A stretch of DNA of 64,000 bases from contig PMSM01000011.1 in assembly GCA_003168335.1 (NCBI GenBank), positions 1-64,000 of the forward strand. The letters run 5' to 3'. The notes below the pieces were generated by a model. That model did not search any database. It saw only the letters and a list, made by a program, of their open reading frames with translations, and was not told the origin of the DNA. Shown piece by piece: positions 1 to 64,000 of this stretch. The position numbers and the translations under genes were made by a program. The first letter of the stretch is position 1. Each line of letters opens with the position of its first letter. This stretch comes from Blastocatellia bacterium (GTDB lineage Bacteria; Acidobacteriota; Blastocatellia; Pyrinomonadales; Pyrinomonadaceae).

Positions 1-1
1 C

Positions 2-1039
2 ATGGATGGTTTCGAGCTGGCTAGGACTATTAAATCTGACCCGAGTATTGCCGGGATGCATTTGGTGATGTTGACCTCGTTCGGCGAGCGCGGACATGGG
101 GCGACGGCGCGTGAGGCGGGTGTCGCGGCTTACCTCACCAGGCCGGTGCGTTAGTCTCAATTGTATGACTGCCTGGCCAATGTGATCAGCGCGGCGGCCG
201 TCACATCAGAACGAGACGACGCGTCATCGCAACCGGGCCCGAAGTTACTCACCAAACATACCTTGAAGGAAGCAAAAATGAGTTCGCACAAACTTATTCT
301 GCTCGCCGAAGACAACATCGTGAATCAAAAGGTGGCCATTCGCCAGTTGCAGAAGCTGGGTTATCGCGCCGATGCGGTAGCGAACGGACGCGAGGCCATC
401 GAAGCTTTGAGTCGCATCCATTACGATCTGGTTTTGATGGATTGTCAGATGCCGGAAATGGACGGCTATGAAGCGACCGCGGAGATACGCCGGCAGGAGG
501 GCGACGGGAGGCATACACACATCGTGGCCATGACCGCGCACGCGCTCACCGGCGACCGGGAAAAGTGTATTGCTGCGGGGATGGACGAATACATAAGCAA
601 GCCCGTCAAGTCCGATGAACTGAGACGCGTGCTTGAACTCTTCTGCAAAACTCCCAGCACCGACCCCGGAGATCAAGCCGAACGCACAACTGCTCCGCTG
701 GTGGACGTTGACCGCATGCACGAAATGATGGGAGACGGGCCGGTAGAGCTTGCGGAGATTGTGAATCTGTATCTGGATCAAATGGGCCAGAACCTTCTCA
801 AACTGGATGCCGCAGTCGCTTCGGGCAATCATTTAGAAGTTGAGTTCATCGCCCACAACTGCGCCGGCACCAGCGCCAACTGCGGCATGACTGCGGTCGC
901 GATTCCGCTCCGCGAGCTCGAAGCCGTGGGCAGGACCGGTTGCCTGGAGAACGCTCCTGCGGTTCTGGCTCAAGCTAACCGGCTCTTTGAGCAAACCCGC
1001 GCGTGTCTTACTCAGCATATGGCCGAGGCCGTGCGCTGA
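2..1039 (+). pseudogene. Tail of a multi-receiver/HPt signalling protein broken by an amber codon
   Basis: One reading frame runs from the left edge. Codons from position 2 encode the end of a receiver domain (MDGFELARTIK, then VMLTSFGERG and YLTRPVR). It is cut by TAG at 152-154, where relatives usually read Gln, and then resumes in the same frame with SQLYDCL. After a linker, a second receiver domain and an HPt domain follow. From the ATG at 278, which has an AAGGA ribosome site, a 253-residue REC-HPt protein could be made alone: acidic pair at E11/D12, phospho-acceptor D55, T86 and K108, then HPt histidine H193 in AHNCAGTSA. The usual HPt AHxLKG is here AHNCAG, so the conserved Lys is lost. 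This looks like the C-terminus of a hybrid histidine kinase. The TAG is probably a point mutation; read-through or an independent downstream product is possible. Confidence 0.8.
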
Positions 1040-1159
1040 TCCAGGGCGGGTTTTAGCGAACGAATACCCGCCTGAAACCACCAACTGAACCTGGAAAGAA
1101 CTGAGGATTGAGCGATGGAAAATTTTCGATTCAAATTGAAACAAACAACGCCTAACCGA

Positions 1160-1588
1160 GATATTGTCAACTTAAACTGATGAGAAAAAGACAACGACCG
1201 TGGCAGTTTAGATCAACCCATGCTTACTCATCTTGTCGGTCGACGATCTCACTCTTCAAGCTGCTGCTTGAGCTCCAATCACCTCTTCCCAAGTCACGAC
1301 CCTCGATCTCATCACTTCTCGGTAACCACCAGCCGTGTACAGGTGCCTGTCAGGTCGGAAGTATGACGTGATGATCCCGAAGACCGAGAGAAAGCGGTGG
1401 GCGTGGCCCGCTGACTTGAACCGTCCCATCACCTTCTCTCGCAATCTGGTCGGCTGATGTGAATTCTCCGCTCGGTTGTTCTGATACTTCTGCTGGAGGT
1501 GTTCGACACTCGGCATCACTTCAGCTCTCGCCGCGCTATAGCTCTTCAGCTTGTCTGTAATGATCACCTGTAAGACTTTCCCCGCCAA
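1160..1588 (-). mobile_element. IS6-family insertion sequence remnant (C-terminal transposase piece)
   Basis: The minus-strand frame 1256-1588 encodes the last third of an IS6-type DDE transposase (VIITDKLKSYSAARAEV, NNRAENSHQPTRLRE, RFKSAGHAHRFLS). It is closely similar to the fuller copy at 7345-8058. The left terminal repeat ATATTGTCAACTTAA survives at about 1161 and matches the 7252 end of that copy. The N-terminal two thirds, including the first catalytic Asp region, and the right end are missing. The residues upstream of the ITDK motif no longer resemble the intact copy, so the truncation point is near 1575-1590. It is not functional. Confidence 0.8.
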
Positions 1589-1682
1589 GATTTCTTGCGC
1601 GGCCCTCTTGACGGCCGCGAATAGTGAACGGTATTATCGCCTTTCGTTGTCGAAATCCGATAATGTAATTTCAAGGTAAGGC

Positions 1683-1988
1683 ATGATGAGTGACAAAGAA
1701 CTCTATTCGGGCATGATCCGGCTCCACATTCTCTATCACGCTTCTAAGGGCCCGATCTTTGGACTGTGGATAATCGAAGAATTGGGGCGGCATGGCTATA
1801 AGCTAAGTCCGGGAACTCTATATCCAATCCTCCACGGCTTGGAAAGCAAGGGATATCTCCGCTCGATGGAGAAAAGAGAGGGTCGGCAGACGCGGCGCTT
1901 TTATCGAGCGACGCCGACAGGGCGAAAGGCTCTCAAGAGCGCTAAAGAAAAGGTTCGAGAGCTTGTGGGGGAACTATTTGAAGAGTGA
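1683..1988 (+). CDS. PadR-family transcriptional regulator
   Basis: This 101-residue protein is a winged-helix PadR-type regulator. LHILYHASKGPIFGLWIIEELG is the N-terminal helix region, LSPGTLYPILHGLESKGYL is the recognition-helix signature, and RRFYRATPTGRKAL is the wing. PadR proteins usually bind small phenolic or other toxic ligands and repress an adjacent efflux or detoxification gene. The outer-membrane protein that follows at 2133 on the same strand is a plausible target, but the 144-base gap and absence of a visible operator leave this as inference. The start at 1683 is ATG; a second ATG at 1686 is equally possible. The ribosome site is weak. The length fits the short PadR subgroup. 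Confidence 0.85.
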   Translation: MMSDKELYSGMIRLHILYHASKGPIFGLWIIEELGRHGYKLSPGTLYPILHGLESKGYLRSMEKREGRQTRRFYRATPTGRKALKSAKEKVRELVGELFEE

Positions 1989-2132
1989 TAAGTGGGCGGG
2001 CAATCGCAGTGACGCCGTCATTGCTGGGGAGATGGTGACGAAGCGGGCAACAGGCAACTTTCATTAGCGTTTTAAGTTCCGCTTCATTGCTAACCAAATT
2101 CATACCGACTCGCGGCAGGGAGGAATTCATTC

Positions 2133-2915
2133 ATGAGGTCTTCAACAAGTTATCAAAAACTGCTAGGCAGATTGGTACTATTATCAGGGATGCTCCTATT
2201 GATACCGGCAATGGGACTGGCCGGCCCGCCTTATACTACTGACGATCCTGAGCCGGTAGAATATCAACACTGGGAGTTCTATCTGGCATCACAACTCTCG
2301 AAGGATACCGACGGCTGGTCTGGTACTTGCCCGCATTTCGAAATGAACTATGGCGCATATAAAAATTTACAGCTTCATGTGATCGCGCCTTTGTCATTTG
2401 TGCAGTCGACCGAAGCCAGTTCACATATAGGCTATGGCGATACCGAATTGGGCGCTAAATATCGTTTTATTGAAGAGGGCAAATGGCGGCCCCAGATCGG
2501 CATCTTCCCAATTGTCGAGGTGCCGACTGGCAATAGCAATAAAGGGTTAGGCAACGGACACACACAAGTCTTCTTACCGATCTGGTTGCAAAAGAGCTTT
2601 GGCAAATGGACCAGTTATGGCGGCGGCGGATATTGGATAAACCCTGGGACGGGGAATAAGAATTTCTCGTTTGTGGGTTGGCAAATCCAACGCAAGCTTA
2701 ATGAGAGATTGTCAGTCGGCACGGAAATTTATCATACCTCAGCAAAAGACATTCAAGGTAAATCCGAGACCCGCTTCAATGTTGGAATGGTCTACGACTT
2801 CAATGAGCGAAACCATCTGCTCTTCTCAGCCGGCAGAGGTATCACGGGTGAGAACAAAGCTCAGTTCTATATTGCCTACCAGCTTACGATTGGCCCACAT
2901 ACTAATAAGGAATAA
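2133..2915 (+). CDS. Putative outer-membrane beta-barrel protein (phenol-degradation MetA-like)
   Basis: This 260-residue protein has a signal peptide (positive start MRSSTSYQK, hydrophobic LVLLSGMLLLIPAMGLAG, likely cleavage near residue 31). The mature part is a run of alternating polar and aromatic strands with repeated Gly/Tyr-rich turns, for example YGDTELGAKYRF, KWTSYGGGGYW and FSAGRGITGENKAQFYIAYQ, ending in a C-terminal strand. The mature N-terminus GPPYTTDDPEPVEYQHWE is typical of the family annotated as MetA-pathway-of-phenol-degradation transporters, which are thought to be outer-membrane channels for hydrophobic substrates. A GGGAGG ribosome site lies just upstream. The substrate is unknown. 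Confidence 0.7.
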   Translation: MRSSTSYQKLLGRLVLLSGMLLLIPAMGLAGPPYTTDDPEPVEYQHWEFYLASQLSKDTDGWSGTCPHFEMNYGAYKNLQLHVIAPLSFVQSTEASSHIGYGDTELGAKYRFIEEGKWRPQIGIFPIVEVPTGNSNKGLGNGHTQVFLPIWLQKSFGKWTSYGGGGYWINPGTGNKNFSFVGWQIQRKLNERLSVGTEIYHTSAKDIQGKSETRFNVGMVYDFNERNHLLFSAGRGITGENKAQFYIAYQLTIGPHTNKE

Positions 2916-3056
2916 GACAAATTTGAAGACATCGAAGGCGAGCAGTTCGGTGAGGACGGTTTCAAAGACGCCATGAAACAGATTAGCGCGATCGAGACCA
3001 ATCTGGGACTTGCTGACATCGCGCAATTCACCGCGCCGCCTCCACCTAAGGCGTGA
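2916..3056 (+). pseudogene. Orphan in-frame C-terminal coding scrap
   Basis: Immediately after the TAA of the barrel gene, the same frame stays open for 46 codons (starting DKFEDIEGEQFGED and ending LADIAQFTAPPPPKA) before TGA at 3054. Composition is protein-like but there is no start codon or ribosome site. The ending resembles tails of some larger enzymes but I cannot name the family. The likeliest reading is the end of a deleted gene left by a rearrangement between the barrel gene and DoxX. Confidence 0.35.
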
Positions 3057-3077
3057 AGCGCGCCGGGTTAATATGAC

Positions 3078-3539
3078 ATGAAATCACTTCAGAGAATTCT
3101 AGCGACGAATGCTCCTGCATCCGTTCTTCTGATTCGTCTCGTTGTGGGAGCTATTTTTCTCTCAGAAGGCATTCAGAAGTTTTTCTTTCCAAACGATCTC
3201 GGGGTGGGGCGCTTCATCAAGATCGGAATCCCTGCGGCACAAATAATGGCTCCTTTCGTCGGCGTGGTTGAGATCGTTTGCGGGACGCTAATCATTCTGG
3301 GTCTGTTTACCAGATTGGCTGCGATCCCACTGATCATTGATATGCTGGTCGCCATCTCGGCGACAAAGATTCCCATACTGATCAAGAGTGGCCTCTGGGC
3401 GATGGCTCATGAAGCGCGCGTCGATTATGCGATGCTGCTTGGATCGATCTTTCTTCTCATTGTCGGCGCGGGGCAGTGGTCTATCGATTCTCGCTTCCGA
3501 TCCAGACCTTTAGAGCGAAATTTAAGGCGGAATGGTTAA
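3078..3539 (+). CDS. DoxX-family membrane protein
   Basis: This 153-residue inner-membrane protein has four predicted transmembrane segments. The DoxX signature is visible: LLIRLVVGAIFLSEGIQKFFFP at the first helix, VGVVEIVCGTLIILGLFTRLAAIPL across helices two and three, and a last helix LLGSIFLLIVGAGQWSID. DoxX/DoxD-like proteins are linked to quinone- or thiol-dependent redox chemistry in the membrane, but most members have no proven role. The 3' end overlaps the start of the chromate transporter gene by 8 bases, so the two are probably translated together. The internal stretch ILIKSGLWAMAHEARVDYAML is typical of family members. Confidence 0.85.
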   Translation: MKSLQRILATNAPASVLLIRLVVGAIFLSEGIQKFFFPNDLGVGRFIKIGIPAAQIMAPFVGVVEIVCGTLIILGLFTRLAAIPLIIDMLVAISATKIPILIKSGLWAMAHEARVDYAMLLGSIFLLIVGAGQWSIDSRFRSRPLERNLRRNG

Positions 3540-4740
3540 GAAGAACGAAGTTGAAACACCGGCCGCTGCGCCGCCGAGCAACCATGCTTCGCTAAGCGAT
3601 CTGACACTCCTCTTCCTGAGACTCGGCTTGACGGCCTTCGGTGGTCCGGCGGCACATATCGCGATGATGGAGGACGAAGTCGTCCGCCGTCGCCGCTGGC
3701 TCTCGCGTGACAAATTCCTCGACCTGCTCGGTGCCTCCAACTTGATTCCAGGTCCGAGCTCAACCGAGCTTGCTATCTACATCGGCTATCAGCAGGCAGG
3801 TTGGATGGGTCTCCTGCTTGGAGGCGTCTGCTTCGTTCTTCCGGCAGCGATGATGGTCGCGGCAATCGCCTGGGCGTATGTACGTTTCGGAAGTTTACCC
3901 GCAACTGCCGCAATCCTTTATGGTATTAAGCCGGTCGTAATTGCCGTCATTTTGCAGGCGCTGTGGAATCTCGGACGAGCTGCGGTGAAAACAAAGTTCC
4001 TCGCAATTATCGGACTAGCTGCCGTGACTCTGAACTTCCTTCGAGTCAATGAGCTGATAGTTCTCTTCGGCACGGGGCTTATTGTGGCCGCCGTAAAGTG
4101 GACGAGCAGCCGCCCCGCGGCGGGACGATTCAGAGTCTTCGCTCTTTATCCGGCTGTTCCGATCGCCACACTTCTGCAAACGGCCACAGCGCCAGGAGCA
4201 ACAGAGGCGGCTCCCGTCGGCTTGTGGCCACTCTTTCTGTTCTTCCTAAAAATTGGTTCGGTGCTCTTTGGCAGCGGCTATGTCCTGCTTGCCTTCCTCC
4301 GCAGCGACCTCGTCGAACGCTGGCACTGGATGACCAATTCGCAGCTCCTGGATGCTGTTGCTGTCGGCCAAGTTACGCCAGGACCTGTTTTCACTACGGC
4401 CACCTTCATCGGATATGTACTAGGGGGACCACCGGGCGCCATTGTTGCGACCATAGGCATATTCCTTCCCTCGTTCATCCTTGTGGCAATCAGCGGGCCA
4501 TTGATACCGCGGATTCGCCGATCTCCCACAGCGGGAGCGTTCTTGGACGGAGTGACAGTGGCTTCTCTGGCTTTGATGGTTGTGGTGACATTTGTACTGG
4601 GCAGAACCGCACTAGTCGATCCATTGACGATTGGATTAGTTGTCACAAGCGCGATCCTGATCATTCGCTTCCGTGTAAACTCGGCGTGGCTGGTTCTTGG
4701 CGGGGCAATAGTCGGCTGGCTTCTTTCGGGACGGGTGTAA
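3532..4740 (+). CDS. chrA: Chromate transporter, long-chain type
   Basis: This 402-residue protein has two homologous halves, each with the ChrA signature. The first half has LGLTAFGGPAAHIAMMEDE and GASNLIPGPSSTELAIYIG; the second has FLKIGSVLFGSGYVLLAFL and VAVGQVTPGPVFTTATFIGY. About ten hydrophobic helices fit the usual topology. ChrA proteins export chromate from the cytoplasm by a proton-driven mechanism; sulfate-related substrates have also been proposed. The gene overlaps doxX by 8 bases. A second, split ChrA system lies 1.3 kb downstream at 6031-7160, so this locus carries two of them. No ChrB regulator is seen nearby. Confidence 0.9.
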   Translation: MVKKNEVETPAAAPPSNHASLSDLTLLFLRLGLTAFGGPAAHIAMMEDEVVRRRRWLSRDKFLDLLGASNLIPGPSSTELAIYIGYQQAGWMGLLLGGVCFVLPAAMMVAAIAWAYVRFGSLPATAAILYGIKPVVIAVILQALWNLGRAAVKTKFLAIIGLAAVTLNFLRVNELIVLFGTGLIVAAVKWTSSRPAAGRFRVFALYPAVPIATLLQTATAPGATEAAPVGLWPLFLFFLKIGSVLFGSGYVLLAFLRSDLVERWHWMTNSQLLDAVAVGQVTPGPVFTTATFIGYVLGGPPGAIVATIGIFLPSFILVAISGPLIPRIRRSPTAGAFLDGVTVASLALMVVVTFVLGRTALVDPLTIGLVVTSAILIIRFRVNSAWLVLGGAIVGWLLSGRV

Positions 4741-4923
4741 CAATGCAAGACGCAGGCTGTTGGATTACGTCAGGCTGCGAGAGGATCGTCAGAGAGACGC
4801 GCCCGCTGTCGTACGGGGGCGACGATTGAACCCTCGTGGTCGCAGCGGTGCTGTTGTACTTCAGGCGTGGCTTGCTAAGAAGGCGCTCAATTCACGCGCA
4901 GTGTACGGTCGGAGGGGGCCTTT

Positions 4924-5742
4924 GTGAGCAATTTGCTGAACGCGATCATTCTTGGAGTCGTCGAAGGGATTACTGAGTTCTTGCGGATCTCCTCAACCGG
5001 TCACCTGATTGTCGCATCCGACCTTCTGCGCTTCAAAGACGCTGGCGGAACGTTCGAGATAGTTATTCAACTCGGCGCGGTGCTGGCGGTCGTCTGGTTT
5101 TATCGTACCGACCTGATTGAGAGGGTTTGCAAGACTGCTGCCAGCCGGCAGACGCGGCGTTTCTGGCTTAACCTGTTCGTCGCCTTTCTCCCGGCGGCGA
5201 TCACCGGCCTGGCATTCGAGAAATTCATCACCGAGCAACTGTTCTCGCCCTTGACCGTGGCAGCGTCTTTGATCATCGGCGGGATTATCCTGTGGCTGGT
5301 CGAGCGACGGCGCGAGATAACAGAGAGCGTTCCAACCTCCGGTCATACGATACAACTGGATCGCGTCACAACCCGTCAAGCACTGCTCATCGGCTTCACT
5401 CAGATTACGGCGCTCGTACCCGGTGTGTCGCGCTCAGGTTCGAGCATTGTTGGAGGTTTGCTTTCCGGACTTGATCGAGAAACGGCTACAGCCTTCTCAT
5501 TTTACTTGGCGATCCCGACGCTTGGTGGGGCGACTCTTTACAAGCTCCTGAAGAACCTTCACCAGATCGCAAGCCAAGGCGCTGCGCTCAATCTGGCGAT
5601 TGGAACAACAGTAGCCTTCATCACTGCCTGGTTAGCCATCGGCTGGCTGTTGCGGTACGTGGCCCACCACGATTTTCGCAGCTTCGCAGTCTACCGCATC
5701 CTGGCCGGATTGTTGATCATTGCCTGGGTTTCGCTGCGCTAA
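4924..5742 (+). CDS. uppP: Undecaprenyl-diphosphatase
   Basis: This 272-residue polytopic inner-membrane enzyme matches UppP/BacA, which removes one phosphate from undecaprenyl diphosphate to recycle the lipid carrier for cell-wall synthesis and gives bacitracin resistance. The first motif reads GVVEGITEFLRISSTGHL and the second LVPGVSRSGSSIVGG; both catalytic regions are present. An unusual change is Arg where nearly all homologues have Pro (EFLPxSSTGHL). The start is GTG at 4924, chosen because a strong GGAGGGGG ribosome site sits just before it. It stands alone between two chromate transporter loci. A 183-base gap separates it from chrA, and a hairpin terminator follows at 5768. Confidence 0.92.
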   Translation: MSNLLNAIILGVVEGITEFLRISSTGHLIVASDLLRFKDAGGTFEIVIQLGAVLAVVWFYRTDLIERVCKTAASRQTRRFWLNLFVAFLPAAITGLAFEKFITEQLFSPLTVAASLIIGGIILWLVERRREITESVPTSGHTIQLDRVTTRQALLIGFTQITALVPGVSRSGSSIVGGLLSGLDRETATAFSFYLAIPTLGGATLYKLLKNLHQIASQGAALNLAIGTTVAFITAWLAIGWLLRYVAHHDFRSFAVYRILAGLLIIAWVSLR

Positions 5743-5767
5743 CGAAGCCACAAGGTCATTACAGAAT

Positions 5768-5789
5768 GAGCCTGAGACGGGGCTCTTTT
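5768..5789 (+). terminator. Rho-independent terminator after uppP
   Basis: GAGCC at 5768-5772 pairs with GGCTC at 5781-5785 and is followed by TTTT. It sits 25 bases after the uppP stop. Confidence 0.6.
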
Positions 5790-6030
5790 GTGATCAGGCC
5801 AAGCCGGACGACGCATGACTTCGACGGCTGCTAGTCCTATATTGGTTTATTTGGTTGGGTAAGGTTACTTGAGTGGGCCTGCGAACGGCGACTGAGAACT
5901 GAGGCCTGTTAAGATTTGAGGCAACGTCCCTAAGGGAAGTCTTACCGATGACGAAGAAGGGCGCTGTGGTTGCCAAGACGGTGGTAGTCAAACGGCGCAC
6001 ATTTACGCGCGAGGTGGAGCGAAAAGAACT
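5790..6030 (+). other. Intergenic stretch with a 28-codon ORF
   Basis: Between the terminator and the split chromate transporter there is one possible small gene, 5948-6034 (ATG, basic peptide beginning MTKKGAVVAKTVVVKR, stop TGA). It has no clear ribosome site and no recognisable family. It could equally be a gene remnant. Nothing else is visible here. Confidence 0.25.
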
Positions 6031-6642
6031 TTGAAGAAGGATGAAGACAGACGGCAGAGAGGAGGTGATACAGCTCGCCTCACTCGGGGCGAGTTGTTCT
6101 CAATCTTCTTCAAGGCGGGCCTGGCCTTCGGCGGCGGTCTCGGCATTCTCGCCGTGCTGGAAGACGAACTAGTCAGCAAGCGCCGCGCTGTCTCCAAGGA
6201 AGAATTTCTGACTATCTACGGCATCGGGCGCGTAGTCCCCAGCGGGACGATGACGGCGCTGGCCATCGCTTACGGCTACAAATTCGGCGGGATGTTGGGT
6301 ACGGTCATCGCGCTCGCCGCACTCGCCCTACCGGCCTTCGTCCTGACCATCATTCTGACGGTCGCATACCACTATCTCAGAAACAGCCGCCTGTTTGAGC
6401 TCATCCCCGTCACGATCATGCCCGCGGCGCTCGCGCTCATCGTCGTTGCTGCGCTCAAGCTGGGCAAGGACGTCTTCCGTCCATCCCGTGAACTCGCTGT
6501 GGCCTGCGCAGCCTTCGCTCTCGCGCTCTTCCCCCGGCTCAATCCCGCGCTGATTCTGCTGGCGGGCGGCGTCCTCGGCGCATTCGCTTTGAGGAACGTC
6601 GAAGAGAAGAAGGATGTCGATGCGAAGGAGGTGGGCAAATGA
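6031..6642 (+). CDS. Chromate transporter, N-terminal half-protein of a split pair
   Basis: This protein of about 200 residues corresponds to one half of ChrA: FKAGLAFGGGLGILAVLEDELV, then GRVVPSGTMTALAIAYGYKFGG, with four to six hydrophobic helices. Short-chain ChrA proteins are encoded as adjacent pairs that function together. Here the partner starts inside the last codons (4-base ATGA overlap at 6639), which is typical translational coupling. The start is uncertain. TTG at 6031 is the first available codon in frame, while a near-perfect GAGGAGGTGAT ribosome-like sequence at 6059-6068 has no in-frame start at the right spacing. The C-terminal tail is charged (NVEEKKDVDAKEVGK). The role is inferred as export of chromate or a related anion. 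Confidence 0.85.
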   Translation: MKKDEDRRQRGGDTARLTRGELFSIFFKAGLAFGGGLGILAVLEDELVSKRRAVSKEEFLTIYGIGRVVPSGTMTALAIAYGYKFGGMLGTVIALAALALPAFVLTIILTVAYHYLRNSRLFELIPVTIMPAALALIVVAALKLGKDVFRPSRELAVACAAFALALFPRLNPALILLAGGVLGAFALRNVEEKKDVDAKEVGK

Positions 6643-7160
6643 GTCTCTGGAAGCTCGCGCTGCTCATCGCTCTCTTCAACCTGATGACCTTCGGCAACGG
6701 CCCTGTCATGATCCCGTTGCTTCAAACTCATCTGGTAAACGGGGCTGGCGTGCTTACCGAGGATCAGCTGCTCTATGCCTTCACAATCGCGCGCGTCACG
6801 CCAGGACAGGCGAATTTTTATGTCGCAAGCATAGGCTACATGCTCTACGGGATGCCCGGCGCAGTCCTCGCGACGCTCGCGATCATGCTGCCCGGCTATG
6901 CCATGATCCCGCTGCTCAACGGGTACGAGCACCTGCGCTATTCGACCTGGATCAAGGGCTTCACGAAGGGGTTGACGGTCACATCCGTGGGGCTGATTCT
7001 GGCGGCAGTCGTCCAGATCGCTCGCGGCGCGCTCACTCAGCCTATTGCGTGGGTCGTCCTTCTCGCGACGCTCGTCATGACGCAACTGCTCAAGTGGAAC
7101 ATCCTCGTGGCGCTGGCGGTGGCATGTTGCCTCGGTCTGCTGCTCAAGTGGTTGCTGTGA
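6639..7160 (+). CDS. Chromate transporter, C-terminal half-protein of a split pair
   Basis: This 173-residue membrane protein completes the short-chain ChrA pair. It shows LMTFGNGPVMIPLLQTHLV and the second-half motif FTIARVTPGQANFYVASIGYM, with about five hydrophobic helices. The ATG at 6639 overlaps the upstream stop by 4 bases and an AAGGAGG ribosome site lies within the upstream gene. With its partner it would form one heterodimeric carrier. The gene ends about 90 bases before an IS6 element, so a terminator or a further operon gene may have been lost to the insertion. Confidence 0.87.
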   Translation: MSLWKLALLIALFNLMTFGNGPVMIPLLQTHLVNGAGVLTEDQLLYAFTIARVTPGQANFYVASIGYMLYGMPGAVLATLAIMLPGYAMIPLLNGYEHLRYSTWIKGFTKGLTVTSVGLILAAVVQIARGALTQPIAWVVLLATLVMTQLLKWNILVALAVACCLGLLLKWLL

Positions 7161-7251
7161 ATTGTCCGACCCGTGAAGGAGCTTGCCGACAGGCAAGGCG
7201 TAAGATCGTAAAGGTCAGAGCCTTTGAACAAATTACTTCAGGACTCCTCAC

Positions 7252-8118
7252 GGTATTGTCAACTTAACTTCATGAAGAAACAAAAAGCAGCGACTCAGAA
7301 AGACGAATCCGCTTTCGTCGTCTGCGTTAATTAACGATTCGCTCTTAATGAGCAGCGGCCCCGACGCAAATCACCTCTTGCCAGAGGACTAATCTCGCTT
7401 TCATCACTTCCCGATAACCGCTAGCTCTGTACAGATGTCTCCCCACTCGGAAGTACGATGTGATGATTCCGAAGGCTGAGAGAAAGCGTTGGGCATGGCC
7501 CGCTGACTTGAACCGCCTCATCACCAGCTCTCGCAATCTGGCCGGCTGATGTGAATTCTCCGCTCGGTTATTCTGATCCTTGTGCTGGCAGTGTTCGACA
7601 CTTGGCATGACCTCAGCTTTGGCCGCGCTGTAGCTCCGCAGCTTGTCCGTAATCATCATACGCGGGACATACCTCAGCCGCTTTAACAGCTTGCGAAAGA
7701 ATTTCTTAGCTGCTTTCTTATTTCGGTGACTCTGGACCAGAATATCCAACACGTCGCCATCCTGATCTACTGCGCGCCAGAGGTAATGGAGGCGGCCATT
7801 GATCTTGAGGAACACCTCGTCGAGGTGCCACGTGTCGCCAGGCCGAGGAGACTTGTGAGGTAGGCCGTTAGCGTAAGTCTGGCCGAACTTGAGACACCAT
7901 TCACGGACGGTCTCGTAAGAGAGTGCAACGCCGCGCATCGCTAACATTTCTTCGACATCGCGGAAGCTCAGAGCAAAGCGAAAATATTACCGAACGCAAT
8001 GACTAATGATCTCGGCAGGGAAGCGATGACGATGATAGAGAGAGACAGAGCTGCGCATCAGTGGAGTATGCCGCATGAAAAGCCTGATTACATCTTCCGC
8101 CATTAACCTGACAATACC
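7252..8118 (-). mobile_element. IS6-family insertion sequence, nearly complete
   Basis: An 867-base element is bounded by inverted ends: GGTATTGTCAACTTAA at 7252-7267 and, read inward from the right, GGTATTGTCAGGTTAA at 8103-8118. It contains one transposase gene on the minus strand with a single nonsense codon. A truncated sister copy lies at 1160-1588. I see no clear 8-bp target duplication. Confidence 0.8.
7345..8058 (-). pseudogene. IS6-family transposase with one nonsense codon
   Basis: The full frame starts at ATG 8058 (MRSSVSLYHRHRFPAEIISH) and is interrupted by TAA at 7987-7989, after CVR and before YFRFALSFRDVEEML. The usual codon there would be Leu TTA, one base away. From 7947 the open part is 200 residues. 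The DDE core is visible as WHLDEVFLKINGRLHYLWRAVD, then DGDVLDILVQ and RMMITDKLRSYSAAK, then AENSHQPARLRE. Everything except the stop looks intact, so the inactivation seems recent. The N-terminal helix-turn-helix half lies upstream of the stop, so a protein starting at 7947 would lack part of the DNA-binding domain. Confidence 0.85.
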
Positions 8119-8258
8119 CGTTTCTCCTCGAACGGGCTGCTCAACCGCTGCCCATTCTAGTCAACCGACCTGACATTCAACATACATGTCTCAAACGTTA
8201 TCCCGCTTGTTGTCAACCCTTCGCAGGCAGCCCGCGTAATGGCAATCGGCAGGTCTCT

Positions 8259-8993
8259 TCAATTTGGCTCGGTTAACTGGTTAGTTTCTTCAGTGCTGGG
8301 AATTCCCTTAGCATGTCCTTGTAACCATTCTCGAACTTTTGCTACGTCAAATCGGAGACACTTTCGACTGACTTTAATGAAGGGTATGGCGTTTCGTCGA
8401 ACGAGGCTATAGACGTATGTTCTTGCACGAGCGATACTCTGTGCAGTTGAAGTATCGTAGCCTAACAACCGGGCAATTTCTAATGCATCTACAAGTTTCG
8501 CTGGTGGGTCTGTCGGCTCGCTGATTACCCTGGTCGGGTCCGGCAATTTATTTTCGATTTGCTCATTGGTTGTGCGATCGACAGCTAAGAATTGAGAACT
8601 AACGGAACCAATAATAGCAATTAGACCTGTTAGATCTGATATCCTGGGCGCTCCGTGACTGCTTACTTCGAGTTCGAGCGGACTTCGCGTGAGCATAGGC
8701 CGGAGTGACCGCAGAGATGAATACAAGCTTAGAAGCTGGCCTTCGAGGGCAGGATCTTCAAGACCGGTTTGAACTAAGTCACTTAGGCCATCAGATGGTC
8801 TGCGAGCAGCGTTTACCGGTCTTTCAAGTGTGCCGAGATCGCGTTTGGTCTCGACATCCCGCGCATACTTCTGTGCGTCTGTTTTAAGTCCGCGGATAAC
8901 CTTGTTGTGACGGAGCATTCTGCCTTCGGCCGTGCGCCCAATGAAGACCCTAACTAACCATTTGCCTTTGCCATAGGGTTTGATTTCAGCCAT
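8259..8993 (-). CDS. Chimeric integrase N-terminus joined to excisionase-like HTH protein
   Basis: This 244-residue frame has two ends that match two different genes of the integration module at 24-25.6 kb. Residues 1-58 (MAEIKPYGKGKWLVRVF to KRDLGTLERP) align with the N-terminal domain of the tyrosine integrase at 23969-25105. The last 80 or so residues (LVDALEIARLLGYDTSTAQS, ARTYVYSLVRRNAIPFIKVS, KCLRFDVAKVREWL) align with the DNA-binding protein at 25163-25504. The middle 100 residues match neither. The integrase catalytic domain is absent. It may be a deletion product of an integrated element, or a genuine fused directionality factor. The start ATG has an AGGAGG-like site upstream. A tRNA-Lys 3' fragment lies 250 bases beyond its start. 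Confidence 0.6.
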   Translation of the reverse strand: MAEIKPYGKGKWLVRVFIGRTAEGRMLRHNKVIRGLKTDAQKYARDVETKRDLGTLERPVNAARRPSDGLSDLVQTGLEDPALEGQLLSLYSSLRSLRPMLTRSPLELEVSSHGAPRISDLTGLIAIIGSVSSQFLAVDRTTNEQIENKLPDPTRVISEPTDPPAKLVDALEIARLLGYDTSTAQSIARARTYVYSLVRRNAIPFIKVSRKCLRFDVAKVREWLQGHAKGIPSTEETNQLTEPN

Positions 8994-9130
8994 CTCTTTT
9001 TAATCCTCCTAACGTTGTGTTTGAGTGGTCGCGCAGCTGATAAGGGAGCATTCCGGTTACTCGCCGGCACTAAATCTTTTAGCACAAATTGTGCCAACCG
9101 CGCCGTTTTGGGTTTTATTAGGTGAAGAGA

Positions 9131-9166
9131 AGTAGTGACACTAGGAAAGGAAAAGTAGTGACACTA
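9131..9166. repeat. Two direct 13-bp repeats upstream of the integrase chimera
   Basis: AGTAGTGACACTA occurs at 9131-9143 and 9154-9166, a 23-base period, followed by the small palindrome TAGTGCCACTA. A further palindrome GCACAAATTGTGC sits near 9081. Lying upstream of a recombination gene, these are plausible operator or excisionase sites; no function is shown. Confidence 0.5.
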
Positions 9167-9243
9167 TAGTGCCACTAGCCGTTTGTTTTGATTGAGGGAG
9201 TGGCTGGCGGTTGCCTGTAAACTATTGAGTTAATTAGTATTAA

Positions 9244-9290
9244 TGGTGAGCCGAGCAGGGCTCGAACCTGCGACCCGCTGATTAAGAGTC
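9244..9290 (-). other. 3' fragment of a tRNA-Lys(CTT) gene, probable attachment-site half
   Basis: On the minus strand this reads from the anticodon loop (GACTCTTAATC) through an intact T arm (GGTTCGAGCC-type) to the acceptor end and CCA. The 5' half is absent: upstream bases form no D arm and cannot complete the anticodon stem. Tyrosine integrases commonly recreate the 3' part of the target tRNA at one end of the element, and an integrase remnant is 250 bases away. The rest of the 8994-9604 gap holds the direct repeats at 9131-9166 and no credible gene. Confidence 0.7.
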
Positions 9291-9604
9291 CTTTTTCAGT
9301 AGTCCCCTGCAGTCCGGCGCACTCCGGTACGGACGAAATAGCTCAAGTTATGAGGAAGAAGTGACTATGTTGTCCCGGATAGTTGGGGGCCATCAGGGTG
9401 TTCCCGCGAAGTTGGCCCACTAGTGGCCCACCAAAATGGTGTTGTTTGTTTATAGGGAATTGGTTGGGCTAGGTTCTTCATTGGGGATTTATACATATGC
9501 AGGAAAAGAGTTTTCTTCCAACAGAAGTGGCGAGAAAACGAAGGAAGAAAGACAAGGAAATAGAAAAGCAAAAACAAATACTCAGAACCAATATTAGTTT
9601 GGCC

Positions 9605-10051
9605 TTATACTATTGCTATGTCGAGAGCCGCTAACGCTCGCTTCGCTTCCCACTCTGGCGTTACTTGCGGCTGGATGTCTTCGCCTTCTGTTTGCGCCAG
9701 CACGAACAATCGTGCTTTGTGAACAAAGCTGGTGAATGTGCCTTCGCCGTTTGATTCGTCGTTGTCTGACTCTTCGCCGCGTCGTTTGCGCGAAATCGGC
9801 ATGCACAGTGTCAATGCTCGCTCACCGCGTTTGACGTATCGGCCAAGTGCCTGCCATTTCGGAAACGTGTTAATTGGTCCAGGCTGCAACCCGCGCATGT
9901 AACACTGAACCAGCGCGAGCAGTTGATTGCCTATGCTGTACGAGTGAAAGTTTGAATATGCCTTCATGATCAGTCCGGGCTTGTTCACTGCTTCAGCGAG
10001 TAGCGCTGACCACTTCGGAATGTCTGCTGATTGTCTGTTCTGTCTCTCCAT
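9605..10051 (-). CDS. Truncated ArdC-like antirestriction/ssDNA-binding protein
   Basis: This 148-residue product corresponds to the N-terminal ssDNA-binding domain of ArdC-type proteins: DIPKWSALLAEAVNKPG, YSIGNQLLALVQCYMRG, and PINTFPKWQALGRYVKRGE. Full ArdC is about twice as long and has a C-terminal metalloprotease-like domain that is missing here. The start at 10051 (MERQNRQ) is chosen because GAAGGAG lies upstream and the paralogue at 15353 begins at the same place. ArdC proteins protect incoming conjugative DNA from restriction. A second truncated copy at 15075-15353 shares both coding and upstream sequence. It may still fold as the DNA-binding domain alone. Confidence 0.75.
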   Translation of the reverse strand: MERQNRQSADIPKWSALLAEAVNKPGLIMKAYSNFHSYSIGNQLLALVQCYMRGLQPGPINTFPKWQALGRYVKRGERALTLCMPISRKRRGEESDNDESNGEGTFTSFVHKARLFVLAQTEGEDIQPQVTPEWEAKRALAALDIAIV

Positions 10052-10230
10052 CGTCGTGTCTCCTTCTTTGATTTGTGCTTTTGAAAGGGGACCTTCCCCC
10101 TCGTAGCGACTGAAGGAACACGACTGAGCGCCCACTCCGCACACCGCAGGGCGAAACGGAGAGGAGCACTCGAAGCGCAGCGTAGAGTTGTGCGGATGGG
10201 CTGTCGTGAGACGATGTAAGCGAGAGGGGG
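9794..10230. repeat. Long direct repeat, copy A
   Basis: About 435 bases here, covering the first 86 codons of the truncated ardC and about 180 bases upstream, are strongly similar to 15096-15535 in the same orientation, at a constant offset of 5302 up to the gene start. Shared blocks include CCCTCGTAGCGACTGAAGGA and GCGCCCACTCCGCACACCGC. Recombination between the copies would remove the DUF3604-PpiC-HupE cluster. Confidence 0.85.
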
Positions 10231-10306
10231 GACTAAACTAGATTTCTCTCGTCGTCGTCGGCTGCTGGAATGGAGCGCAATGCAATTGAAGGGGAATGTT
10301 ATTGAA

Positions 10307-10330
10307 CTAGGGTGCGCGTCAGCGCCCTAG
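10307..10330. other. Hairpin in the 10231-10467 gap
   Basis: CTAGGGTGC and GCGCCCTAG form a 9-bp stem (one G-T pair) with a 6-base loop. There is no T tract. It may be a transcript-end structure or an element boundary. Confidence 0.35.
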
Positions 10331-10467
10331 GCAAACTGTAAGTTTTGACAGGCCACACGGGGCGTCTATTATGTCAAGATGTAAGATTCACGGCAGCTGC
10401 GGTTCGATAGGAATCGGACGCAATCCAAAGAACTTAACTGGCGACTAACTAGAAAGAATGGATATTT

Positions 10468-12810
10468 ATGAAACGAAATGGAATGATCGCGGTGCTGGGC
10501 ATCAGCCTGGCGGTTGTTTTCGGAACGGTGGTGATCCGCGCGGAAAAGGCCCGCACAATTCAGCAGGCTCAGGCCAAACAGGCTGCAGCGGCTCCCGCTG
10601 CTAAAAGCGTCAAGCCCGAGCCTGTGCCGCAGGCGGTCCCGAGTAATCCGGATCGCGACTGCTTCTTTGGGCAGACGCATTCGCATACGAGTTGGTCGGT
10701 TGATGCCTACCTTATCGGCAATCACATCACGACGCCGGAGGACGCCTACAAGTATTCGATGGGTTTGCCCGTCAAGCACCCCGCCGGCTTCGATGTTCAG
10801 TTGAAAGGCCGCCCGCTCGACTTTCAGGGAGTGACCGACCACTCGGAGTATGCTGGCGTAATCGCGATCGCCAATGACCCCACCTCCGAGCTAAGCAAGC
10901 AGCCGATAGCCCAAAGGCTGAAGGCTAATACCCCTGCGGAGTTTAACGCTGTCTTCCAGTGGATCGCCGGCAGCCTGGCGAAACGCGAGCCGATCAAAGA
11001 GCTTTTGGATCCGGCGGTCGCGGGCAGCATCTGGAAGAAAAATAACGAGATGGCCGACAAGTATTACAAACCCGGCAAGTTTACGACCTTTGCCGCATAT
11101 GAATGGACCGCGGCGCCGAACTTTCAAAACATGCACCGCAACGTATTCTTCAGGGACTCAAAGAAGGTGCCCGTATTGCCCTACACGGCTATTGATTCTG
11201 TGAATCCGGAGGACCTTTGGAACTGGATGGACGGCCAGCGAAAGGCGGGCAATGAATTATTGGCGATCTCGCATAACGCGAACCTGAGTAACGGCATCAT
11301 GTTTCCTCTCGATGTTGACAGCAAGGGCCGGCCCATCGATGCGGCCTGGGCACAGGAGCGCATAAACAACGAACCCCTGACGGAGATCCAGCAGATCAAG
11401 GGGGCTTCGGAGACAAATCCGGGCCTGTCGCCCAACGACGAATTTGCAAACTTTGAGATCATGAACTTTTTGATCGGAGTTCCTGACAGCACCTCAAAAC
11501 TCAATGGCAGCTACATCCGCGAGGCCTACGAAAATGGTCTCGCAATGCAGGTGCAGCGCGGCTACAACCCGTACAAGATGGGCGTGGTCGGAGCCAGCGA
11601 TTCGCACAACACGGTCGTCGCGTATTCGCAAGCGGACAATTTCGGCGCTCACGGCATGACCGATCAGGGCCCGAAGGAGAGGCTTGCAGGCAAGGTCGAG
11701 TCCGGGATGGAAATCCTAAAGACCGGTGTTTCTGCTCTAGGTGGAGTCTGGGCTGAGTCGAACACGCGCGAATCGATATTTGACGCGATGAAGCGCAAAG
11801 AGGTGTTCGGCACGAGTGGTGTGCGCATCAAGGTGCGGCTATTCGGCGGCTGGGATTTCAAGGAAAGTATCCTAAACGATAAAAACTGGGTAAAGGCCGG
11901 ATACAAGAACGGTGTGCCTATGGGAGCAGATTTACCCGCCAAAAAAGGCGATGCCCCGTCATTCATCGTTTGGGCCACAAAGGATCCGGAAGACGGTAAT
12001 CTTGACCGTATCCAGATCGTTAAAGGATGGACCAAAGATGGACAGATATTTGAGAAAGTCTTTGACGTAGCATGGTCCGGCGATCGAAAGCCTGATCCAA
12101 CCACAGGGAAGGTTCCCGCCGTCGGCAACACGGTCGATATCAAGACTGCTACGTACAAAAACACCATCGGCGCCGTCGAGTTAAAGAAGGTCTGGAAGGA
12201 TCCGGAATTCGATCCGAGTTTGCACGCCTTCTATTACGTTCGAGTTCTGCAAATACCGACTCCGCGCTGGAGCACTTACGACGCAGCAAAGCTGGGAGTG
12301 GCCCCGCCGGATCGTGTCCCGGCCACCGAACAGCAGCGAGCATGGACTTCGCCGATCTGGTACGCGCCGAGCAAGTCCGCAGAGATCAAGAGCGATAAAG
12401 GAACTACGGTTACGGAACTGAACCAGAATGGAGCGGCCCCACTTAGTGACGTAGAACTAAAGGATTTGGTTGTTGGCAAAACTCTGGCGGTGCGAAATAC
12501 CGTGACAGGTGAGCGTTTTGAAATGGTCTTTGGCCAGGATGGAAGCCGGACCATTCAAAGCGTCGACAAGAAACGAGGAAGCCTCGATCAAATAGGTGCG
12601 CTCTTGCCTGAAGCCGAGACAATTCCTGCTCAATATGCGATCACGAGTGGCCGCGTCTCGACGAGCATAGGAGGACTTCCATTTGATCTCGCTGTTTTTA
12701 AGTCGGGCAACAAGTACGTCGCCGCCCGATCAGGTGAATTCGGATTTGCCAACTATGAGGTGGCGGCTGTGAATCCGCGAATTGGACCTACCTCAGTGGC
12801 GAGGCGGTAG
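10468..12810 (+). CDS. DUF3604-family exported protein
   Basis: This 780-residue protein begins with a signal peptide (MKRNGMIAVLGISLAVVFGT). It shows PHP-like metal-ligand patches typical of DUF3604: FGQTHSHTSWS near residue 68, GVTDHSEYAG near 125, and GASDSHNT near 378. These suggest a metal-dependent hydrolase acting in the periplasm, but no substrate is established for the family to my knowledge. The C-terminal part (VWKDPEFDPSLHAFYYVRVLQ and IPTPRWSTYDA) is also characteristic. The last 100 residues look like a separate beta-rich extension. It is followed by a strong terminator and then PpiC and HupE genes on the same strand; I recall these three families occurring together in other genomes, which supports a shared role. 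Confidence 0.85.
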   Translation: MKRNGMIAVLGISLAVVFGTVVIRAEKARTIQQAQAKQAAAAPAAKSVKPEPVPQAVPSNPDRDCFFGQTHSHTSWSVDAYLIGNHITTPEDAYKYSMGLPVKHPAGFDVQLKGRPLDFQGVTDHSEYAGVIAIANDPTSELSKQPIAQRLKANTPAEFNAVFQWIAGSLAKREPIKELLDPAVAGSIWKKNNEMADKYYKPGKFTTFAAYEWTAAPNFQNMHRNVFFRDSKKVPVLPYTAIDSVNPEDLWNWMDGQRKAGNELLAISHNANLSNGIMFPLDVDSKGRPIDAAWAQERINNEPLTEIQQIKGASETNPGLSPNDEFANFEIMNFLIGVPDSTSKLNGSYIREAYENGLAMQVQRGYNPYKMGVVGASDSHNTVVAYSQADNFGAHGMTDQGPKERLAGKVESGMEILKTGVSALGGVWAESNTRESIFDAMKRKEVFGTSGVRIKVRLFGGWDFKESILNDKNWVKAGYKNGVPMGADLPAKKGDAPSFIVWATKDPEDGNLDRIQIVKGWTKDGQIFEKVFDVAWSGDRKPDPTTGKVPAVGNTVDIKTATYKNTIGAVELKKVWKDPEFDPSLHAFYYVRVLQIPTPRWSTYDAAKLGVAPPDRVPATEQQRAWTSPIWYAPSKSAEIKSDKGTTVTELNQNGAAPLSDVELKDLVVGKTLAVRNTVTGERFEMVFGQDGSRTIQSVDKKRGSLDQIGALLPEAETIPAQYAITSGRVSTSIGGLPFDLAVFKSGNKYVAARSGEFGFANYEVAAVNPRIGPTSVARR

Positions 12811-12833
12811 AAGTCGGAACCGAAAAGGTTGCT

Positions 12834-12876
12834 GAAAGCGGCCAGGTGCCTACAGCGTCGGGCCGCTTTCATTTTG
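12834..12876 (+). terminator. Strong terminator hairpin between DUF3604 and ppiC-like genes
   Basis: GAAAGCGGCC at 12834-12843 pairs perfectly with GGCCGCTTTC at 12861-12870 and is followed by ATTTTG. It would end or attenuate transcription between the first and second gene of the cluster. Confidence 0.75.
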
Positions 12877-12933
12877 TTTCAACTTGCGCCTCGCGCTCGC
12901 GAGTCTTGAACCAAACTCTTGGGGATTCATCCA

Positions 12934-13845
12934 ATGGAACAAGCTGAAAACATCACTACCCTGATGCCCGAGTACCGGCAGGCCGCTGTCCTGCAACAGG
13001 CCCATCCTTCGCGAGTAAAGCGATGGCTGCATGAACCCCTGTTTCATTTTCTTTTGATCGGCCTCGCTTTGTTCATCGCTTACAGTCTGGTCGCGCCAAA
13101 AGCCCCTCAGACGAGCTCTAATCGCATCGAGTTGACCAAAGACGATCTCAACCAACTGCAGATTAGCTGGTCGGCGCAATGGCAGCGGCCACCGACACCC
13201 GACGAGATGCGAGGCCTAATCGATGAAAAAGTACGACAGGAGATCCTCTTTCGCGAGGGCATGGCTCTCGGCCTCGACCAGGGTGACGAGATTATCAAGC
13301 GGCGAATAGCGCAGAAGATGGACTTTCTCGCTGAAGACGTTTCGACCGTAAGCGCACCTACGTCCGCGGATCTTAAAGCCTGGTTCGAAAAGAACTCGGC
13401 GCGGTTTACGCTGCCCGGTCTCATTACTTTCCGCCATCTCTATTTCTCTCCTGACGTTCGAGGGCAGAAGGCCAGGGACGATGCCGGACGAGCGCTGGAA
13501 AGGCTCTCGAATAGTTCGGCGGTGACCGCAGCTTCAGGTGACCGGTTCATGTTCCAGGATTACTATGCGGATAACTCGCCGGAACAGGTGGCCAAAGTCT
13601 TTGGGGGCCAGTTCGCCGAATCCATCTTCAAACTCAAAGTCGGAGTCTGGCAGGGACCGGTTGAGTCGGGACTTGGCTGGCACGTGGTGCGAATAGAAGC
13701 AATCACACCGGGTCGAGTGCCTGCTTTTGAAGAGGTCGATTCATCACAACTCAAGTCTGAATGGATGTCCGATCAGCGCGCTGAATCGAAGCGTCAGTCA
13801 TTCGAAGCGATGAAGAAAAGGTATGAGGTTGTGTTGCCGAAATGA
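12934..13845 (+). CDS. Membrane-anchored parvulin-type peptidyl-prolyl isomerase
   Basis: This protein of about 303 residues has one N-terminal transmembrane anchor (FHFLLIGLALFIAYSLVAP) and then a periplasmic SurA/PpiC-like body. The chaperone part contains DEMRGLIDEKVRQEILFREGM and the parvulin domain contains TFRHLYFSPD, then GVWQGPVESGLGWHVVRIE. Such proteins help fold or deliver exported proteins. The start at ATG 12934 (MEQAENI) is preferred over the TTG at 12919; the coding potential before it is weak. The HupE-family gene follows after about 58 bases, probably in one transcript. The neighbouring DUF3604 and HupE products are both exported or membrane proteins, so it may assist them. 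Confidence 0.85.
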   Translation: MEQAENITTLMPEYRQAAVLQQAHPSRVKRWLHEPLFHFLLIGLALFIAYSLVAPKAPQTSSNRIELTKDDLNQLQISWSAQWQRPPTPDEMRGLIDEKVRQEILFREGMALGLDQGDEIIKRRIAQKMDFLAEDVSTVSAPTSADLKAWFEKNSARFTLPGLITFRHLYFSPDVRGQKARDDAGRALERLSNSSAVTAASGDRFMFQDYYADNSPEQVAKVFGGQFAESIFKLKVGVWQGPVESGLGWHVVRIEAITPGRVPAFEEVDSSQLKSEWMSDQRAESKRQSFEAMKKRYEVVLPK

Positions 13846-13903
13846 TGTAGGAACGATGAAGGATCGAGATACCACATTAGGAAAAATCGGCGACGGTGAA
13901 TCC

Positions 13904-14935
13904 ATGAGCAAGACATCCACAAGGCGATCTTTTATTTTTCGTCCTTCATTTTTGATCCTGTTGTTCCTGCTCCTCCTTGCCGGGCCCGCCGCCCAGGCTC
14001 ACGAATCACGCCCCGCGTATTTAGAGATCGATCAGATAACGGCCAGCCGCTACCAGGTGATCTGGCACACGCCGGTGAATGCTGGCGCGCGTCTTCAGGT
14101 CGGGTTGAAGTTTCCGGATGACGTGCGGAACGTCACGGAGCCTGCAATTCAGGAACTTCCCGGCTCACTTGTCGAGCGTCGTTTGATCGAAGTCAGCGGT
14201 GGACTGGCCGGCAAGCGCATCGAGCTTATCGGGCTGCCGTTAACGATTACAGACGTTCTGGTGCGCATCAAGAACCTTGAGGGCACTACCCAAACTACGC
14301 GGCTTACACCTTCGGCCCCGTCATTCGTTGTCGAGGCTTCGCCCGGAGTCTCGGAAGTTGCCCGCACCTATACCGTGCTCGGTGTAGAGCACATTCTGAC
14401 CGGTGTTGACCACCTCCTATTCATATTGGCCTTACTCATAATCACACAGGGTGGTTGGAAAATGGTCAAGACGGTTACTGCCTTTACCGTGTCGCATAGC
14501 GTCACGCTCACGGCAGTCACACTCGGCTTTGTGCACGTGCCGACGAAGCCAGTTGAGGCCGTTATCGCCTTGAGCATCGTGTTTGTCGCGGTCGAGATCC
14601 TGCATTGGAAACGCGGCAGAGTGGGCATCGCCGCGAAGGCTCCCTGGGTGGTTGCGTTCGCTTTCGGGCTGATCCATGGATTGGGATTCGCAGGCGGCTT
14701 GAGCGATATAGGGTTGCCGGCCGGACACATCCCGACGGCTCTCTTGTTTTTTAGCCTCGGCGTCGAATCAGGTCACTTCATGTTTATCGGCGCGGTGCTC
14801 GCATTAATCGCTTTAGTAGCGCGCGCGCGCCGCCGAATCAACATTCCCGTGCCGAGTTGGGCCCAGTTCGTGCCGCCCTATGCTATTGGCGGTATAGCGA
14901 TGTTCTGGGTCATTCAACGCATTGCGGCCTTTTGA
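13904..14935 (+). CDS. HupE/UreJ-family membrane protein
   Basis: This protein of about 343 residues has a signal peptide (ATG 13904, hydrophobic FLILLFLLLLAGPAAQA), a periplasmic beta-rich domain of about 150 residues, and a C-terminal HupE/UreJ domain of six to seven helices. The family hallmark GVEHILTGVDHLLFILAL is clear, followed by TVSHSVTLTAVTLG and FGLIHGLGFAGGL, all with conserved His and Asp. HupE/UreJ proteins are thought to move nickel or cobalt; for this extended form the substrate is unknown. An ATG at 13856 would add 16 residues before the signal peptide and is less likely. The gene lies downstream of the PpiC-like gene in the same orientation. Confidence 0.87.
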   Translation: MSKTSTRRSFIFRPSFLILLFLLLLAGPAAQAHESRPAYLEIDQITASRYQVIWHTPVNAGARLQVGLKFPDDVRNVTEPAIQELPGSLVERRLIEVSGGLAGKRIELIGLPLTITDVLVRIKNLEGTTQTTRLTPSAPSFVVEASPGVSEVARTYTVLGVEHILTGVDHLLFILALLIITQGGWKMVKTVTAFTVSHSVTLTAVTLGFVHVPTKPVEAVIALSIVFVAVEILHWKRGRVGIAAKAPWVVAFAFGLIHGLGFAGGLSDIGLPAGHIPTALLFFSLGVESGHFMFIGAVLALIALVARARRRINIPVPSWAQFVPPYAIGGIAMFWVIQRIAAF

Positions 14936-15055
14936 ACCAATCCGCGATCCAACGCCGTTCTGGCTCTGATCACGTGGGCTAATGCGCGCGCCAGTTGTGT
15001 GAGTTGAAGAGCGCCATAGCCCCCACACGTAGGCCATGTGGTACACCGTCTGGGA

Positions 15056-15086
15056 TAATTCGCAGGCGTTCTTTTCATTTTGTACG
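15056..15086. repeat. Dispersed 31-bp repeat, copy 1
   Basis: This stretch matches 22411-22441 at 27 of 31 positions in the same orientation; the shared core ends in ATTTTGTACG. Here it cuts off the end of the truncated ardC homology; at the other site it lies just before a toxin-antitoxin operator. It is probably the end of a mobile element. The 14936-15055 stretch to its left shows no recognisable gene. Confidence 0.5.
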
Positions 15087-15353
15087 CATGTCGGTTAATG
15101 GCATGCAAAGCGTCAAAGCCTTTTCGCCGCGTTTGACGACTCGGCCTAACGTCTGCCACTTCGGAAACGTATTGATTGGCCCTGGCTGTATTCCGCGCAA
15201 TTGGCATTGAATGAGCGCGAGGATTTGGTTTCCTACGCTGTAATTCCAAAACGCGCTATATGCCTTCATGATCAAGCCTGGCTTGTTCACTGCTTCAACG
15301 AGTAGTGCTGACCACTTCGGAATGTCTGCGGATGTTCTTCTCTGTCTCTCCAT
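15075..15353 (-). CDS. Truncated ArdC-like protein, second copy
   Basis: This 92-residue product is closely similar to the first 86 residues of the protein at 9605-10051 (DIPKWSALLVEAVNKPG, YSVGNQILALIQCQLRG, NTFPKWQTLGRVVKRGE), then diverges to a short tail LTDMRTK and stop. The homology ends where the dispersed repeat at 15056-15086 begins, so the gene was probably cut by that element. Starts at 15353 and 15359 are both possible; 15353 matches the paralogue. It is only a partial ssDNA-binding domain and probably non-functional. Confidence 0.65.
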   Translation of the reverse strand: MERQRRTSADIPKWSALLVEAVNKPGLIMKAYSAFWNYSVGNQILALIQCQLRGIQPGPINTFPKWQTLGRVVKRGEKALTLCMPLTDMRTK

Positions 15354-15535
15354 TGTCATGTCTCCTTCTTTTGGTTTTGTGCTTTTGAAAGGGTGTTTCC
15401 CCCTCGTAGCGACTGAAGGAACACGACTGAGCGCCCACTCCGCACACCGCAGGGCGGAACGCAGTGGAGCACTCGAAGAGAAACGAAGAGTTGTGCGGAT
15501 GGGCTGTCGTTTACGATGAAGCGCAGAGGGGGAAA
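15096..15535. repeat. Long direct repeat, copy B
   Basis: This is the partner of 9794-10230 in the same orientation. It covers ardC codons 1-86 and about 180 bases upstream, including AACACGACTGAGCGCCCACT. The two copies bracket the 10.2-15.1 kb cargo. Confidence 0.85.
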
Positions 15536-15570
15536 TCTAATTGAAACAAACTCTGCTGTGAGTTCTAGAG

Positions 15571-15622
15571 GAGAATGCGAATATACAAAAGAGGATGCGA
15601 ACGATTACAGAAGAGGATGCGA
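15571..15622 (+). repeat. Array of three GAGGATGCGAA-type repeats (left)
   Basis: Sites GAGAATGCGAA, GAGGATGCGAA and GAGGATGCGAC start near 15571, 15591 and 15613, about 20-22 bases apart. The same motif in the opposite orientation forms the array at 16873-16985. Closely spaced copies of about 20 bp are typical of transposase-binding ends (Tn7-like or IS21-like), but no such transposase is present. Confidence 0.6.
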
Positions 15623-15740
15623 CTGAGGGTAGGTGCTGACGATGTGGAACTATTTTAGATTGGTGTCTTGACGAGTCTTGGCGGCTTGGTTCGCCTCCGA
15701 TTGGGGATGAGGCAAAATGCTGCTTGAGGTGCAGATAGTC

Positions 15741-16562
15741 TTATGACGGGAAGATTGCGCCCAAAATCATGGGATCATCCATTACAGGTTGTCTCTCCAG
15801 ACGTTCTCCACGATGACGCTCACGGGGCGCGGTTTCAATGTCCGCGACAACCAGGTCGGCCCTGAGGCGGTGCCCTGACCAGAGCACCATTCCATCCGCG
15901 TTCACGATACCGGATGACCCGTAGGAGAGGAGGTCAGGAGTGCGACCCGCGACATCGGCCCGGATGACCCACATGCTGTTTTCGACCGCGGTCGCGATGT
16001 CAACATTCCTGGCCTCAGAGGCAAGATCCCAATGCGCCCTTGTCAAAGGAAGCGCGTTGTTTGTGGGGACAAACAGGGCCATTGCGCCTTGAGCTGCCAT
16101 GAATCGCGCGAGCTCGGGATAGTTGGAATCGTTGCAAATGACTACACCGAATGTCAGCTCTCCCACCTGGAAGATGGGAACCTCGCGACCAGCCTCATAA
16201 ACGGAACGGTTGATGGCCGGATGCAGCTTGCGATAGACACCGGCGACCGATCCCTTATGAAACACTGCGGCGGAATTGTAGAGTCGACCCGGCCGGTCAA
16301 TTTCCGTAAACCCTAAAATCGTCGTGACGGTATCACTCGCAAGCGGTGCAAGGACCATGTTCAAGCGACCGTCTTCTACGTCGATTGCGATAGCAGTGGG
16401 CTGAGTTGCATGGTCGGCGAGGCCTCCGAGTACGCCCTCTGGGCAACAGAGAATTTCCACGCCTGCCGACTCGCACCATTCAACTTGGTCGCGAATCAGA
16501 GCGAGCGCCTCGACCATCGAGCCACACGCCGAAAGGGGAGCTTGGTACGCGGCAACCTTCAC
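15741..16562 (-). CDS. Carbon-nitrogen hydrolase (nitrilase superfamily)
   Basis: This 273-residue cytoplasmic enzyme has the complete nitrilase-superfamily Glu-Lys-Cys triad: E42 in CPEGVLGG, K112 in YRKLHP, and C143 in GVVICNDSNYPE. It would hydrolyse a C-N bond of an amide or related substrate through a Cys thioester; the substrate cannot be read from sequence. The core is intact (NSAAVFHKG, ATAVENSMWVIRADVAG) and length is normal for the superfamily. The reading frame starts at ATG 16562. It sits between inverted repeat arrays, beside the remains of a dioxygenase gene, suggesting the segment arrived with a mobile element. Confidence 0.9.
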   Translation of the reverse strand: MKVAAYQAPLSACGSMVEALALIRDQVEWCESAGVEILCCPEGVLGGLADHATQPTAIAIDVEDGRLNMVLAPLASDTVTTILGFTEIDRPGRLYNSAAVFHKGSVAGVYRKLHPAINRSVYEAGREVPIFQVGELTFGVVICNDSNYPELARFMAAQGAMALFVPTNNALPLTRAHWDLASEARNVDIATAVENSMWVIRADVAGRTPDLLSYGSSGIVNADGMVLWSGHRLRADLVVADIETAPRERHRGERLERQPVMDDPMILGAIFPS

Positions 16563-16617
16563 AAGCGGTCATTCCAAAGAGTATTAAATATGGCTAACGT
16601 CCCCTCTTGAGCGCCGG

Positions 16618-16827
16618 TTAGAGAACCAGAAGATACTTTGCCAACGCACCAATGCGTGCAAGCGTCTCTGGACGCAGACGTGCCTGCAGATTAATCCCGG
16701 ACTCGGCATCACGGCGGATATACGCGGCCTGAATTGAACGCAGAGGCTCACTGGTCTGGTTGGCCGTGTGTCCATGCCAGACAGATCCCTTGTAGACAAT
16801 GACTGAGCCGGCCAGGCCCCGTCAACT
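16618..16827 (-). pseudogene. C-terminal remnant of a phytanoyl-CoA-dioxygenase-like gene
   Basis: An open minus-strand frame without start encodes about 68 residues: LAGSVIVYKGSVWHGHTANQ, then SIQAAYIRRDAESGINLQ, ending in KYLLVL and TAA at 16618-16620. The VWHGHTAN part is the distal iron-binding His region of PhyH-type Fe(II)/2-oxoglutarate dioxygenases. A TGA closes the frame on its 5' side and the repeat array at 16873 begins shortly after, so the N-terminal part was removed. An overlapping frame at 16584-16838 is a shadow of this one. Confidence 0.6.
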
Positions 16828-16872
16828 TGGCCCGTCACCCCCCGCCATGGTCGAGCGCTCTCGCCAAAACCG

Positions 16873-16985
16873 TTCGCATCTTCTTCTGTTTATTCTAAAA
16901 TCATTCGCATCTACCCTTGTATGTATTCGCATCCACTTCTGCAAAAAACCCCCGATTTGCCCCCTCTCATTCGCATATACTTCTG
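16873..16985 (-). repeat. Array of four TTCGCATCxxCTTCTG repeats (right)
   Basis: TTCGCAT cores lie at 16873, 16904, 16925 and 16970, most followed by CTTCTG within 16 bases. They are the inverted counterpart of the array at 15571-15622, so the nitrilase and the PhyH remnant lie between inverted arrays. The rest of the 16986-17212 gap shows no gene. Confidence 0.6.
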
Positions 16986-17212
16986 AAACTCACATCGTCC
17001 GGCTGGAAGGAAGTGAAGCCGAGTCCTTCAGCTAAAGTCGCGCGGCGAATCCATCAATTCCACGTAACGACTCGATCAGTTCATCGAACCCTTTCGGCCT
17101 GAACGGCGAACGGCGAACGGCGAGAGAAACGCTAACCGGTTGATAAGGAACGGTGATACTTTTCGTTATGGTAATTTCGTGAAAGGCTTCAGCAAGAACA
17201 TCGGAGGTTGGT

Positions 17213-18193
17213 ATGGGACACGGTCATGACCACGGTCCATCCCTGACTGGGAAGCGTTTGCTCCTGTCAGTTTTCATAACCGTCGCATTTGTCCTCGGCG
17301 AATCCGCCACCGGCTACTTCTCAAACTCTCTGGCGCTGATGTCGGACGCCGGCCATAACTTCGCCGACGCGCTCGCATTGATCCTCTCGTGGTACGGCCT
17401 CTGGATCGCGCGTCGTCCATCTTCAGAAAAACACTCGTATGGTTATCACAGAGTGGGCATCCTCACCGCGCTGGTAAATGCGGTCGCCCTGGTCGTTATT
17501 GCTTTGGCGGTCTTTTGGGAAGCCATCTCTCGGCTGCGCCACCCTGAGCCCGTACAGAGCAAGCCGATGATCATAGTTGCACTCGTCGCGATTCTCCTGA
17601 ACACAGTAATTAGTCTCTGGCTCCGCAAAGCGGCTAAGGATGATCTGAACGTGCGTAGCGCCTACATGCATATGGTAGGTGACGCAGTGTCAGCAGTGGG
17701 CGTGGTAATCGCCGGAGTGGTCGTTGCGTTCACGGGAGCGTCGATTGCAGACCCACTAGTCTCGATTTTGATTGGCCTGCTCATCCTTTGGAGTTCGTGG
17801 GGCATCCTGAAAGAATCCGTCAACGTCTTGCTGGAAGGGATTCCAGAAGGAATGGATATGTGGACGGTCGAGCAAACGATCAGTGGTGTGCATGGTGTTT
17901 TGGCAGTGCATGATCTCCACGTTTGGACAGTCGGCTCAGGAATGACTTGTTGTAGCTGTCACATCACGGTGGAAGAGCAAAGCGTGAGGAGCGGGGAGAA
18001 CGTGCTACGCGAGGTCACGAAAAAGCTGGAACACGATTTCAGGATTGCGCATACTACAATTCAGGTCGAGGTCGGGGGTTGTGAGCCAAACGATATGTAT
18101 TGCGTTATGAAGGTCGCAGGTCATGCTACTGGAAAGGCCCGTGATCATGGTTCACACGATTCCGACGATCCGAGTGTGAGCCATGAACACTAA
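17213..18193 (+). CDS. CDF-family cation efflux protein (CzcD/ZitB-like)
   Basis: This 326-residue inner-membrane antiporter has six transmembrane helices and a cytoplasmic C-terminal domain. It begins with a His-rich start (MGHGHDHG). The two metal-site motifs of zinc-type CDF proteins are present: SDAGHNFADAL in helix two and HMVGDAVSAVG in helix five. The C-terminal domain (AVHDLHVWTVGSG and HTTIQVE) is the usual metallochaperone-like fold, with an extra CCSC patch and a His/Asp tail ending HDSDDPSVSHEH. It exports Zn(II), Co(II) or Cd(II) against protons. A GGAGG ribosome site precedes the ATG. The next gene overlaps by 11 bases, indicating co-translation. Confidence 0.92.
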   Translation: MGHGHDHGPSLTGKRLLLSVFITVAFVLGESATGYFSNSLALMSDAGHNFADALALILSWYGLWIARRPSSEKHSYGYHRVGILTALVNAVALVVIALAVFWEAISRLRHPEPVQSKPMIIVALVAILLNTVISLWLRKAAKDDLNVRSAYMHMVGDAVSAVGVVIAGVVVAFTGASIADPLVSILIGLLILWSSWGILKESVNVLLEGIPEGMDMWTVEQTISGVHGVLAVHDLHVWTVGSGMTCCSCHITVEEQSVRSGENVLREVTKKLEHDFRIAHTTIQVEVGGCEPNDMYCVMKVAGHATGKARDHGSHDSDDPSVSHEH

Positions 18194-19253
18194 GGGGCGT
18201 AGAGCGACATCTCTATCCGGAATCTCGTTCGCCATGCTGGCGGCAATGCTCTTCGGCGCGAGCACACCGTTTTCCAAGATCTTATTGGGCAAGACAGAGC
18301 CGGTAATGCTGGCCGGACTACTCTATCTGGGTTCGGGCGTAGGACTGGCCATCTGGTCGGGACTTCGTTCGCGGTCAAAAACTTCGGGAGAGGCGAAGTT
18401 AAGGGGTTCTGACCTTCCCTGGCTGGCGGGCGCCATCGTTGCGGGGGGCATCATCGGCCCCGTCTTGCTAATGTTTGGCCTTGCTGTCACTCCTGCTTCT
18501 TCGGCCTCGTTGCTTCTCAATCTGGAAGGAGTCTTCACCGCGCTCCTGGCGTGGTTTGTATTCAAAGAGAACTTCGACCGCCGCATCGCCTGGGGGATGG
18601 CCGCGATCACGTGCGGTGGCCTGTTTCTCTCTTGGGCAGGCCGTTTGGAAGTGGGCGCGCTTTGGGGCACTCTCGCGATTGGCGGAGCATGCCTCGCATG
18701 GGCGATTGATAATAATCTCACCAGAAAAGTCTCTGCGGGAGACCCGGTCCAGATCGCTGCCGCAAAGGGTCTTGTCGCGGGCTCCGTAAATCTGACGATT
18801 GCGCTACTCGTCGGCACGTCTCTGCCGGCGCTTCGTACGGCGAGCCTCGCGGCTCTGCTCGGTTTCTTTGGCTATGGCGTGAGTCTCACGCTGTTCGTAC
18901 TAGCGCTTCGGCACATTGGCACCGCTAGAACCGGCGCGTACTTTTCACTCGCGCCATTCGCGGGTGCGCTGATCTCTCTTTTGATCTTGCGCGATCATCT
19001 AACCTATCAATTTGTGATCGCTGCTGCTTTGATGGGAGTCGGTGTTTGGTTGCACCTGACTGAGCGACATGCGCACAAGCATGAGCATGAAGTGATTGAG
19101 CACGATCATCGACACGTTCACGACGAACACCATCAGCACGAGCATGATGAGTTCGCGCCATTGGGCGAGACCCACAGCCATCCGCATCGTCATGAACGAA
19201 TGGTGCATAGCCATCACCACTACCCAGACATACATCATCGACATGCTCACTAG
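18183..19253 (+). CDS. EamA/DMT-family transporter with a His-rich C-terminal tail
   Basis: This 356-residue protein has ten hydrophobic helices in two EamA repeats (AMLFGASTPFSKILLG, then LEGVFTALLAWFVFKENF; second repeat with TARTGAYFSLAPFAGALISLL). The last 60 residues form a cytoplasmic tail packed with His, for example HAHKHEHEVIEHDHRHVHDE and HPHRHERMVHSHHHYPDIHH. DMT proteins move metabolites or drugs. The tail suggests metal binding or sensing, and the gene overlaps a CDF exporter by 11 bases, so a role in metal homeostasis is a reasonable inference. Relatives with similar tails exist in other bacteria as far as I recall. Confidence 0.87.
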   Translation: MNTKGRRATSLSGISFAMLAAMLFGASTPFSKILLGKTEPVMLAGLLYLGSGVGLAIWSGLRSRSKTSGEAKLRGSDLPWLAGAIVAGGIIGPVLLMFGLAVTPASSASLLLNLEGVFTALLAWFVFKENFDRRIAWGMAAITCGGLFLSWAGRLEVGALWGTLAIGGACLAWAIDNNLTRKVSAGDPVQIAAAKGLVAGSVNLTIALLVGTSLPALRTASLAALLGFFGYGVSLTLFVLALRHIGTARTGAYFSLAPFAGALISLLILRDHLTYQFVIAAALMGVGVWLHLTERHAHKHEHEVIEHDHRHVHDEHHQHEHDEFAPLGETHSHPHRHERMVHSHHHYPDIHHRHAH

Positions 19254-19294
19254 ATAGCATGAGCGTGTGAGTGTGGAGTAGGCAAATCTCAAAA

Positions 19295-19738
19295 ATGAAC
19301 GCGGAAACAGTTCAAATAAGCAATCGAGCGAGTTTGGTCAGGCGAGGACGCAGACTCGAATACTTCACTATTGCCTATAACAGCCTCGAAGGACTCATCG
19401 CACTCGTGGCTGGCTTAATGGCCGGTAGCATTGCGCTGGTCGGTTTCGGTTTCGACAGCCTGATCGAAGTGACGTCCGGTTCGGCTCTACTTTGGCGGCT
19501 ACACTTGGACGCGGACGAGGCAGAGCGGGAACGTGTCGAGGCAGTTACGCTGCGCATTGTCGGTGTCTTGTTCCTTCTGCTGGCCGCGTATGTTAGCTAC
19601 GACTCGATCAAATCGTTGATAGGGCGCGAACAGCCGCGCGAGAGCATCCCCGGTATCATCCTGGCTATCGCATCTCTATTCGTCATGCCATTACTCGTTC
19701 GCGCCAAAAGGAAGGTGGCCCGAGGCTGCGTGTCGTGA
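19295..19738 (+). pseudogene. Truncated CDF-like cation transporter
   Basis: The frame from ATG 19295 (MNAETVQISNR) encodes about 147 residues with four helices. It resembles the N-terminal part of small cation-efflux proteins (RRGRRLEYFTIAYNSLEGL, SIALVGFGFDSLIEVTSG, PLLVRAKRKVARG). Homologues continue for another 50-60 residues with a conserved Asp-containing helix after KVARG; here the reading ends in CVS and TGA. The end coincides with the start of a glycosyltransferase fragment in another frame, so a deletion has joined two genes near 19721-19726. The metal site is incomplete and the product is probably inactive. Confidence 0.7.
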
Positions 19739-20232
19739 AGGATCCGTTTCGCACTGCCATGGCGGCGCGATCACTTCCTGATTCGTCAAGAGTTCGAGTT
19801 CTCCAGATCGGCGGCGCGATGACTGACACAATGGCGAAAAGAGCGCACAAGGAAATGTGCGCTAATAAACGCTATCGATGGCTCGGTGAGCAGTCGCGGT
19901 CACGCGTCCGCCAGATCCTTAAGGAGAGTTCTCTTTGTGTGCTCTCATCCCGGATGGAGGGAGGAGCAAACGTCTTGTCAGAAGCGATTGCAGCCTCCGT
20001 TCCGATTCTTGCTTCTCGTATCAATGGCAATGTCGGCATTCTCGGTGCCGATTATCCCGGTTATTTTGATGTCGGTGACACTGCTCAGCTCGCGCGACTA
20101 TTGGCGCGCGCCGAGACTTTAACCGCTTTTCTTGCGGAACTAAAAACAAGTGTCAACGGCTTGGCCCCACTCGTTGATCCCGCACGAGAGGAGCAAGCCT
20201 GGTCAGATTTGACCAGTGAATTATCCGGTTGA
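19726..20232 (+). pseudogene. C-terminal half of a SenB-like selenosugar synthase/glycosyltransferase
   Basis: About 168 residues match the second Rossmann domain of GT-B glycosyltransferases of the SenB type: LRVVKDPFRTAMAARSLP, then YRWLGEQSRSRVRQIL, CVLSSRMEGGANVLSEAIA and LGADYPGYFDVGDTAQLA. SenB joins selenophosphate and a UDP-sugar to make a selenosugar in selenoneine synthesis. The N-terminal half is missing and coding similarity starts at 19726, inside the end of the truncated CDF gene. GTG 19735 could serve as a start but would give half an enzyme. The family assignment rests on motif memory; a generic group 1 glycosyltransferase is the alternative. Confidence 0.65.
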
Positions 20233-20336
20233 TCCCGGTGGCAATCGTGGCTTAGTGCTCGGCTATGCGAAGACAAAACTGGCTCACGAATAGCTGGCTG
20301 CTCTTGCTCATCCTCTGAAGAAGTCTCGTCTTCAAT

Positions 20337-20699
20337 TCAATGATCGGACGGGACACTTTTTAGGATATCGGAAATCTCCGGTGGTATCGGCAGAGAGTTT
20401 ACCTCATAGAAGTTCTTGACCGTCCGCAATGCGGTCATACCGTAAGGCGCGTTCTGAAACTCCTTGTGCTGATGGATCGTCATAACGCCTGACGGCAGCA
20501 TGGCTTCAATGCGTTTACCCAAGTCGTCTTGCCGGTGGGCGCGCAATTCCGTGGCCTCGAACGCTTTCTCCATCACACTTAGAGTGTAGGAATTGGCATA
20601 CTGCTGTTGACTCGCTCTCCCCATAATAATAAGAACCACGAGTGCGCCGACGAACAAACCGCCAAGGAAGATCAGAAGCTGCTTGACTCGACTCTTCAT
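20337..20699 (-). CDS. Small membrane-anchored protein of unknown function
   Basis: This 120-residue protein has one N-terminal transmembrane helix (LLIFLGGLFVGALVVLIIMG) after a positive start, so the rest is probably outside the cytoplasmic membrane. The soluble part contains a charged helix (MEKAFEATELRAHRQDDLGKR) and ends in LPIPPEISDILKSVPSDH. No family is recognised. A GGAGAG ribosome site precedes the ATG at 20699. It is divergent from the next gene. Confidence 0.65.
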   Translation of the reverse strand: MKSRVKQLLIFLGGLFVGALVVLIIMGRASQQQYANSYTLSVMEKAFEATELRAHRQDDLGKRIEAMLPSGVMTIHQHKEFQNAPYGMTALRTVKNFYEVNSLPIPPEISDILKSVPSDH

Positions 20700-20892
20700 A
20701 ATTCACTCTCCAGAGGGATTAGTGCTTCCCGCAAGGCTCTTGACCGTGGGCCGATTATCATACTCCAGTTGCGGCAACGCAGTAATAATTAGCGTAGAGA
20801 AGATTTCAACAAGTCCCACGTTGGCTTAGAGTCCTTCGTCGAACGTGTATAATATCGGCCCACAAGCCATCATTATCACGGAAAAGAAACCG

Positions 20893-21429
20893 ATGAGAGT
20901 TGATATGAGAATCGTTTCAGCAGCAGCCATTGTGCTACTACTGCTGAGTCTGGCGGACGCACGACAATCGCCGAAGCCGAGTTCGTTGGACGACTTGCGG
21001 TTTTTGATCGGCGAATGGGAAGGAGTTGGAGGAGGAGGTCGGGGCTCGGGAAAGGGCCTATTCAGTTTTGCGTTTGATCTGCAGAACAAGGTAATCGTAC
21101 GAAGGAATTACGCTGAATATCCACCGACTGACGGCCGGCCAGCTGTCAGGCATGACGATCTGATCGTCATTTATCTCGACCGTGCCTCAAATCAAATCCT
21201 TGCGAATTATTTTGATAGCGAAGGTCAGCAGATTAACTATAAGGTGACGCCTTCGTCGGACCACGAAGCCGTGACTTTTCTCAGCGAGGCTTCTGCGTCC
21301 CAGCCTCGCTATCGACTTTCTTACAAGAAGCTCAAAGATGGAACGCTGAGCGGGAAATTCGAGATTGCACCTCCAGGGCAACTGGACGCATTCAAGACAT
21401 ACCTTGAATGGACGGCGCGCAAAAAATAA
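20893..21429 (+). CDS. Exported DUF1579-like beta-barrel protein
   Basis: A protein of about 178 residues starts at ATG 20893 (MRVDMRIVSAAAIVLLLLSLADA, a signal peptide). The mature part begins with DDLRFLIGEWEGVGGGGRG, the fold signature of small lipocalin-like or DUF1579-like proteins, followed by antiparallel strands (FAFDLQNKVIVRRNYAEYP, LIVIYLDRASNQILANYFD). Many members are uncharacterised. An earlier GTG-initiated reading from 20845 would bury the signal peptide. The rhodanese gene follows after 15 bases, so the two may be co-transcribed. Confidence 0.65.
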   Translation: MRVDMRIVSAAAIVLLLLSLADARQSPKPSSLDDLRFLIGEWEGVGGGGRGSGKGLFSFAFDLQNKVIVRRNYAEYPPTDGRPAVRHDDLIVIYLDRASNQILANYFDSEGQQINYKVTPSSDHEAVTFLSEASASQPRYRLSYKKLKDGTLSGKFEIAPPGQLDAFKTYLEWTARKK

Positions 21430-21444
21430 GAAACGAGGGAACCA

Positions 21445-21783
21445 ATGGCAAAAACAATCTCAAGAGATGAATTGAAGCAGAAGCTTGATCGGAAAGACGC
21501 CTTTCTGTTGGTCGAGACTCTGCCGGCCACGTCCTACCACCACAACCATCTGCCGGGAGCAATAAATCTACCGCCTGATAGTGTGACCACGATGGCTTCG
21601 CAGGTCTTACCCGATAAGGGTGCGGAGATCGTCGTTTACTGCGCCAGTCCTACTTGAAACGCTTCCGAGAACGCCGCCCGTGAATTGGCGGCGCTGGGAT
21701 ACACCAATGTGCGTGACTACGCTGAGGGTAAGCAGGGCTGGATTGATGCCGGCCTACCAGTAGAGAGCGACCACAAACACTGA
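21445..21783 (+). CDS. Rhodanese-domain protein with in-frame TGA at a conserved Cys position (possible selenoprotein)
   Basis: The frame 21445-21783 encodes a complete 112-residue rhodanese if TGA at 21655-21657 (codon 71) is read through: DAFLLVETLPATSYHHNHLPG, the active-site loop VVYCASPT (Cys66), then TGA, then NASENAARELAALGYTNVRD and GKQGWIDAGLPVES. In homologues I recall, a second Cys follows the active-site Cys by five residues, exactly where TGA lies, giving C-x4-U. A GC-rich hairpin follows the TGA at bacterial-SECIS distance. The frame is otherwise undamaged. The alternative is a simple Cys-to-stop mutation; several neighbours carry nonsense codons. If the TGA is a stop, the product is a 70-residue truncated protein. 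Confidence 0.6.
21655..21692 (+). promoter_or_regulatory. SECIS-like hairpin after the rhodanese TGA
   Basis: After TGA at 21655-21657 there are 15 bases, then GCCGCC (21673-21678), the loop CGTGAATT, and GGCGGC (21687-21692). C21672 and G21693 extend the stem to 7 bp. The loop is 8 bases with G in its second position and starts 21 bases after the TGA, inside the published range for bacterial SECIS elements. The stem falls on Ala codons (AAxxxAA), so chance complementarity is possible. Confidence 0.45.
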
Positions 21784-21819
21784 GAGCGCCAAATAAGGGT
21801 TTTCTTTAAATTCGACACA

Positions 21820-22326
21820 ATGGATCCGAATGCAGCCCTCAGTACGTCCGCACAGATCGCAGTAGCCATCGCAGGCTTCGCTGCTGTTGTGGTCGCCGTC
21901 CGCAACGAATCCGTGCACAATTGGGGCCGGGTAGAAAAGTTTTGGCTTCGGCTATTGCTGGTCAATTCAATACTGCCGCTCACGTTCAGTATGGTCGGTC
22001 TGCTTTTCCTCGCGATTAGGCCCGTTTCGCCCGCGACATGGCGTTGGTGCAGTGGATTTGCTGCCTTATTCCTGTTCCCCTACGCCACAATGATATTCAT
22101 AAACCTCCTTAGATTCGCTTCCGGACAATTGAAAGCTGCAGGCGGCGGCAGATTCACCAGCTCCGCTCTCTTCGCTCTATTAACGGCGGTGTGCCTGCTG
22201 CAGTTGTACAATGTCACGACGCTGGCTGCCTTCTGGCCTTACTTCGGTGCGATCGTTTCAATGCTTCTAGGGGCGATGTACCAGTTTGTGCGATTAATCC
22301 TAATCCCGCAGCAACCCGGCACCTAA
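21820..22326 (+). CDS. Hypothetical membrane protein with four helices
   Basis: This 168-residue protein has hydrophobic segments AQIAVAIAGFAAVVVAVRN, LLLVNSILPLTFSMVGLLFL, GFAALFLFPYATMIFINLL and an FALLTAVCLLQL region extending to the last helix. Charged loops are short. No family is recognised; similar four-helix proteins of this size are common and uncharacterised. The ribosome site is weak. It is not obviously linked to its neighbours. Confidence 0.6.
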   Translation: MDPNAALSTSAQIAVAIAGFAAVVVAVRNESVHNWGRVEKFWLRLLLVNSILPLTFSMVGLLFLAIRPVSPATWRWCSGFAALFLFPYATMIFINLLRFASGQLKAAGGGRFTSSALFALLTAVCLLQLYNVTTLAAFWPYFGAIVSMLLGAMYQFVRLILIPQQPGT

Positions 22327-22410
22327 CAAGGCTTGCAGACTGACGGCGGTATGTCGCTCATCAGAATTGAAGCACCTTCAAAACGGGGGAGGCTGCGAAC
22401 GATTACCAGG

Positions 22411-22441
22411 TAATTCGCAAGCGGTTTTTCCATTTTGTACG
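22411..22441. repeat. Dispersed 31-bp repeat, copy 2
   Basis: Partner of 15056-15086 (27 of 31 identical). Just before it, GCTGCGAACGATTACC (from 22392) also resembles part of the array at 15571-15622. The right end runs into the operator at 22435-22450. Confidence 0.5.
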
Positions 22442-22450
22442 TCTGTACAA
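22435..22450. promoter_or_regulatory. Putative Phd/YefM-type operator
   Basis: TTGTAC-GTCT-GTACAA is a perfect 6+6 inverted repeat 17 bases before the antitoxin start. YefM/Phd antitoxins are known to bind palindromes with TGTACA cores, which fits the product of the next gene. Confidence 0.6.
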
Positions 22451-22467
22451 TTATTTGAGGTGATCAT

Positions 22468-22872
22468 ATGAAATCGAAGGTTACGAGTACAGATGACCAA
22501 ACTGCGGCGCTTCTACGAGTGGCCTCCTACTTGGGTCGACCTCAGAAGTTCATGGCGGTGGGAGACGCCCGAGCGGAGCTACGCCGCACCTTGGAGCTGG
22601 CTGCAAAGGGAAGCGTTGTTCTTACTACGCATGGAGAGCCGGAGGCGGCGGTCGTTCCTTTCACCGCATTAGAAGATATGCGACGCGCTCTGCTGCATCT
22701 GCTCGTTGAGGAAATGGGATCGAGCTTCGCGCGCTCTAAGGAACGCGCACGATCTCAACGAGGAGACGCTCCTGCGTCGAGCGAAGAAGAACTAGAAGCA
22801 TTGGTCGGAGAAGCGGTGAAAAAGGCGCGGCGGCGTAACGGCAAATCTTCTCGGAAGGTTGCGCGCGGGTAA
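22468..22872 (+). CDS. Phd/YefM-like antitoxin
   Basis: This 134-residue protein has the Phd/YefM N-terminal fold: FMAVGDARAELRRTLELAAKG, then VLTTHGEPEAAVVPFTALEDM, followed by a longer C-terminal tail rich in Arg, Glu and Ser that would wrap the toxin. A GAGGTGAT ribosome site sits before the ATG and a TGTAC palindrome is upstream. The PIN-domain toxin gene begins 2 bases after its stop. Since the toxin is frameshifted, this may be an orphan antitoxin. It has a longer tail than typical YefM (about 85 residues). Confidence 0.75.
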   Translation: MKSKVTSTDDQTAALLRVASYLGRPQKFMAVGDARAELRRTLELAAKGSVVLTTHGEPEAAVVPFTALEDMRRALLHLLVEEMGSSFARSKERARSQRGDAPASSEEELEALVGEAVKKARRRNGKSSRKVARG

Positions 22873-22873
22873 C

Positions 22874-23412
22874 ATGCCTGCTAAGCCGACGAACGCCAGC
22901 GGTAACGATCTGCGGGTCGTTGTCGACGCGCAAATTGTTCTTGCAATGTTTCTCACCCGGCGGGATCGTCCAGACGCGATTTCTCCAAAGCGCCAGCTGC
23001 TGAACCTCTTAGCTCTACCCACCTTTCATTGGCTGTGGACTCTGGAAATCATCAATGACTATGAGCGCGGCGCGGAAGCGGTTGAGGCTGACGAACGGAT
23101 CATGCGGCGGGCTGAGTTTGATCGCGTCGGATTTCAACTATTCCTCGCAGCGTTGCAACTTGAGCCACCCGTCGTGTTTCAGTTAGTACGATGCGCAATG
23201 CTCGGCGTAGCATATCGCAAGCGCTGCGCGCTGCTGAGCGTGATCTTGACGATGCTGTTTATCTGGCCTGTGCGGTAGATGGCGAAGCTCACCTTCTTAC
23301 AACGGAGGATTCGGATTTACGTTTGTTGGGAGATACTTATCAGGACGTGCCTATCGTCAGTTGGCGCGAGCTTAAGGATGAATTGGCGAAGCGAGGATTG
23401 TTGGTTGGTTGA
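22874..23412 (+). pseudogene. PIN-domain toxin gene with a frameshift
   Basis: The ATG at 22874 opens a PIN fold (LRVVVDAQIVLAMFLTRRDR, WTLEIINDYERGAEAVE). Near 23180-23195 the coding signal shifts to another frame, which continues as LRAAERDLDDAVYLACAVDG and LLTTEDSDLRLLGDTYQDVP to the stop at 23412. Together they give a COG1569-like PIN RNase, with acidic residues in both halves (VVDAQ, DLDDAVYLA, TEDSDL). Each half alone lacks part of the metal site, so the toxin should be inactive. A sequencing error cannot be excluded. Confidence 0.75.
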
Positions 23413-23582
23413 GCGACCGTGGGTGATGAATTTCCAAGGTCTCTGAGTGTGGGGAAAACTGTGTCGGTCTTGGATGGAAACAGGCGGTAATGGGTGCATA
23501 CAAGCGCAAAGGCAACGGGCTGCGATCCGCGATAAATGTTAGTAAATGTAGGCACAACGTAACAGGCGCGCTGTTAGGTTGC

Positions 23583-23629
23583 AGGTTTCATAACCCCTCG
23601 GTCGGCGGGTCGATCCCTCGCCGCTATCA
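23583..23629 (+). other. tRNA-Met-like 3' fragment, probable attachment site
   Basis: The sequence has an anticodon-loop-like TTTCATAACC, then GGTCGGCGGGTCGATCC forming a 5-bp T stem with CTCGC, and an acceptor-like end. No D arm or matching 5' acceptor strand exists upstream, so it is only a 3' half, degenerate in the anticodon stem. It lies 340 bases from the 3' end of a tyrosine integrase gene. The rest of the 23413-23968 gap holds the putative arm sites and no gene. Confidence 0.5.
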
Positions 23630-23779
23630 GGCTTCTCTTGCGTTCTTGCGAGCCGCTTTTTGAGTAGCGTTGTGTCGGACTTCACTATATGGCCGTAATT
23701 CTAAATTCCCTTTAATCTCATAGGTTGAGGGAGGGGCAAAGCCTAGCTAGGCATTAGACTATTGGTCCAGACCTGACGA

Positions 23780-23939
23780 TTTGCCCATAAAGTAGAACGG
23801 CTGCCCATAAAATCAGTCTTCACCTTCACTTTATAGGCAAAGCCGGGTTTCTTTGAGAGCTTTCTGTGCGGCTTCAGCGTTCCATTTCTTAGCGCGTGGA
23901 CATGCGTCGATCTATTGGCTCACGCCGGTATAGGCAAAT
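23780..23939. promoter_or_regulatory. Four putative integrase arm-type sites
   Basis: TTTGCCCATAAAGT (23780-23793) and CTGCCCATAAAAT (23801-23813) run in one direction; ACTTTATAGGCAAA (23828-23841) and GTATAGGCAAAT (23928-23939) run in the other. All fit TTTGCCyATA(AA). Short repeated sites between att and int are typical of arm-binding sites for the integrase N-terminal domain. Confidence 0.5.
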
Positions 23940-23968
23940 CCATCCGAGTTGCCATTGGGTTCCCCTTT

Positions 23969-25105
23969 TTACCTTCGGCCGAAGAGCAAGGCTCCAACCT
24001 TTTCTGCGGCGTCTTTGCGCATTGAAGGCAGCACGTGTTGATAAGTGTCCATGGTGAAAGCTACGCTGGAGTGGCCAGCGGCTCTGCTTACGCTTTTTAG
24101 GTCGGCGCCCGAGAGAATGGATAACGTCACGAACGAGTGTCGTAGGCGATAAAGATTTATTGGTCCGTCGATTTTTGCCCGTTCCATGATTGGTTTGAGG
24201 TGTCTCAAGACTAGATCTCGAAAGCTGAGTGGCGTTCCGATCTTTGTGGCGAAGACGAAATTGTTGTTTTGGTACTTGTTGCCGAGACGCAGGCGGATTT
24301 CGGCTTGTGAAGTCTTGTGCGCTTTCAGGGCGCGCGCAACGGTCGTGTTGAAGTTAATCGTTCTGAGGCTTGATTGGGTTTTTACCTCTTCAATTTTCCA
24401 GCCGCCCCCTTTTGGCCACCAGATCGATTGGTGGATGGTGACTTCGCGTTTATGGAGGTCGAGTTCAGGCCATTGAAGGCCGAGATATTCTTCCGGCCGC
24501 GCACCAGTTGCGAGCGCAAACCAAAATACGATGCCGAGGCTATCGGTTCTGGCGGCTTTCATAAATCGTTCGGCTTCCTCGGGGCTGAATACGTCAATGG
24601 GTTTCTTTTTCCTGGGCGGTCGCCGGGTGGAGTGTGTAGGATTGAATTCTATTAGGCGACTTAATACTGCTTGATTTAGAGCGTCTTGAATTAGACTGTG
24701 CGCGAATGAAACCGTTCTGGGAGATAGTCCCGCTTCTGATAGTTCGTTATAGACGCTTTGGATTCGTAGGACAGTTAGTTCAGATAGCTTGTCCTTCCCG
24801 AGGTACGGGCGGACATACTGCTTGAGTACGTATTCGTATCCTGCGTAGGTTCGTTCTTTTACGGTCTTCTTCTTGAATGCGACCAGCCAGTCGTTGAGAT
24901 AATCCCCGAACGTTGGATCCTGGATCTTTGGTTTGTCGAGTGTGCCGAGGTCGCGCTTGGTTTCAATCTCACGCGCATACTTCAGTGCGTCTTTCTTTTT
25001 CCCGTTTATGAGTTTACTGTGACGTTTTCGTTTGCCGTTGTCGTTGCGGAGTACGGATATTCTCACCAACCATTTGTCGGTTCCGCGCGGGATGATTTCA
25101 GCCAT
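23969..25105 (-). CDS. Tyrosine recombinase/integrase
   Basis: This 378-residue phage/ICE-type integrase has an N-terminal arm-binding domain (residues 1-60, MAEIIPRGTDKWLVRISVLR), a core-binding SAM-like domain (about 63-165) and a catalytic domain. Catalytic residues are visible: R203 in ATGARPEEYLGLQW, R322 in LYRLRHSF (the usual His of HxxR is Tyr319), H345 in AAGHSS and Y355 in TMDTYQHVLP. It catalyses site-specific integration and excision, probably at the tRNA-like site near 23.6 kb. An excisionase-like gene lies directly upstream in the same orientation. It shares its N-terminal domain with the chimera at 8259-8993. Confidence 0.93.
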   Translation of the reverse strand: MAEIIPRGTDKWLVRISVLRNDNGKRKRHSKLINGKKKDALKYAREIETKRDLGTLDKPKIQDPTFGDYLNDWLVAFKKKTVKERTYAGYEYVLKQYVRPYLGKDKLSELTVLRIQSVYNELSEAGLSPRTVSFAHSLIQDALNQAVLSRLIEFNPTHSTRRPPRKKKPIDVFSPEEAERFMKAARTDSLGIVFWFALATGARPEEYLGLQWPELDLHKREVTIHQSIWWPKGGGWKIEEVKTQSSLRTINFNTTVARALKAHKTSQAEIRLRLGNKYQNNNFVFATKIGTPLSFRDLVLRHLKPIMERAKIDGPINLYRLRHSFVTLSILSGADLKSVSRAAGHSSVAFTMDTYQHVLPSMRKDAAEKVGALLFGRR

Positions 25106-25162
25106 TAGTTTTTGCGAGTGGTTGTTATGGTTAAATGATGCGCCGTTTGTTGGCCGCTCTTT

Positions 25163-25504
25163 TTATGCGGCTTTTTGATTGGCGAGGCCTCCGGCGTCTA
25201 TTACTTTTCTAATGGCAGCTCGATCAAATCTAATGCAGCGGCGGCTTAGTCTTACAGACGGTATTAGTTTTTGCTGGGCGAGGTTGTACACATGTTTTCT
25301 GGCGCACGAAATATTGTGCTTTGTGGAAACGTTTCGTCCCAGCATTTTTGCGACTGCAACGGCATCTACGAGGTCTTCCTGTGTGGTGGCTTCGGGAATT
25401 CCATGTGCTCGCATCATTTCAGGCAGTTTTTCTTCGACCTTTTGATCGACTATTCGATCAATCTCGGTCATGAGATTTGTGACAATGCTTTCTATTGCAG
25501 TCAT
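25163..25504 (-). CDS. Excisionase-like HTH DNA-binding protein
   Basis: A protein of about 113 residues starts at ATG 25504 (MTAIESIVTNLM), preferred over an upstream start that would add 36 unstructured residues. An acidic coiled N-terminal part (EIDRIVDQKVEEKLPEMMRA) is followed by a winged HTH: DLVDAVAVAKMLGRNVSTKH, ARKHVYNLAQQKLIPSVRLS, RRCIRFDRAAIRKVI. The motif of a Tyr-containing helix followed by a strand and Arg resembles excisionase/MerR-like HTH_17 proteins. It lies 57 bases upstream of the integrase and probably controls excision. The same domain forms the C-terminus of 8259-8993. Confidence 0.75.
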   Translation of the reverse strand: MTAIESIVTNLMTEIDRIVDQKVEEKLPEMMRAHGIPEATTQEDLVDAVAVAKMLGRNVSTKHNISCARKHVYNLAQQKLIPSVRLSRRCIRFDRAAIRKVIDAGGLANQKAA

Positions 25505-25716
25505 GTAAGTTTTGTCGCCGCGAAGGTTTTGTCTTGCGGTCGGTTCCTTTCTGGTCTTGAGGGCAAGGGCAATGGCCGGAGTAAGACGCCCGGCAACATG
25601 GGCTGAAAGCACTTGTTGTGCCGTTAACAGTTAACCGCTTTTCATTTGGTTTTCGCGAGTTTTGAATGCGTCTACGTGGGATCGTTGACTTTAGGTCAAC
25701 GGTTATAGGTGTGGGA

Positions 25717-25998
25717 CTACGGGACGGTTAGCGAAAGCGAATGGGACAATTTCTTGTTTACATTAACGGGTTGGCTATTCTTATTGACGGTGAGGAGGTG
25801 AGCAGTAGTAGTACGGTCACTGAACAGAATTTCTAGAATTACTTGGAAGTTGGACTTTCGAAAGCGTTCGTCCTCGCGTCGCGCGAACTGGCATTTGGCG
25901 ATGACTCGCTGCTTCTCATTGAACCGGGTTTGGAGAATGATCTCGGCGACCGTGTCGTAGCTATCACCAGCCGATACGGCGTTTGTTGAAACGGTCAT
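25717..25998 (-). CDS. Hypothetical protein, 93 residues
   Basis: The frame opens with ATG at 25998 behind a good AAAGGAG ribosome site. The sequence (MTVSTNAVSAGDSYDTVAEI, then ILQTRFNEKQRVIAKCQFAR) is soluble with no recognised domain. It lies between the excisionase-like and PASTA genes on the same strand and may belong to the element. Coding status rests on the start context and frame only. Confidence 0.45.
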   Translation of the reverse strand: MTVSTNAVSAGDSYDTVAEIILQTRFNEKQRVIAKCQFARREDERFRKSNFQVILEILFSDRTTTAHLLTVNKNSQPVNVNKKLSHSLSLTVP

Positions 25999-26162
25999 GG
26001 TGGAAACGGTCTCCTTTCGGCAAAATCGACGGCTTATGAAAGTGTTGGAGAGAACTCTTCAGGTTCACTGTGTTCAATCATCGTCAACGAAAGTTTTGTC
26101 GAATTGCTTTGCGAGGTAGAGAAGTAGGCGGAGAAGAATAAGCTTGCGTGGCGCGAAGATCA

Positions 26163-26636
26163 TCATGGTGTTATCCGGTTTAAGTTGGGCGTGTGGGAGT
26201 TAGCGCCTTTTTTCCTGTTGAAGTCTTTGAAGAATCCTCGTTTTTCGTAATCCTGGTGAATGCGTCGCTGTTCTTCCCAAAAATCTTCGTTTGGGTCCTT
26301 TTCAGCGATCAGCACTGAAATCGTAGTGCCTGCTGGGTACGAGGTGCCGGCCCAGGGTTCCTGATTGATGACGGTTCCGGGCTTCTCGCCAGATTCAAAG
26401 TCTTTACCGGCAAGTTCCACCTGGAAGCCGGCCTGATGACTGGTTTTTTGAGCCGTTTCAATTTGGAGTCCTTTGAGATTTGGAACTTGCGTCTGCGACG
26501 CTACGGGAGCATTAGCTGCTCGCAATCCGATAACTCCAAAGACTACGAATGCGATCAGCGGAAGCACGAAGATCCACACAATTGCGAGGATGATCACACG
26601 TTTCCAAAAGCGGCGTTTCTTTTGTTCAGCAGTCAT
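26163..26636 (-). CDS. Single-PASTA-domain membrane protein
   Basis: This 157-residue protein has a basic cytoplasmic start (MTAEQKKRRFWKR), one transmembrane helix (VIILAIVWIFVLPLIAFVVF), and one PASTA domain at residues 50-110 (VPNLKGLQIETAQKTSHQAG, then GTVINQEPWAGTSYPAGTTI). PASTA domains bind peptidoglycan fragments, usually on Ser/Thr kinases; a stand-alone PASTA protein inside an integration module is unusual. The C-terminal 45 residues are charged and look disordered. An AGGAG ribosome site is present. Confidence 0.85.
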   Translation of the reverse strand: MTAEQKKRRFWKRVIILAIVWIFVLPLIAFVVFGVIGLRAANAPVASQTQVPNLKGLQIETAQKTSHQAGFQVELAGKDFESGEKPGTVINQEPWAGTSYPAGTTISVLIAEKDPNEDFWEEQRRIHQDYEKRGFFKDFNRKKGANSHTPNLNRITP

Positions 26637-26863
26637 GACCTCTCCTTTCTTGGGTGCGCCTAACTTTCGCGCGCAGCCCTTAATTGTGATGGCCGCCTAT
26701 TCCTTTTCATGTTCGTGTTGCGATCGGTAGAGCAGGAAGTCAATGTGGTTTTGGGACCAGCCGGCATGACTAAGGCAGTCTCTGACTTCGCCAGTAGCAA
26801 CAAACCGCCCGCGTAAAACTCGCCGATCTAAAGCTTGACGCACCGCCCCTGCCTCATTAAGGC

Positions 26864-28603
26864 TCAGTGTTCACTTAGGAGGCCTTTCATCGATTGCAGA
26901 AGTTGTTGGTCGGAATTCCCCTCCGCAAGATTCGCTTTCAACATACTGAGCATTTTCACCAGCTTGTCATTCGATATGTTGCCATTGCCGTTCCCGGAAG
27001 GTGGATCGTCCTTGAGTGTTCTTGAGAGCCAAGCCTTAGCGCGTTTTTCGCAGTCCTCATCAAGCAACATGGCATAACTCTTCAAGACAGTTTCGACCGT
27101 ATCACCAAGCATGTAGGCCGCGTCGATGAAGTTTCTTGTTGCTTTAATGTATTCGGTCGCCCAGATTGTCCTGATCATGTGGGGATTCATGGCTACACCA
27201 GTAAACTTATAGGTCGCGCTCTCGAACGCCCAGGTCACTTGCTCCGACGTCAACGGATCTCCCACAGAGTTAACAAAAACAAATTCTTGGCCTGACTCGG
27301 CACGTTCACTACCCTGACGACCATGTTTCCGGAACGAAATGAGAACAGGCCTCCATTGTGAAAGCCACTCTTCCAACAAATCCACGATCTCATCGGGAAA
27401 CTCATGTTCCACTCGATGCACTTCTCCTTTAACATGCGATATTTTCAACTCACTCCCAACAAACCTTATGCGCCATTTGCCTTCTCTCTTATATAGATTT
27501 TGCCCTTGTTCCGGTATCTCTGGATTCCAAAGCATTTCTCTGAGGTTTCTCTGACGGAGCGGTAGTCTGATGGTTAACCTTACAAGGATAGACTGTAAGA
27601 CCCTATAAGCATACCTCTGATGTTTTTTGAAACCATCTTTCTTATCTCGTCGAAGCCTCCGGCGAGTGTTGGATGCCAGATCCGAAAGTCGCTGAGCATT
27701 AAGTGGATAGATTGACAGCCCCACACTTTCGAGCTTTCGCAGACTGATCCATCGCTTGCTTTTATCCGCCACTTTCACCGGCTTCCCCATAGTTGTTCTA
27801 TGCCTCCTCAACTCATCAACCCTCAGCTCCAAAGCTTTGCGCTGCTCGGTTGACTGCTCGACTATGCTTAAATACTTTCCCAGAACAATTAGCCGCGCAA
27901 TGTTCTCCGCCGCAGTGGCAGTAAATCTTCCTTGCTGCTCTATGGACCAATCGATAAAGTTGATCGCATTCTCGGGTTCTGTAAGGGTTGATAGACTTAT
28001 TGATTCGGGCTGCAGCCCGCTGTACTTCACTAAATAGCCCGCAGCCCGAAGTATTGTTCCTCGGTGATTAGCGAAGCTGACCGGGCGTTTTCTCAGATTA
28101 TCAGGACGGTCGCGATTTACGATCCTAGTGCTCCACGTTTCGTAATTAGTGATTTCTTGTGCTAGCGAGTGAGGTACAGGGTCAAGAATATACTTGCTTG
28201 ACTTTACGGACTCACACCGAAAGATTAGCCTTGACGGAATCTTGTTACAGTCTTTGGAACTCGGGAGCGGTCCTGGCACCTGACCAATTACTTCTCGGTC
28301 TATGGCGCTTCTAATTATGTAGCTCACATTATTCTTGAGATTGCGGATAGCGTGAGGGCCCAAACGCGAAGCGGCGAATTTCCCGCGCCTTGAACCTTGC
28401 GCCCTTTCTTCGACTAGGCGGTTTCTTGTTTCGGCTGGTAGATGGTAAGCGGTCATGGGACACAGGGCGGGATCACTGTATCCAAGGATAATCGCGTATT
28501 GCTTAAGCGCTGTTTTGATGGGGCCTAAGCGAGAGTGAGGGATGACTTGTCGTTCAATCAAAGCGTCCAGAACTTCCTGTAGTGTTTTGTCAGAGGTATG
28601 CAT
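26864..28603 (-). CDS. Large divergent tyrosine-recombinase-like protein
   Basis: This 579-residue protein has a long helical N-terminal part (about 1-330) and a C-terminal domain with a degenerate tyrosine-recombinase core: Arg in LPLRQRNLREMLW, H475/R478 in NPHMIRTIWATEY, then an LGDTVETVLKSYAM helix with a candidate nucleophile Tyr510. The His/Trp box position reads Gly-Asp. Similar large proteins occur in integrative elements, sometimes as sets of recombinases acting together. The excisionase-like gene at 28806 is 200 bases upstream on the same strand. Activity is likely but not assured because box II is weak. Confidence 0.75.
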   Translation of the reverse strand: MHTSDKTLQEVLDALIERQVIPHSRLGPIKTALKQYAIILGYSDPALCPMTAYHLPAETRNRLVEERAQGSRRGKFAASRLGPHAIRNLKNNVSYIIRSAIDREVIGQVPGPLPSSKDCNKIPSRLIFRCESVKSSKYILDPVPHSLAQEITNYETWSTRIVNRDRPDNLRKRPVSFANHRGTILRAAGYLVKYSGLQPESISLSTLTEPENAINFIDWSIEQQGRFTATAAENIARLIVLGKYLSIVEQSTEQRKALELRVDELRRHRTTMGKPVKVADKSKRWISLRKLESVGLSIYPLNAQRLSDLASNTRRRLRRDKKDGFKKHQRYAYRVLQSILVRLTIRLPLRQRNLREMLWNPEIPEQGQNLYKREGKWRIRFVGSELKISHVKGEVHRVEHEFPDEIVDLLEEWLSQWRPVLISFRKHGRQGSERAESGQEFVFVNSVGDPLTSEQVTWAFESATYKFTGVAMNPHMIRTIWATEYIKATRNFIDAAYMLGDTVETVLKSYAMLLDEDCEKRAKAWLSRTLKDDPPSGNGNGNISNDKLVKMLSMLKANLAEGNSDQQLLQSMKGLLSEH

Positions 28604-28805
28604 TGCTTTGTCCTATGCGCACTGGAATCTCCCTGGAAAATGCAAATTAGTACCGTTCACCGCTTTTTTCTTAGTAAAGACCATGGTGAAAACTACTAAA
28701 TCCGATAACCTTTAAGTGAACCAATGAGGAGCCTTAGAGCACTAGTGGGACAAACGAAGACATTAGGGACTACTAATCAATACTAAGCCTCGTGTTATCA
28801 ACGAC

Positions 28806-29045
28806 TTAGCTTCGGGGCAGTCCTCCAACCTTTTTAGGCACTCTTATTAGCGAAGTGCGCACAAATTCCTGGACGTCTTCACGCCTAAATCTGTAGCTAC
28901 GACCCCAGCGTACGGCTCTTAATCTACCGCTTGAGATCAATCGATAAACCGTCTTTCGGCTACAACGGAGGATTTGTGCGACTTGGCTCAGCGCGTAAAG
29001 ATCTTCGATCACGGCTATACCTGGGTTGTTCTCGGTTCGTTGCAT
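28806..29045 (-). CDS. Excisionase-family HTH protein
   Basis: This 79-residue protein is a compact HTH_17/excisionase-type domain: LYALSQVAQILRCSRKTVYRL, then ISSGRLRAVRWGRSYRFRRE and DVQEFVRTSL. It would bind att or operator DNA as a directionality factor or as regulator of the large recombinase downstream. The 28604-28805 gap between them has no clear terminator. The coding frame runs to TAG at 28806. Confidence 0.87.
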   Translation of the reverse strand: MQRTENNPGIAVIEDLYALSQVAQILRCSRKTVYRLISSGRLRAVRWGRSYRFRREDVQEFVRTSLIRVPKKVGGLPRS

Positions 29046-30033
29046 ATGTCGTCCTATTCGGTTTTTGGCATTCTCTTTAAAGATCCGATTGAACTTCGCT
29101 CCTTGTGGTTTCGGCTCGCAGCAGCTGGGCGCCTGAGAGAAAGACGATCGTTAGGACTAGAAGTCCTATTACAGATTCGACCAGGCTCATACCGCGTTGG
29201 CGGTGAAAACGATCGAAGGGATTTGGGTAGCTAGATTTCATCGGCACTTTGTTCACCCTGAGAATTCTCCTAGCATGTTTGGGAGCGATCAGGGGAGGCG
29301 TTTATTCGAAACGCGGATGGTAGTTTGGCAAGCCGCGTTCCACGCCTTCAGACAGCCATTGCGTATATGCGTTTGCCGTTTAGAGCGTCGTCAATGACTT
29401 CTTTGACTGCTCGATAGTCGGCTGGGATGTCATTGCGATCACACGCGGCTAGGTGGCGAATGGTGCCTTAAGTAGCGATATTGTTGGGTGTTCAGGTGAG
29501 CTTGGAGTATCGCTTGGCTTCTTTTGGGCCCAGCCGTTTAATGCGCTCGTCAAGTGTTAACGATTCTTACATTGGGTCATATACCTTTCGTGAGTGTTCC
29601 TTTGTTCCTCGCCTGTTACTGTTGGGCGGTTTTTGAAAAAGAAGGGGCAGCTTGCTTTAAACGGCTTGACGGAAACAAGTAGGTGAGGGTCAGTCAGCCT
29701 AATACCAGCCACTGCGAACCGATGGCAACGCCACTACGAGAGGGACGCTTGGATAGCGATGCCGGGGTGTGGGCCGACGATTAGCAATGCGATTCCCGAG
29801 CAGTATCCGTTGCTTCGCACGATTCAAATGTCACATCCGGGATACTGTCGAGCAATCCTAGCGAGATCCTGACACCGCGTGGCCCGAATGCGATAGCGAT
29901 CGAAACTCCGTGCTTGTCTGGATCTTTGCAAATCGGCTAACAACTACTGTCCTACATATGTTGCATTTTCGTCATACTGGTAATACTCTCCCCGTGTTGT
30001 TTCTCGATTCTTGGCGGCCTCAAACTCACACTG
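29046..30033. other. About 1 kb without a credible gene
   Basis: Reading frames are short on both strands. Two small inverted repeats are visible: AGGACT-AGA-AGTCCT near 29153-29167 and GCGTTT-ATTCG-AAACGC near 29298-29314. The stretch separates the integration module from the defence genes and may contain a boundary, promoter or decayed genes. I see no tRNA or RNA gene that I can defend. Confidence 0.4.
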
Positions 30034-32358
30034 ATGACTGACAGCCTCTCGTCCAGTAACAAGCCTAAATTCTCCGGGCAGTTTTCCGATATACGAGCCG
30101 ACGCTAGTCTTTATTCTCACGAAGATGCGGCATCCCTATACGTGGCTCATCCAGAAGGTCTACCGGGCCTTGAACGAAACTCTCTTATCGTGGGCCCAAT
30201 CGGCTCCGGTAAGACGATTATGCTCAAGACCCTTTACGCGCAGTGGCTTTCGTCGAAGAGCCTAAGACCTATCTACGTTGACGTCCTTCGGTGGACGTCA
30301 CAAGTGGCTGGGGAGACTGAAACCTATGATTCGGAGAGGTTGTCACCCCGGGGCCGAATAATTCTCGATGCAATGTCCTTAGCAATAATCTTGGGAATCT
30401 GTGAAAGCTCTGGAGTTTTCCAACAACCAAGTATTTACAAGAATCTTTGGCCTGTATTTGGGCCCAGCTTCAGTACCCAAGATCCTGATGGAATACGCGC
30501 ACTGGCCCAAAAGAGCATTCGCGAGGCGCTAATTGCTGGGAAGGACTTGCCTTCTTATCTCCCTTCAGTATTTGCTGTGGCGACCACACTAGGCTCATGT
30601 GTCCGCAGCGAGCAGAACAAGACCTTAGTATTGCTGGTTGATCAAATTGATCAGGTTTCCTCTTTGTTCTTTGAGCCGATTGCAAGCTTGTTGCGTCGTT
30701 CAAGCGAGTATGTATCAGTGCTGGCCACCAGACCCTGCGCAACTGCTCCTGAACCAGAGCTATTCCCATCAGACGTCACCTCTGGCGATTCGTATCGAAC
30801 CATCCAGCTAGGCAGGAGTATTGAAGGAAGAATCCCGCATTCCTTCGTTCTTAATTTTATTAAGGCACTTCCCCTCGAGCCTCCATTCAAATCTGAAATC
30901 GAAGAGCGAGCGGAGTTGATCGCAAATGTAATGTGGCCATCTCTGAGGTTTGCGGTAAGTACTATCCATGAGTTCGTACGACTTAGAGTCTCAGGAAAAA
31001 CCGCGGATCAGGCTTGGCACCAATCAGTCAAGGAAATAGCACGTAACTACGAGGATCTAGTCCAAGATGGGCTCAGAGCCTGGTGTAGTAATCCTAAAAC
31101 AATGCTTAAAGATTGGAGGCGTAGAGTAATAAACAAAAGAGGCGGAAGTCCTGCGCCAATTGGACGAGCAAATTTGCAATTTCAAAGGCGCAGTCTATTC
31201 GGCGACATTGGGGGTAAAGCTGCTCAGCACCTGATTCGTGTTGCCTTAAAAAAGGGTGTTCTGTTGATGGGACCAGAAGAGCACTATGTTCCCGGTGTAA
31301 TTCCGACAGTCTGCGAGATCGCACCGCTGTTACTGGTCAACGATCCAGATGTGGACTTGGCGACCTTCGAACCACGAGTAGTTACAATAGATATTTCACA
31401 CGAGACTCTCGAGAGATGGAGCAAGAGCTTTGGCGGCATAACCAAGCGCACTTCGAAACGTATATTTGTTAGTTACTGGATGAGCGATCCGCAGGGATTT
31501 GGCGAAAGCCCTTTGGCGCAAATTGTTAGGGCGAGATTTGGCAATTCCGTTGATGTCGTAACAGGTGCTCTGACTGGCTCGCCTCGATGGTCACCCGAAA
31601 TCATAGAGAAAATCTCTAAGGTTGATCTTGTTCTTTGCGACTTATCAGTGGCTCGAAGGGACATATTTTTCGAGTACGGGGTCGCCATAGGCAAACATAT
31701 ACCAGTAATACAATGCGTTTCCACCTCACTGCAAGAAGCTGAATTTCCTTCTTGGGTGGCAAACCGACAAAATCAATATTTTTCTTTGGATGAAGCTGGC
31801 AATGAACGCTTCGCAACCTCCGTTTCAGCGGTGTTAGAAAACGTTCCGGATCCAAAGAGCGTCTGGAAACGCGACTCGCTCGGCCACAATCTTGAAGCCC
31901 AGTCTGACATAAGGACGGTTCTAGTATTAGGACCGGTTCAGTTTCAGGGCACGGTTGATAAGATTACTGCCCTCGCGCGTGAACGGGGATTCACTTCTCG
32001 TTTCGAGCAAGTTATTAGTACGGTAGATAATTTGGAGAGTTGCATAAGGTTGGTTAGATCCGCAGGTACTCTTATCTTGGCATTTGATGCCACAGCCAAC
32101 GACTATCTGACTTGTGTCGCGGGCGGATTATTTACGACAAAAAAAACCGGATACGTCGGAGGTCGCTCTAGATATGATTTGGAATTCCTTACTATAGATC
32201 TTTCTTCCAACCCATCCGGTTCTGCGATGCCGGCTTTATTGGCCTCGCATCCTAAAAGGGTCTATTGCAGCGATAGTAACGACCTGGTTGAAAGGCTCGC
32301 GGTGCGCCTTGGGCACTTACAGTCTGTCATAACGAAAGCGAGTGTCGTAAAGAAATGA
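30034..32358 (+). CDS. P-loop ATPase fused to TIR-like and Rossmann-like domains (putative defence protein)
   Basis: This 774-residue cytoplasmic protein has an N-terminal AAA/STAND-like NTPase: Walker A GPIGSGKT at 54-61, Walker B LVLLVDQID ending about residue 206, and a sensor-like VLATRP. Helical and winged-helix-like parts follow to about 460. Residues 474-600 (KRIFVSYWMSDP, then VDLVLCDLSVARRDIFFEYG, AIGKHIPVI) form a TIR-like or deoxyribosyltransferase-like Rossmann domain with a candidate catalytic E547. The last 145 residues (IRTVLVLGPVQFQG and AGTLILAFDA) look like another small Rossmann domain. Its stop overlaps the next start (ATGA). ATPase plus TIR architecture is typical of antiphage NAD-depleting proteins; this combination and its partner are not ones I recognise. 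Confidence 0.75.
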   Translation: MTDSLSSSNKPKFSGQFSDIRADASLYSHEDAASLYVAHPEGLPGLERNSLIVGPIGSGKTIMLKTLYAQWLSSKSLRPIYVDVLRWTSQVAGETETYDSERLSPRGRIILDAMSLAIILGICESSGVFQQPSIYKNLWPVFGPSFSTQDPDGIRALAQKSIREALIAGKDLPSYLPSVFAVATTLGSCVRSEQNKTLVLLVDQIDQVSSLFFEPIASLLRRSSEYVSVLATRPCATAPEPELFPSDVTSGDSYRTIQLGRSIEGRIPHSFVLNFIKALPLEPPFKSEIEERAELIANVMWPSLRFAVSTIHEFVRLRVSGKTADQAWHQSVKEIARNYEDLVQDGLRAWCSNPKTMLKDWRRRVINKRGGSPAPIGRANLQFQRRSLFGDIGGKAAQHLIRVALKKGVLLMGPEEHYVPGVIPTVCEIAPLLLVNDPDVDLATFEPRVVTIDISHETLERWSKSFGGITKRTSKRIFVSYWMSDPQGFGESPLAQIVRARFGNSVDVVTGALTGSPRWSPEIIEKISKVDLVLCDLSVARRDIFFEYGVAIGKHIPVIQCVSTSLQEAEFPSWVANRQNQYFSLDEAGNERFATSVSAVLENVPDPKSVWKRDSLGHNLEAQSDIRTVLVLGPVQFQGTVDKITALARERGFTSRFEQVISTVDNLESCIRLVRSAGTLILAFDATANDYLTCVAGGLFTTKKTGYVGGRSRYDLEFLTIDLSSNPSGSAMPALLASHPKRVYCSDSNDLVERLAVRLGHLQSVITKASVVKK

Positions 32359-33347
32359 TGTTCCACGATTCGCCATTGCGACTAATGGATCCCGGAAAGC
32401 CAATAGTATGGATTGGAGCAGTAAGCTTTGAAGCCCGCTGCGTTGGAGCTGTGAGACAACTTATTGACAAAGGATATCGCATTGATCGAGCTGTTGCTTT
32501 TGACTATCCCACAACTCTTCTGCCGAGGGCAGATGGAGAGCTTAATCGGGAATTCAACAGAAGAGAGCTACGTGGCCTGATCGGTGATGCTTTAGAACTA
32601 CGGGTCATCCACCCTTATCGTTATGCAGAGTTTGTGGGAGAGCTTTTTAGAATATGGAATGAGGTATCTTCAGAAGGAGAATCGCCGACACTTGTCGTGG
32701 ACATTACTTGTCTGACTAAGATTCACACTATTGCCTTGGCTTACTGGTTCTATTCGACGCAGGGTCGAGTTGTCTTGGCATATTCTCAACCTGATCTTTA
32801 CGGAAATCCTTCAAGAAATACTTGGGGGCATGGGAAATGGACAAGCACGCTATTGGTGAGATTAAGTCTGGATTCAACGGAACCTTATTCCTCGACAAGC
32901 GCTATCGCAATCCTTGGACATGAGGGTGATCGTTTGCGTCTGGCGCTTAACGAGGCTGAGGCAAACGAGGGATTAGTAGTAAAAATAATACCGCAAGATC
33001 CGGCATCCAGATTGCTCCAAGTATCAAACATTCAAAACGCCTGGCTCTTCGTAGAAATTGAAAATGGTATCCGGCAGAACTTTAGCTTATTGTCAGTGAA
33101 CTCGCGCGCGTTGGACGCACTTGAAGAGTCTGTCAGTTCACTTGCTCGTGTCGCCAAAGAGAAGAACTCCCGAGTGGTCCTGTGCCCTTTTGGCCCCAAG
33201 CCTGTAGCTTTCAATGTTGCTCATATGTGCCTTACCATCTATCCAGAGAATACTTGGTTGTCATATCCAATACCCCAATCCTACGATCCTGAATACTCTT
33301 CCGGTTACAAGTACACGCTTTGGATTGATCCAGCTGAGCAGTCGTAA
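32355..33347 (+). CDS. Rossmann/CARF-like partner of the ATPase-TIR protein
   Basis: This 330-residue soluble protein is translationally coupled to the previous gene by a 4-base ATGA overlap. It opens with a strand-turn IVWIGAVSFEARCVGAVRQL and has TLVVDITCLTKIHTIALAYW at about 112-131. The D-I-T-x-x-T-K pattern between a strand and a helix resembles the NxTGGTK nucleotide-binding loop of CARF domains, but the match is partial. A second alpha/beta part covers 190-330 (TSAIAILGHEGDRLRLAL and RVVLCPFGPKPVAFNVAHMC). No nuclease motif is seen. I infer a sensor or regulator of the ATPase-TIR protein. I cannot assign a family. Confidence 0.6.
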   Translation: MMFHDSPLRLMDPGKPIVWIGAVSFEARCVGAVRQLIDKGYRIDRAVAFDYPTTLLPRADGELNREFNRRELRGLIGDALELRVIHPYRYAEFVGELFRIWNEVSSEGESPTLVVDITCLTKIHTIALAYWFYSTQGRVVLAYSQPDLYGNPSRNTWGHGKWTSTLLVRLSLDSTEPYSSTSAIAILGHEGDRLRLALNEAEANEGLVVKIIPQDPASRLLQVSNIQNAWLFVEIENGIRQNFSLLSVNSRALDALEESVSSLARVAKEKNSRVVLCPFGPKPVAFNVAHMCLTIYPENTWLSYPIPQSYDPEYSSGYKYTLWIDPAEQS

Positions 33348-33426
33348 CAAGAGCTGACAATTCTGATCTCGGAGAGTGGATACCTGGGAGCTTCGAATGA
33401 TCTATCGGTCCAACAGGGTTACCAAG

Positions 33427-33454
33427 AAAACCCCTATGCCTTCGAGGCAGAGGG
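33427..33454 (-). terminator. Terminator at the end of the restriction operon
   Basis: On the minus strand CCCTCTGCCT pairs with AGGCATAGGG (one mismatch) around CGA, followed by GTTTTC. It overlaps the last codons of the 33434-34915 gene and lies in the gap between convergent operons. Confidence 0.6.
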
Positions 33455-34915
33455 CTTGTTGTCACTTCGCGCATCGATCAGCACGATGTTCTTCTCTTCC
33501 GAAAGCTTGAGTTCTTCCAATATCTTGAGCACCCTCTCTTTTTGTTCTTGGCTGAAATAGAGAATTACCTTTATGGCATGTTTTGCGTCGGACGCCTTCT
33601 GATAGATTTCGACTTGTTTTTCAAGATTGGCTTTGAGATGAGAGTTATTCGCCAGTTTGAATTCAACAAGGGTGCTATCACGACTGCCTTTTGAAATCTT
33701 GAAGTCTACTGGCCCCCTCCCATTATTCACTTCTCTGTTTACATCTGAGTACGACGCAAACCACGTTAGCCGAAATAGGATTTGTAGGTCAGCTTCGCGC
33801 TGTACAGGCTCACCTTTAACATAGAAGATGCGATACCCATCCTTGTTCTCGATCACATCTTTCAAAAACATGACTCTCGCCCACGCCTCGTCGTAGGTAT
33901 CGCCAAGCAGATCGTAGAACCCCGTATCCTGCGACAACAGCTGAAGCAGTTCTTTGAGTTGCTTCACGTATAGGAGATCCGACTGAAAGACTTTCAAAGC
34001 ACTTATGTCTTGAGCTTCACTCCCATGATCTTCCTTGAACTTAATGAAGTAATCGATAAGCTCTGGATACTCCCGAATCGTTCTTCTGACGGCCTCTCGG
34101 CGTTCCTTTGCCGTAAACTTCTCCGGAAGTAGTTTCTTGAAATAGTTATTTATCTGGGCTCGCAACTCATCATTCGCGATTGCGTAGGGAATCTCCTCAA
34201 AACCGTCGATAAGGTCCGAACGGTTGATCCATGTATCCTCCTTAGTGAGCATGTCTTTTGGAGTAAGCAACACATAATCACCTTCGAACCATGGAAGGTC
34301 ATAAGCCTGGCTTTCCCAGGTCTCAGTAACGTAGTTAAAGCGCACTCTCCGTACCGTGACTCGCCTCCGCAGCGTTGGATGGATATGTTCTTTGGCAAAG
34401 GCTTGGGTGTAGTCGAGCAGGCATTCTTGGATGAGATTTGTGGTGAAGTCGCTAATATGATCCTTGCCGACTCCATCGCTAAACAGACAAAGTTTCTCCA
34501 GGTGACTTCCCTTAGTCACCTGTTCAGATCCGAAGTTAGTGAAAACTCTGTGAAGGTTCTCGTGCAGGGCTTTAGCGAAGTCCGAACCCAGGCCGCTGCC
34601 TCGGTTGCTTTTTCGCGCGAAGCCCAACCAATTTTGTTTCACCTCGGGAAATCGGTACCAGGCTTGAACAAGACCGCGTTCCACCCCGCCTTGTGCTGAC
34701 TTGTCCCGCAAAAATTCCAGATACCGGATCATTCGACCATGTAAATCTCGATACTCGCGCTTCGTACTGTTAAAGAGTAGAAATGGATCGATAAAAAGCG
34801 GCAAGTCGTTCAGGAGCGAGATATTGAATGCCCCATAGTTTTCGACAGTCTCTGGGAGTACACCGAAGTAATCAGAAAAGTGTGTCTTGATGTGGCGAGG
34901 ATTGCTATTTCTCAT
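33434..34915 (-). CDS. PD-(D/E)XK nuclease-like protein appended to the type I restriction operon
   Basis: This 493-residue soluble protein begins MRNSNPRHIKTHFSDYFGVL and is largely helical. Near the C-terminus it carries a PD-(D/E)XK core: D404 in GRGPVDFKISKG, then E418 and K420 in TLVEFKLANN, followed by a helix (LKANLEKQVEIYQKAS) and strand (AIKVILYFS). It starts 4 bases after hsdS on the same strand, so it is part of the hsdRMS operon. It could be a second effector acting on DNA or RNA when restriction fails, or an accessory of the complex; I know no characterised homologue. A terminator overlaps its stop. Confidence 0.7.
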   Translation of the reverse strand: MRNSNPRHIKTHFSDYFGVLPETVENYGAFNISLLNDLPLFIDPFLLFNSTKREYRDLHGRMIRYLEFLRDKSAQGGVERGLVQAWYRFPEVKQNWLGFARKSNRGSGLGSDFAKALHENLHRVFTNFGSEQVTKGSHLEKLCLFSDGVGKDHISDFTTNLIQECLLDYTQAFAKEHIHPTLRRRVTVRRVRFNYVTETWESQAYDLPWFEGDYVLLTPKDMLTKEDTWINRSDLIDGFEEIPYAIANDELRAQINNYFKKLLPEKFTAKERREAVRRTIREYPELIDYFIKFKEDHGSEAQDISALKVFQSDLLYVKQLKELLQLLSQDTGFYDLLGDTYDEAWARVMFLKDVIENKDGYRIFYVKGEPVQREADLQILFRLTWFASYSDVNREVNNGRGPVDFKISKGSRDSTLVEFKLANNSHLKANLEKQVEIYQKASDAKHAIKVILYFSQEQKERVLKILEELKLSEEKNIVLIDARSDNKPSASKA

Positions 34916-34919
34916 AAGC

Positions 34920-36308
34920 TCAAAGCCTACGTTTTGTTTGATGCCTTCGTCTGTTTACCGACTCAGATTTCTCGTTGCCTAGTCCGCGATCCTTCCTAAT
35001 TCGTTCCAACAAGATCGAGGCGGGTTCGTCGGTGGGGTCTTGGGGGACGAGTTCGCCGCGGAAGGCTTTGGCGAGAATTGATTGCGTGAGCTTGTCAACG
35101 TGCGCCTTCGCTTTGCGGTAACGGGCTTCGAGTACGTCGCCGGTTTTGAAGAGTGCTTCGACGCGGTGAACGATTTCTTGTTGCTCAGATAGTGAAGGCA
35201 GTTCGATTGGGGCTTTACGAATGCCGTCCGCGCCAATATTGCCTTGATTCACATTACCCGTCTCACCTTCAAAAAAGAAATCTCTAAAAATGTCAGTTTG
35301 AAACCAATAAAGCATAAACAGCGGTAAGACTTTCTTCTTGCACCGTAAGCGAGATACGCGTTGATTCAGAAATAATTTGTGGTCGGTTCTAGTAACGATT
35401 GCGGCGTTTCCATAATCCTTTTTGTATTTTGTTCCGGTCATTGAAATAACAATGTCATCAGGCACAAGCTGAAAGCGCTCAGTCGCTTTTCCGATTTCAT
35501 CTGGAATGAAAACTGGTGATGCGTCTAATTTGAGCGAAAAAGGGCGCACGTTCCCGATACGAATTACTTGGTTAGCACCAGACTTTGTGAAGGTTGGGCT
35601 TCTATATGCAAAGCCTCCTACATAATCAGCAACATCCCCGATTATTGCTGGCTCATACTCTTGACCAATTCCATTCTTCTCACGCCAATCGGCGGTCAAC
35701 TTACCCGAACATGCCGCGGCAAGAACGGATTGCCGAAACCGTTTGAGAATGTGCGGGATGGTTGCAAGTCGCGCTTGCGCGGCGTCCACGCGGCTCAACA
35801 ACTTCTCCAGCTTCGCTACAATGCGGCGTTGTTCGTTGAGGGGCGCAAGCAGAATGGAAATCTCTTTCAGAGCACCCAGATAGACACCCCTTTGAGCTGT
35901 GCCGCTCGCCAGACTTTCAAGTGTCCCCTGAAACTGCGGTGCGCGAAAGAGCAATGAGAGATACTCAGTATTAGTTAGGCTAGGATCTGGTCGTGCGATC
36001 GCAACGCTTCGCTGAACCGTAAACCGATCGGATGTGCGGTTGACGCATGAACGGCCGATCGAGCCGACGATTGTCAGAAGAACATCTCCTTCACTTACTG
36101 GGTTAGTGCGTTGAATAGCCAAATAGTTTTCTTCAGTGATGTATGAGTAGGCTTCCCTCCAATCGATGTGTCCGTTCTGTATATTTCTCGCGCTCAAGAG
36201 CGGAACACCTTGGGGGGTTCGCTCTGGGGGCGTGTGAGTACCGTCACGAAGCGATTGGAGTAAGCTAGTTAAGGGAGCGAGGATCCATCCTTGAGGTAAT
36301 TCACTCAT
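34920..36308 (-). CDS. hsdS: Type I restriction-modification specificity subunit
   Basis: This 462-residue S subunit has two target-recognition domains each followed by a conserved helical spacer. TRD1 covers about 1-170 (LPQGWILAPLTSLLQSLRDG, LLSARNIQNGHI) with the spacer PLNEQRRIVAKLEKLLSRVD. TRD2 covers about 210-400 (YVGGFAYRSPTFTKSGANQV) with LPSLSEQQEIVHRVEALFKT. The C-terminal ILAKAFRGELVPQDPTDEPA is the usual tail. It defines the bipartite DNA target of the complex and bridges two HsdM. The start overlaps the hsdM stop by 4 bases. The target sequence cannot be predicted from sequence alone. Confidence 0.95.
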   Translation of the reverse strand: MSELPQGWILAPLTSLLQSLRDGTHTPPERTPQGVPLLSARNIQNGHIDWREAYSYITEENYLAIQRTNPVSEGDVLLTIVGSIGRSCVNRTSDRFTVQRSVAIARPDPSLTNTEYLSLLFRAPQFQGTLESLASGTAQRGVYLGALKEISILLAPLNEQRRIVAKLEKLLSRVDAAQARLATIPHILKRFRQSVLAAACSGKLTADWREKNGIGQEYEPAIIGDVADYVGGFAYRSPTFTKSGANQVIRIGNVRPFSLKLDASPVFIPDEIGKATERFQLVPDDIVISMTGTKYKKDYGNAAIVTRTDHKLFLNQRVSRLRCKKKVLPLFMLYWFQTDIFRDFFFEGETGNVNQGNIGADGIRKAPIELPSLSEQQEIVHRVEALFKTGDVLEARYRKAKAHVDKLTQSILAKAFRGELVPQDPTDEPASILLERIRKDRGLGNEKSESVNRRRHQTKRRL

Positions 36309-37720
36309 GCCGCGATTGTTTCCTCTTTCTCAATCAACGCCACGATCTCTTTCAAATCATCGACAACCGCTTCGAGCTCTGTGATCGCTTCGGCGGCCAG
36401 GTCATGCGGTTCGGGCAGCTCATCGCTGTCTTCGAGCGATTCATCCTTAAGCCAGGTGATGTCGAGTTTGTAATCGCGCGTCTTGATCTCGCTTATGGAA
36501 AATTTGCGGAAGCGACCTTCCTCGCCCAAGTCCTTTCGCTTACTCTTGCCGTTGGGATCAGCGCCGTAGCACTTTTCAAACTCGGCGAAGTGCGCGGGAG
36601 TCAGTGGCCGGTCTTTCTTGGTGATGCCGGGCACGTTGGAACGCGCGTCGAAAATCCACGTGCTCTCGGTCGGGTAGCCTTTTTGGAAGAAGATAACGTT
36701 CGCCTTGACGCCCTGGCTGTACGGCGTGAAGGTGCCGCGCGGCAGGCGCAAGACCGTATGTACATTGCAGTCCTGCATCAGTATCTCGAACACCTCACCC
36801 GCTTTGCTTTCGAACAAGCAATTGTCAGGAAGCACGACGGCGGCGCGGCCGCCGGGTTTCAGGATCGTCAGGATGTGCTGCAAGAAGTTCAATTGTTTGT
36901 TCGAGGTCTCAATGGTGAAGTCTTCGCGATCAGGAGCTTGATTCGCTCCTCTGGTGCCGAATGGTGGATTCGTTAAGATCACATCAAAGCGTCGGCTGCT
37001 TGGCACCTGGTAGATTGCGTCACCCAAAACAATCTCAGGTTCGAGACCGTGAAGATAGAGGTTCATTGACGCCAGGCGTCGAGGTCGCTCAACTAGATCC
37101 TGCCCGTAGTAAGTTGCTCGCTTCACTCGTTTCGCAACATCGCGTTCCAGCGCTCCCTTTGTCTGCTGGATCAGCCATTCGTAGGCTGCAACGAGAAAAC
37201 CGCCCGTGCCGCAAGCTGGATCACCGATCGTGAACTGTTTATGGGCGCGCGGGTCGGGCTTCATGCAACGAACGATTGATTTGATCAGTACACGCGGCGT
37301 GAAGTACTGACCTGCGCCTTTCTTACCCTCACTGGCAGCTTTCTCAAGCAGTCCTTCGAATGCTTCCGCCTTCACATCGACATCAAGGTCAGTCCACTGA
37401 GTATCATTGACGAGCGTGAGCATCCTCTTAAGATTTACCGGATTGTTGAAGCGCGATTGTGCGCCCGCAAAGATGTCGCCAAGCAAGCCGGGCTGTTTCC
37501 CCAGTGTTCGCAGAACATCGACGTAGTGATCCGTCAGATCGGTTCCGGTCTGCTTGTAGAGCGTTGGCCAGTCACACTTCTTCGGCAGCTCAATCCCACG
37601 CTCATCCGCCATCTTAAGAAACAGAAGATAGGTAATCTGCTCGATGTAGTCGCCGTAGTCGATTCCGTCGTGCCGAAGTGTGTGGCAGAAACCCCACAGT
37701 TTTTGAACAATATCGCTCAT
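36305..37720 (-). CDS. hsdM: Type I restriction-modification DNA methyltransferase subunit
   Basis: This 471-residue adenine N6-methyltransferase has an N-terminal helical domain (GDYIEQITYLLFLKMADERG), the SAM-binding motif DPACGTGGF at 167-175 and the catalytic NPPF at 251-254. AGQYFTPRVLIKSIV is the typical lead-in. The C-terminal coiled helix (AEAITELEAVVDDLKEIVAL) would contact HsdS. It protects host DNA and forms the core of the restriction complex. It overlaps hsdR upstream and hsdS downstream by 4 bases each, giving strict translational coupling. Confidence 0.96.
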   Translation of the reverse strand: MSDIVQKLWGFCHTLRHDGIDYGDYIEQITYLLFLKMADERGIELPKKCDWPTLYKQTGTDLTDHYVDVLRTLGKQPGLLGDIFAGAQSRFNNPVNLKRMLTLVNDTQWTDLDVDVKAEAFEGLLEKAASEGKKGAGQYFTPRVLIKSIVRCMKPDPRAHKQFTIGDPACGTGGFLVAAYEWLIQQTKGALERDVAKRVKRATYYGQDLVERPRRLASMNLYLHGLEPEIVLGDAIYQVPSSRRFDVILTNPPFGTRGANQAPDREDFTIETSNKQLNFLQHILTILKPGGRAAVVLPDNCLFESKAGEVFEILMQDCNVHTVLRLPRGTFTPYSQGVKANVIFFQKGYPTESTWIFDARSNVPGITKKDRPLTPAHFAEFEKCYGADPNGKSKRKDLGEEGRFRKFSISEIKTRDYKLDITWLKDESLEDSDELPEPHDLAAEAITELEAVVDDLKEIVALIEKEETIAA

Positions 37721-40392
37721 GCCGCAATTGCCTCATTAAGGTCGTCAATAATGTCGTCGAGTTGGTTATTGAAGGTCTTGTTCGCTCGCCCCCAACCGCC
37801 GAAGCGGGTAAATACCGGCACGTTTTCAAAGTCATCACGGTCGATGGAAAGATTCTCGACTAAATGGTCGCGGATGCGATTCAGCCATTTCTGTTGCTCG
37901 TCGGAGAACTGTTTGCCGGCAGTGACGGTTTCAAATGCGCGATGAACTCGCTCCGAAGCTGTGTAAAGCGGCTCCTGCTCGCGCGCCGCATGCTTGACCA
38001 TAGAAATGATGTCTACCAGAGCTTTGTCGTAACTTACTTTGTGGGCCTTCTGAAGATTATCAACCGTGAAGCGCTCATTGGTAGCACTCAACTTTTGGCG
38101 CAGCTCCCCGAGTGCTTCGGTTCCCCAGCCTCGGGGACGCTCAAGCAGAATCTCAATCGCCTCGACCTGGGCGGGATTCTCGTTCACAAAGCGCGCGAAG
38201 GCCGCGAGGTAGTCTGCCGGTTTGTATTCCTGGCCGTCGAGGCCGCGCACTAACCATGCTGAACTCACTTCATCCTGAACTTCATAGCCAATAATGAATG
38301 TTCGCGGCGCGCGAGGGTAGTTTACGAGAAGACCTTGGAAGTTGGCATCACGGAGTAGCGCCATTGTCTCTGTGAATTTCCGTCGCAGATTGTTCGGCAG
38401 GTCTATCGCATAACGTCCCATATCACCATCTGGAATGTAAGCGGCAAACAGCTCGCGCGCGGCACCCGACATTTCCTTGTTGATGCGCTGGAGCCGACGA
38501 ACGAGACAGCGAATGTTGTAATCAAGATCTCGATTCTCCCAAATGTCATCAATGATCTGCTTAATCGTTCGAAGTTCTTTTTCGGGAGGTTCAGCCGTGA
38601 TAGCCGTAGCGCTCCGGAAATACTCCAGCAAGGTGCCGTCGAAGCAGTCAAAGACTGTGAAGTGTGACTTGTCCTGAAACTTTTCGCCTTTGCGAGTGCC
38701 GCGACCAAGCATCTGCTCAAACAGAATGCGCGACTTTACCGGACGAAGGAAGACGATGTATTCAAGATCGGGAATGTCTACGCCGGTTGTCAGCATGTCA
38801 ACGGAAACTACAACGTGCGGTTCAGGGCGATTCCGAAACTCGCGGATTCTCTGTAGCGGACGATCAACCCGGCCCGTGATCTTCTGGACGAACGAATCTC
38901 CCTGACCGAAAACGTCGCGACCAATATCGACAAGGTTATCGGCATGGGAAAAGTGTGGCAGGTCGTTAACTGCAAAGATTAAAGTCTTAGGGAAACGGCC
39001 ATACCGTTCCTGATGCTCAAGGGCGTAGCTCCTGATCTCTTCGAGGATCTTTTTGTTTGACTCGGGAGCCGTGACCTTTTGCTCGATCTCGCCAGTGTCG
39101 AATTGACGTTCGTCCTCAACTTGATCGAGTTGTTCTGCTCCGCTGGTTGGATCGATTATCCCTATCTGCTCGCCTTCGGTGAGAAAGACGCCTTTCATTC
39201 TCACGTCGGACTTGATTGTCACTACGTCGTAATCCACGAGAAAGCCTTCGCGAACTGCTCGCTCATACTCGTAGCGATAGACCACATCTTTGAAGTAAGC
39301 CTTGGTGTGCGCAGCCGGCGTGGCGGTCAGCCCAATCTTGATCGCGTCAAAGTGATCGAGCGTGTGGCGCCACACTGAAAGCTCTCCGGTGGAGTAACCG
39401 CGGTGGCATTCATCCGCGATGATTACATCAAAAGCATGAATCGGAATGTCGAGCTTCTCGGCATCTTCATCTATGGGTTCGTCGCCGATGTTGAAGACCG
39501 CATCTCGTCCGAACAAGTTGATCGTCATTCGCTGGATCGTACTGACGTAGACAAAAGCATCTCCTTGCTTGGGGTCGACGAGATACGACTGCGGCAGAGC
39601 TTTCGGATCAAACTTCTCGGTTTCGTCAAAATCCTCGCGCTGAAAACGCTGACTATAAACTTCGTAAATCTTGTCGAACTTCAGCCCGGGCTCCGGCTCA
39701 AACGAAGCAAAGGCGCGGACTGCTTGTGCTGCCAGCGCGCGCCGGTCTACCAGGAAAAGAATTCTCCGACCAACGCCTGATTTCATCAGGCGATAGACTT
39801 GATTCACCAGCGTAAAAGTTTTGCCCGTCCCGGTGGCCATCGCGACTAGCATTAGCCGCTTTCGATCCGCTACGGCTTTCTCAATGGCGTCATTAGCTTC
39901 GATCTGATACGGCCGGAGCCATGAATGATCATTCGCATGAGTTTCCAGCCAATTAGTAGCTACGTCGAGATCATGCTCCAACATTTCACTCAGGGCCGCC
40001 GGAGTGTGAAACTGGTTGACCTTTCGAGAGCGGCTTAGCTTGTGACGCACGTCATGAAACCAGATGACTTCGCCGTTGGTTGAGTAAAGGAAAGGCGCAC
40101 GATGGCCATCGTAGTTCAATAGACTGCTGGTGAGTCCACGCGAGTAGCGTTGAGCCTGAGTCAAAACATTCTGAGGACCGAGAGTTAGTTTTTTTGCTTC
40201 GATAACTCCAATGATGCGACCGTCGACACATAGCGCGTAATCGGCCGGCCCGTGTTCGGTGGGGAATTCCTCGATCGCGCACGTGCCGAGATCCGCAAGC
40301 GAGTGGCGTTCGTCGAAAGGGACAACTCGCCAGCCGAGGCTTTCAAGCTGGGGATCGATTCTTTTCTTGCGGGTCAGGCGTTCGGATTCCAT
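37717..40392 (-). CDS. hsdR: Type I restriction enzyme endonuclease/translocase subunit
   Basis: A protein of about 891 residues starts at ATG 40392 (MESERLTRKKRIDP), chosen because the 61 residues upstream are non-conserved and hydrophobic. The N-terminal nuclease has D51, E65 and K67 (PADYALCVDGRIIGVIEAKK). The SF2 helicase motor has Walker A ATGTGKT near 186-192, IIADECHRGYS, IGLTATPA and a C-terminal helicase part (VVSVDMLTTGVDIPDLEYIV, QMLGRGTRKG). It translocates and cuts unmodified DNA. It resembles the EcoEI-like branch. It is the first gene of the hsdR-hsdM-hsdS-nuclease operon. Confidence 0.95.
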   Translation of the reverse strand: MESERLTRKKRIDPQLESLGWRVVPFDERHSLADLGTCAIEEFPTEHGPADYALCVDGRIIGVIEAKKLTLGPQNVLTQAQRYSRGLTSSLLNYDGHRAPFLYSTNGEVIWFHDVRHKLSRSRKVNQFHTPAALSEMLEHDLDVATNWLETHANDHSWLRPYQIEANDAIEKAVADRKRLMLVAMATGTGKTFTLVNQVYRLMKSGVGRRILFLVDRRALAAQAVRAFASFEPEPGLKFDKIYEVYSQRFQREDFDETEKFDPKALPQSYLVDPKQGDAFVYVSTIQRMTINLFGRDAVFNIGDEPIDEDAEKLDIPIHAFDVIIADECHRGYSTGELSVWRHTLDHFDAIKIGLTATPAAHTKAYFKDVVYRYEYERAVREGFLVDYDVVTIKSDVRMKGVFLTEGEQIGIIDPTSGAEQLDQVEDERQFDTGEIEQKVTAPESNKKILEEIRSYALEHQERYGRFPKTLIFAVNDLPHFSHADNLVDIGRDVFGQGDSFVQKITGRVDRPLQRIREFRNRPEPHVVVSVDMLTTGVDIPDLEYIVFLRPVKSRILFEQMLGRGTRKGEKFQDKSHFTVFDCFDGTLLEYFRSATAITAEPPEKELRTIKQIIDDIWENRDLDYNIRCLVRRLQRINKEMSGAARELFAAYIPDGDMGRYAIDLPNNLRRKFTETMALLRDANFQGLLVNYPRAPRTFIIGYEVQDEVSSAWLVRGLDGQEYKPADYLAAFARFVNENPAQVEAIEILLERPRGWGTEALGELRQKLSATNERFTVDNLQKAHKVSYDKALVDIISMVKHAAREQEPLYTASERVHRAFETVTAGKQFSDEQQKWLNRIRDHLVENLSIDRDDFENVPVFTRFGGWGRANKTFNNQLDDIIDDLNEAIAA

Positions 40393-40556
40393 GGGACTGT
40401 CGACTGAGAGTTTAGCCGCTGGATGACTTAGTATCAATATCAACGGAATAGCCAAAGAAAAGAAGGGCCAAGGCTTACCATGTCCAGCAATCTCCAAGCA
40501 TAATCGGCGAAGAGGATCGAGTATCGAGACATGCCGACGAACAAACGGGAGTCGGT

Positions 40557-40715
40557 TTGGAACCGGGCAATCTTCCAACTGGCGTGATTGTCGGGACGGT
40601 TGAAGTTGTAGGTTGCCGCAAAGTACGTGGGGAATACGAATGGGACCTGGCGAGGCCGGTCAGACTAAAGCGTCCACTCAAACCAAAGAATCATCCTCAG
40701 CCGGCGTGGTTCTAG
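40557..40715 (+). pseudogene. C-terminal remnant of an ASCH-like protein
   Basis: An open plus-strand frame without start encodes LEPGNLPTGVIVGTVEVVGC, then EYEWDLARPVRLKRPLKPKN and ends at TAG 40713. The pattern LPxGxIVGTVEVVxC followed by a W-x-L-x-xPxR strand is that of ASCH/PUA-like nucleic-acid-binding domains. The N-terminal half is missing. It lies upstream of hsdR on the opposite strand. Confidence 0.4.
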
Positions 40716-40732
40716 CCATTCTGAGAGAGCCG

Positions 40733-41083
40733 TTACAAAGGCAGGGAACTGATTTGATTGGTCCATTCCCCAGCTTCGGAAGCGACCCAAATCAAGAGTA
40801 GCTCTTCCGCTGCTTGTGAGACCGGCAAGCGCTGGGAGACGATTAACAATCCGGGGCTTGTTTGCTGCGCAATGAACGCTGCGAAGTGATGCGGCATGGT
40901 CTGCCGATCATGCGAAACCAGAAGGCGTCCCTCGCTTGATGCCAACGCCAAGACTGTCGGATCGTCCAAACCCATCAGCCCGGCTTCCGGAGCTGTTTGA
41001 AAATCCACGAGCGGCTCCCGACGCTTAACCGCGGCGATGATGTGTCGATTCAAGTCTGCGTCAGCTTGAAACCGAACTCTCAT
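40733..41083 (-). CDS. DUF5615 PIN-like toxin
   Basis: This 116-residue protein has the DUF5615 pattern: [19 protein letters not shown] at the start, [22 protein letters not shown] in the middle, and a C-terminal helix. These are PIN-like RNase folds that pair with DUF433 antitoxins. The acidic residues D8, D10, the DD pair and D in SHDRQ make a plausible metal site. The start overlaps the stop of the DUF433 gene (ATGA-type overlap at 41080-41083), confirming a toxin-antitoxin operon. Confidence 0.85.
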
Positions 41084-41400
41084 GAATGCTCGACTTGCAT
41101 TTGCCGTCGGGCTTCTTCGAGCTTTTTGTAGAGCAGTGGATTTGCCTGCCGAGACTGTTGTCGCAGCTTCTCAAATTCAGCGTCGCCTCGTTCGAGGTAG
41201 GAGTCTATCTCAGCCTGGTGACCGAGATAGAAGGCGATGGCGCCATAGACTTGTTCGAGCGTCAAAGCGGGAAAACTGTCGGCAATCGTTTCGGCGGACT
41301 CCCCACGCCAGTAAGCGTAGACGACAGAGTCCAACGACACTCGCGTTCCCGCGACCCGATAAGCTCCGTTTTCAAGTTTGGTCACATAACCGTCCATCAT
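41080..41400 (-). CDS. DUF433 antitoxin
   Basis: A protein of about 106 residues starts at ATG 41400 or 41397 ([20 protein letters not shown]). The DUF433 winged-HTH pattern is clear: [20 protein letters not shown] followed by [20 protein letters not shown]. The C-terminal tail ([20 protein letters not shown]) would cover the toxin. It is the upstream partner of the DUF5615 gene and probably autoregulates the operon. An in-frame extension upstream to 41460 lacks conservation. Confidence 0.87.
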
Positions 41401-41618
41401 TGGTCTTGCTCCTGGTGCGTTTAGCCGGTTCATTGTACAGCCGTAGCTATTCGAATGCATAGAGCAATTCTAAGAAAGCAAACTTCCTCGCCTCTCAGCA
41501 TCTCACTGTGCTAAATCGAGCGGAAGCGGCGGGGCAGATTGAAAGGCCGTTCTTTGCTGACCCTGGTCTCGACCTGCTCGTGCAGCTTGGGCTGGTGCAC
41601 GAATGGTGCCTCGATTCT

Positions 41619-42026
41619 TCAAGCAATCGCGAACAACCGAGCGAAATCGGCTGGCCTCAGAATCTGAGTCGAGACCAAGGGTTGCTCGTCGAGTAAGTCT
41701 TTGTCGCCTGTGATTAGATAGTCCGCATCGCTGGCAAGACCTGCAGCAATGAAAATCTCGTCTTTCGGATCGCGGGGAAAAGTAGGATGAGTCGAGGGCT
41801 CAACGCGAATGGTGACTTCGTCAATGAACGCTCTCCAGGTTTGTTGGATCGCGTCTGGGACTTTGAACTTCGGACGTGCTAGAACTTCACGGTACTCAGT
41901 TTCAATCTCCGCGGTGACGATCCAGAACCAGTCGTCGCGGGATACGATCTCATCGATAATGCGCTGAGGCAGTCGGTCCCGAATCACAGCCGAGATGAGG
42001 ACATTCGTATCTACCAGAACGTTCAT
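41619..42026 (-). CDS. PIN-domain toxin (VapC-like, COG1569 type)
   Basis: This 135-residue RNase toxin has an N-terminal MNVLVDTNVLISAVIRDRLP with D6, a mid Glu in AEIETEYREVLARPKF, and the C-terminal acidic cluster DPKDEIFIAAGLASDADYLI plus TGDKDLL. All four acidic positions of an active PIN fold are present. It overlaps the antitoxin gene by 4 bases. The gap 41461-41618 has no other gene. Confidence 0.9.
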   Translation of the reverse strand: MNVLVDTNVLISAVIRDRLPQRIIDEIVSRDDWFWIVTAEIETEYREVLARPKFKVPDAIQQTWRAFIDEVTIRVEPSTHPTFPRDPKDEIFIAAGLASDADYLITGDKDLLDEQPLVSTQILRPADFARLFAIA

Positions 42027-42262
42027 CGCCCGGCCCGGTAATCATCAATTTCCTTCTGGATGTCCTCGTCAGTGATCTCTTTCGAAGTAGGCAGGTTCTG
42101 ACTCTCCTCGCACAGACGCTGCCACGCAGCCACGCGTTCCGCGGCAGGCAGGCGCTGAGGGACTATGATCACATCGACTTCCTGGTTTTCCAGCTCTGGC
42201 GGTGCCTGGACCTTGAGCCAGCCGTCCGGCTCGACCTTGGTTTTTTTGGTAACTGTATTCAT
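42023..42262 (-). CDS. Antitoxin of the PIN toxin
   Basis: This 79-residue protein begins MNTVTKKTKVEPDGWLKVQAP with a short beta segment QEVDVIIVPQRLP and a helical acidic tail (EITDEDIQKEIDDYRAGR). Antitoxins of this size next to COG1569 PIN toxins are common. It overlaps the toxin start by 4 bases. The DNA-binding part is not clearly recognisable; AbrB-like is possible. Confidence 0.7.
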   Translation of the reverse strand: MNTVTKKTKVEPDGWLKVQAPPELENQEVDVIIVPQRLPAAERVAAWQRLCEESQNLPTSKEITDEDIQKEIDDYRAGR

Positions 42263-42564
42263 CGCTTTCCCTTGCCGGAGCTAGGATAGCACGTTTTTAC
42301 GGATGAGGATGCCTGCCTTAATCAGTGCCAGATCCTGCTTTCTCGATCGACGGCAACGTGTCTTTCGTTGTTCGAAAACTGACCTTCCAAAGACCAACGC
42401 GACCATTGAAACCTTCGTTAACTTTGTTAACGTGATGTTTACAAATGTAAACGCCACAGCCCTGAATGTCAGGGGTGACGTGTCCCTAATTTTCAGGTGC
42501 GCAGCACCTATTATGGGTAATAATATAGTTGACGCAGTAGAGGGTGAGGGCGTCTGCCAGACTC

Positions 42565-42653
42565 AGTGGTGGTGCAGTTTGAAAAGTGGCACGGGCGTCC
42601 CGTCCGTGAATACACGCGCAAGATGCGCGTGCCTCATCAAACTGCACCACTAC
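42565..42653. repeat. Long imperfect palindrome (REP-like hairpin)
   Basis: GTGGTGGTGCAGTTTGA (42565-42581) pairs with TCAAACTGCACCACTAC (42637-42653), one mismatch in 17, and inner arms GGCACGGGCGT and GCGCGTGCC extend the stem. It sits in the 42263-42737 gap, which otherwise has only short frames. Confidence 0.6.
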
Positions 42654-42737
42654 CGCTAGACTCCGGTCTAGTCGGCATCGTTTAGGACGTGATCTTCTAG
42701 CTCAACCGCTCGCTCTGCGAGGATCGGAGGAACTTCC

Positions 42738-43787
42738 ATGTCGTTCAGATCAGCTGCCGCAAAGAACGTGGTCCTGCGAAAGGCCGGGGTCATGACCGTC
42801 GCCGCCCTGGTTACAGTTAGCCTGACGAATGAATCTTCTCTTCGTGCTCAGTCGCCCCGGAGTGCGGTGCCGCCGAGCTTGCGCCTGCCCGACGAAACCG
42901 CGGGGGTTGACGCGATTGCCCGGACCCTGATTTCTGCGTTCGATCAAGTCGACATTGTGGCGTTGGGCGAGGCGCACGGTCGCTTTAGACTGGATTCCGA
43001 GCTCCGAATCGCCATGGTTCGTCATCCCGACTTCGCGAAGAAGGTTCGGTCGATCGTGGTGGAGTTCGGCAGCACCACGGAGCAGTCGACCCTGGACCGT
43101 TACATTCGAGGCGAGAGTGTATCAAGAGCCCAGCTGGAGCAGGTCTGGAAGACCACAACCCAGGCCCCCAACGGCATCTGGGACCAACCCATTTACGCGG
43201 ACTTTTTCGCAGCTGTCCGCGACGTCAATTCGAAGCTGCCTGCCGGTGCGCGAATTCGCGTCTTCGGCGGTGACCCCGGACCGGGAGACAACCGTAGCCG
43301 TGAGACCGCAGCCGTCTCAGTTCTGAAGGAGCAAGTGCTTCAGAAACATGGTAAGGCCCTGCTTATTTATGGCGCGGCGCACTTCTATCGGACTATGCCC
43401 GAGGATTACCTTTCCAGCTTGGGCGAGGACATCGGACTTGCGAGGAAACTGGAAATCGATTTTCCCGGTCGAACCTTCATAGTGATTCCAGTGGGCCGGC
43501 TCGATCGTCCGCGCGCGGTTACCGCGGACATTGATCCCGACTTTCAAAAGTTCGACCGCGCTTTAACGACGCAGGTGCGTCCGGTACTGGTGTCCCTCCA
43601 ACGTCTGCCCTTCCGGGATTTCACCGCTGAGGAGTTCCTTGGCCGCACGTTGACGACCTGCCGCGGCGCCGGCGGCTGCGTGAGCGTGTTCAAGGGAAGC
43701 ACTCTTACTCTCGGCCAGATGGCTGATGCGTGCGTTTATGTTGGCGGGGGCGCCGACGTCGATTCGAAAGCGAATCCAACTCAATAG
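42738..43787 (+). CDS. Exported ChaN/erythromycin-esterase-like protein
   Basis: This 349-residue protein has a twin-Arg-free signal peptide (MSFRSAAAKNVVLRKAGVMT, then VAALVTVSLTNESSLRAQ). The mature part has VDIVALGEAHGRFRLDSELR, then VRSIVVEFGSTTEQSTLDRY and ALLIYGAAHFYRTMPEDYL, a fold with GExHG and AH motifs shared by ChaN-like haem-binding and erythromycin-esterase-like proteins. The function is unknown; a periplasmic hydrolase or metal/haem-binding role is likely. The start at ATG 42738 has a GGAGGAA site. No operon partner is evident. Confidence 0.7.
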   Translation: MSFRSAAAKNVVLRKAGVMTVAALVTVSLTNESSLRAQSPRSAVPPSLRLPDETAGVDAIARTLISAFDQVDIVALGEAHGRFRLDSELRIAMVRHPDFAKKVRSIVVEFGSTTEQSTLDRYIRGESVSRAQLEQVWKTTTQAPNGIWDQPIYADFFAAVRDVNSKLPAGARIRVFGGDPGPGDNRSRETAAVSVLKEQVLQKHGKALLIYGAAHFYRTMPEDYLSSLGEDIGLARKLEIDFPGRTFIVIPVGRLDRPRAVTADIDPDFQKFDRALTTQVRPVLVSLQRLPFRDFTAEEFLGRTLTTCRGAGGCVSVFKGSTLTLGQMADACVYVGGGADVDSKANPTQ

Positions 43788-43851
43788 CGGACACGCCCCG
43801 GTCTTAGTCTCTCAATTTTTATTGACCCCTTGCTCGGTTTGGCATAGTGTT

Positions 43852-44049
43852 TTGTTGTTTGGCACAATTTCAGGCTGGTCCTCAGAGCCTTCGCAATGTG
43901 AATTCCGCACGTACCAGCCCAAAGAGTATTTACGTCCGGTCAAAGACGCCACCAACAACCCACACAAACCTGGAGAGAGTCCTAGAATGATCCGTCGACT
44001 GATAGAGCAGATTCTCGAAGGGCAAAAGAGGAGAGACAATGCCGTTTAG
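43852..44049 (+). other. Possible small ORF before the YkgJ gene
   Basis: A frame with TTG starts near 43852 ends at TAG 44047-44049 and overlaps the YkgJ-type gene start by 11 bases. The C-terminal part (YLRPVKDATNNPHKPGESPR, then MIRRLIEQILEGQKRRDNAV) looks like a coding sequence with a terminal amphipathic helix. An ATG at 43987 would give only 20 residues. No family is recognised. Confidence 0.3.
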
Positions 44050-45796
44050 CAAGGAGGAGATTAAGATCCGCGAGGCGATTGAAGAATCGTACGACTTCTT
44101 TCCGCACTGCAAGAGCTGTCCGAGTGAGATCCACTGTTGCACTCGCCCTCAAAATGTTGTGATCGTGCGAGATGAAGAAAAACCGTACCTTGAAGACGCT
44201 TATGCGGCACTAAAGCAGACTGAAGACGACAAATTAGAATTTGAGAACATCGGCGAAGGCCTTTTGCGTCTTAAGGAAAAGAATGGCCACTGCCCCATGT
44301 TTACCGAAGACCGTAAGTGCTCAGTGCATGCGAAGAAACCTCTAGATTGTTTGCTCTGGCCTACAATGTTCGCAGTTGACAAAGCCAATGGACCAATTGC
44401 CCTCGACGTGAAATGCCCTGCAACACGATCGGCAAAGATACCCCCTCGATTCTATGAATTAGCGGATGCGGTTAAGGAACTTCTTAGTGCTAAGCAAAAA
44501 AATATCTATGCGCAAGAAAATCGAGACTCGTACCATAAGGAGGGGCGAATAGTGAACGTTCGGGCCCTCGGCCCAGAGAATGCTCAAGAGGTACTGTTCA
44601 AATGGGACAACATTAAGAAACCTATTGAGGACGCGATCGATCGCATATGGCAGACGCTCGAATATAAACTGAACCCCCTCAGATATGACGCCGAAGACGT
44701 TCTCTCGGTTTTCAAGTGGATACTAGCGATAGCAATCTGGTTGTGCATCGAACACAGCTTCAAATTGAGTTACCAGGTGTTCTTGTCCGATTGGACAGTA
44801 TTAACGGAAATCGAAAATAATCGACTATACAACTTTATTTTCGGGCAATTTGGAAAGTCTCCCGCTACTTTCATAGGGAATCACACCGGATACCTTAGAG
44901 GCTTTGCAGTTGTGACGCTTGCTTTGTTTCTATTCGATGCTTTCAGAATATTGGTGCCGCTTCCATGGATCTTCAAGAACTTTAGGAGAAGGAGTATAGA
45001 AACTGGGGATCCACAGTCTTTCCGCTTACCCGCCTTTGACGTCAGCAAACTCGGGTTCATTTCTGTCGTCACGATATACGTCTTCTTTTTTGCTGCCCAA
45101 ACCTTCGTGTTGCTGAATGTGTATTTTATGTGTCTAGCCATCGCCCACTTTGTCAATCTGTTTTGGTACATATCTCTCTCGGATCTCTGGCCTTTCGATA
45201 ATCCGACCAAAATCATCGAAACGGCACTGCAGAAAATAAAGCAACGTCAGAGCGCGTTAAAGAAGAAACTAACCGGGTTAGTCGGCGAAAGAGTGAAGAC
45301 GATTACAGACACTCAGGGAAACCCAGACATTCGGGTGGTCACTACACCCATTGATGCTGCTCGCGATCTCGTGGACGTCTTGAGCCATGACATGAATGAG
45401 CTCGAAAGTAGCAACAAACGCCGCGCTGAGAACTCTCGTGACCGGGTCCCTGAACTTTTGAACAAATGGCAAGAATACCTTGAGGCGAAAGACCAGATAA
45501 TAGGAGCGGTGCGGGTTCCTGGCAGGTGGCGGAGGATTGCGTTTTGGGACTTTTTCTCGTGCTTGGCGGTGCTTTCCCCACTGCTCCCACTACACTCCTA
45601 TTTTCCGGCATGGCTGTTGTTATGGCTGGTTGCAGCTGGCGGAGTGTCCCATGTAGCTAATATCATTTACGACTACTATCGAAATCATGATGAGTATTAC
45701 AGCACATTGATGCTCTTATATAGACCTGTGTCTCCAAATCCGACCCAGCAGAAAAAACAGTTGGCCGAGCCGAATCACCAGGAAGTTTTGTTGTGA
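44039..45796 (+). CDS. YkgJ-type Cys-cluster protein fused to a multi-helix membrane domain
   Basis: This 585-residue protein has an N-terminal YkgJ-like zinc/iron-chelating cluster: FFPHCKSCPSEIHCCTRPQN, then GHCPMFTEDRKCSVHAKKPL and DCLLWPTMF. From about residue 220 there are hydrophobic segments (WILAIAIWLCIEHSF, AVVTLALFLFDAFRILVPL, FISVVTIYVFFFAAQTFVL, YFMCLAIAHFVNLFWYISL) and two more near residues 490-540. Between them lies a charged coiled region (KIKQRQSALKKKLTGLVGER). YkgJ domains usually stand alone, so the fusion is unusual. The CDP-alcohol phosphatidyltransferase gene follows after 22 bases. The AGGAGAGACA ribosome site lies in the preceding ORF. Confidence 0.75.
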   Translation: MPFSKEEIKIREAIEESYDFFPHCKSCPSEIHCCTRPQNVVIVRDEEKPYLEDAYAALKQTEDDKLEFENIGEGLLRLKEKNGHCPMFTEDRKCSVHAKKPLDCLLWPTMFAVDKANGPIALDVKCPATRSAKIPPRFYELADAVKELLSAKQKNIYAQENRDSYHKEGRIVNVRALGPENAQEVLFKWDNIKKPIEDAIDRIWQTLEYKLNPLRYDAEDVLSVFKWILAIAIWLCIEHSFKLSYQVFLSDWTVLTEIENNRLYNFIFGQFGKSPATFIGNHTGYLRGFAVVTLALFLFDAFRILVPLPWIFKNFRRRSIETGDPQSFRLPAFDVSKLGFISVVTIYVFFFAAQTFVLLNVYFMCLAIAHFVNLFWYISLSDLWPFDNPTKIIETALQKIKQRQSALKKKLTGLVGERVKTITDTQGNPDIRVVTTPIDAARDLVDVLSHDMNELESSNKRRAENSRDRVPELLNKWQEYLEAKDQIIGAVRVPGRWRRIAFWDFFSCLAVLSPLLPLHSYFPAWLLLWLVAAGGVSHVANIIYDYYRNHDEYYSTLMLLYRPVSPNPTQQKKQLAEPNHQEVLL

Positions 45797-45818
45797 GTTT
45801 ATTTGGTTAACAAAAGCG

Positions 45819-46400
45819 ATGACTCTCAAGCCAGCGAGGATTTGGCTCGTGTCGATAATCAGCCTCTTCAGACTGGTCGCGGCGCTCGTGTTTGCTTCTA
45901 TTGCCTTCCAGAATGTACCACTCGTGGCGATCGCTGGGCTTTATATTTCTGCGATGGCGAGTGACGTTATTGACGGCTACTTGGCGCGGAGACTCAACGC
46001 GGAAACATATTTCGGGAAGGTACTAGATCTAGTTGGAGACAAGTCGCTCACCATCGTTTCACTCCTATATGCGGCGGGGCGCGGGATCAGCATCTTGCCA
46101 CTCGCAATCATCGGTACTCGCGAAATCATCATGCTTGGAGCACGAATGATCATCGTCGAGGGGACCCAGCTCTTCCCAACAAACAGAATGCTAGGTGGGA
46201 TGATGTGGCTTCTGCTTTGGGGCAACACACTGTTGCTGGTTCTAGCACGCCAAGACGCCGAATGGATCGGTATTACCAATACTATATATTGGATTTGCGC
46301 GATGGTGTTCCTTCTGAATTTTATCGCACGAATTCATGCCAGCGCGGGCAGGATTAAGCTTTCTCTAACCAAGGACACGAATGATGCACGGCGGAAGTGA
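45819..46400 (+). CDS. CDP-alcohol phosphatidyltransferase family protein
   Basis: This 193-residue membrane enzyme carries the complete catalytic signature D49-x2-D52-G53-x2-A56-R57-x8-G66-x3-D70-x3-D74 (ASDVIDGYLARR, then FGKVLDLVGDK). Five to six helices fit PgsA/PssA-type phospholipid synthases, which transfer a phosphatidyl group from CDP-diacylglycerol to an alcohol; the acceptor is unknown. It lies 22 bases downstream of the YkgJ-type membrane protein, so the two may modify or sense lipids together. It is probably accessory, because housekeeping copies are normally elsewhere. Confidence 0.88.
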   Translation: MTLKPARIWLVSIISLFRLVAALVFASIAFQNVPLVAIAGLYISAMASDVIDGYLARRLNAETYFGKVLDLVGDKSLTIVSLLYAAGRGISILPLAIIGTREIIMLGARMIIVEGTQLFPTNRMLGGMMWLLLWGNTLLLVLARQDAEWIGITNTIYWICAMVFLLNFIARIHASAGRIKLSLTKDTNDARRK

Positions 46401-46511
46401 CCTTATAGACCGGGGTCATCTATGAAGTTACGCTTACAGTCAAGCGCAGTGGTAGCCGAGCGTCGCGGGGCGATGCTTGGATGCGGTCGGTTTGGTGACA
46501 AAAGAACAACC

Positions 46512-46635
46512 CGCCTCCTTTTTAAATTAGTTAGAGCTTTTCAAAAGCGCATCGCCTGGTAGGCGAATGCCATCATCTATTCGTGCACGGGATCTCTCCC
46601 GGCTACATGAAACCGGATCGGCTCATCCCAATGCG
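46512..46635 (-). ncRNA. Candidate bridge/seek RNA region of the IS1111-like element
   Basis: This is the non-coding stretch between the transposase stop and the left inverted repeat. In IS1111-subgroup elements the guide RNA that pairs with donor and target is encoded in this position. I can see only short self-complementary parts here and cannot define the RNA ends or its two loops. The assignment is positional. Confidence 0.35.
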
Positions 46636-47727
46636 CTATATCGAGATGGCTGGCCGTGCCCTCAGGCCTCCAGAGACCGAGGCTTTCGCTCTCGCCTCTC
46701 CTGACCCCTCGCACAGGCCAACTTCGCCCCGCCGCTGGAACTCCTCGTAACCGATACCGTCACGAAGCATGACGTAGCAGTTGATGAGTAGCTTCCGGGC
46801 CGCTGCAACCTTTGCTTTTGGGCGGCCTCTACGGCGGCTAACCTCTAAGTAGAACTTCCGTATCCGATGATCGCGACATGCTTGAGCTGCCTGGCCGAGC
46901 AGGTGCCTCGCGAGCCGTGAACCATGTTTGCTTATCTGCCCGATCCGTTTTGTCTGTCCGGAGCTTTTCTCCAAAGGATCGAGTCCTACGAAGGCGACCA
47001 CTTCTTCCTTTCGTCTGAAGCGTCGAACTTCGCCCAACGTGTGCACGAGTGCCAGAGCGTTGATCACTCCGATGCCCGGATGCGTCATCAGCAGTCGGGC
47101 ACGCTCGTCCGCTGCTGCCAGCTTCTCGAGTCTCGACTCAAGAGCTTTCATCTGTGCGGTGATCTCGTCAAAAAGCACCAGACGTGACGTCACCAGCAGT
47201 GTCTCGATCTCCGTAACAGGCGCATCGACGAGCTTGCGTCTGCCCTTCACCGCCGGCATCCGGAACCTCGCCAATCCCTTTCCACGTGCGAATGCCTGCA
47301 GCTGGTTGGCTATCGACGTCCTCTTCTGCACCAGCGTCTGCCGGTAATGCAGCAGGTCCAGCACTTCGCGGCTTTCCTCCGACCTCGGCACGATCGATGG
47401 AAAGGCTCCCCGCATCAGCAGATCCAAGATCGTCTCCGCATCGCGGAAGTCGTTCTTATGTCTCGACAACGCTGCTCGCCTGATCATCCTGGGATCGCCT
47501 ATTTTGAGCTTGTGCCCGCCATCAGCGAGCATCTTCTCAAACCACCACAAGCATCCCGTGGCCTCCACGCCGATCACAGCGTCCGCTCCGCACTTGCGGT
47601 AGAACGCCCTTATCGACTGCTTGTCACTGTGGAGAAACCTCCGGTACCCGATTTCTCCGTCCTCGTCGCTCGCATACGCGACCGACTGTTCGTATGGATG
47701 AAAGTCAACTCCGATGTACACTGTCAT
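46636..47727 (-). CDS. IS110-family transposase (DEDD, RNA-guided recombinase type)
   Basis: This 363-residue protein has the RuvC-like N-terminal domain with D8 in YIGVDFHP, E55 in VIGVEATG, and D93/D96 in RHKNDFRDAETI. A coiled linker is followed by the C-terminal Tnp domain with MTHPGIGVINALALVHTLGE and a Ser-containing patch GLDPLEKSSGQTKRIGQISK, the presumed nucleophile region. IS110 enzymes recombine donor and target DNA with help of a bridge RNA. The frame is intact and of full length, so the element may be active. It is inserted downstream of the phosphatidyltransferase gene. Confidence 0.93.
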   Translation of the reverse strand: MTVYIGVDFHPYEQSVAYASDEDGEIGYRRFLHSDKQSIRAFYRKCGADAVIGVEATGCLWWFEKMLADGGHKLKIGDPRMIRRAALSRHKNDFRDAETILDLLMRGAFPSIVPRSEESREVLDLLHYRQTLVQKRTSIANQLQAFARGKGLARFRMPAVKGRRKLVDAPVTEIETLLVTSRLVLFDEITAQMKALESRLEKLAAADERARLLMTHPGIGVINALALVHTLGEVRRFRRKEEVVAFVGLDPLEKSSGQTKRIGQISKHGSRLARHLLGQAAQACRDHRIRKFYLEVSRRRGRPKAKVAAARKLLINCYVMLRDGIGYEEFQRRGEVGLCEGSGEARAKASVSGGLRARPAISI

Positions 47728-47850
47728 TGTTGGTCTCGTAGGGTTGTTCTTTTGTCAGAACCGAGTTTCTCAAACTCACCTCGGCGAGACCAACCTTCAT
47801 AGCATCAGGCCTGCCATTCCTAACGTAAATGTCTCTCACGAGGATAGAAA

Positions 47851-49053
47851 ATGTCCGACTTGGATGACGAAACACAAGTTTTCACAAACCATAATGTCTA
47901 CGTTCTGGGTGCCGGGTTCTCAAAGAATGCTGGCTTGCCGATTCTTAAAGACTTCCTCAATGAAATGAGGAGTAGTGTGAATTGGCTAAAGCGAGAGAAA
48001 CGCCCAGAGCTAGGGGCAACTCGAGACGTGCTGCTATTCAGAAAGAGTGCTGCAAGCGCTGCGTTACGCATAAACATGAACGTTGAGAACATCGAAGACT
48101 TGTTCAGCCTTGCCGCCGCATCGGGCGAGGAATCAGAAGCAAACAATATTTCGAACGCAATCGCAGCAACGATTGAATACTGTCACCAGCACGCTGTGAG
48201 GCCCGCGCCACTTAGTGTGAATGTGACAAGCAATACTTCGGTGCCACCCTCGTGGAACAAGACTAAGGAAGGCGACGAAACCAAACATCGCTACACGGTG
48301 GAGCTTTATGATTTGTACGCAGGGTTCCTTAGCGGCCAGTTATGCGACGACAAACAATACATGCACAACACCGTCATTACTTTTAACTATGATACCCAGC
48401 TGGAAGGGAGCTTACTAAATATTGGCGTACCGATTGATTATGGATTCGGAAAGAGTAATGTCGCTTACGATGAATCTTGGAACAAAGCGCAAGGTAACAA
48501 CGAGAAACTGACGGTCTTAAAGGTTCATGGTTCCGTCAACTGGTTTCAAAACGATAGAGCACTTGGAGATTTGACAGTGTACCGCTCGTACAATGACGGC
48601 TATTCGAAGGATGCCGATCCTTATTATCGTGTGGTCATAGTACCACCTACTTGGCGAAAGGATTTTTCTGGTCCACTGAGCGATGTTTGGCGCAGGGCGA
48701 TCCAAGCGCTTCGCACCGCCACGCGAATCGTCTTTCTCGGCTTTTCGTTTCCGGACACCGACTCTCACATAAAGTATTTGCTTGCGGCAGGCCTGCAAGA
48801 GAATATTTCACTCAGGAACATTTACTGTGCTAATCCCGACATCAGTGTTAAGAAGAGTTTTTTTAGAATAGTGAAGCGAGATTTGGAGCGGCAAAGTGTC
48901 GCAGAATTCCATCCAATCTACACTTCTCATTTACTCAATCGCTTCGCAAAACAGCAGGCTTCGTACGCCAGTCTCTTCAACCGGTCAATCAGCGACAAGT
49001 TTTCAATCGAGCCTTTCACCCTTCGAGGCGAAGAGGGCACGCTTGTAATGTAA
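47851..49053 (+). CDS. SIR2-family protein, putative NAD-consuming defence effector
   Basis: This 400-residue protein has a SIR2-like Rossmann domain: GAGFSKNAGLP at residues 20-30, VITFNYDTQLEGSLL around 175 (the catalytic Asn-Tyr-Asp region), VLKVHGSVNW near 226 (the His), and RIVFLGFSFPDTDSHIKYLL near 290. The C-terminal 90 residues are unassigned. SIR2-domain proteins in defence islands deplete NAD on infection. No obvious partner gene adjoins it: the IS110 element lies upstream and a group II intron downstream. It could be a stand-alone system or a piece of a disrupted one. An AGGA ribosome site precedes the ATG. Confidence 0.85.
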   Translation: MSDLDDETQVFTNHNVYVLGAGFSKNAGLPILKDFLNEMRSSVNWLKREKRPELGATRDVLLFRKSAASAALRINMNVENIEDLFSLAAASGEESEANNISNAIAATIEYCHQHAVRPAPLSVNVTSNTSVPPSWNKTKEGDETKHRYTVELYDLYAGFLSGQLCDDKQYMHNTVITFNYDTQLEGSLLNIGVPIDYGFGKSNVAYDESWNKAQGNNEKLTVLKVHGSVNWFQNDRALGDLTVYRSYNDGYSKDADPYYRVVIVPPTWRKDFSGPLSDVWRRAIQALRTATRIVFLGFSFPDTDSHIKYLLAAGLQENISLRNIYCANPDISVKKSFFRIVKRDLERQSVAEFHPIYTSHLLNRFAKQQASYASLFNRSISDKFSIEPFTLRGEEGTLVM

Positions 49054-49145
49054 CAATAGGAGGTAAGAACGGGAGCCCTGGTCAGCTCTCCTACCCTCAA
49101 CAATCGACGTTCCGAGCCCTTGGAATTGAAAACGATTACCCTGAT

Positions 49146-50023
49146 GGGGTCAGGCCTGCGATTCTGGAGCGACCGGGCAATACGGTGAAGTCTAATGGGT
49201 GAGAGGCCCATCTCGGAAGACCTAGCCAGCCACCGAGTAGCGAGACCTTGGGAGTTGCAACAGTAATGTTGGGCTCTAAGCGTAGGCCAGCGAGCACGCA
49301 GGCCGTAAGCCGAAAGGTTGAAGGGATTGAGCCCCGTAATCAGGTCAATAGGAAGGACGACGGCGTCAGAATGTGCGGAAGTCAACATCGGCACAACCGT
49401 AAAGGTGAGGGTGTGTCGGCTTCCTCGGGGTCGAAGACCATGGCATGCGTGACATCGAGACCTGCACGGCAACCCGGGAGACCCCTGCCGCTGCTTTCGG
49501 AGGAACAACTCAAGGCAGTAAGAAGAGAGAGACCGAGAGTATGCCCCACAACCGCCCAAAGGGAGGAACGCAAATCAGTGGCAGGGAGTCGGATCGTCTC
49601 ATAGTACCAACGAAGGCGGGTAATGCCGCTGAAGGGAAGGAGGCGACAGATGGTCGAGCAGAGTAGGGAAACACCGGCCGCACACAGAAGCGGGGAACCG
49701 GTGGCCACAAAACTGCTCCGCATCGGGACGTTCTATCAAAGCCCGAATGATTGTCTGGGGAGCCGTGTGCGTTAATTGCGCACGCACGGTTCTGCGAGGG
49801 GGCAGGAAGCAACTGGCGAAAGGTTGAAATGATGTGGCACCGCCGGGAAACCAGGCGGCAAACAGAGAACACAAAGCTCAACCTCCGCACCGGAAGCAAC
49901 CTGCCTACTCACCCGATTCTCAATCCTCAGCCCTCGCGATAGATGTTCCTTAAGCCGAGTCACTGGAATTCCGAGGAGCGATCGCTTACCGGCGAGAATC
50001 GCAGAAATCGAAGGGCCTGACCC
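49146..50023 (+). repeat. REP-like palindromic repeat split by a group II intron, copy 1
   Basis: The left arm GGGGTCAGGCCTGCGATTCT begins at 49146; the right arm GAATCGCAGAAATCGAAGGG leads to CCTGACCC ending at 50023. Without the intron the element is about 132 bp. The same family occurs at 54964-55839, 58446, 61265, 62842-62940 and 63635. Confidence 0.75.
49167..49912 (+). mobile_element. ORF-deleted group II intron, copy 1
   Basis: Domain V is clear at 49760-49792 (GAGCCGTGTGCG, then CGCACGCACGGTTC, with the AGC triad and a two-base bulge). Domain VI follows, with GGCAGG pairing to CCTGCC and the 3' end near TACTCAC at 49912. The 5' end is placed at GAGCG (49167) because the preceding ATTCTG can pair with CAGAAT at 49367-49372 (IBS1-EBS1). 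From 49650 the start of a maturase can be read (MVEQSRETPAAHRSGEPVAT, then KLLRI) but the rest of the reverse transcriptase is gone. The remaining RNA of about 746 nt could splice with a maturase supplied in trans. Confidence 0.85.
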
Positions 50024-50076
50024 GATATCCACGCGGCTACTTTGCTAATGCGCATAGATATTCGAGAATACACGGC

Positions 50077-50808
50077 ATGGAATGGAAACAGCTTAGTCTC
50101 ACCTCGGTTATTACGCTCATCATTGTTTGGTTTGCTCCTTACTTCAAGGCATATCTCACTAAGAAGGGTGAGAATCTTGCCACGCATGAAGACCTCGACA
50201 AGCTGATGCGAGCACTAGAAAACATCAAGAGTGAATTTGTGGAAGCGAATGCTTACGCCACGGAAAAGGGGAAAGGGTTAGCGACGAAGGAAGACATAGG
50301 CGAGATTACCCGCACGGTTGAGAATGTTAGGCACGAGGTTTCCACTAGCCTCGAATTACTAAAGTGGCAACTAAGCAAGAGGGCTACGATTCATCGCTTA
50401 GCGTCAGAAAAAGAATTCGAAGCTTTGGGAGAAATTGGAAAAGCATTGTTTGAACTACAGTTAACCACAACAGGTTTGAGACCTTCGTTTGATAAGTTCG
50501 ATCCTAACGAACCAGAGCAAGATCGTCACAATAGACGCTATAAGGCTTGGGCTGAGAGCCACGATGCCTTTTTGGACGTGGTCGAACGGCACAAGTTATT
50601 CATGCCGCAAAATCTATATCTGAAGTTTTTCAACATCAGGCGACTATCACATGCTGAGGCTTTGGATTTCGAGTATTCGCTCAAAGCTGGTCAAGGAAAA
50701 TTGAGCTACGAATCATATCAGCGACGCGAGGAAAAAATTGAGGCAATGGACGCCGCAATCACTGAAGCAATCGAGTCTATTCGTCACCGTTGCGGTATCG
50801 AGGAATAA
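50077..50808 (+). CDS. Membrane-anchored coiled-coil protein of unknown function
   Basis: This 243-residue protein has one N-terminal transmembrane helix (LTSVITLIIVWFAPYFKAYL), then repeated LATHEDLDKLMRALENIK and LATKEDIGEITRTVENVRHE segments that predict coiled coil, and a helical soluble domain (KLFMPQNLYLKFFNIRRLSH). Proteins with N-terminal helix and LATKEDIGEITR-type repeats are common in bacterial accessory regions and of unknown function. It is the first of four plus-strand genes between the two group II introns. Confidence 0.7.
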   Translation: MEWKQLSLTSVITLIIVWFAPYFKAYLTKKGENLATHEDLDKLMRALENIKSEFVEANAYATEKGKGLATKEDIGEITRTVENVRHEVSTSLELLKWQLSKRATIHRLASEKEFEALGEIGKALFELQLTTTGLRPSFDKFDPNEPEQDRHNRRYKAWAESHDAFLDVVERHKLFMPQNLYLKFFNIRRLSHAEALDFEYSLKAGQGKLSYESYQRREEKIEAMDAAITEAIESIRHRCGIEE

Positions 50809-50868
50809 TATGAACATTTGATCGCTTCGTTGAAGAGGTAACGAGGAACTCCCTCACTGATAATCAAC

Positions 50869-52068
50869 ATGCCTAGTAAACCTTTCATAGATAGTTACTA
50901 CCAACAGGTGAAACACCAGGCTCGGGAAGAGATCCGTTCCCGACCAGATGCGTACATGGTTTCTGTTGATACCAACGAGTATTCAAACTACCTAGTAACC
51001 AAGTACGGTTTTTCAGAAATCGTATTGGATGAAGATAGAGGCATGGTAATCGAAAAACACCGAAGGATGATCGAACGTGAGATATTTGACGAAATAAGAA
51101 AAGTGGAGCACTTAGTTGTAAGATTGACCCTTCCGGTTGAACCTGACGAGACCATTCCACAAATTCTCGAATTGTCGCCTAGCACTTTCTCTATGAGTGC
51201 GCCGAAGTTGGAATATCGCGATGGCTGCATCATCACCGAAGTTCCCGCGAATGAAGCTGACGTTGAACGAGCTTTATGCGATCTAAAAGATGAAGTCGCT
51301 CGGAGGAATTCGGACATTAGATTGCAAAACGAAACTCTAAGACACAACATTAATCTATGGATTGCGGAAAGAAGGAAACAAATCGAGGGTGAAGACGAAT
51401 TGTTGGATCAAATCTCGCAGAGAGTGTCTGTGCCGCTGAAAAAGAAGGTCGATCCCTCCACAGTGGTTCCTCCAGTCCTTAGGGTTAAAGAGAAGGTGCG
51501 TCCGATTTTTCGTCCGGCGGCTAAGACCCCTAAGAAATTTGAGCTGCCGCCGGAAACATTCTCTGCCATCTTGGGTTTGATCGATAACAGCTGCCACCTT
51601 TTTGAAAGGACGCCAAGCACCTTCGCCAAGATGGAAGAAGAGGAACTTCGGAATGTGATTCTTTCAAATTTGAATAGTGTCTATGAGGGCGACGCGCTTG
51701 GCGAAGCTTTTTCAAAGAAGGGCAAGACAGACATTTACCTGAAGGTTGAAGAAGGAGGAATTTTTATTGCCGAGTGCAAGTATTGGGATGGGGCAAAAAC
51801 GATTGATGACTCAGTCAAGCAAATCCTTGGTTATCTAACATGGAGGGATAGCTATGGCGTGGTTCTCATTTTCTCCAAACGGATTGGCTTTACGAAAGTA
51901 ATAGCGGCTGCAAATGATCGGATTCCAGAACTTCCGTCCTACGCGAAGGCTTTCAAGAAAGTAAGTGAGACTCACTTTACTGCTTCATTCTCTTTACCGG
52001 AGGATGAACTGAAGTCAATCGAGATGCATTTCGTGATTTACAACTTATGCGATACAGCAAAGCTCTAA
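50869..52068 (+). CDS. Protein with C-terminal PD-(D/E)XK nuclease domain
   Basis: This 399-residue soluble protein has an N-terminal helical part (1-210, including charged helices such as ERALCDLKDEVARRNSDIRL) and a C-terminal restriction-endonuclease-like domain: EEEELRNVILSNLNSVYEGD, then D288 in GKTDIYLKV and E302/K304 in FIAECKYWDG, followed by VKQILGYLTWRDSYGVVLIF. The complete D-ExK core suggests an active nuclease on DNA. The 60-base gap to the previous gene and 34 bases to the next suggest one operon. It resembles Mrr-like defence nucleases, with the N-terminal domain as probable sensor. Confidence 0.8.
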   Translation: MPSKPFIDSYYQQVKHQAREEIRSRPDAYMVSVDTNEYSNYLVTKYGFSEIVLDEDRGMVIEKHRRMIEREIFDEIRKVEHLVVRLTLPVEPDETIPQILELSPSTFSMSAPKLEYRDGCIITEVPANEADVERALCDLKDEVARRNSDIRLQNETLRHNINLWIAERRKQIEGEDELLDQISQRVSVPLKKKVDPSTVVPPVLRVKEKVRPIFRPAAKTPKKFELPPETFSAILGLIDNSCHLFERTPSTFAKMEEEELRNVILSNLNSVYEGDALGEAFSKKGKTDIYLKVEEGGIFIAECKYWDGAKTIDDSVKQILGYLTWRDSYGVVLIFSKRIGFTKVIAAANDRIPELPSYAKAFKKVSETHFTASFSLPEDELKSIEMHFVIYNLCDTAKL

Positions 52069-52102
52069 CCTGAACACTCGCGGAAATCGAAAAGTCAAAA
52101 AC

Positions 52103-53152
52103 ATGTATCAGTTTTCGTTCTTGCCCTATTTTCCATCCGACGACTTAGATTTGAAAATTAACCGCCTTCATTTGTTCAATTTTCGGAATCACAAGGATGA
52201 CTACATTCCGGATGACGCTGTGAAACAGCAAATGGAAAGAATATGTTCCTTATACGTCGATTCAAATCTTGACCAGCTTAAGGAATTCACAATAGCCGTT
52301 ATCGATGGGAACTATGCATTCGTTCGGATAACAAAAGATCAAGGCATAGATAGCGAAAAATTTGCTAGTGCGCTCTCGTTTTGTAGCATTATCTTGAATG
52401 AAGATAACAACGCCTCCAGCAGCGATAACTATGTAATCTTTCACCAACCCTTTCAGCTCAACGAAAAATCCATCGCATACGCAACAGGTTCCTACCTTAG
52501 GATAGACAATTGGCAACCGCTGGATACTACAAAACTAATAAAGCCGAGCTACATCCAAAGGCCCATTCTTCGATATCACTTTGATGAATTACTATTTCAG
52601 GCTTTCGCTAACATGATCGATGCTCACAACGATGATGATGACTATTTGTTTCGAGTGCTTGAATGGTTCAATTACTCCTACATGAACGTTGAAGGATTTA
52701 GCTATTACAACAGAGTTGTTTTGCTCGCAACCGCTTACGAAATCTTTTTTGACCTTCCTAGTTTTGGTCAGGCAGATGCGTTTGCGACAGGACTCGAAAC
52801 ACTGTTAGAAGTAGACCACATGGGGCTGCCTGTAATCCAAAAACTAAACGCGCGCGGCAAGCAAAAGGAAAACACAATTTACGGATGGTGGACGCGGGAA
52901 TTCTACGATTTGCGATCAAAGATCGTACATGGCAGCAAACTCAAAAACGAAGATACCATTAACCACCGTGGTTCAGACTATTTTAGCACCGGTATCAAGA
53001 TGCTTGGATTTTGCTTTAACAAGCTACTTGAGAATAAAGGTTACTTGGTACATCCGGCACCAGCACCTGAGGTGGCGGCCGTGTTTCCGAATTTCAATTA
53101 TGCGAAACACCGAAGGCAAAACGATCTTCGCAAGATAGAAGAGTTGATTTGA
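52103..53152 (+). CDS. HEPN-domain protein (ApeA-like)
   Basis: This 349-residue protein has an alpha/beta N-terminal part (residues 1-150) and a helical C-terminal domain ending with the HEPN motif R271-x4-H276 in FYDLRSKIVHGSKL. This RxxxxH pattern with the flanking YDLRSKIVHG is typical of ApeA-like HEPN domains, which are RNases or their relatives in antiphage systems. It follows the PD-(D/E)XK gene by 34 bases. Together they may form a nuclease and RNase pair; this is inference. Confidence 0.75.
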   Translation: MYQFSFLPYFPSDDLDLKINRLHLFNFRNHKDDYIPDDAVKQQMERICSLYVDSNLDQLKEFTIAVIDGNYAFVRITKDQGIDSEKFASALSFCSIILNEDNNASSSDNYVIFHQPFQLNEKSIAYATGSYLRIDNWQPLDTTKLIKPSYIQRPILRYHFDELLFQAFANMIDAHNDDDDYLFRVLEWFNYSYMNVEGFSYYNRVVLLATAYEIFFDLPSFGQADAFATGLETLLEVDHMGLPVIQKLNARGKQKENTIYGWWTREFYDLRSKIVHGSKLKNEDTINHRGSDYFSTGIKMLGFCFNKLLENKGYLVHPAPAPEVAAVFPNFNYAKHRRQNDLRKIEELI

Positions 53153-53163
53153 TGCTGAGGCCT

Positions 53164-53257
53164 AGTGCGCTGCTTCAGCGAATAGCCGCTGTTCGCGGCT
53201 ATCCACTCAAGCTGAGAACGGACAACGGACCGCGTATAAGCTTTCGCAAGGGCTTGC
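53164..53257 (+). pseudogene. IS3-family transposase scrap
   Basis: A short open frame encodes ALLQRIAAVRGYPLKLRTDN followed by GPRIS, the integrase-core segment around the second catalytic Asp of IS3-type OrfB (RGYPxxLRTDNGP). Nothing else of the element remains. The pentapeptide gene starts at its right end in another frame. Confidence 0.65.
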
Positions 53258-54889
53258 ATGACTATTCAGTGTAAATACCAACTGCCAGAGATCGCCAGCG
53301 AGGAGAACTACAGTTGTCCCCACCCTCGACAGGTGACCCATCCGAAGGACGAGCTGTGCATCTTTCATCGACCTAAACTGTCAGCGGAAGATAAGAACAA
53401 GCTGACCCCGGCTGAACTTAGCAACGCCATAAGCCTCGAAATTCTATTCAACACTTCGCTCCGACAATTCATCGACGATGCTGAGGACGATGGTGAACAC
53501 GACACAAGCGATCAACCTCTCGACATGAGAGGGTTTCACTTTCCGCCAACCTACTTCGACGAAAGCTTCATGGTGAGGCCCGATTTCAGCCACGCGGTGT
53601 TTGTAGAGTATGGCGACTTTGCAACTCCAAAATGGAAACAACACTCGTCGATAGTGTTTCATCTGGGTGCAACGTTCGACGACACTGTTTTCTTGGGTGG
53701 AGCAAATTTTTCCCGAACCGTCTTCAAAGAGAAGGCCGATTTCAATTCAGCACACTTTATGAAAGATGCTGATTTCTCTTTCACATTTTTCGCAGGTGAC
53801 GGAATCTTTAGTAATTGTACGTTTCGGGGAAGCGCTGAGTTTTGGTCATCGCGATTCGAAGGCGGAGCCGAGTTCGACGATGCTTCCTTTGATGGCTCGT
53901 TAAATTGCGCGCACGCGAAGTTCAAGTCAGCAAACTTCTTTGGCATCAAAGTTAACGGGGCCTCATTTCAAGGGTCAGTGTTTGAAGGAGATGCACATAT
54001 CTTTGTAGCGTCCATCAGTTCCTATCTTTATCTCGATGGAGCTAGCTTCAGAGAAATGGCTAATCTTGCATCCTGTAGTTGGCCCCCAAAGGTTCGCTTC
54101 GAGAAAACTGAGTTTAAGAAAGACTGTATCCTCACGGACATAGAAATACCTCGAGATGCTGTGGTTACTCTGGTCGAAGTTGATTTAAGCAGAGCACAGT
54201 TTGGTGATACCAATGTTGAAAATATTAATTTCCGCGATGTGCGATGGGCTCCTGTCAAGACAATCGCTGGATATCAGCGCAGGTCTGCGTTGTGGGATGA
54301 GTTTCGCGAGTTAGATGAGGGAGAAGAGCGTCGCTACGAAAAAATAGCTGAAAACTACAGACAGTTGGTTATCAACTACGAACAAAAGCGCAATTACGAG
54401 ACGGCGGAAGATTTTCACATTGGAGAGATGGAAATGCGCAGAAAGAAGAAGGGATCAGGTGTCCACAATAGGCCCTGGAGACTTGTCAGGGAGTGGTTCA
54501 ATCTCTTTGGTTTTTACAAGATTAGTAGCAACTACGGCTCAAGCTACCGCCAAGCATTTCTTGTATTATCAATACTGTTCGCCCTCTTCTCGACACTCTT
54601 CCTTTTCGGTGGTTTTCAGCCCAGCAAAGACAATGTGAATGTCCAACCTAATATCATTGAGTACAACTTGTTACCTGACAATTCCCACCACTGGAACGGA
54701 CCCGTTAGATTACTCAAGGATTACGGTAAGGCTGCAATGTTCACTCTCTCGATTATTACCTTCCAAAAAGACAGATTCTATGAACCAGTAGGTTGGCAGT
54801 CACAGCTCTTTTTGTACTCCTCACTGCTTATTCTTACGGCGCAGGCTGCATTAGTTTTGCTAGCGGTCCGCCGTCAATTTCGAAGGTAG
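53258..54889 (+). CDS. Pentapeptide-repeat protein with a C-terminal membrane domain
   Basis: This 543-residue protein opens with a Cys-containing segment (CKYQLPEIASEENYSCPHPR), then about 200 residues of degenerate pentapeptide repeats with F or L every fifth residue (FDDTVFLGGANFSRTVFKEK, ADFNSAHFMKDADFSFTFFA). A charged helical linker leads to two transmembrane helices (AFLVLSILFALFSTLFLFGG and LFLYSSLLILTAQAALVLLA) flanking KAAMFTLSIITFQKDRF, which resembles a pore loop. Such fusions have been described as channel-like proteins in conflict loci. It could be a membrane-permeabilising effector of the upstream genes. Confidence 0.8.
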   Translation: MTIQCKYQLPEIASEENYSCPHPRQVTHPKDELCIFHRPKLSAEDKNKLTPAELSNAISLEILFNTSLRQFIDDAEDDGEHDTSDQPLDMRGFHFPPTYFDESFMVRPDFSHAVFVEYGDFATPKWKQHSSIVFHLGATFDDTVFLGGANFSRTVFKEKADFNSAHFMKDADFSFTFFAGDGIFSNCTFRGSAEFWSSRFEGGAEFDDASFDGSLNCAHAKFKSANFFGIKVNGASFQGSVFEGDAHIFVASISSYLYLDGASFREMANLASCSWPPKVRFEKTEFKKDCILTDIEIPRDAVVTLVEVDLSRAQFGDTNVENINFRDVRWAPVKTIAGYQRRSALWDEFRELDEGEERRYEKIAENYRQLVINYEQKRNYETAEDFHIGEMEMRRKKKGSGVHNRPWRLVREWFNLFGFYKISSNYGSSYRQAFLVLSILFALFSTLFLFGGFQPSKDNVNVQPNIIEYNLLPDNSHHWNGPVRLLKDYGKAAMFTLSIITFQKDRFYEPVGWQSQLFLYSSLLILTAQAALVLLAVRRQFRR

Positions 54890-54963
54890 TCAGTCAGCGC
54901 ACCTTGTTTGTTTGAAAACTTAACCTGAGAGATATAATGGAGGTATCACAAGCAGACGGGAGG

Positions 54964-55839
54964 CGGTCAGGCCCTCGATTCTGGAGCGACCGGGCAATAC
55001 CGTGAAGTCTAGTGGGTGAGAAGCCCATCTCGGAAGGCTTAGCCAGCCACCGAGTAGCGAGACCTTTGGGAGTCGCAACAGTAATGTTGGACTCTAAGCG
55101 TAGGTCAGCGAGCACGCAGGCCGTAAGCCGAAAGGTTGAAGGGATGGAGCCCCGTAATCAGGTCAACAGGAAGGACGACGACGTCAGAATGTACGGAAGT
55201 CAACACGGGCATCACCGCAAGGGCGAGGTGGTGAACGCTTCCTCGGGGTCGGACACCATGTCATGCGTGACATCGAGACTGCACGGCAACCCGGGAGACC
55301 CTGCCGCTGCTTTCGGAGGAACAACTCAACGCAGTAAGAGGAGAGAGACCGAGAGTATGCCGAACAACCGCCCAAAGGGAGGAAGGCAAATCGGCGACAG
55401 GGAGTCGGATCGTCTCGTAGTACCAGCGAAGGCGGGCAATGCCGCTGGAGGGAAGGGTGCGACAGATGGTCGAGCAGAGTAGGGAAACACCGGCCGCACA
55501 CAGAAGCGGAGAAGCGGTGGCCACAAAACTGCTCCGCATCGGGGCGATTCTATCAGAGCCCGAACGATTGTCTGGGGAGCCGTGTGCGTTAATTGCGCAC
55601 GCACGGTTCTGCGAGGGGCAGGACCCAACTGGTGAAAGGTTGAAATGATGTGGCACCGCCGGGAAACCAGGCGGCAACAGAGAAGACAAAGCTCAACCTT
55701 CGCACCGGAAGCAACCTGCCTACTCACCCGATTCTCAATCCTTAGCCTCCCGATAGATGTTGCTTAAACCGAGTCATACTCGAATTCCGAGGAGCGATCG
55801 CTTCATCGGCGAGAATCGCAGAATCGAAGGCCTGACCCC
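54964..55839 (+). repeat. REP-like palindromic repeat split by a group II intron, copy 2
   Basis: The left arm CGGTCAGGCCCTCGATTCT starts at 54964; the right arm GAGAATCGCAGAATCGAAGG leads to CCTGACCC ending near 55839. Exon lengths (about 20 and 112 bases) equal those of copy 1, and the intron sits at the identical position. Confidence 0.75.
54984..55727 (+). mobile_element. ORF-deleted group II intron, copy 2
   Basis: This copy of about 744 bases is very similar to 49167-49912 throughout, with GAGCG at the 5' end, EBS1 CAGAAT at 55185-55190, maturase start at about 55466 (MVEQSRETPAAHRSGEAVAT) and domain V at 55577-55609. The reverse-transcriptase body is deleted at the same point, just after KLLRI, so the deletion preceded the duplication. 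It lies in the same orientation as copy 1 and about 5.8 kb from it. Confidence 0.85.
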
Positions 55840-55883
55840 AATTCCTACATTCCGAATATCAGTGTTCCGGCTGCCTATTGTGA

Positions 55884-57275
55884 TCACAACCCAGCAGATT
55901 TCTTAATGGCTTCGACGGCCACGTCGGTTCCGATCTTGGTGGCAACGTCTAACGCCCATTTCCCGGCAGCCTTTAGATGCTCGACAACCTTTGAACTCAC
56001 ACCTTCTTGTGCAGCTTTTTCTGCCTTTGCAATTTCGCTAACCGCAATATCATGCTCAGGCTCAGTTGCTTCTCTTCTTGCCTCAGCCCTTAGGCGAGCG
56101 AGGTCGCTTGCCAGATTCGTCATGTCGATTGAGCCGAGTGTTTGATTACTAACTTGGACGATATTGTGTGCTTGGGCTTGGTCTCCGACTGCTCCAATGT
56201 TACCGCCGGTAATCTTGTATTTGCTATCCATATATACCTCCCCTATCTGAATTACGACTTGACCCTGATGGTTGAGTGCACTGTCAGCGTTTATATGTAA
56301 CTTGCTGGCAATGTCCCGTACTTCAACTTCCGTTAGCTGAAGTTTCATAACTTTCTCCAGACTGAACGGAGCAGCCGCAAAATGGCCTTGCTGCTGATCG
56401 AAATCGGTGATCACGCTTCCGCGATATTTGCCAACGACGTATGCTTGCTCCATCCATTCTGCTGCTCTGCGAAGTGACCCTCGTTCGCTTGGGTCAAAAT
56501 TGACATAAGTGGCATAGGCTCTGTTAGAGCCTTCGTACGCGCTCATGAAACTTGCAGCAACGCTTACTCGCAGTTCTTCCATGTGCCGACTTTGCTGATG
56601 AGTCGACGGCAGGACATTCTCGACGTCCAAGTACAATTGTGGAACTTCAACGTATCCTCTGTACAAGGCTGCCAATTCCTCAGGAATAAACTTCAGCTTC
56701 CCAACGAGCCTACAAACTACGGCACCCCTAACAGTGATCTCGTCGATGCGCTGATTATAGAATTTGATGGGTACTGCTACTGGAAATCCCTCATGACAGA
56801 TTCCGCTGGAAGACGCCGTCATGAATGCGTAGGTATTGCCTCTGATGTCGACCGGCTTCAATCTGACATTGCCTACGCCACCTTCTAACATTGAAGCCTT
56901 GCCGTATGGATCGTAAATAATTACACCGTCCTGAATACTTTGAATACGACCTTCGGCTTCGCGACGAGCGTACCGTGCTTGCTCGGTATAGTAGAGACCA
57001 GGAGATCGAGGAAGCCATTCAAAGAGGAAGAAGCCGTCAAGGATAATGGTAATGTCAGTGCGGCGTAGTCGTTCATACAATATAGCTTCCCAAACGCTAT
57101 TGTTGGTATGAAAAACCCTTTGAGTCGATTCTTGGAATGTGTCGTCCTGTTCTGCGGAAGCGACTTGGTAATTCGCCGTAGCGAGGTGCGTTGCTAAGTA
57201 AGGTTCTAGTTGGTACTCCGACAAACTAATCAAATGTTTCGGGATTCGTTCGATGGCGTCGTCAGGATGTCTCAT
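55884..57275 (-). CDS. Protein with GGxxGAVGD motif and helical domain at its C-terminus
   Basis: This 463-residue protein has an unassigned N-terminal part (1-340), soluble and rich in beta structure (ILYERLRRTDITIILDGFFL, FPVAVPIKFYNQRIDEITVR). At 353-375 it has YKITGGNIGAVGDQAQAHNI, followed at 385-463 by a helical domain (LARLRAEARREATEPEHDIA and KVVEHLKAAGKWALDVATKI). The same motif and helical domain make up nearly the whole 124-residue protein at 58472-58846, and the motif also ends the envelope protein at 58824-61133. It is the last gene of that minus-strand group. The function is unknown; I infer it is one of the signalling or effector members. Confidence 0.7.
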   Translation of the reverse strand: MRHPDDAIERIPKHLISLSEYQLEPYLATHLATANYQVASAEQDDTFQESTQRVFHTNNSVWEAILYERLRRTDITIILDGFFLFEWLPRSPGLYYTEQARYARREAEGRIQSIQDGVIIYDPYGKASMLEGGVGNVRLKPVDIRGNTYAFMTASSSGICHEGFPVAVPIKFYNQRIDEITVRGAVVCRLVGKLKFIPEELAALYRGYVEVPQLYLDVENVLPSTHQQSRHMEELRVSVAASFMSAYEGSNRAYATYVNFDPSERGSLRRAAEWMEQAYVVGKYRGSVITDFDQQQGHFAAAPFSLEKVMKLQLTEVEVRDIASKLHINADSALNHQGQVVIQIGEVYMDSKYKITGGNIGAVGDQAQAHNIVQVSNQTLGSIDMTNLASDLARLRAEARREATEPEHDIAVSEIAKAEKAAQEGVSSKVVEHLKAAGKWALDVATKIGTDVAVEAIKKSAGL

Positions 57276-57414
57276 TTGTTTTCTCCTTGCTACCTAGCAC
57301 ATAGTGCGGACGGGCGGTTCGATCTCTGCCTCACTCTTACGTCAAAATAGCGGCGTATCGGCGAGGCACGGGACACTTGGCGACGAATAGCTAAAGAGTA
57401 AATCTCATTTGCCC

Positions 57415-58398
57415 TCATACACGGGGCAGAGATACGTCAAAGTCTTCAGACGGTTCTTGATCCGCAGTATGAGGAAGAGGAACGTTGCTCACAATGTACA
57501 AATTGAGAATGTCTTCCCGATCCATAAACATGACTTGACTTCGTTTTGATGCGTCAAGCTTTCCGCCCAGCCAGTTTCTGGCTTGTTTTGTAATCTCGCC
57601 GCCGGCAACAATGAACGCATGGTCAACAAGCACTTTCTTGCTGGTCTCTGGATCGAATACTTCGTGGCCTAGCATCATCAATACCTGATTGTAGATTTCC
57701 GCAATATTGGTATTTGATCCGTGGCTACCGCCAGATGCGTCAAGCTTTCCTTTTTTGGCTTGGATGCCGAAGTAAAGAACATGTTGGGTCGGCAACACAT
57801 AGCGCATCCAGATGTCCTTGCCATATTCAAGGGACTTATCTTTGTGGCCAGCTGAGGTAATTCGATGAAAACCTAGCTGGCGAAATAGCGGCAGCAGCAC
57901 GTCGGCAATCAGGTCGTCTTCAGAACAATTGTCGAGGGACTGAGTTAGTCGCTCACGACGATTAAGCTCATTTGGAGTAAATGGACGATGAGGATTGAGA
58001 GCTATTGAGACAGTCTTAGTTCCAATATGGCGAATATAGAGGATGTCGTCCTCGCCATAGAACGCTTCATACCCTTCCCGACCCAGAGGCTTGTTCAGGC
58101 TCTCTAACGCGAGCGTTCTATCAGGATCGTTATCTAGAGCATCTGACTTATGCATTAACACCCGAAGCATATGAATAAATCTATCCGGGAGCACATAGGC
58201 AGCTGGCTGAGGCTCGCTTAGGAGTTCAGCAAGCCTACCTGAGGTCCAGGCCCACCTAGTTGAGCCGTCATGCTCAAACTCCAGATCACACTCCTCAAAA
58301 AATCGTGTGATGTTGCTACTGGATCGATATTGGAAATGAGAGTTATCGCCAATAACCATCTCGGCAATTTCACGCAGGTTTCGGCTCTTAAACTTCAT
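57415..58398 (-). CDS. Mrr-like restriction endonuclease-fold protein
   Basis: This 327-residue protein has an N-terminal helical part and a C-terminal nuclease core: DDLIADVLLPLFRQLGFHRI, then D195 in YGKDIWMRY and Q213/K215 in YFGIQAKKGKLDA, followed by a helix and VLVDHAFIVAGGEI. The D-(E/Q)xK pattern with Gln in the third position is typical of Mrr-type type IV restriction domains. It lies between two motif-bearing genes on the same strand, with 73 and 139 base gaps, and is a candidate effector of the group. A REP-like scrap lies just upstream. Confidence 0.78.
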   Translation of the reverse strand: MKFKSRNLREIAEMVIGDNSHFQYRSSSNITRFFEECDLEFEHDGSTRWAWTSGRLAELLSEPQPAAYVLPDRFIHMLRVLMHKSDALDNDPDRTLALESLNKPLGREGYEAFYGEDDILYIRHIGTKTVSIALNPHRPFTPNELNRRERLTQSLDNCSEDDLIADVLLPLFRQLGFHRITSAGHKDKSLEYGKDIWMRYVLPTQHVLYFGIQAKKGKLDASGGSHGSNTNIAEIYNQVLMMLGHEVFDPETSKKVLVDHAFIVAGGEITKQARNWLGGKLDASKRSQVMFMDREDILNLYIVSNVPLPHTADQEPSEDFDVSLPRV

Positions 58399-58445
58399 CG
58401 CTCGGGAGTCTTGTGTATCAGTTCACAGTCAATGATGCAACTGAT

Positions 58446-58470
58446 GGGGGCCAGGCCTTCGATCGTGCCA
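58446..58470. repeat. REP-like repeat half
   Basis: GGGGCCAGGCCTTCGATCGT is a single degenerate arm of the palindromic family seen at 62842-62940. Confidence 0.5.
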
Positions 58471-58471
58471 A

Positions 58472-58846
58472 TCACATACCCAACTGACCCATCACAACCT
58501 TCGTGATTATAGGCATCCCTATTTTCTCCGCCACGGCCAAGGCCCAATTTCCCGCACTCTTCAAATACTCGATTGCTTTATCTTGATTGCCAGCTTTGGC
58601 TTCCTTTTCAGCCGCGGCCACATTTCCCAACGCTATGTAGTGTTCACTGTCGGTTGCTTCAGAAGCCATCGCAGCCCTCAAGCGCTCAAGATTATCTGTG
58701 AGTTCCTTAATATCGACACCCGATTGTTGCGACACTTGCGTGAAGTTTTCGGCACGGGCATTGTCGCCGACTGCTCCTTGCTGACCTCCTGAGATGGTAT
58801 AAGTGCTCCCACCAGCTTCTGTTTTATCCTTCTCCTGATTTGCCAT
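58472..58846 (-). CDS. Small motif-plus-helical-domain protein
   Basis: This 124-residue protein starts at ATG 58846 behind an AAAGGAG site; the longer upstream frame lacks support. After a charged lead it has YTISGGQQGAVGDNARAENF at 16-35, then the helical domain (ELTDNLERLRAAMASEATDS, EHYIALGNVAAAEKEAKAGN, AIEYLKSAGNWALAVAEKIG). It overlaps the end of the envelope protein gene by 23 bases, so the two are made together. Both proteins carry the same motif, one at its C-terminus and one at its N-terminus. This suits motif-to-motif contact, an inference. Confidence 0.75.
   Translation of the reverse strand: MANQEKDKTEAGGSTYTISGGQQGAVGDNARAENFTQVSQQSGVDIKELTDNLERLRAAMASEATDSEHYIALGNVAAAEKEAKAGNQDKAIEYLKSAGNWALAVAEKIGMPIITKVVMGQLGM

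Positions 58847-64000: not shown

Follow-up and report, generated by a model that had tools for sequence, protein, structure and literature searches.

The locus and its genomic setting

Two genes on the forward strand of the window (the whole 64,000-nucleotide stretch of DNA analyzed), ORF1 (30034..32358) and ORF2 (32355..33347), overlap by the four bases of an ATGA stop/start junction (32355..32358, forward strand), in exact agreement with the coordinates and overlap given in the initial annotation of this DNA. The 774-amino-acid ORF1 product is predicted to contain a P-loop ATPase in its N-terminal half, a TIR/nucleoside deoxyribosyltransferase (NDT)-like domain, and a C-terminal alpha/beta domain, and ORF2 is predicted to encode a 330-amino-acid tandem CARF protein of the CARF6 group that could serve as a ligand sensor. 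Because the junction reads ATGATG, the second ATG is a possible alternative start for ORF2, which would leave a 1-base overlap as in the relative from genome G083. The overlap suggests that ORF1 and ORF2 may be produced in equal (stoichiometric) amounts.

The pair is flanked by a tyrosine integrase (26864-28603) on its left side and by a type I restriction operon (hsdR/M/S; 34920-40578), encoded on the opposite strand, on the other; a PDC-M36A-like gene (33434-34915) lies between ORF2 and the operon. The pair is situated in a bacterial defense island. Rfam gave no match. Toxin-antitoxin-like genes were seen near the pair, and the G+C content around it is somewhat below that of the left flank.

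ORF2, a predicted tandem CARF protein

ORF2 matched the PADLOC CARF6 model PDLC01923 (E = 3.2e-12) over residues 19-317, covering positions 23-294 of the 299 in the profile. CARF6 models also matched the CARF relatives found in L019, G083, G326, and a Bradyrhizobium plasmid. The AlphaFold model of ORF2, built with four sequences (pTM 0.79), consists of two Rossmann-like halves of alternating beta strands and alpha helices, with a low-confidence part at residues 152-189, the expected place of strand 6. Foldseek searches with this model retrieved Csm6, Csa3, the ring nucleases Sso2081 and Sis0455, and Cam1 (E values from 2e-5); some unrelated proteins were also among the matches, and the TM-scores were modest, as good alignment was confined to one half. 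By sequence profile and predicted fold, ORF2 is a CARF protein.

Half 1 (residues 17-148; 32403..32798, forward strand) was modelled as E17-23, H28-38, E43-50, H59-79, E80-84, H90-105, E112-116, H122-135, and E139-145. CARF domains carry the signature [DN]x[ST]xxx[RK] right after strand 4 (PMC4012209), and ORF2 has D116-I-T-C-L-T-K122 (32700..32720, forward strand) after E112-116, as well as a polar residue, S24, after strand 1 (E17-23). D116 of this motif is invariant and K122 is kept in six of seven sequences. Half 2 (residues 184-324; 32904..33326, forward strand) is probably a degenerate repeat of half 1, based on the AlphaFold model and an internal hhalign comparison, and at the equivalent place it carries a second ligand-loop motif, P278-F-G-P-K282 (33186..33200, forward strand), with G280 and K282 invariant in 7/7. 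Aligned with each other, the halves keep the same register (VDITCLTK...YSQPDLYGNP with LCPFGPK...YPIPQSYDPE), although the statistics are weak (hhalign E = 0.05), and we infer that ORF2 could be an intramolecular CARF pseudo-dimer. The CARF reading of the initial annotation was therefore borne out by the profile match, the fold matches, and the correctly placed signature; its single CARF-like domain, however, was corrected to a tandem in which each of two Rossmann halves has a ligand loop.

The ATPase half of ORF1

The Walker A/B nucleoside triphosphatase proposed for ORF1 was recovered, both motifs being present and conserved in the three full-length relatives. Walker A (GPIGSGKT, residues 54-61; 30193..30216, forward strand) is kept in all three, and within Walker B (LLVDQID, residues 200-206; 30631..30651, forward strand) L200, L201, D203, and D206 are invariant. 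The Walker A region is covered by AAA_16 matches and by a weak match to the ORC-CDC6-like family PF24389 (E = 1.9e-5, below the cut-off). ORF1 scored 24.0 bits against a Pfam cut-off of 27 and thus falls outside PF24389; the G083 relative scored 24.7 bits, and the L019 relative gave no PF24389 match at E <= 0.01. The cut-off was passed by kinase-type relatives described below (86 to 89 bits), which have the Walker B region in common with ORF1. AlphaFold modelled the ATPase half poorly (pLDDT mostly <50), and the ATPase class is therefore assigned from the motifs and weak profiles.

The TIR/NDT and C-terminal domains of ORF1

Residues 475-605 (31456..31848, forward strand) are predicted to form an effector domain of the TIR/NDT superfamily, as indicated by profile searches and, in single-protein searches, by the match of the window ORF1 to the PADLOC TIR effector model (E = 4.7e-4). 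The G083 relative matched the same model (E = 5.2e-6), and its best match in Pfam was the nucleoside deoxyribosyltransferase family PF05014 (E = 3.2e-5, below the cut-off). When a profile of three ORF1 relatives was run on 396 genomes of the phylum, full-length matches were found only in G000 and G083, and short partial matches, nearly all of them within residues 439-647, were found in 24 other genomes; one partial match spanned only the P-loop region. The partially matched proteins contained Pfam TIR_2, PF05014-like, and Cap17-associated domains, the best superfamily match being the C-terminal domain of a Cap17-like protein. Alignment of the ORF1 domain with these TIR/NDT domains by hhalign gave a probability of 98.7%, a partly circular figure because the compared set was retrieved with the same ORF1 profile; the TIR_2 member was independently recognized by Pfam.

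F478, E547, and G549 were invariant in the three full-length ORF1 relatives and in six other TIR/NDT domains (n = 9). The glutamate that TIR and NDT domains require in an (F/Y)E(L/Y/A)G helix corresponds to Glu547 (31672..31674, forward strand) in the sequence DIFFEYG, and its invariance in 9/9 aligned domains makes it a candidate catalytic residue. The initial annotation had suggested a TIR-like or deoxyribosyltransferase-like domain with a candidate catalytic Glu at this position; residue 547 is indeed the invariant Glu, and the retrieval of TIR_2 and NDT-like proteins, together with the matches of the G083 relative to PF05014 and PADLOC TIR, agrees with that assignment. Membership of residues 475-605 in TIR/NDT, as predicted from sequence, is well supported at the superfamily level, at which TIR and NDT are not separated by the sequence. 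Since the superfamily also holds nucleoside-processing members, NADase activity is not implied. A fold search with full-length ORF1 returned no specific TIR or NDT structure, and the model was poor outside residues 470-774.

Residues 622-774 (31897..32355, forward strand) are predicted to form a C-terminal alpha/beta (Rossmann-like) domain, based on AlphaFold secondary structure (pLDDT mostly 60-90), and this domain is conserved in the relatives. The further small Rossmann domain claimed for ORF1 was accordingly supported as an alpha/beta prediction of fair confidence (residues ~622-774), without a family match. A reading of it as a second, degenerate TIR/NDT copy was unsupported (E = 0.47).

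Relatives of the pair

An ORF2 homologue adjoined every full-length ORF1 relative found, in three divergent genomes including that of the window. In the Ignavibacteriae genome at L019, both proteins are present, with 47% (ORF1) and 46% (ORF2) identity, and their genes lie 12 bases apart. In G083 (L003/L005), the two genes overlap by 1 base, with BLASTP identities of 28% for ORF1 (E = 6e-23) and 33% for ORF2 (E = 3e-43), and the pair is located 92 bases downstream of tniQ genes that belong to a Tn7-like element; this element also carries a fused tnsAB gene and tnsC. Dnd-like genes were also seen near the G083 pair. Since the pair recurs with both proteins conserved, the features observed are not due to chance. 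The initial annotation had named two outcomes that would speak against it, the lack of a predicted TIR or CARF fold and homologues lying apart, and neither was observed; the neighborhood survey found the pair in every genome with a full-length ORF1 relative.

L019 was found with a DNA pattern for YPIPxxYxxxYSxG; among the 17 matches to this pattern, only L019 encoded a relative. No other ORF2 was found in 162 genomes of the window's own class, and no TIR-type pair was found in plasmids and phages searched by tblastn with ORF1, ORF2, and their relatives or in scans of viral contigs. The TIR-type module is rare. It is scattered patchily among genomes, which points to horizontal transfer.

Kinase-type sister modules

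Related CARF and ATPase proteins were found joined to a kinase at four loci: (i) in G326 (L006), a kinase fused to the ATPase is followed by CARF and then ThyX; (ii) on the Bradyrhizobium plasmid (L007), kinase, ATPase, and CARF, with an ATGA overlap, are followed by ThyX; (iii) in G770 (L067), a kinase-ATPase is followed by CARF with a 4-base overlap; and (iv) in G589 (L068), kinase, ATPase, and CARF are fused in one protein of 1236 amino acids. A DNA methyltransferase gene adjoins all four modules (the kinase and methyltransferase of L067 and L068 were assigned by eye from sequence). The numbers are small, with these four kinase-type loci and three TIR-type loci. Profile comparison of the CARF proteins of the two types gave E = 1.9e-14, and hhalign comparison of their ATPases gave E = 1.2e-5, around Walker B. 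An Arg is present in the P-loop of the kinase-type proteins (GPRGCGKT or GARGCGKT) and of the G083 relative (GSRGAGKT); the window and L019 proteins have Ile instead. In G212, a truncated remnant of a CARF protein was observed.

As the sister modules join homologous ATPase and CARF proteins to a kinase instead of TIR, the core of the module consists of ATPase and CARF, and the effector is exchanged. The pairing, described as unfamiliar in the initial annotation, therefore does have relatives, namely CARF6 proteins that are joined to kinase-ATPases by fusion or as separate partners. The CARF6 kinase-AAA-CARF architecture is already partly published: a fused protein with the P-loop arginine was described in 2014 (PMC4012209). 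For the TIR/NDT variant of the CARF6-ATPase module, we found no published description in a literature scope that excludes the 2020 CARF census.

Search for a ligand source

The best-known CARF proteins are CRISPR effectors and regulators that a dedicated cyclase supplies with ligand. No Cas10-palm match was found in G000 or G511, so that the pair does not classify as a type III CRISPR effector by this feature; the apparent Cas10-palm matches obtained in G083 and G326 proved to be GGDEF proteins. No SMODS cyclase was found in any of the four genomes searched (G000, G511, G083, and G326), some of which are incomplete assemblies, and the search for a cyclase covered the SMODS and Cas10-palm families. 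No CD-NTase was adjacent to the pair, as would be expected in CBASS, and no cas genes were found beside the kinase-type CARF6 modules in the loci read.

Proposed mechanism and alternative explanations

Taking together the domain identities, the conserved pairing, the kinase sister module, the mobile or defense-island settings, and the absence of the two cyclase families searched for, we consider it fairly likely that the pair is a two-gene mobile defense module in which a CARF-gated ATPase carries a TIR/NDT effector and the loss of NAD+ or another nucleotide stops both cell and phage. It is probably a rare anti-phage alarm-and-self-destruct system, with a CRISPR-type sensor but without CRISPR. 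In such a module, ORF2 would form a physical complex with ORF1, keep the partner ATPase in check before ligand binding, and sense a signal generated by infection, either a nucleotide or an RNA end. Ligand binding would let the ORC/STAND-like ATPase of ORF1 assemble and cluster the TIR/NDT domains, which could then cleave NAD+ or another nucleotide through Glu547, and cleavage would stop cell and phage (an abortive outcome). In RtcR, CARF holds back an AAA+ ATPase until RNA is bound and oligomerization sets in; the RNAs recognized by this CARF are tRNA halves with a 2',3'-cyclic phosphate end (PMC7790460). RtcR is a precedent for CARF control of an AAA+ ATPase without a cyclase. The CARF-TIR protein Cat1 degrades NAD+ and forms filaments upon ligand binding (PMC12162218).

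The substrate is one point on which the domain assignment allows another outcome. It is possible, if rather unlikely, that CARF gating operates as proposed and that the substrates of the TIR/NDT domain are nucleosides or nucleotides instead of NAD+, with depletion of dNTP or ATP, or synthesis of a signalling nucleotide, as the result. PF05014 as the best Pfam match of the G083 relative and the C-terminal domain of a Cap17-like protein as the best superfamily match in the phylum point in this direction, whereas the ORF1 profile also retrieved clear TIR_2 proteins, and in PADLOC the domain falls among the TIR effectors. The tight overlap, the co-occurrence in every case found, and the toxin-antitoxin-like genes nearby would also fit a constitutively toxic ATPase-TIR protein, ORF1, held by an antitoxin or inhibitor, ORF2, that is not a ligand-gated sensor, so that inactivation of ORF2 by a phage frees ORF1. 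We regard this arrangement as unlikely: ORF2 has kept both CARF ligand-loop motifs, which a pure protein inhibitor need not keep, and kinase-ATPase-CARF fusions, the architecture to be expected of regulation inside one machine, do exist.

The adjoining hsdR/M/S genes, and the DNA methyltransferase gene beside all sister kinase modules, could indicate that the pair serves the type I restriction system as an accessory regulator and does not form a separate defense module. The hsd operon is, however, on the opposite strand, and no type I restriction genes accompany the L019 and G083 pairs as far as the sequence was read, both contigs ending close by; this explanation appears quite improbable. We give even less weight to ORF2 being a ring nuclease or another off-switch that destroys a cyclic oligonucleotide sensed by ORF1 itself. 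Sso2081 and Sis0455 are among its fold matches and a Lys is present in each CARF half, but no source of cyclic oligoadenylate was found in the four genomes (Cas10-palm and SMODS searched), and ORF1 has no recognizable ligand sensor, its C-terminal domain without family match aside.

Within the reading of the pair as a CARF-gated defense module, we tentatively raise a more specific possibility, that of a receptor independent of CRISPR and CBASS. Its tandem-CARF subunit would gate an NLR-like ATPase-TIR protein, its ligand (e.g., phage RNA ends or a modified nucleotide) would come from no known defense cyclase, and its effector would be swapped between kinase and TIR/NDT. If this is true, the role of CARF sensors extends to NLR-like receptors with direct detection of infection, and the two-gene system is small enough to make the question of the CARF6 ligand testable.

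Comparison with known systems

Bacterial STAND/NLR-like TIR proteins sense through C-terminal repeats of the same chain. Clustering of TIR domains driven by an ATPase is likely the logic here too, whereas the window pair would sense via a separate CARF protein. In the TIR-SAVED effector of CBASS, a CARF-related sensor is likewise combined with a TIR effector, but both reside in one protein that responds to cA3 from a CBASS cyclase (PMC9704534); in the window pair, TIR/NDT is carried by the ATPase and no SMODS cyclase was found. Cat1 of type III CRISPR (PMC12162218) also ties CARF sensing to TIR, as a single polypeptide using cA4 from Cas10, whereas the window pair has separate CARF and TIR/NDT proteins with an ATPase interposed, and no Cas10 was found. 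RtcR (CARF-AAA+-HTH; PMC7790460) controls the oligomerization of its AAA+ ATPase through CARF, as proposed for the window pair. Unlike the pair, it is an activator of sigma-54 transcription, has one divergent CARF only, and lacks a TIR domain. The CARF6 kinase-AAA-CARF proteins (PADLOC PDLC01925 CARF6--CARF_STK_AAA; Makarova et al. 2014, PMC4012209) share homologous CARF and ATPase, adjacent or fused, with the window pair. They have an N-terminal kinase, an adjacent DNA methyltransferase, and the P-loop GPRGCGKT, whereas the window pair lacks a kinase, carries TIR/NDT as a C-terminal domain, and has the P-loop GPIGSGKT, with Ile in place of Arg.

Genes surrounding the ORF1-ORF2 pair

The left margin of the defence stretch carries genes for two different tyrosine integrases, both on the reverse strand (positions 23969 to 25105 and 26864 to 28603), and no tRNA genes were found within the 64,000-nt window. 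In the interval of ~1.4 kb between the integrase and the P-loop ATPase gene ORF1 (28604 to 30033), neither a convincing gene nor a clear promoter was found, and an Rfam search gave no match.

A reverse-strand gene (33434 to 34915) lies 4 bases downstream of hsdS and encodes a 493-aa protein matching the PADLOC candidate PDC-M36A (E = 4e-23); it looks like a fourth member of the type I restriction operon. The segment from 40733 to 42026, also on the reverse strand, contains a pair of DUF5615 and DUF433 genes together with a PIN_3 toxin-like gene. The forward-strand gene for an SIR2_2 domain protein (47851 to 49053), which adjoins an IS110 transposase gene (46636 to 47727), is a candidate for another NAD-acting defence gene.

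Related CARF loci in other genomes

In all four kinase-type modules (L006, L007, L067, and L068), the kinase-ATPase is preceded by a DNA methyltransferase gene, the product of which belongs to PF01555 in L006 and L007. Methyltransferase, kinase-ATPase, and CARF protein form a cassette that recurs across these loci.

A gene for the thymidylate synthase ThyX follows the CARF gene in L006 (10677 to 11714) and L007 (11148 to 12071), which come from different phyla. These modules may therefore have some connection with thymidine nucleotides or with the modification of bases.

In genome G212 (locus L012), a nucleotidyltransferase-like gene and two neighbours, one of them possibly membrane-bound, occupy positions 3640 to 5910 on the reverse strand, near an integrase and a truncated CARF remnant. 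These three genes may represent a cyclase-type system.
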